This document shows positions 1 to 22,117 of a stretch of 22,117 nucleotides of DNA, piece by piece. The notes below the pieces were generated by a model that saw nothing but the letters and a program-made list of their open reading frames with translations, had not been told where the DNA came from and ran no database searches. Source of the stretch: a virus; the IMG/VR virus record IMGVR_UViG_3300032053_000594, positions 1 through 22,117 of that record, one strand, 5' to 3'. The position numbers were made by a program, and so were the translations under genes. Numbering within the stretch: the stretch's first letter is position 1; every line of letters begins with the position of its first letter.

Positions 1-1176
1 TACATCACTGCAGACACAAACATCGTTCGAGTCATCCCGGGTATTAACCTGACGATCTCTACGACAGTGGGTAGTGATCCAGGTAACACGGCGACTATCG
101 CTACGTACAACAAGAGTGGTAATGAGCCCAATATAGGTGACATGTACTATGTCACGTTCGATAAGGCTAAGACAGACTACACGACTCGGTTCCTCACGAG
201 CATGCGTGATGTGGTCAAGTACTTTGGTCCGATCGATATCAACAACAAGCTCACTATCGCCGCCAACCTGGCGTTCATCAACGGAGCCAGGGCAGTGGCC
301 ATGAAGCAGATCCAGAGAGTGTCTGGTGGTACGGATGCGAGTGTACAGGATTACATTGATGGTATCGATGCGTTCAACGAGCCTATGCCGAACGGTCTTC
401 GTCCTTCAATGATACAGCCGCTCTCGACAGACCCTCAGGTACTGAGTTACCTGAAGACTTCGAATGCGATTCAGTCGAGTATCCGTTACAGGAACGAGCG
501 TACCAGTGCAGTAGGCTTCCCAGTGGGTACCACGTCTGATGCGGTGATCCAGCAGTGCAAAAATCTGTCTTCTGAGAAGATTACTGCTGTGTACCCTGAC
601 GGTGCTGTTATAGGCATCGTGGATGCCTACGGTAATGAGGTTGAGTACATCGTAGATGGTTCTTTGATTGCAGCCGCGGTAGCGGGTCGTGATATATCGC
701 CGGTGAATGACATTGCCACTCCTCTTACGAACGCTACAGTTTCTGGTTTCAAGCGTTTGTACCGGAGATTGGACAATGTTACGGCTTCGTTGGTGGCGAA
801 TTCTGGTTGTACGGTTCTTGAGGAGCAGACTCCAGTCATCAGGATTCTTATGTATCTGACCACGGATATGTCCACGTCGCTTACTCGTGACCCTCGTATT
901 GTTGAGGTGAAGCATTCGATCCAGCAGGGGATCCGGAGTGCTCTCCAGCAGTACATTGGTGTGAAGAATCTGCCGAAGATGCAGACACAGATCAGAGATA
1001 CCGTAGGTTCATACTTCAAACAGTTGAAGCAGAATGAGATTATTGTGGACTTTACGGGTATCCGTGTGTCTCAGAATACGAGTGATCCGAGCACGGTGGA
1101 TGTGGAAGCATACTATAGCCCAGTGTTCCCTTTGAACTGGATTATGGTTACCCTTAACCTGAGACAGAGTCTGTAA
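1..1176 (+). CDS. Contractile tail sheath protein (C-terminal part, 5' end outside window)
   Basis: The frame is open from the first base, so the gene begins upstream; 391 residues are visible. Sheath subunits polymerise around the tail tube and contract to drive it through the host envelope. The identification rests on the last ~130 residues, which look like the conserved sheath C-terminal domain: an amphipathic helix region (GIRSALQQYIGV, then TVGSYFKQLKQNEIIVDF) followed by a strand pattern ending in PLNWIMVTLNLRQSL, where the typical terminal strand of sheath proteins lies. Upstream are soluble, beta-rich sequences consistent with the surface domains. Downstream order (tube, chaperone-position genes, tape measure) agrees. 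ATA is rare (4 of about 36 Ile codons), as expected of an abundant virion protein. A GTG at 67 could be mistaken for a start, but the frame continues upstream of it. I am confident of the family but not of the full length. Confidence 0.87.
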   Translation, partial: YITADTNIVRVIPGINLTISTTVGSDPGNTATIATYNKSGNEPNIGDMYYVTFDKAKTDYTTRFLTSMRDVVKYFGPIDINNKLTIAANLAFINGARAVAMKQIQRVSGGTDASVQDYIDGIDAFNEPMPNGLRPSMIQPLSTDPQVLSYLKTSNAIQSSIRYRNERTSAVGFPVGTTSDAVIQQCKNLSSEKITAVYPDGAVIGIVDAYGNEVEYIVDGSLIAAAVAGRDISPVNDIATPLTNATVSGFKRLYRRLDNVTASLVANSGCTVLEEQTPVIRILMYLTTDMSTSLTRDPRIVEVKHSIQQGIRSALQQYIGVKNLPKMQTQIRDTVGSYFKQLKQNEIIVDFTGIRVSQNTSDPSTVDVEAYYSPVFPLNWIMVTLNLRQSL

Positions 1177-1217
1177 CAAACCGGAACTAAACCACTACTT
1201 TTTAAGGAGATCGCATT

Positions 1218-2222
1218 ATGGATCGCATAGCATTAGCAAAGAGGTTGGAGGGTCTGTCGAAGGTGTTTGCGAGTACTACGCCGTACCACAGAGACCTGAA
1301 GGCGATGGCAGAGGTATTGACCAAGGTCGAGGATGAGAAGTTCGCGACTATCCTGAGTCCGGATTTCACAGCCGAGGCTGCTGCGGAGATAGATGCTGCA
1401 TATCAGCGTGGTCAGAATCTACCTGGTATGAGTCAAAGTATGAGGACTACACCTAGCACAGGTACGACACCTTTGGCTGATCCTCAGATAGCTTTGAAAA
1501 CGATCAAGAGTAATCCAAATGCTACTATTGAGGATGCTCTTGCTCTTGTTCGTAAATATCCTGAGTTCAAGCTAACTCCTATTAGTGAGCTTATGGGTGT
1601 AACGAGTCCTGCGCATATCCCAGCCCCTGCTCCTGCGGTAGCTCCTGTCAAAATGGCATCAGAAGAGAACACTGGTATGTTTTGGAGCAAGGAAGCATCT
1701 GAGGCTGTACAGAACAATCTGGTCCGTGACGTGGTAGGTATGGACAAGTCGATCTGCTGTGACACTAAGCGTCACCTGGACAAGGGTCAGGTTCCTGATG
1801 GCTCACATGACGGTGAAAAAGCTCCTACGCTGAAGAAAGAACAGACACCGGATCAGAGCAAGTCACTTGATTCTGGTATCGTCGAGAAGTCTCATGGTAA
1901 GGTGAACAAGGAAGCTTCGGAAGAGCCCGTGGCTTGTGATGATAAGGCTAAGAAAGAAGAAGAGAGCAAAGAAGCAGCCGCGGCAGCAGAGTCTGCAGCA
2001 GCTAAGGCTAAGAAGGAAAAGGAAGAGGCTGCTGCTAAGAAGAAAGCAGAAGAGACCGCAGAAGCTGTTAAAGATATGAAGAAGGCTAAGGACGCAACAG
2101 TAGCTCCTGTTACAGAAGAGAAAGACGCTACTCTCGAAGACAGTTTTGAGCTCGGTGATGCTATGGATGAGATCACATTGGACGCTGCTGAGCAGGATAA
2201 ATTGAGCCAGCTTTTTGCATAA
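1218..2222 (+). CDS. Lys/Ala/Glu-rich accessory virion protein between sheath and tube, function unknown
   Basis: This 334-residue protein has a strong ribosome site (AAGGAG at 1204-1209, 8-base spacing). I do not recognise a family. Residues 1-60 look like a helical domain (MDRIALAKRLEGLSKVF). Residues 65-150 are Thr/Pro/Ala-rich and contain a PAPAPAVAPV linker. A short hydrophobic stretch, MFWSKEASEAVQNNLV, lies near 153-168. Residues ~235-295 form an extreme Ala/Lys/Glu-rich segment, probably a long single helix or coiled coil like the TolA stalk. The last ~30 residues are acidic and end in LDAAEQDKLSQLFA. Two adjacent cysteines (ICCD) lie near residue 178. Sheath and tube genes are often adjacent, so a gene inserted here probably acts on tube or sheath assembly, or is a minor virion component; this is inference from position only. 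A scaffold-like role is another possibility. Confidence 0.6.
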   Translation: MDRIALAKRLEGLSKVFASTTPYHRDLKAMAEVLTKVEDEKFATILSPDFTAEAAAEIDAAYQRGQNLPGMSQSMRTTPSTGTTPLADPQIALKTIKSNPNATIEDALALVRKYPEFKLTPISELMGVTSPAHIPAPAPAVAPVKMASEENTGMFWSKEASEAVQNNLVRDVVGMDKSICCDTKRHLDKGQVPDGSHDGEKAPTLKKEQTPDQSKSLDSGIVEKSHGKVNKEASEEPVACDDKAKKEEESKEAAAAAESAAAKAKKEKEEAAAKKKAEETAEAVKDMKKAKDATVAPVTEEKDATLEDSFELGDAMDEITLDAAEQDKLSQLFA

Positions 2223-2250
2223 GAATTCTGTAATCAGAAGGAGTTGATTT

Positions 2251-2970
2251 ATGGCAGGAAGAGATAGAGATACATACGTACATCGTATGGGTATCACTCC
2301 AGAGACGGCGTCTGTAATAAGTTCTAAGAACAGAATTTATGCTACGCCTGCTGATGGTGGTAGCCAACTTTTTCAGATTGGTGTTGTCGCTACTTTTGAC
2401 CCCAGTGAGACACGGACTATCGAGCCTGTGCGTGGCATTGGTTTTGGTGACCATGTCGCTGAGCTGGTACCTGGCGTTACTGAGCCTATGACGCTGGCAG
2501 TTACGCGTACGGCACAGTATCTGTCCATGATTTACCAGGTGTTTGGGTACAAGGGTGGCGTTGATGGGTTGGTGAGATCTCTTCGTCATCACAAGTGGCC
2601 TTTTGATATTGTGCAGGAGCTTATTCTGAGCAATCTGGATGATGTTACTGCACAGGCGAATGAAGTCAGTGGTAATCTCAGTACTCTGGCAGGAGCTCAG
2701 GCTATCCTGACCTATTTCCAGGGATGCTGGATATCTGACTATAGCGTGTCATACGCTGCTGATGCTGCTCTGGTACAGGAGTCGGTGACAGTGAATGTTA
2801 CAGATATCATTGGTGACACTCAGACATCTTACTCAGACACCCTTGGGTTCAGTAATGATAAGCTGTTCAATGTTGGCGCTCGGTCTAAGATGGTGAACTC
2901 TGGTTTCAATCCTAACGTACAAGGACGTCAGGGAGAGACACCGGCGGGCGCTGGTCTTACGTTACAGTAG
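2251..2970 (+). CDS. Tail tube protein
   Basis: This 239-residue protein has a strong AAGGAG site at 2238-2243, spaced 7 bases from the ATG. The tube is the inner, non-contractile channel inside the sheath and the DNA conduit. Support comes from gene order (after the sheath, before the chaperone-position genes and tape measure), from a size between T4 gp19 (about 160) and larger tube proteins of other phages, and from composition: Gly/Ser/Thr/Val-rich with alternating strand patterns, few Lys, no membrane segment. A strand-rich core (ETRTIEPVRGIGFGDHV) is followed by a central helical part (TAQYLSMIYQVFGYKGG) and strands around SYAADAALVQESVTVNVTDI. The Gly/Pro-rich C terminus (QGRQGETPAGAGLTLQ) looks flexible. 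Only 2 of 13 Ile codons are ATA, like the sheath and unlike the genes downstream. A second sheath-associated structural protein is the main alternative. Confidence 0.72.
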   Translation: MAGRDRDTYVHRMGITPETASVISSKNRIYATPADGGSQLFQIGVVATFDPSETRTIEPVRGIGFGDHVAELVPGVTEPMTLAVTRTAQYLSMIYQVFGYKGGVDGLVRSLRHHKWPFDIVQELILSNLDDVTAQANEVSGNLSTLAGAQAILTYFQGCWISDYSVSYAADAALVQESVTVNVTDIIGDTQTSYSDTLGFSNDKLFNVGARSKMVNSGFNPNVQGRQGETPAGAGLTLQ

Positions 2971-2984
2971 TAGGTAGAGTTTGA

Positions 2985-3006
2985 CGGGGGATATCCCCGG
3001 GATTTT
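2985..3006 (+). terminator. Possible terminator or attenuator hairpin after the tube gene
   Basis: CGGGG (2985-2989) pairs perfectly with CCCCG (2995-2999) around a GATAT loop; the same bases also form the 12-base palindrome GGGGATATCCCC (2987-2998). A short T run (TTTT, 3003-3006) follows. The stem is only 5 pairs and the T tract is weak, so a strong intrinsic terminator is doubtful. Partial read-through, which would lower expression of the downstream low-copy genes, is equally possible. Confidence 0.4.
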
Positions 3007-3010
3007 CAGA

Positions 3011-3018
3011 TATAAATA
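3011..3018 (+). promoter_or_regulatory. TATAAATA box, candidate T4-type late promoter
   Basis: The octamer TATAAATA matches the core of T4-family late promoters, which are read by a gp55-type sigma with a sliding-clamp activator. It stands 150 bases upstream of the ATG at 3168, just after the hairpin, in the only substantial gap of the window. Scanning by eye I found no other exact copy on the + strand. The surrounding sequence is very AT-rich, so chance occurrence is not negligible, and no gp55-like gene lies in the window to support its use. Confidence 0.4.
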
Positions 3019-3167
3019 ACATATTATATTCTATATTTCTATACATGACATAAAATAAGATGGTTATACTATATAGCCTCTTCAAATCCCCTTTGTATCT
3101 CCCCGCGATAGTATTGTTTTCTCGGTATTTTTTTTATATCTCAAACCATATTCGTTAGGAGTCCCTC

Positions 3168-3728
3168 ATGGGTCTGACTGATGTTTTTCAGGCTATCCAG
3201 AAAAAGTTCAGTTTCAGCAAGGTCGTGGAAATTTCGGGTATCAAGTTCGAGTTAAGCATACTCTCTTTTGACCAGGAGTTAAAGTCAGAGTCTTTCCCAC
3301 AAGGAGATGCAGATCCTCTGGCGTACTACAACGAGACCCGTAGGTATACGCTATCTCATGCTATCCGGAGTATAGATGGAGAGGTAGTTCCTGAGGTGGT
3401 TGAGATTAAAAACGGTAGTAAGATAGAAAAAATTCAGGGATCTCTCTACGTTAAAGGGGTCCTATCCAAGCTACCTGTTAAGATAGTTGAGCAGCTGTTT
3501 GATGCTTATATAGATATCAAAGAAGAGTATGAAGGTATGCTAGACAAAGAGTTGAAGTATGACTGGTTTAAGACACCGGAGCAGAGAGACGCAGAGAGAA
3601 AAAGCAAGACAGAGGAGAAGAGCGATTCAGAAGAGCCTAAGTCTGAGGATAGTGCGCAAGCTACAGAAGAAGCACCTATTAATTTTGTAGAAATTCCTAA
3701 ACCAGTAGATGACGCAGAGAAAGTTTAA
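3168..3728 (+). CDS. Putative tail assembly chaperone (first of a pair)
   Basis: This 186-residue protein lies just upstream of the tape measure, where myoviruses and siphoviruses encode chaperones that coat the tape measure before tube polymerisation. Residues 1-40 form an N-terminal strand-rich start (FSKVVEISGIKFELSILSF). Residues 45-130 are mostly helical, with a hydrophobic segment LYVKGVLSKLPVKIVEQLFD. From about 145 the protein is a low-complexity Glu/Ser/Lys tail, probably disordered. Its stop overlaps the next start as TAATG, so translation of the two is probably coupled. ATA and AGA/AGG codons become frequent from here on. The family is inferred from position and shape, not from a motif; a baseplate-assembly protein is an alternative. 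Confidence 0.5.
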   Translation: MGLTDVFQAIQKKFSFSKVVEISGIKFELSILSFDQELKSESFPQGDADPLAYYNETRRYTLSHAIRSIDGEVVPEVVEIKNGSKIEKIQGSLYVKGVLSKLPVKIVEQLFDAYIDIKEEYEGMLDKELKYDWFKTPEQRDAERKSKTEEKSDSEEPKSEDSAQATEEAPINFVEIPKPVDDAEKV

Positions 3729-4783
3729 TGGGCCTCAATGTTCAACAGGCATATGACAGCATAGAGAAGATATTGCTGTACGGGTTCGTAACAGTGGGGG
3801 TTTCCTATGGAGACAACCACTTTTTGTTTAAAAACATAACAGATAAAGAGTATTTAAATTTAGGTTTATATCGTAGTACAGATAATCTTAGCTCTGAGGT
3901 TTTGTATCACCTGGCTTTTTGCACGGTTTTTATTAATAGTAGAAATTTTCTTGAGGATAGGTTCCGGAGCATACATGATTTGGTCTGTATCTTTAGGAGC
4001 ATGCCAGTACCGTTCATAGTTAGAGTGCGGGATGCTATAAAAAAGCTAAATGAAGAATATTTGGCAGCAATAAAGTTTCTGGAGGGATTTTGCTACACAG
4101 ATCGATCTCGATATCTTTGGAGAGTATTTGATGTGAATAATCGCAGCGGTTTTCTTGGTATACCTGGGTTGGATAGTGTGGGTATGAATTCGGCTCAGGA
4201 GAACTGGACGATAATAAACAAGAGATTAGATGATGAGGAGGCGTATGGTAGGGATTTTAATTTTGCGTTGTTAGTAGCCTCCTCAATGAATCCTAAAGGC
4301 ACTAAGGTCCTATCAAGGAACTACGATTTTCACAAAAAAGAGTTAGAGGAACTTAGGGAGGATATCGCTAAATACGGGTATGATAGAAAGAGAGTGGAAG
4401 AGCAGAAGAAGGAAGCGGTGTGGACGGCACCTATAAAGAGTCGTGAGGATTTGGTACGAGAGTTATACCGTCAGATGTCAGGCAAGAAGGACAAGCATGA
4501 TCTATTCATAGAAGCATGGATAAAGCAGCAGAGAGATTTGGCTGAGAGGGCTAAAAATCAGGCAGAGGCTCGACAGCAAGAGTTCAGGGCCAAGGTCCAG
4601 GATATGGATCTCAGTAAGGTAGAAGGTTCAAGACCTATATCCACATCAGAACTCAATAAGATAATGGCTCAGAGGAAGTCTTCGGTGTCTGTGAGCACAC
4701 CTATGGTGGTTCCGGATGAGCAAGGAGAAAAAGAACGGTATATCAGGAAGATAAGCTCTACGATTATACGCTCTGAGGAGTAA
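3728..4783 (+). CDS. Putative tail assembly chaperone or tape-measure-associated protein (second of a pair)
   Basis: This 351-residue protein starts inside the stop of the preceding gene (TAATG, 3726-3730) and ends 4 bases before the tape measure. It has no good ribosome site of its own, which points to termination-reinitiation. Residues 1-130 look globular, hydrophobic and partly helical (LLYGFVTVGVSYGDNHFLF, SEVLYHLAFCTVFIN). Residues ~185-300 are highly charged and helical (KKELEELREDIAKYGYDRKR, then QRDLAERAKNQAEARQQEFR), probably coiled coil. The C-terminal ~50 residues are Ser/Arg-rich. Paired ORFs between tube and tape measure usually form the G/GT chaperone set. Here the second frame is -1 relative to the first, but it has a stop at 3710-3712, so any frameshift fusion could occur only in the last few codons. 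Not recognised by motif; function inferred from position. Confidence 0.5.
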   Translation: MGLNVQQAYDSIEKILLYGFVTVGVSYGDNHFLFKNITDKEYLNLGLYRSTDNLSSEVLYHLAFCTVFINSRNFLEDRFRSIHDLVCIFRSMPVPFIVRVRDAIKKLNEEYLAAIKFLEGFCYTDRSRYLWRVFDVNNRSGFLGIPGLDSVGMNSAQENWTIINKRLDDEEAYGRDFNFALLVASSMNPKGTKVLSRNYDFHKKELEELREDIAKYGYDRKRVEEQKKEAVWTAPIKSREDLVRELYRQMSGKKDKHDLFIEAWIKQQRDLAERAKNQAEARQQEFRAKVQDMDLSKVEGSRPISTSELNKIMAQRKSSVSVSTPMVVPDEQGEKERYIRKISSTIIRSEE

Positions 4784-4787
4784 GTTT

Positions 4788-7700
4788 ATGGCTGCTGTGC
4801 AAGATCCTAACAAAGAATTAGAAGCCAAGAAGGCCCTGTTAACTTTACAGGGTATGATTCTTAAGGCTACTGATAACACTACTGATGCTATTCTGCGTGG
4901 TAATAGAGCACACGCCAAGAGTGCTGCTATTTTGAAAACTATTGACAGTATAAATCGTAAGACAGAAAAGACGAGAGATAAAATAAGGAAATCTGTAGAG
5001 GATGAGCAACATAGAACCAGTAAGGTACTTACTGATTTAGAGAGTAAAATAAAAGTTCAAAAAGATGATCTCATATTACAGAAGACCACATTAAGGGTAA
5101 TGCAGAGGGTTGGAGCTACAGATAAAAAGATAGCTGTAGCCAAGAGTAATATAAGGTCTTCTGAGCAAAAGATAGTTAAGTTAGAGGAAGCGCATAATAG
5201 AAGAAATGCAGCATTTAAGAAGTTCATTATTTTCCAAAAAGATCAGCTCAAGAAGGAAATTAAGGGTAACAGGATATTATCAGATGTTCAGCAAAAGTAT
5301 GAGGCTACTGACGTTTATTTTATAAAGAATGCCGAGGAGTATAACGATGCTTTGGAGCATAGGCTTAAGCTACAGGAGGAGTGCGTAGATGCCCTTCAGA
5401 AAGCTGGTAAGATAACAGAAGCTCAAGCTAAGAACAGAAAGAAGGAGATAAGAGGAGAGTCGAATGTAGCAGAGACAAGAGCCGGTCTACGTGGTAAAGC
5501 TACTCCTCGAGAGGATGCCCAAGAGAGGTATCGAGAGTATGTCAAAGAAAACGCTCCTAGATTCAAGGTAGATAGCAGAGGTAAGCCAAGAATCAGTGGG
5601 AAGTTTATTTCTAAAGAAGAGGCTACGAGACAAAAAGGTGAGGCTCTTGAATTTGGTAAGAAAGAGAAGTTTGCTGTAGGTAAAGACCTAGCTGGTAGTG
5701 TTCAGTCTTTTGCCTCAGCTAAAGGTTTCAAAGGTAGGTTGGAGGCTGCCAAGGGTATTCAGGACTCTCTCGGTAAGCTCAAGACATTAAACTCTACCCT
5801 GGGTGAGACGGCTGGCTTGGCTAAAGGTGCCGCAGGCATGTTTCAGGGGTTGGGCTCTGCAATGGGTATGTTAGGTAAGATAGGGTGGATAGGGTTGATC
5901 TTGTCCGCAGTACAGATGATAGCCAGCGCGGTAAATGACCTGAACAAGTTTGTTAAACAGTACAACAAATCTTTTGTTAAGATGTACGGTCCTACGGTAG
6001 CGTTAAAAGACGTATCGGGCAGCATGAAGAATTTTTCAGATGCCGTGTTTGACATGAATAGGAATCTCAAGTACGGTTTAAAGAGTGAAGACATCATGGG
6101 GTTGTTTGAGGCTATGTCAGCAGGTGGTCTATCTTTGCAGGGTGTGGGTAAAAGAATAGGCGGGGGCTATAATGAGGTCATTCTTGAGGCCACTAAACTT
6201 AGTAAGGATTTTGGTGTAGATTTGAGTGAGATGGGTGGCATGATCTCTGACCAGATGATAGATCTCAGAGCCTCTTTGAATGATGTTAGTGACTCTATGG
6301 AAGCTATGGCTTATGACGCTTCTATCGCTGGTATAAAGTCTCAGAAATTCTATGAGGCAGTTTCTGCTGCTACGAGTGCTCTGGGGTATTACGGCAACTA
6401 TCTCAACAGTACGTCAGCCATGCTGCGTACATTCGCTGACAAAGGTGCCATGCCGTTTAAGGACGCTGCTAAAGAGGCACAGGATTTGATGAGTGTATTT
6501 AGCGGTATGGATACACAGAAGAAGATGGGCTTTATACAGATGGTAGGTGATAAAAAAGTACGATCTGATATGAATGATAGAGCTGAGCAGATAGCAAAAG
6601 AAGAGGATGTACTCACAGAGCGTATAGCAGCGGCAAAAGAGTCTGCCAGGATAGCAGTAGATGCAGACACTAAGGAAAAGAAGCTTAAAGAGGCGAGCGC
6701 TTTGGAGGAGGAGAAAGCTGCTAAAAGGAGAGTTCGTATAAACCTGAAGGCGTATGCTAAAGGAGACACACAGGCTTTGGCTACAGGTTTGAATTATATG
6801 ACGGATAAGACCGTAGACTATTTGATATCCAACCTAAAGAGTGCAGGAGTGTCAGATATTTTTGACACCGAGAATTTGTTAGCTAAAGCAAATATTCTTG
6901 CTACGACTGCTCAGATGCCAGCGGAAGCTCTTACGAAGCTTTTGGAGACGGGTAGGGTCGTATTAGCAGATGCAAAAAAGTCAGCAGAGTTTATTGGCGA
7001 TAAGTTTGAGAAGATTCCGGAGGATAGCAGGGAAGCGTTGAAGGGTATTATGAGCGGAGTCATGGATAGTGTGGCTAAAGGAGAGGTCATAGACGAGGAT
7101 GCGTTAAGGTCAAATCTCACTGATTTTGTTAAGTCTGGCAATAAATTAGGTATGAGCGTTGAGGACTTCATAGGCCAGTTTAAGAGCAATGCATATCTTC
7201 TGGACAAAGCTATTTCTGGTCTTGATCTGAATAATGAGCAAAACAGAAAAGATGTCTCTGAATTGTTTATGAAGACCGGTGTTAGTATGAAAAGTGGAGC
7301 CCAAGACCAGGCAAACCGTCTCGATGAGATTGTTAAGAACACCACATCTTTTGAGGACTTTCTTGGTATAGGCAAAGAGAACATGAAATACATGGCTGCC
7401 ATGGCCGGTGGCGGTAAGCTTCAGGATATGGCAAATTCGGCAGCTATGGTTACGGCTCAAAAAGTGGGCGGAATTTTAGGGCTTCTTCAGAAGTGGATGA
7501 CAGGTAAAAAAGATTCGTATGTGCAGGATGATGATTTTAAAGCGAAGGGCGGATCTTTTGATCAGATTGCTGATGCTACTATCAAGACTGTTCTGTTGCA
7601 GAAAAAGCTCTTTGATTTAGAAACCAAGTATGAGAAAAATCCAAGTCCTGTAATGAAGAGTCAAATGGAGCAAATAAAAGGTCAAATAAGCTCGTTGAAT

Positions 7701-8273
7701 AGCATAAAGGATGGTTTATCTAAAGAGAGAACCGACTTAGCTATTGAAGCTGTTCTCGCAGGTGGAGAGGCAGCACAGGGCATGTTTTCCGAGCAGACTA
7801 AGTTGAGTAATAGAAAAAGTGAGCTGGAAACTAGCATATCCGAGGGATCTTTATCAGGGTCCGACCTTTTGAGTGCCAAGGAGGAGTTGTCGGAAACGGA
7901 GGACGCGCTTAAGCGTATAGCATACGCAATCAACAACCCTACGGGGTCGTCTCAGCCTACGTACACCCCGAGTAGTAACATTCCTACAGCAAAAGATGCT
8001 CAAATTACTAAAAGTGGATTGTTGTATGGTACAGAGGGTGACATACTAGCTAATAAGAGTGATGGCGCTAAGATGATAACTGCCGGTATGGGTCAGTTCG
8101 CTAATAGATTGCTGTCTGGAGGTGGTGGTCAGGCGGGTACTGTAGTGTCTTTGAGTCTCAGTATAGGTAACATAAACGGTGTGGTAAATACGGAGAGCTT
8201 CTTGAAAGAGGCAGGACCGGCACTACAGCAGTTGGTTGCTCGTGAGTATAATGATCGACAGAAGAGGTCGTGA
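4788..8273 (+). CDS. Tail tape measure protein
   Basis: This 1161-residue protein, among the longest in the window, has a ribosome site GAGGAG at 4775-4780. Tape measures set tail length and are ejected with the DNA. Residues 1-230 are almost entirely charged helix (predicted coiled coil). Residues ~230-340 are Lys/Arg/Gly-rich. A hydrophobic Gly/Ala-rich segment at about 350-390 (MGMLGKIGWIGLILSAVQMI) is the sole candidate membrane segment. Residues 400-900 are helical with a Gly-rich core (GGLSLQGVGKRIGGGYNEV). A Gly-rich loop near the end precedes a conserved-looking C-terminal strand and helix (VSLSLSIGNINGVVN, then helix to RQKRS), a common tape-measure ending. I see no lysozyme or peptidase motif. 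At the usual ~0.15 nm per residue the tail would be roughly 170 nm (inference). Its TGA overlaps the next start. Confidence 0.88.
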   Translation: MAAVQDPNKELEAKKALLTLQGMILKATDNTTDAILRGNRAHAKSAAILKTIDSINRKTEKTRDKIRKSVEDEQHRTSKVLTDLESKIKVQKDDLILQKTTLRVMQRVGATDKKIAVAKSNIRSSEQKIVKLEEAHNRRNAAFKKFIIFQKDQLKKEIKGNRILSDVQQKYEATDVYFIKNAEEYNDALEHRLKLQEECVDALQKAGKITEAQAKNRKKEIRGESNVAETRAGLRGKATPREDAQERYREYVKENAPRFKVDSRGKPRISGKFISKEEATRQKGEALEFGKKEKFAVGKDLAGSVQSFASAKGFKGRLEAAKGIQDSLGKLKTLNSTLGETAGLAKGAAGMFQGLGSAMGMLGKIGWIGLILSAVQMIASAVNDLNKFVKQYNKSFVKMYGPTVALKDVSGSMKNFSDAVFDMNRNLKYGLKSEDIMGLFEAMSAGGLSLQGVGKRIGGGYNEVILEATKLSKDFGVDLSEMGGMISDQMIDLRASLNDVSDSMEAMAYDASIAGIKSQKFYEAVSAATSALGYYGNYLNSTSAMLRTFADKGAMPFKDAAKEAQDLMSVFSGMDTQKKMGFIQMVGDKKVRSDMNDRAEQIAKEEDVLTERIAAAKESARIAVDADTKEKKLKEASALEEEKAAKRRVRINLKAYAKGDTQALATGLNYMTDKTVDYLISNLKSAGVSDIFDTENLLAKANILATTAQMPAEALTKLLETGRVVLADAKKSAEFIGDKFEKIPEDSREALKGIMSGVMDSVAKGEVIDEDALRSNLTDFVKSGNKLGMSVEDFIGQFKSNAYLLDKAISGLDLNNEQNRKDVSELFMKTGVSMKSGAQDQANRLDEIVKNTTSFEDFLGIGKENMKYMAAMAGGGKLQDMANSAAMVTAQKVGGILGLLQKWMTGKKDSYVQDDDFKAKGGSFDQIADATIKTVLLQKKLFDLETKYEKNPSPVMKSQMEQIKGQISSLNSIKDGLSKERTDLAIEAVLAGGEAAQGMFSEQTKLSNRKSELETSISEGSLSGSDLLSAKEELSETEDALKRIAYAINNPTGSSQPTYTPSSNIPTAKDAQITKSGLLYGTEGDILANKSDGAKMITAGMGQFANRLLSGGGGQAGTVVSLSLSIGNINGVVNTESFLKEAGPALQQLVAREYNDRQKRS

Positions 8274-9415
8274 TGGCTACGATAGGTAACGTAAGTGCTG
8301 AAGAGACGGCTACAGCTCAAGCTGCTAGTTACTTTCAGCCGACACCACTCAGTGATGCTCAACTAACAGGCCGAGTTGAGCCTGCTCCTGCTAGTACTAC
8401 TTTTGTAGCTTTGTCTGTTATCCCAGCGTCCCCTGTCTACATACCTTATCAGGCATCCACGTCTACAGTGTCCGCTGTAGCGGCTACGCCTGCTCCTGTG
8501 CCGACTCCTGTAGCTCCCATAGCTTCGACCCCTGCGGCTCCTGCCTCTCAAATGACTGTGGTCGATATGCAGGATCGTCCTTCCTCTATATCCCCTGGGG
8601 TAAAAGTACCAAGAGGTGATCAGGATGTGATTGATAAAGTGTTGGATAATGCGGCGGACATGGGTAGGTTTTTGGAACTGAGACCACCAATACGTAGGCT
8701 GCCGGAAGAGAATCCTTTTTACATAGAGATGCTGGATGCTAATATGCAGCCATGTGGTATACAGCTACCGGACGGTACTGTCATACAGGCCCTGAAGATG
8801 GCACCGAATCCAGATAATCTAACAGTAAGCTCTGCTAAGATAATAAACAAATACAATACTATTACCCGGTGGGTAGAAGAGCACTGGGGAGATGAAATGG
8901 ATTCTGTGAGCTTCTCTGGTAGCACTTTTTCTTTTATGTCCTATGGGCCCGATTACAGCGGGCTGACCGTGGCTGGTAGAAGAGATACGGCGTCCTATCA
9001 GATGCTAAAGAATCTGGTAAAGTTTTATAGAATGAATGGGTGTATCTATCAGGATAGTAATACCTATCTACCCCAGAACGATGTGGCTTTCTCAAGTGAT
9101 ATTCAGGGCACTGAAGTGGAATCGAGTAGTGTAGCTCCTGGAGTACCTGTACTCCTGAGTGACTATGATGCTCGTGATAAAAACCTGGCGTTTTTGACGA
9201 AGTACCCTGATTTTAAAGGGGACCACCCTAGAGCTGGGCTGGTTCGAGAGAGATTGTACATACGTTTAACTTTTGACTACGTGTCGTTCGTAGGATATTT
9301 CGAAACTTTTGATATTATAGAAGACTCAGCAAATCCTTTTAGAATGACGTATAACGCTTTGTTTAAGTCAGAGCGTACCAAATACATCCTGGGTGATAAG
9401 ACATGGCCAAGATAG
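8273..9415 (+). CDS. Baseplate protein, first of two paralogues, with Pro/Ala-rich N-terminal linker
   Basis: The ATG at 8273 overlaps the tape-measure stop (TGATG) and has AGAGG 5 bases upstream, so I prefer it to the GTG at 8270; this gives 380 residues. Residues 1-110 are Ala/Pro/Thr/Ser-rich and low complexity (APVPTPVAPIASTPAAPASQ), probably a flexible tether. Residues ~175-370 form a domain closely resembling the N-terminal domain of the next protein: APNPDNLTVSSAKI, a WGDEM segment, an RRDTASYQMLKNLVKFYRMN helix, and a final strand set with FVGYFETFDIIEDSANPFRM. This pattern (NP, Trp-Gly, then G-x-F, ED-x-A-x-NP[FY]) recalls XkdP-type proteins that sit between the tape measure and the hub. 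A role at the top of the baseplate around the hub is inferred. The last 13 bases overlap the next gene. Confidence 0.58.
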   Translation: MATIGNVSAEETATAQAASYFQPTPLSDAQLTGRVEPAPASTTFVALSVIPASPVYIPYQASTSTVSAVAATPAPVPTPVAPIASTPAAPASQMTVVDMQDRPSSISPGVKVPRGDQDVIDKVLDNAADMGRFLELRPPIRRLPEENPFYIEMLDANMQPCGIQLPDGTVIQALKMAPNPDNLTVSSAKIINKYNTITRWVEEHWGDEMDSVSFSGSTFSFMSYGPDYSGLTVAGRRDTASYQMLKNLVKFYRMNGCIYQDSNTYLPQNDVAFSSDIQGTEVESSSVAPGVPVLLSDYDARDKNLAFLTKYPDFKGDHPRAGLVRERLYIRLTFDYVSFVGYFETFDIIEDSANPFRMTYNALFKSERTKYILGDKTWPR

Positions 9416-10839
9416 ACAGCGGTAGCACTGTTGACACTCTGTCTGTTTTGATGGGCAGAGAGGGTGGAGATCTTCACTTTAGAAATAAAGCGGGATTGAC
9501 TGCCTTCTCTAATTGGGTGTCCGCGGCCAATGTGCCTAAGGACTACAAGCCCTTTAGTATATCTATATACGATACAGTGCTGCATGAAGATGTGGTATCC
9601 CTGGTGATGATGATAAACCCCAGGGATCTTAACATAAGTCAGAATCAAGTGGTCAACAGCGCCAACACTCGTTTTGGATGGATAAACACTTTATGGGGTA
9701 ATCAGCAGGCCACTATTTCTGCTTCTGGGCTGTCTGCTGGTTTCTATTTTGTATTCGGGGATCAGAGCGGAGGGATATCTAACTTCTACAGGAGAAACAG
9801 CGTAGCTTTTTTGAATTTGCTGTCTGTGGTGGCCTTGTTCAAGAACAACGCTAACTACTACATGGATGGTAAGCAAAACCCTACGTATTTCAATGACGGT
9901 ACCAGTAGAGTCATTAATGTCATGGATATCATACGTATATCCTATGACGGGTCTGAGTACCTGGGTAATTTCTTGTCGTTTACGCTGACTGATGCTGCTG
10001 CGAATCCGTATAGAATGGAGTACAATTTCGAGTTCTCTGTGTCTATGTTTGGTAGTGACCCTAACACTATTGATGGTCACATAAAACGTGGTGGTAACGA
10101 GAAGAGCGATAAGATAATCATAGGTAGGCAGGGTAAAAATACCGATTTTAGTAAATCGGTATTGATGGATGTGGACGAGTTGAATACGTACTTTATATTA
10201 GAGCCTATACCTGACGTGGTAGCGCACTCGTATAGTGAAAAAGAAGAACAGAACGAGCAATCTTTCTACGGAAAAAGAACTGCGCCCGGTTACTGGGATA
10301 CTTTAGAAGGTAGAGAGAGCCTGGCTAAGGTGCCTGATAACTCTATAAGAGTTACACGAGGGTGGAAAGATGGAGAGTCTCACGATGGTAAAGTGGATTA
10401 TCGAACAGCTAGTGGGATGGTGCGATCTTTTACTGAGGGTACGATAGTGAGTGTCGGAGGGCCGTCTCCAGGAGGTCCTAATTTTGTGGTGGTAGAGAGT
10501 AAGGATCAAAGTGGTCAGACTATCTATACCCGTTACTATCATTTGGATCCAGATAGTATGGGTGATTTGAGTAGGGGTAAAACAGTACCTGTAGGTGCTG
10601 TGCTGGGGAAAGAGGGTACAGACGGTGGAAAGTATCCGCCACATGTAGACCTGGCAGTTAGTACGTCATTAAACGGTAAAAACATTGATTTTAACAACAT
10701 GATAGATGCTTCGCCAATGATGAACGAGGGTTTTAGAAAATTAAATGAGCTTGCGAAAGCTGAGCTTGTTACCACGGAGTATTCCGACTATCTGAATGTC
10801 GATTACAAACATGGTAAAAAGACTAACGCGTCTGAATAA
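9403..10839 (+). CDS. Baseplate protein with degenerate M23 (LytM-like) peptidase domain
   Basis: This 478-residue protein overlaps the upstream gene by 13 bases. Residues ~68-212 are the paralogous baseplate domain (MMINPRDLNISQN, WINTLWGNQQATISASG, YLGNFLSFTLTDAAANPYRM). A linker follows. Residues ~310-430 look like an M23 endopeptidase fold: strand pairs around GTIVSVGG and VVVESKDQSG, a clear YYHL (His380), PVGAVLGKEG, and a final PPHVDLAVS. In active M23 enzymes zinc is held by H-x(3)-D and by the second His of H-x-H. Here the first motif reads HDGKVD (His327, Asp332: one residue too many) and the last reads HVD (His414, Asp416), so two zinc-site features are altered. The protein may be a tail-tip murein-binding or structural domain rather than an active enzyme; Asp416 as a substitute ligand is possible. 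The baseplate role is inferred from position and the shared domain. Confidence 0.65.
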   Translation: MAKIDSGSTVDTLSVLMGREGGDLHFRNKAGLTAFSNWVSAANVPKDYKPFSISIYDTVLHEDVVSLVMMINPRDLNISQNQVVNSANTRFGWINTLWGNQQATISASGLSAGFYFVFGDQSGGISNFYRRNSVAFLNLLSVVALFKNNANYYMDGKQNPTYFNDGTSRVINVMDIIRISYDGSEYLGNFLSFTLTDAAANPYRMEYNFEFSVSMFGSDPNTIDGHIKRGGNEKSDKIIIGRQGKNTDFSKSVLMDVDELNTYFILEPIPDVVAHSYSEKEEQNEQSFYGKRTAPGYWDTLEGRESLAKVPDNSIRVTRGWKDGESHDGKVDYRTASGMVRSFTEGTIVSVGGPSPGGPNFVVVESKDQSGQTIYTRYYHLDPDSMGDLSRGKTVPVGAVLGKEGTDGGKYPPHVDLAVSTSLNGKNIDFNNMIDASPMMNEGFRKLNELAKAELVTTEYSDYLNVDYKHGKKTNASE

Positions 10840-10854
10840 AAAGGCAGTCTATAA

Positions 10855-13248
10855 ATGGCAGAGACACTTTCAGGAATATTCTCTGTAAGAGAATTTAACT
10901 ATAGGCGTAATGTGCTGAAACTGGCACCTGACGCTTTTATTACTATCAATGATGCCATAAGCACCAAAGTGGTGTCTCCTATGGAGACCTCCGGGTCTAA
11001 GATCACTGATGTACGTGGAGGTATAACAAGTATAAATGTGTCCTGTGCTATTATCCCTGCCGGAGCGTCTCGTGCTACCATAGAGGTCGTGGCTCCACAA
11101 TATAAAGGTTTGCACACCGACTACTACATAACACACCCTAATGGTACGCGTACTCCGATCTTTACTCCTATGATGGAGATAAAGATATACATGAAAGGAC
11201 GGTACGTAGAGGATGGAAACCAGTGGGCCCCTATGTACTACCCTGTGTTTTGGGGCATGATAATAGGGGTACAGGAGAACTACTCGTCAGGAGCTAGCAC
11301 ATTCTCAATCACCTGTGAGGATCTTTTGTGCTGGTGGAGGCACCAAAAGATTACTATGCAGTCCAGTGTGATTACGACTTTCTTTGGTGGCGCTACCATG
11401 AACAGGTTCCCTAGCGCATTTCAGAATATGTCGCCATGGGAGATAGTGCTGTCGATGTTCACGGACACCTTTTTTATGCAGGATGATAAGTATGAAGGTG
11501 GTATAAAAAGGCGTTTGGATATGGTATACCCTCAGTTTTCTAATATCTACCAACCGCCCAAGGACGTAGAGCTATTGAAAGAGACCTGGGGACCGTTTTC
11601 GCAGAAAGTTATAGACTATTGGAACACTCGCTTTGGTTTTAATACCAGGACACAAGGTACTCCAGAAGAGATCGCCGCGAGCATGAGAAACATACCTTTA
11701 GAGTTGTATGGTATGAGAGGTCCTATATCCTGGGATGTAGCAACAGATTTGGTAAGGGCTTTTCTTAGCAAGACCGGTATTGATATCAGCTCTCAGACGA
11801 GTAGACAGGCAAAATTAGATCTTGATTTTGGTATGCTGGCTAGGGTACAGCCATACGGTCTGTTCGACAACTATGGAGACGGCGCACAGCCTACTATTCT
11901 GTCCAAGCTGGAGATCGTTAATGCTATATGCGAAAAAACCAACATGGAGTTCTTTGTAGATACTAACGGCTCTTTTGTATTCAAACCACCCCTGTATAAT
12001 TTAGACGTAGCCACAGGCGGCGTAGCCTATTACACAGTAGGCCCAGAGGACATCATAAATTTAAACGCAAATTTTGACTCTAACTCTATTGTGAACTACC
12101 TGGTGGTAACGGGTCCTTTGTGGCAGTCGTTGGGTATGGAAGCAGTAGGATTGCATGCAGATTTTGAATCCATAAAGAAATACGGTATCAGATCTGAGCA
12201 GATAAACGTATCCTTCGGGATGAATGCTAGCCAGCTTAAAATGATAGCAGTAGCTGAGATGACCCGTAGAAATGGACAGGCGTATACAGGCAGTGTGAGT
12301 ATCCCTTTGAGGCCTGAGATTAGAATGGGGTACCCTGTTTATATGCCGCACATAGACACTTTCTACTATGTGACAGGGATATCACATTCGTATGCGTACG
12401 GTTCATCCGCTACCACTGATCTATCTCTCCAGTATAAAAGAGAGAGGATTTTTGAAGACGGGACGTCAGGGCTGTATGGATTTGGTACTGAAAAAGGAGA
12501 CGTGCTGGATGCATGCGTGATGAGAGAGCGGAAAGATGATATAGCTCTATTCGTGGCGGACAACAAAGCCCTGACTGAGGAAAACATAAAGTCTACAGAT
12601 GCTGCCAAGACTAATCCTAAATTAGACAAAAGCAGCCCGGATTATCAGAAGAATTTAGAAGCGTATATCAAAGAGCAGAAAGAGCAAAATTTAAAGAGGA
12701 AGAATCGTCAGTATGCTGGTCCTGATATCTCTGGGTATTGGTCTATATCAAAGGCAGTTATTAAGCCGTACGATGAGTCAGTAAAAAATCCTGATAGTGC
12801 TGATGCGATAGTTTCCAATGAGCTGTTGATGATAACAGATAGTACAGTGCCGTACACGGACAAGAATGGGTATAGGCATATAGGTGCTTTTCCTTTTGGG
12901 GCTAATTTAGTGCTGATGAAAAATGGCGGTACATCGTACGATTCTACGAATAAAACACAGGTAGACTCGGCTACTACCAAGACTGTCCTGAACATAAAAG
13001 GTACCACAGAGGTGGTACAAACAGGTCAGAGCAACGAGGAGAGTAATAGTGTGCCAGGGAGTACCAGCACAGAAGGGGTCAATACCGACGGATCTCGTGC
13101 ACCTCAAGACAGTGATAGAGAAATAGTACCAGTACCAGATAACAGTGCGACAGTTGACCTAAATCTTGCTCTAAATCCTATTATGCCATCTGTTACCATG
13201 GCCCGCGGTAATGTGAACGGTACTACTATACAGCGGATAACGCAGTAG
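10855..13248 (+). CDS. Baseplate hub protein (gp27/gpD-like) with long C-terminal extension
   Basis: This 797-residue protein lies immediately upstream of the central spike, where the hub that joins tube and spike is normally encoded. The N-terminal ~180 residues are strand-rich (MEIKIYMKGRYVEDG, VFWGMIIGVQENYSSGASTF), matching the first hub barrel domain. Around 350-380 is the hub-type signature EIVNAICEKTNMEFFVDTNG followed by SFVFKPPLYN: the module before the DG-type turn and strand in late-control gpD proteins. Residues ~440-540 form a second barrel-like region ending in DLSLQYKRER. From about 560 there is an extension: charged helix (DKSSPDYQKNLEAYIKEQKE), a small domain with YTDKNGYRHIGAFPFG, then a Ser/Thr/Asn-rich tail to residue 797. 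Phage T4 gp27 is about 390 residues, so this is roughly double. The start has only a moderate site (AAGGCAG). Confidence 0.72.
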   Translation: MAETLSGIFSVREFNYRRNVLKLAPDAFITINDAISTKVVSPMETSGSKITDVRGGITSINVSCAIIPAGASRATIEVVAPQYKGLHTDYYITHPNGTRTPIFTPMMEIKIYMKGRYVEDGNQWAPMYYPVFWGMIIGVQENYSSGASTFSITCEDLLCWWRHQKITMQSSVITTFFGGATMNRFPSAFQNMSPWEIVLSMFTDTFFMQDDKYEGGIKRRLDMVYPQFSNIYQPPKDVELLKETWGPFSQKVIDYWNTRFGFNTRTQGTPEEIAASMRNIPLELYGMRGPISWDVATDLVRAFLSKTGIDISSQTSRQAKLDLDFGMLARVQPYGLFDNYGDGAQPTILSKLEIVNAICEKTNMEFFVDTNGSFVFKPPLYNLDVATGGVAYYTVGPEDIINLNANFDSNSIVNYLVVTGPLWQSLGMEAVGLHADFESIKKYGIRSEQINVSFGMNASQLKMIAVAEMTRRNGQAYTGSVSIPLRPEIRMGYPVYMPHIDTFYYVTGISHSYAYGSSATTDLSLQYKRERIFEDGTSGLYGFGTEKGDVLDACVMRERKDDIALFVADNKALTEENIKSTDAAKTNPKLDKSSPDYQKNLEAYIKEQKEQNLKRKNRQYAGPDISGYWSISKAVIKPYDESVKNPDSADAIVSNELLMITDSTVPYTDKNGYRHIGAFPFGANLVLMKNGGTSYDSTNKTQVDSATTKTVLNIKGTTEVVQTGQSNEESNSVPGSTSTEGVNTDGSRAPQDSDREIVPVPDNSATVDLNLALNPIMPSVTMARGNVNGTTIQRITQ

Positions 13249-13258
13249 GAGCTATACA

Positions 13259-15274
13259 ATGGCGTGGGATAAAGGTGGAAAACGTGTGCTGCTGCCAGGT
13301 AGACAGATAGCTGCCGGGGAGCGTCCTACACAGAGTCAGCGGCCTCTCAGTACTACGTTTGTCGTGGGTGAGGTGAAGAACGTAGACGTTGAAAAATTGT
13401 GCATGACCGTGGATTTTAGAGGAGCTTTTGGATCCAGGCAGAACATCACTATAGCGCAGCCGTTTGCAGGCACTTCGAGTTTTATACTCGGTATGCCTGA
13501 GATAGGGTCTTTGATACTGTTTGGTCAGCAGGATGGTGAGTTTTACCCTCTCACGTATCTCCCGAACTATACGCATGGCCTGGAGAATAGAAACGTAAAA
13601 CTACTCCCGGACAACATAAAATCTATAGAGCAAAATGAGTTTATGTTTAGGGTGAGAAAGTTGCTCAAAGGTGAGCTGGCTTTAGGGTCCGCTGGTGGCG
13701 TGGAGTTCTTCCTGGGAGAGAAAGCTCGCCTGGATGATAGTCATGGTAACATTTTTCAACTGCGCAGTGACAACAACTCTATCATCTCTACAGCGTGTAA
13801 CAACAGCATATTCGGTAGCGGTATATGGCTTAATTCCGGTATCATAAAGAGGAACTCCATAAACACGGCTTTCCTCGAAGACAACCCGAACATTTTTAAG
13901 GAGTCCCTACCCCGCGGGATGTTTGAGTATGTGCTGCGCCCAGGAGGTCCTAACCCGAACATAGACCCGTACTACACGGAGTACCTACTGGAAGTAGACG
14001 ATAAAGGCTACTCTCAGCCTCCTGAGAATGACATGAATGGAGACGCGAACAGGACTGGCAGATCTCCTATAGGCATTTTCTCTATGGGTAACATGGTAGG
14101 CAACAACCCAAACCTACTGTCCTATGGAAAGATACTCCGTCCTATCCTGTTCAATGATCTGGACGATAAGATAGGTGAGTTCTTGCTCGAGTCTGTAGCA
14201 GAGAAAGACATAGATACTCTGGGTGTGGCTATATCCTGGTTCAAGCCAGACAGGGCTAACCCGGAGTCCGGTGCGTTTTTTGGGTTCGATAAAGAGGGTC
14301 ACTGCTATCAATACATGCCCTCTGCTACAGGAGGCCTGGGTGGTGGGCGATCGATGTCTATCCTCGCCAGGGGCAGCAAGAAGGAAGTGTGGGGTCGTGA
14401 GTCCCGGTATGATACATCGTGGGATATGAAAGCTACGGGCGGAGTGGTATGGGAGATAGGGGCTCACAATGACAGAGAAGGTAATCCATACGCCAGTCGT
14501 AGCATGGACGTCCGTACGAGTAGTACTGTGTTCTACATGTATGGGAACAGCGGTACTACCCCAGCTATCATGGACTACAAAGATCCTACGAAGGTGGTGG
14601 AGGATCCTAATAGCTATTTGAAGGTGGAGAAAGTAGGCGGTAAGGAACGACATGAGGTTTATGGTACCAGGGAGACTATAATCAGCGGCAATGACTACTT
14701 TACTATAAACGGGTCGCGCAAAGAGGTTGTAAAGCAGGATAGCACCACACACTTCATGTCTACCAGGAATGTGTCTGTAGGGGATGCGTTCACGGAAAAA
14801 GTGACTAAAGAAAAGCAGGAGACGTTTGGTAACCGTAAAACCACGGTAACTCAGGGTAGCTCTGAGCTGACAGTGACTGCTCTACAGGGGGATATAAAGG
14901 AAGAGGTCAAGAAGCTCGGTGGAAAATCACTCAAGATTAACATGGGTAGTGTACAAGAAACCGTAAAGCTCGGTAGCAGGATTATAAAGATAAAGACAGG
15001 TAGCGTAGAGTCTAAGATATCTGGGGTAGGTAATTTCAAGTCGAGTACTAAATCGGGTCAGATAGCGCTACAGACCAAAACGGGAGCCATGGGGTTCAAG
15101 GCCTCTTTGAATATAGACATGAAAACAAAAAAAGCGGCTAATGTAGTGGTCGCTGGGGGTGTGCTGAAGCTACAGGGTAAAAAAGGATCGCCTGGAAAAG
15201 TAATAACATCTAAAACGCATAAAGACTATACTACCGGGGCGTACCATGCAGGTACCTCGACAGCATTAGCGTGA
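13259..15274 (+). CDS. Central tail spike (gp5/gpV-like), OB-like head plus beta-helical needle
   Basis: This 671-residue protein has AGGAG at 13247-13251, overlapping the upstream stop. Spike trimers cap the hub and pierce the outer membrane. Residues ~30-105 form an OB-fold-like domain (TTFVVGEVKNVDVEKLCMTV, then GMPEIGSLILFGQQDGEFYP), the typical start of gp5 and gpV. Residues 105-450 form a large middle region, Gly/Asn-rich, with no T4-lysozyme or transglycosylase motif that I can see. From about 455 to 645 short alternating Val/Ile/Thr/Lys strands with repeated Gly turns (ETFGNRKTTVTQGSSELTV, LGSRIIKIKTGSVESKI) predict an intertwined trimeric beta-helix, like the octapeptide stalk of gp5. 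The final ~25 residues (THKDYTTGAYHAGTSTALA) would be the tip; no PAAR domain is fused. The next gene may provide the cap. Confidence 0.82.
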   Translation: MAWDKGGKRVLLPGRQIAAGERPTQSQRPLSTTFVVGEVKNVDVEKLCMTVDFRGAFGSRQNITIAQPFAGTSSFILGMPEIGSLILFGQQDGEFYPLTYLPNYTHGLENRNVKLLPDNIKSIEQNEFMFRVRKLLKGELALGSAGGVEFFLGEKARLDDSHGNIFQLRSDNNSIISTACNNSIFGSGIWLNSGIIKRNSINTAFLEDNPNIFKESLPRGMFEYVLRPGGPNPNIDPYYTEYLLEVDDKGYSQPPENDMNGDANRTGRSPIGIFSMGNMVGNNPNLLSYGKILRPILFNDLDDKIGEFLLESVAEKDIDTLGVAISWFKPDRANPESGAFFGFDKEGHCYQYMPSATGGLGGGRSMSILARGSKKEVWGRESRYDTSWDMKATGGVVWEIGAHNDREGNPYASRSMDVRTSSTVFYMYGNSGTTPAIMDYKDPTKVVEDPNSYLKVEKVGGKERHEVYGTRETIISGNDYFTINGSRKEVVKQDSTTHFMSTRNVSVGDAFTEKVTKEKQETFGNRKTTVTQGSSELTVTALQGDIKEEVKKLGGKSLKINMGSVQETVKLGSRIIKIKTGSVESKISGVGNFKSSTKSGQIALQTKTGAMGFKASLNIDMKTKKAANVVVAGGVLKLQGKKGSPGKVITSKTHKDYTTGAYHAGTSTALA

Positions 15275-15284
15275 GAGTGTAAGT

Positions 15285-15902
15285 ATGCCACTATCCTCTG
15301 GGATGATCTCGAACAACATACTGGCTCAGTTCAACGCCAAGCGTTTGACTGGTAAAAACAATAGAGATATAGCCAACGGTATTGGTATGGCTGTGTATAT
15401 GTTTTTGACTACTCCTAATCTGGTATCTTGCTCTATGTCTGGTACGGTAGGTCCTGTGGGTAATCTGATGAGTATAGTGACCCTGGGAGTGATACCTAAT
15501 GCTATGAGTTCTTTGATGAATGCTCAGGCTAAGAAGAATAAGCTGACTGGTAGAAACATGCCGGACATATGTAGTGCTGCCGCTACGGGTATCGCAATAT
15601 CTATGGCTAGCCTTATGTTATCAGGTACTACAGCAGGCCTGGCTGTAGGAGTTGGTACGGGTTCTTTCTCTAAAGCGTCAGATAAGATCATGGCCAACAT
15701 ACTATATGGACAAGAGATGTCAAAGTTCATGAGAGGTAGAAACATTAGAGATATAGTGAATAGTTTAGCGAGCGGATTCGTGAGTCATATAAAGAACTCA
15801 GCGAAGATAACATTGACAGCTACTGGGGCCATCGCTCCGGTAGCTCCTGCGGGACCTGTGGCTACATCCAGCATACCGGCAGTTTTCTCGAAAATTAGCT
15901 AA
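15285..15902 (+). CDS. Small triple-repeat protein after the spike, possible spike-tip cap
   Basis: I do not recognise a family. The 205-residue protein starts 10 bases after the spike stop with only a weak ribosome site. It consists almost wholly of three tandem repeats of 62-66 residues. Each has a basic L-T-G-[KR]-N-x-x-D-I helix start (AKRLTGKNNRDIANG near 18-32, NKLTGRNMPDICSAA near 85-99, SKFMRGRNIRDIVNS near 147-161) followed by a Gly/Ala/Ser/Thr/Val-rich half (SGTVGPVGNL, SGTTAGLAVGVGTG, TATGAIAPVAPAGP). The hydrophobic helical stretches could be taken for membrane segments, but the repeating Gly/Thr pattern and tail-gene context suggest a compact virion protein. Three repeats could match the threefold symmetry of the spike, as the pseudo-threefold PAAR tip does; this is inference. 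A small baseplate adaptor or an internal tail protein is possible. Confidence 0.6.
   Translation: MPLSSGMISNNILAQFNAKRLTGKNNRDIANGIGMAVYMFLTTPNLVSCSMSGTVGPVGNLMSIVTLGVIPNAMSSLMNAQAKKNKLTGRNMPDICSAAATGIAISMASLMLSGTTAGLAVGVGTGSFSKASDKIMANILYGQEMSKFMRGRNIRDIVNSLASGFVSHIKNSAKITLTATGAIAPVAPAGPVATSSIPAVFSKIS
15333..15902 (+). repeat. Three tandem protein-level repeats (periods 66 and 62 codons)
   Basis: The anchor position (L of LTG, or M in the third copy) falls at residues 21, 87 and 149. The conserved skeleton is basic-x-x-L-T-G-[KR]-N-x-x-D-I. The copies begin near 15333, 15531 and 15717. I saw no matching near-identical DNA, so the duplication is old. Confidence 0.75.
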
Positions 15903-15914
15903 GGAAGTGTGTAA

Positions 15915-18900
15915 ATGGGTTCTGAAGTTTTTAAGTTAAAATCGTTGCCCATGGACGACACTGTCGTGCGTGGATCCCGTATCAATGCGAAGAATGCTAA
16001 AGAGACCCGTACGGTGCTGGTCAACCCCCCTTATGATGACCCGGTGTTGAAGACTGGCGAGATCGGCATCAATGCCGAGTACATCGTACAGGCCTCTCTC
16101 ATAGGGAATGACCTCAAAGGGTACGGGACTTTCGTAAACAATAGTGATGTAGTCCAGGGATACATAGGACCGCAGGACATAAAGTACGGTGATATAGTAC
16201 GCCTCGACACGGACATCACGTTCTATACCGTGACTGGTATGCAGGGTACTGATCTGTACCTACAGGAGAAGTTCGTAAAGAAAGCTCCTACAGACCCGGA
16301 TCAGCAGACTGGTGTCACTACCGTAAGAAAAGTGAAACTGGACAGTGCTACCTATGAGACTGTAAAAAGCCTAGAACCTGCTGGTATTATTTTCTACGAC
16401 AATACCAATACCGTATGGGGTGCGACTGGGATGCAGTTACCAGCACCCACGGTAGCTACTAGATCTCTCATACCTTTTGATACCGGGATGAGCATCCAGT
16501 TTCAAACTGGAGTGAAGCGTTCTAAACCTGACATACTCACTGTAGGCAGTGTCTACAAAACGGTCGTAGATAATAACACTACACCGGTCAGTGATGTGAG
16601 CCTGAGTCCTCTACCCTACCCTCACGAGAGTTTGAAGGTCTACATAGCAAAGCCTGGGGAAGTGCTGGAGCAAAAGGTAGAGCTCGAAGACTACGCCGTA
16701 AACTACACTCAGAGTCCTGAGTACAGAACGCCCCGCCCTCCTTATGAGGAACGTGAAGGTGCTTATATAAAGTTCCTGGATAAACTGACAGACGAAGTCC
16801 AGGTACCTGCGATAGACGCTACTTTTGAGGGTAACGTATCCCTGGTCAAAAAGTCCGTACAAAACAATGCCAACCTACTGCGGCCCATAGGTAATATCAT
16901 ACCATCAGACTCTTTTGAGATGAAAGCAGGCGGTGAAAAGCGTAAGGTAAATGTAGAGTATGTACCGGATTATGACGCTGGTATCGTACGGTTCGTGAAG
17001 CATGAAAACTCAGAGCCTCTGATCGATTCTATCACATACGTGAAAAAACTCATATGGGATGGTATGAGTGTGATAAAGGGTGTAGGGTATACAGGTGTCC
17101 AGAACATGGACAGCCTGGTCATACCTCCTATATCAGGTATCGCAGGTACTATTGGCATGGTGTACTATGAGGATACTGATCAGAACAACCTGATCAGGGA
17201 TATCGACTACGTCATAGACCCGGAATCTGGAGCTTTCAGACTCGAGTCCCCGCTAAAAGAAACAGAGTCAGTACTGGTGTCCTACTACGTGGAGGGTGAG
17301 GACGTAGAGGCTGAGCCTGTGGCTCTCAATGATATGAGAGTCAACAAGTATCCTGTAATCACAGGGTCTGTGACCATAACTGAAAAGTACAGGGTCACTG
17401 AGGATAGCAAAGAAGTTACCAAGACTAAAGTCCTGATAGAGAATCAGGATTTTTCGTTCTCTTATATCACAGGCCGTATCAGCTCTATAGATCTAATAGA
17501 AGGTCAGGAGATACTGTCACTGGAAGCCAGCTATACTCCAATGGCTCAGGTGAACGTCGTTCTCCAGACTGTCCCCGGTGATAGTCTGAAATACAGGATG
17601 ACAATAATCAATGATGTCATAAAGGTAGTGACTCCAGGTGCTTTGACGTTCCAGCTGAATAACCCTATGGTGTCTGTGCCTGCTAAAGTCACATTCAAAG
17701 AGGATGTCACAGATTCCAACTATACGTTTTCAGGGACTGTGCTCCCAGACAGCCTGTTGTGGGTCAAGAACGAGTCTGGTACGGTATCCTATGACGTAAG
17801 AGGATATGCCTACTATGACGTGAAAGAAGTACCCCGCCAGTTGGTGCTCGACCAGAGCTTGAGTGATAGTCGTCCCGATTTGGATGAGCTAATCGTAGCT
17901 ACCTATAGTTTTGAGTCAGAGCGCCTACCGTACACACCGGCTATCATAATCAACTCGATATTCAACACGGGCGATGATTATTTCCTGATAGAGGGATTCG
18001 ACAGGACAGATGTACTCAAATCTGGTATGATACTCCGTATCGATAACTTTGACCCGGAGCATACGCTCTACTATAAGATACAGTCAGTCACCTACGAGCA
18101 TGGTACTACTACTGTGAAACTCTGGGGTATTTTCCCGGAGACTATCATCAATCCTACGTTCTATCTGTTCGATGACGGTATCGATTGGCTGGGGCTACCG
18201 TCTGGTACGGAGATAGATACAGCTACGCCCGTGATGTCAGAGACTATCGTACTGACAGGGAACCCCCTCCATATCAAGAATGACATAAAGAAAAACAGTC
18301 TACTGCTCATAAACGACGAGCAGGTGTACACGGTGATGGCAGTGGATAGGGTGGGTCTACAGTCTACTCTGACTATCTTCCCTGCTCTACAGGAGATGAT
18401 CTCAGGTAGTATACAGTACTCGAGTCTGCCTGTGCACAATACCGGAGACGAGAATCTATCTGCCAAATACTTTATCATGACGGACCCTACGCAGCCTGCG
18501 TTCACTCTAAGTTATCAGGCTCCGGCAGGGTTTGAGGGTAGTGCGAGTATCCTGGTAGATACTGAAAAAGTGCTCATCATAGAGGCTATCCGCGGTATAA
18601 AGAACCCGGAATCGTACATCTATCCTATCGCTGACTATGCTACTCTGTATGATCTCGCAAAAGCTATCCAGGGGACTGCATCTACATTCAACAAGAATTT
18701 ACCCTGGGTGAAAGTACCCGACTACAATCCATTTACGATATTCCCGGCAGGGTCCATAGAAGAAGAGTACTATCTGTCTCCAGGTCCGTGGAGTACAGAC
18801 TTGATCATACCGTTTGAGGATGACACGCCACTCACGCTCCCGTACACGTTTAAAATTATACCGGAGCTATTCAAGTGGTCTCTCCTGCAGGCCTACGTGA

Positions 18901-21900
18901 CAGAGAACTCGTTTCTGATTAAGAATACCGATCGTAGGCCATTTTTTGTGAGAGGTAATCTGCTGGCGTTTCGGAATACGTTAGATGGCAAACTCTATTT
19001 CTTTGAAGTGTCTGGTGCGGAGCTGGTGGCAGATAAAGTCACTCCAGGTACACAGAACACTAAAGTGAATCTGACGGATACATTCAGGCAGAATCTGCTC
19101 AACCCTACTGCCTACAAGTACGACTCAGTGTCCTGGGAGATCATAGACGATACTCTAACGAGCGTGGACCTCACTCGATCTGAGCTGACGTTTAGAGGGC
19201 TACCTCAGGGTAATCTGAGGAAGAGTACTATGCTCAAGATCGCTGATGCCTATATCTACCAGGTATCAGAGTTGACTGTAGGATCCAATAGCTACACAGT
19301 GAAGGTCATACCTGACCTGAATAATAGTGTGAAACTGGAGACCTACAACGGATATGTGAGACAGAGCTCGATACCCATTTACCTGGATGACATAGGTCCT
19401 CAGCCGTACATGTCGATACAGTATACATCTCCTGTGGGCCATGTGGGTACGGCAGAAATTCGAGTGCAGTCTGACAGGATACTCATACGGGAGACTATCG
19501 ATAATTTCGACATAAAGTCCTTTAGGTATGAGTACAAAAACTACAATAGCATCCCAGAGCTCGCGGCGGCTATACAGGACGCACCGTCTTATGTGGCTGA
19601 TTTCAAGCCATTCACGGTCACGATCCCTGACAGGTATCTACCAGAGCTCCAGGTAGACAATTTCGATAACTACAAGATAAAGACTACAGACGGTGAGTTC
19701 GTGTCCCTATCACGTGACCTACAGATAGCTGTGTCCTCATTCTCGGTACAGTACACCACCCCCACAGGACACGTAGGTAGAGCCGAGGTATCGGTACTTC
19801 CTACCGAGATCATCCTGAAAGAGACCATAGAGGCCTATCAGGCAGGTAGAGATGTCTCTAAAGAGACTCGAATAGCCTACTTGAGTACTCAGAGTCTGTC
19901 CGATCTCGCTACTCGAGCTATACCCGCGGTATCGTCTTTGGTGTCGGCTACCCTACACCCGTTCTCCTGTACCCTTCTAAACACTGAACTATTCGACGCG
20001 GGGCTGTGGAGCAGTACTCATGTGGTATCTATGTCAGAGGACGCTGTAGAGACTCCTACAAAGGTCATGGGTACAGTAGATGGACACCATTGGTATGCTC
20101 TGGGTCCTTTGAATGAGCGTCGCCTGGTACCAGAGACAGATTATGAGATAGAGACGGGGTCGATTGTACTCACGGAGCCTATAGTGCCTCTGGACCGTTT
20201 CCGGATGAGTTATATGGGTCTGTGGAGTCTGGAGGAGTACGAGGGGTCTGCTATCACGTGTTCGTGCCGGTATTTCACCGATTTGCCTATGGGGTCCAGG
20301 GTAGATGTCTACATGGATTACCTGAACATAGACCAGTTCTATCTGCAGAAGCTCACAGAGAGAAAGTTTTCTGAGATCGTGGTGAAGCCTCAGATCGGTG
20401 AGATTTTGGACCAGCTGGGCAGCGGTGGGCAGAGTAGTGATAACGGGGCAGACAGTAATGCCACCCCGAACTGGCAGGGTGGATCTGCAGACCTCTATTA
20501 TTTGCTGAGGGATGAGCAGATCAAGATACAGTTATATCTCAGGTTTTATCAGTGGTACAAGCGTCGTCTGCGTGATTTCTCTGCTGAGTTGCAGTTGACG
20601 GTAGGGTTCAAATTTGGGCACAGTAATGCTCTAGGGCTGGATGACGACAATAACTATACGTTGGATGATGAGTTCGTGGAGACAGAGGACTACACTCTGA
20701 CGTCTGAAAATGATCTGGATCAGATCAAGAATGGTTTCTCTAAATTTTTCCCTGTGGGATATGAGGATACCGCTCCAAAGTACTACGATCGGTTTGGTCC
20801 TGAGTACACGTCCTACAATGAGGTGTACTGTTGTAATGTCATTCGCACTAACAGAACTACTAATGCAATAGAGACGGTAGGAATAGTAAAGTCGGAGCAC
20901 CCGTACTGGTTAAGGGATCTGGATTTCTCTGTGTGGGATAACGTGTCTCAGACGGGAGTGGGGTCCTATGTGGTAGACGTACCTTTAGAGGATAGGGTGT
21001 TCAGGAGTGGTACGTATACATTTTTGAAGAGGATAGAGGTAGGAGATAAGATACGCGTCCACAAGTTCAAGGACTACTACGAGATAGCTGAGATAGTGGC
21101 CCCGGCTGGTAAAGACTACGAGTACCTGGTACTCACAAAACCTTTCGTTAAGAAGAAAAAGAAAAGTGGCAGGAACAAGCGCCGTAAAGGTATCAAGACT
21201 TTTGATATACATCTGGTGAGAGATGACAGGCCATTCCATGATCATACTAAGATGGTGTCCGTACTCAAAAAGTACATGTATGAGGGTCAGGCAGATGACG
21301 TGATAACTTTTGAAGAGTTGTTGGACAGTCTCCCGCCCGATGGTTTCAAAATATCGGTACAGAGGCAGGAGAAAGAGTCTTTCCCCATGGCGGATGATTA
21401 TGGGAGCCTGGGGGCATCTGCTATAGGAGAAGAGATAGACGGTCATATCACGAACACCCGTCGTATCAAGAAGCCTATGCTGGCGGCTTTGTTGAAGCTG
21501 CTGTTTCCTTTTATACCTGATCTGCCACCTCCACCGGCTAATTTCAAGATACAGGTCATGAAAGATTCTGAGTCTGGGTGGGAGGATCTACCTAGTGGTC
21601 AGGTAGATATGAGTAAGCTCACGTTTAAAGATAAGCGTAATGTAGATGACGTGATGGATTCACTACGTTTTGATTTTACCCAGGTAGGTGTATTACCTCC
21701 TGTACCTCTACCAGGGTTTCCTACTACTCCAAAACCTATCTATGATAATTTGGAGAAAGATGATCTCGGGTTCCATAGATATTTTTACTTGAGCTTTGAT
21801 AAGGTATATGACGCTGACTCTCCTGGTGGATACTATGACGGTATCATAATCAGGGCAAAAAACAGAGAGTGGTGGTTCAGGGTAGTAAACGGTGGTGATC

Positions 21901-22117
21901 AGGATATCATCGAGGACTACGGTTTCGACCCGAGCAAAGAGTACCGTAATTTTTATGACCCTGAGTGTATGTACAAGCGTGTCCTCATAGAAAAGCAGGC
22001 GTGGGAGACCGAGGAGCTCATATTAAAGGATCTCTACGATCACAGTGATAAAATTGCACGGGCATTCGATCAGGGTAACCTAAACAAGACAAACAGTAAG
22101 TATCAGGGGTACCTAGC
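15915..22117 (+). CDS. Giant modular baseplate/tail structural protein, 3' end outside window
   Basis: The ATG at 15915 has AAGGAAG at 15901-15907, overlapping the upstream stop. Reading every codon from there I found no stop, giving at least 2,067 residues, and the gene continues beyond the window. It is beta-rich and soluble, with no signal peptide, no membrane segment and no catalytic motif I can recognise. Short modules recur. Type A (six copies, e.g. residues 88-120 and 1707-1744) has a GD-[IV]-x-R-[IL] turn and a Y-x-[IV] strand. Type C (e.g. 431-458, 512-540, 1409-1433) has a D-[YF]-x-x-x-x-x-G-x-[IV] hairpin as in many phage structural proteins. Longer type B occurs three times (863-945, 1166-1248, 1276-1355). 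Near 1500-1525 is a Gly/Ser/Asn linker; at about 1745-1760 is a Lys/Arg-rich stretch. Its position after the spike suggests a baseplate wedge, spoke or fibre-anchoring part. ATA is common throughout. Confidence 0.68.
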   Translation, partial: MGSEVFKLKSLPMDDTVVRGSRINAKNAKETRTVLVNPPYDDPVLKTGEIGINAEYIVQASLIGNDLKGYGTFVNNSDVVQGYIGPQDIKYGDIVRLDTDITFYTVTGMQGTDLYLQEKFVKKAPTDPDQQTGVTTVRKVKLDSATYETVKSLEPAGIIFYDNTNTVWGATGMQLPAPTVATRSLIPFDTGMSIQFQTGVKRSKPDILTVGSVYKTVVDNNTTPVSDVSLSPLPYPHESLKVYIAKPGEVLEQKVELEDYAVNYTQSPEYRTPRPPYEEREGAYIKFLDKLTDEVQVPAIDATFEGNVSLVKKSVQNNANLLRPIGNIIPSDSFEMKAGGEKRKVNVEYVPDYDAGIVRFVKHENSEPLIDSITYVKKLIWDGMSVIKGVGYTGVQNMDSLVIPPISGIAGTIGMVYYEDTDQNNLIRDIDYVIDPESGAFRLESPLKETESVLVSYYVEGEDVEAEPVALNDMRVNKYPVITGSVTITEKYRVTEDSKEVTKTKVLIENQDFSFSYITGRISSIDLIEGQEILSLEASYTPMAQVNVVLQTVPGDSLKYRMTIINDVIKVVTPGALTFQLNNPMVSVPAKVTFKEDVTDSNYTFSGTVLPDSLLWVKNESGTVSYDVRGYAYYDVKEVPRQLVLDQSLSDSRPDLDELIVATYSFESERLPYTPAIIINSIFNTGDDYFLIEGFDRTDVLKSGMILRIDNFDPEHTLYYKIQSVTYEHGTTTVKLWGIFPETIINPTFYLFDDGIDWLGLPSGTEIDTATPVMSETIVLTGNPLHIKNDIKKNSLLLINDEQVYTVMAVDRVGLQSTLTIFPALQEMISGSIQYSSLPVHNTGDENLSAKYFIMTDPTQPAFTLSYQAPAGFEGSASILVDTEKVLIIEAIRGIKNPESYIYPIADYATLYDLAKAIQGTASTFNKNLPWVKVPDYNPFTIFPAGSIEEEYYLSPGPWSTDLIIPFEDDTPLTLPYTFKIIPELFKWSLLQAYVTENSFLIKNTDRRPFFVRGNLLAFRNTLDGKLYFFEVSGAELVADKVTPGTQNTKVNLTDTFRQNLLNPTAYKYDSVSWEIIDDTLTSVDLTRSELTFRGLPQGNLRKSTMLKIADAYIYQVSELTVGSNSYTVKVIPDLNNSVKLETYNGYVRQSSIPIYLDDIGPQPYMSIQYTSPVGHVGTAEIRVQSDRILIRETIDNFDIKSFRYEYKNYNSIPELAAAIQDAPSYVADFKPFTVTIPDRYLPELQVDNFDNYKIKTTDGEFVSLSRDLQIAVSSFSVQYTTPTGHVGRAEVSVLPTEIILKETIEAYQAGRDVSKETRIAYLSTQSLSDLATRAIPAVSSLVSATLHPFSCTLLNTELFDAGLWSSTHVVSMSEDAVETPTKVMGTVDGHHWYALGPLNERRLVPETDYEIETGSIVLTEPIVPLDRFRMSYMGLWSLEEYEGSAITCSCRYFTDLPMGSRVDVYMDYLNIDQFYLQKLTERKFSEIVVKPQIGEILDQLGSGGQSSDNGADSNATPNWQGGSADLYYLLRDEQIKIQLYLRFYQWYKRRLRDFSAELQLTVGFKFGHSNALGLDDDNNYTLDDEFVETEDYTLTSENDLDQIKNGFSKFFPVGYEDTAPKYYDRFGPEYTSYNEVYCCNVIRTNRTTNAIETVGIVKSEHPYWLRDLDFSVWDNVSQTGVGSYVVDVPLEDRVFRSGTYTFLKRIEVGDKIRVHKFKDYYEIAEIVAPAGKDYEYLVLTKPFVKKKKKSGRNKRRKGIKTFDIHLVRDDRPFHDHTKMVSVLKKYMYEGQADDVITFEELLDSLPPDGFKISVQRQEKESFPMADDYGSLGASAIGEEIDGHITNTRRIKKPMLAALLKLLFPFIPDLPPPPANFKIQVMKDSESGWEDLPSGQVDMSKLTFKDKRNVDDVMDSLRFDFTQVGVLPPVPLPGFPTTPKPIYDNLEKDDLGFHRYFYLSFDKVYDADSPGGYYDGIIIRAKNREWWFRVVNGGDQDIIEDYGFDPSKEYRNFYDPECMYKRVLIEKQAWETEELILKDLYDHSDKIARAFDQGNLNKTNSKYQGYL
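16176..21146 (+). repeat. Six dispersed copies of short beta module A in the giant gene
   Basis: Copies lie at 16176-16274, 18015-18134, 18285-18389, 18948-19085, 19215-19319 and 21033-21146. The pattern is a short turn ([GKN][DMNS]-x-[IL]-[RKL]-[IVF]), a strand with an aromatic (Y-x-[IVF]), a 5-15 residue loop, then a T-[VL]-x-[VIL]-type strand. The first and last copies are the most alike (KYGDIVRLDTDITFYTVTG and VGDKIRVHKFKDYYEIAEI) and are followed by similar ends, EKFVKK and KPFVKK. In the middle, A and B copies alternate as A-A-B-A-A-B-B. Confidence 0.5.
18501..19980 (+). repeat. Three copies of protein module B inside the giant gene
   Basis: Copies start at 18501 (residue 863), 19410 (1166) and 19740 (1276), each about 80 residues. 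The shared skeleton is S-[ILV]-x-Y-x-x-P-x-G-[HF]-x-G-x-A-x-[IV] (SIQYTSPVGHVGTAEI and SVQYTTPTGHVGRAEV in copies 2 and 3), then [IV]-[IL]-[IL]-x-E-[TA]-I, then a helix like IPELAAAIQDAPS, LYDLAKAIQGTAS or LSDLATRAIPAVS. Copies 2 and 3 are the closest pair, suggesting the latest duplication. Confidence 0.72.

Follow-up and report, generated by a model that had tools for sequence, protein, structure and literature searches.

Giant tail proteins built from repeated beta modules in large uncultured myophages, with a probable place in the baseplate region

Phage proteins commonly contain Ig-like or similar domains in strings, which may weakly bind surface carbohydrates, and the tail sheath of phage 812 has an additional domain named domain II (PMC9230969). 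The giant protein described here looks like an undescribed family, parts of which resemble domains already known from phage tails. It is encoded at the end of an IMG/VR record of 22,117 bp (IMGVR_UViG_3300032053_000594), a piece of a larger phage genome that was used whole as the window of this analysis. The window starts within a sheath gene and ends within the giant ORF, and the ORFs listed here all have the same orientation:

1..1176, + strand, C-terminal part of the tail sheath (phrog_279, 2.4e-23; PF17482, 4.5e-11)
4788-8273, + strand, long tape-measure-like ORF, so called from place and length only
9403..10839, + strand, tail protein with a C-terminal M23 peptidase (PF01551, 1.2e-6)
10855..13248, + strand, hub-like tail protein (phrog_1887, 2.4e-8; phrog_400, 5.4e-8)
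13259..15274, + strand, spike-like gene (weak matches: phrog_430, E 0.027; PF22178, E 0.0056)
15285..15902, + strand, 205-residue companion adjoining the giant on its 5' side, with a threefold internal repeat whose units have about 65 residues
15915..22115, + strand, giant ORF of 2,067 amino acids, 3'-truncated at the contig end (ATG frame without interruption)

The sheaths of LR745208, Tunturi_5 and Bacillus phage G are related to the sheath of this phage.

The giant ORF has AAGGAAG upstream of its ATG, and the initial annotation was right in reading a single unbroken frame from 15915 to the window end, with 2,067 codons and still open at the contig end. Scans of viral contigs show that about 20 of them carry the giant, with sizes that include 141, 173, 183, 210 and 259 kb. 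The copy on contig L002 matches the window copy without a difference across 1,475 residues. There are 16 distinct complete copies of 3,179-3,779 amino acids and two partial copies, with pairwise identity from 31% up. The window copy therefore represents between slightly more than half and two thirds of a complete protein. Purifying selection spans the entire frame, as is seen from codon positions and from dN/dS, which in two pairs of copies was 0.08-0.35 across all eight equal segments of the gene. An assembly artefact was rejected because of this selection and because whole copies recur across many independent contigs.

The companion upstream of the giant (203-210 amino acids) is kept in nearly all contigs. 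The order downstream is the same in ten contigs, with proteins of about 575, about 480 (in most of them), about 248 and about 1,120 amino acids (the last one partial in L036), followed by a large protein where the contig stretch extends that far. In L037 the 1,128-residue downstream protein is gp6/Baseplate_J (PF04865, 2.9e-17; phrog_6, 2.9e-26), and the 248-residue protein has weak, sub-threshold matches of gp25 type (E 0.023-0.13). The gene order in the contigs read is spike-like gene, 205-residue companion, giant, the proteins of about 575 and 480 residues, gp25-like gene, gp6/Baseplate_J and the large protein. Since separate gp6 and gp25-like genes are found downstream, the giant itself cannot be gp6 and is unlikely to be gp25. 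A gp6 equivalent fused into the giant was rejected on the separate gene in L037, and a fused gp25 equivalent can probably be rejected too. Family scans gave no Baseplate_J/gp6 match (PF04865, phrog_6) in the giant itself.

Pfam, PHROGs and NCBIfam scans with the window part and with full-length L037 gave no match to the giant, and no fibre, lectin, collagen, S74 or pectate-lyase domain was found in it. The sheath core (PF17482, phrog_279) was not found either; both profiles match the ORF at 1-1176 instead. A tblastn search of 50,697 sequenced phage records gave no relative, genome contigs rendered pattern matches of which none was a relative, and profiles of the giant had no match in LR745208, Tunturi_5 or Bacillus phage G. 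Sequence profiles matched the PDB at chance level only. No profile match to one known family over the full length was found, and no description of the family was found in the open-access literature.

The protein was compared with itself by scoring profile tiles from the family alignment on the full profile; reversed tiles served as one control (maximum 28.8) and column-shuffled tiles as another (25.7). The giant has significant internal repeats by this measure. Residues 669-987 align with 973-1277 at tile scores of 72-110 against the null of 28.8, which corresponds to A1-A2-B1 against A3-A4-B2, a duplicated A-A-B block of about 305 residues, to which a third B is added. B3 (1272-1374) scores 85-91 in its alignments to B1 and B2. 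Single-module HMMs connect A1 with A3 (1e-9), A2 with A4 (3e-6), B1 with B2 (1.6e-14) and B2 with B3 (1.3e-12), and single-sequence shuffles recover identical A and B pairs. The order A-A-B-A-A-B-B, proposed earlier from the letters of the window, is borne out by all three approaches. The elements of the giant, with residue numbers of the window copy, are:

16110..16340, + strand, N-terminal beta barrel, candidate A-like, residues about 66-142 (AlphaFold2 pLDDT about 80; weak profile match to 1697-1729, 34.7)
17175..17309, + strand, hairpin C1, residues 421-465 (profile match to C3)
17421..17606, + strand, hairpin region C2, residues 503-564 (marginal profile match to C3)
17928..18200, + strand, module A1, residues 672-762 (repeat of A3)
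18201..18449, + strand, module A2, residues 763-845, model barrel 754-837 (repeat of A4)
18486..18839, + strand, module B1, residues 858-975 (repeat of B2 and B3)
18867..19142, + strand, module A3, residues 985-1076 (repeat of A1)
19143..19391, + strand, module A4, residues 1077-1159 (repeat of A2)
19392..19700, + strand, module B2, residues 1160-1262 (missing along with B3 in L043 and L066)
19707..20048, + strand, module B3, residues 1265-1378 (missing along with B2 in L043 and L066)
20085..20264, + strand, hairpin C3, residues 1391-1450 (profile self-comparison and module HMMs)
20265..20804, + strand, conserved core, partly helical, residues 1451-1630 (identity 0.60-0.69 per 50-residue bin)
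20961..21215, + strand, barrel-like region D, candidate A-like, residues 1683-1767 (weak; model resemblance)

Six A modules had been counted initially, of which four form two pairs by sequence (A1/A3 and A2/A4) and the other two are weak candidates only. Because the similarity between the A1 type and the A2 type is marginal (profile score 32.9), the set is better stated as two pairs and two further candidates (residues about 66-142 and 1683-1767), for which there are a weak profile match (34.7) and barrel-like models. The recurring hairpin C fared less well. Its motif had been misspelt, as DY-x(5)-G-x-[IV] is nowhere matched in the giant; the corrected motif D[YF]-x(4,6)-G-x-[IVF] has three matches, a count that was reached in 60 of 1000 shuffles (6%) with the looser pattern D[YF]-x(4,6)-G-x-[IVFL]. 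The profiles of C1/C3 (39.2) and C2/C3 (31.4, marginal) are slightly above the null of 28.8, and module C as a recurring unit is weakly supported. Beyond the window, profile self-comparison of L037 gives repeats at 2265-2376, 2444-2534, 2568-2679, 3182-3266 and 3379-3463, and an inserted domain is present twice in this copy (2813-2900 and 3272-3359, score 153).

The relatives differ in their number of modules. B2 and B3 are missing together in L043 and L066, with nearly equal boundaries (window residues 1160-1392 and 1154-1390). In a maximum-likelihood tree, built quickly and with SH-aLRT as its only support, this absence needs two separate changes, as L066 is sister to L039-L041, which keep the pair. 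The two modules were thus lost cleanly and independently in two lineages. A block with two repeats (L037 2422-2699) is wholly or nearly missing in eight copies (L042, L044, L045, L057 and L076-L079), an 83-residue block (L037 2038-2120) is missing in every other complete copy, and an 88-residue block (L037 2811-2899) is found among the other complete copies in L036 only. These domain-sized gains and losses, together with those of B2 and B3, show that the protein evolves through duplication and loss of beads. That it grew by duplicating strand units, as had been suggested, is well supported by the sequence comparisons, given the duplicated A-A-B block, the extra B and the domain-precise changes in relatives.

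AlphaFold2 models of residues 1-1160 and 1150-2067, made from an alignment of 17 sequences, have a mean pLDDT of 67 and 65, with large parts below 50. B2 and B3 reach about 90, and the A modules and B1 are mostly at 70-90; the prediction is poor for residues 1-64, most of 141-382 and the core at about 1390-1630 (mostly below 50 at 1451-1630). Foldseek searches with both models gave no PDB match at E<0.001, and the viral matches were long bead strings of low TM-score that are uninformative. The single-module comparisons that follow have to be read with the reservation that a VIA Z of 7-9 is at or just above the usual background only and that a shared fold does not fix a location in the particle: B1 resembles phage 812 sheath 151-254 (VIA Z 7.4-8.0), B2 the same sheath (8.6-9.1) and B3 its residues 131-250 (7.9); A2 resembles T5 pb9 (8.1-8.4 over 75-84 residues), A3 phage Chi tail-tip protein 237-309 (7.3) and A4 lambda tail-tip 490-567 (7.0, with V-ATPase barrels at about 6); the N-terminal barrel at about 66-142 resembles Mystique tail tube 104-178 (7.7, with an F1-ATPase barrel at about 6), and model residues 460-545 (the C2 region) resemble JBD30 baseplate chain f 92-172 (Z 7.4). 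From its position, the aligned range of the phage 812 sheath would be domain II. The resemblance of A2 to pb9 agrees with a sub-threshold hit of PF21430, the profile for the B domain of pb9, to this module in L037 (E 0.043). Region D (model 479-669, window 1628-1818) is weakly similar to barrels of OB/EF-Tu type (VIA Z 4-5). A match of FliD D2-D3 to window residues 1832-2014 (Z 7.0) was set aside as within background.

Conservation of the giant peaks at its two ends (the N-terminal 140 and the C-terminal 150 residues) and at 1400-1680, and the core at 1451-1630 ranks among the best-conserved parts of the family. A free receptor-binding fibre is expected to be most variable at its tip. Set against this expectation, the conserved termini and core favour a strut or arm. 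We regard the giant as probably a structural protein of the baseplate region in large uncultured myophages, an extended strut or arm with the beads as spacers. A baseplate arm, spoke or fibre-anchoring ring had been proposed from the window alone, and as to the baseplate this fits both the conserved slot of the gene, with the spike-like gene on one side and the gp25/gp6-like genes on the other, and the predicted folds that resemble Dit and sheath domains. Small beta domains would follow one another in a long chain, some of them barrels as known from distal tail and tail-tip proteins, others sandwiches resembling domain II of a tail sheath protein, with the conserved, partly helical core interrupting the series. 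N-terminus, core and C-terminus might dock on invariant tail machinery, on the hub/spike side and on the gp25/gp6-like wedge side, and the beads between these anchors would be spacers, the giant bridging baseplate parts or carrying fibres outward. Duplication or deletion of whole modules would change the number of beads and alter the reach while the anchors remain intact. Its presence in the virion, the geometry of the strut, its partners and the spacer role of the beads are what we infer, and it is only the pattern of conservation that points to anchors at both ends. An unrecognised class of baseplate struts, anchored at both ends and with a reach tuned by adding or dropping tail-derived beta domains, is a bolder proposal that we consider possible but rather doubtful.

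The beads might instead present receptor-binding surfaces, so that the giant would be a long tail fibre or adhesin. This is in line with the Ig-like bead strings common in phages and their possible weak carbohydrate binding (PMC9230969), and fibre proteins are among the viral Foldseek matches, every one at a very low TM-score. However, the far C-terminus, the usual site of receptor-binding tips, shows some of the strongest conservation in the giant, and neither collagen, S74 and pectate-lyase domains nor those of any other fibre family were found in it; an adhesin seems unlikely to us. The similarity of the B modules to phage 812 sheath 149-254 (Z 7.4-9.1), for which a stabilising role in the sheath disc has been proposed, could also be expected of a whisker-like decoration of the tail sheath or tail surface in which these modules pack like sheath domain II. 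Such a decoration is distinctly unlikely, with B-module HMMs having no match in the phage's own sheath of 989 amino acids and the gene being located in the spike-wedge stretch, not adjoining the sheath or tube. The large size, and distinct conserved segments with variable ones between, would suit a polyprotein precursor cut by a phage protease into several baseplate proteins, but the gains and losses track bead boundaries, and we find a precursor quite improbable.

The giant adds a conserved family of tail proteins of 3,200-3,800 residues to the uncultured large myophages, one that has no relative among the sequenced phage records. The two independent losses of one bead pair are clean natural examples of the way in which structural proteins of phages gain or lose length. 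An isolate, if found, would allow testing of whether the dimensions of the baseplate depend on the number of beads.

Compared with the additional domain II of the phage 812 tail sheath (8r5g, 9euf, 9eui), the B models superpose on about 89 residues (2.1-2.6 Å, Z 7.4-9.1), but this accessory domain alone would be in common and the giant lacks the sheath core. The predicted barrel of A2 resembles the B domain (PF21430) of the T5 distal tail protein pb9 (Dit), whereas the N-terminal hexameric ring domain was not recognised in the giant models, parts of which are of low confidence, and the giant is not a Dit of about 200 residues. With the gp6/Baseplate_J wedge family (PF04865, phrog_6) it shares a gene cluster in which gp6 is encoded separately. 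Like the multi-domain Ig-like tail and fibre proteins of phages, the giant appears to be a bead string of small beta domains with gain and loss of domains; unlike them, it has no common sequence family, a conserved C-terminus, a slot between the spike-like and wedge genes and more than 3,000 amino acids. As a strut, it would be a phage counterpart of the titin-type spacer proteins.

The N-terminal region of approximately 270 residues is conserved in one tail protein of the window and its relatives on other viral contigs, while the C-terminal peptidoglycan-active domain differs by contig.

9403-10839 (+), tail protein with a C-terminal M23 peptidase domain
L010:3480-4784, L011:3555-4880, L018:8648-9985, L077:3101-4489 and L098:3365-4837, relatives of this protein
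15285-15902 (+), 205-aa protein encoded between the spike-like gene and the giant tail gene

The M23 peptidase domain is shared with the L015 version, an SLT transglycosylase takes the C-terminal position in L010, L011, L077 and L079, and L018 carries a Tlde1/L,D-transpeptidase-like domain. The L098 version perhaps ends in a phage lysozyme domain, to which the match is sub-threshold. Judged by sequence, the window's 478-aa protein and the 381-aa product of the adjacent gene (8270-9415) look like paralogues, and cross-matches between the two proteins from different contigs are as low as 4e-13.

The sheath ORF at the start of the window (1-1176) comprises only the last 391 residues; a longer contig from the same phage has the full ORF of 989 aa (L046:12672-15638).

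The 205-aa protein is almost invariant in length from contig to contig, and a repeat unit of roughly 65 residues occurs three times within it (z 4.2, 7.4 and 4.2). One possibility is that it forms a pseudo-threefold cap for a trimeric spike.

Three contigs end within the giant gene: the window at residue 2067, L002 at 1475 and L003 at 3015. Repeats or strain variation possibly broke the assembly there. The full-length giant protein of contig L037 contains two closely similar copies of a domain (residues 2813-2900 and 3272-3359), one of which is missing in most relatives.
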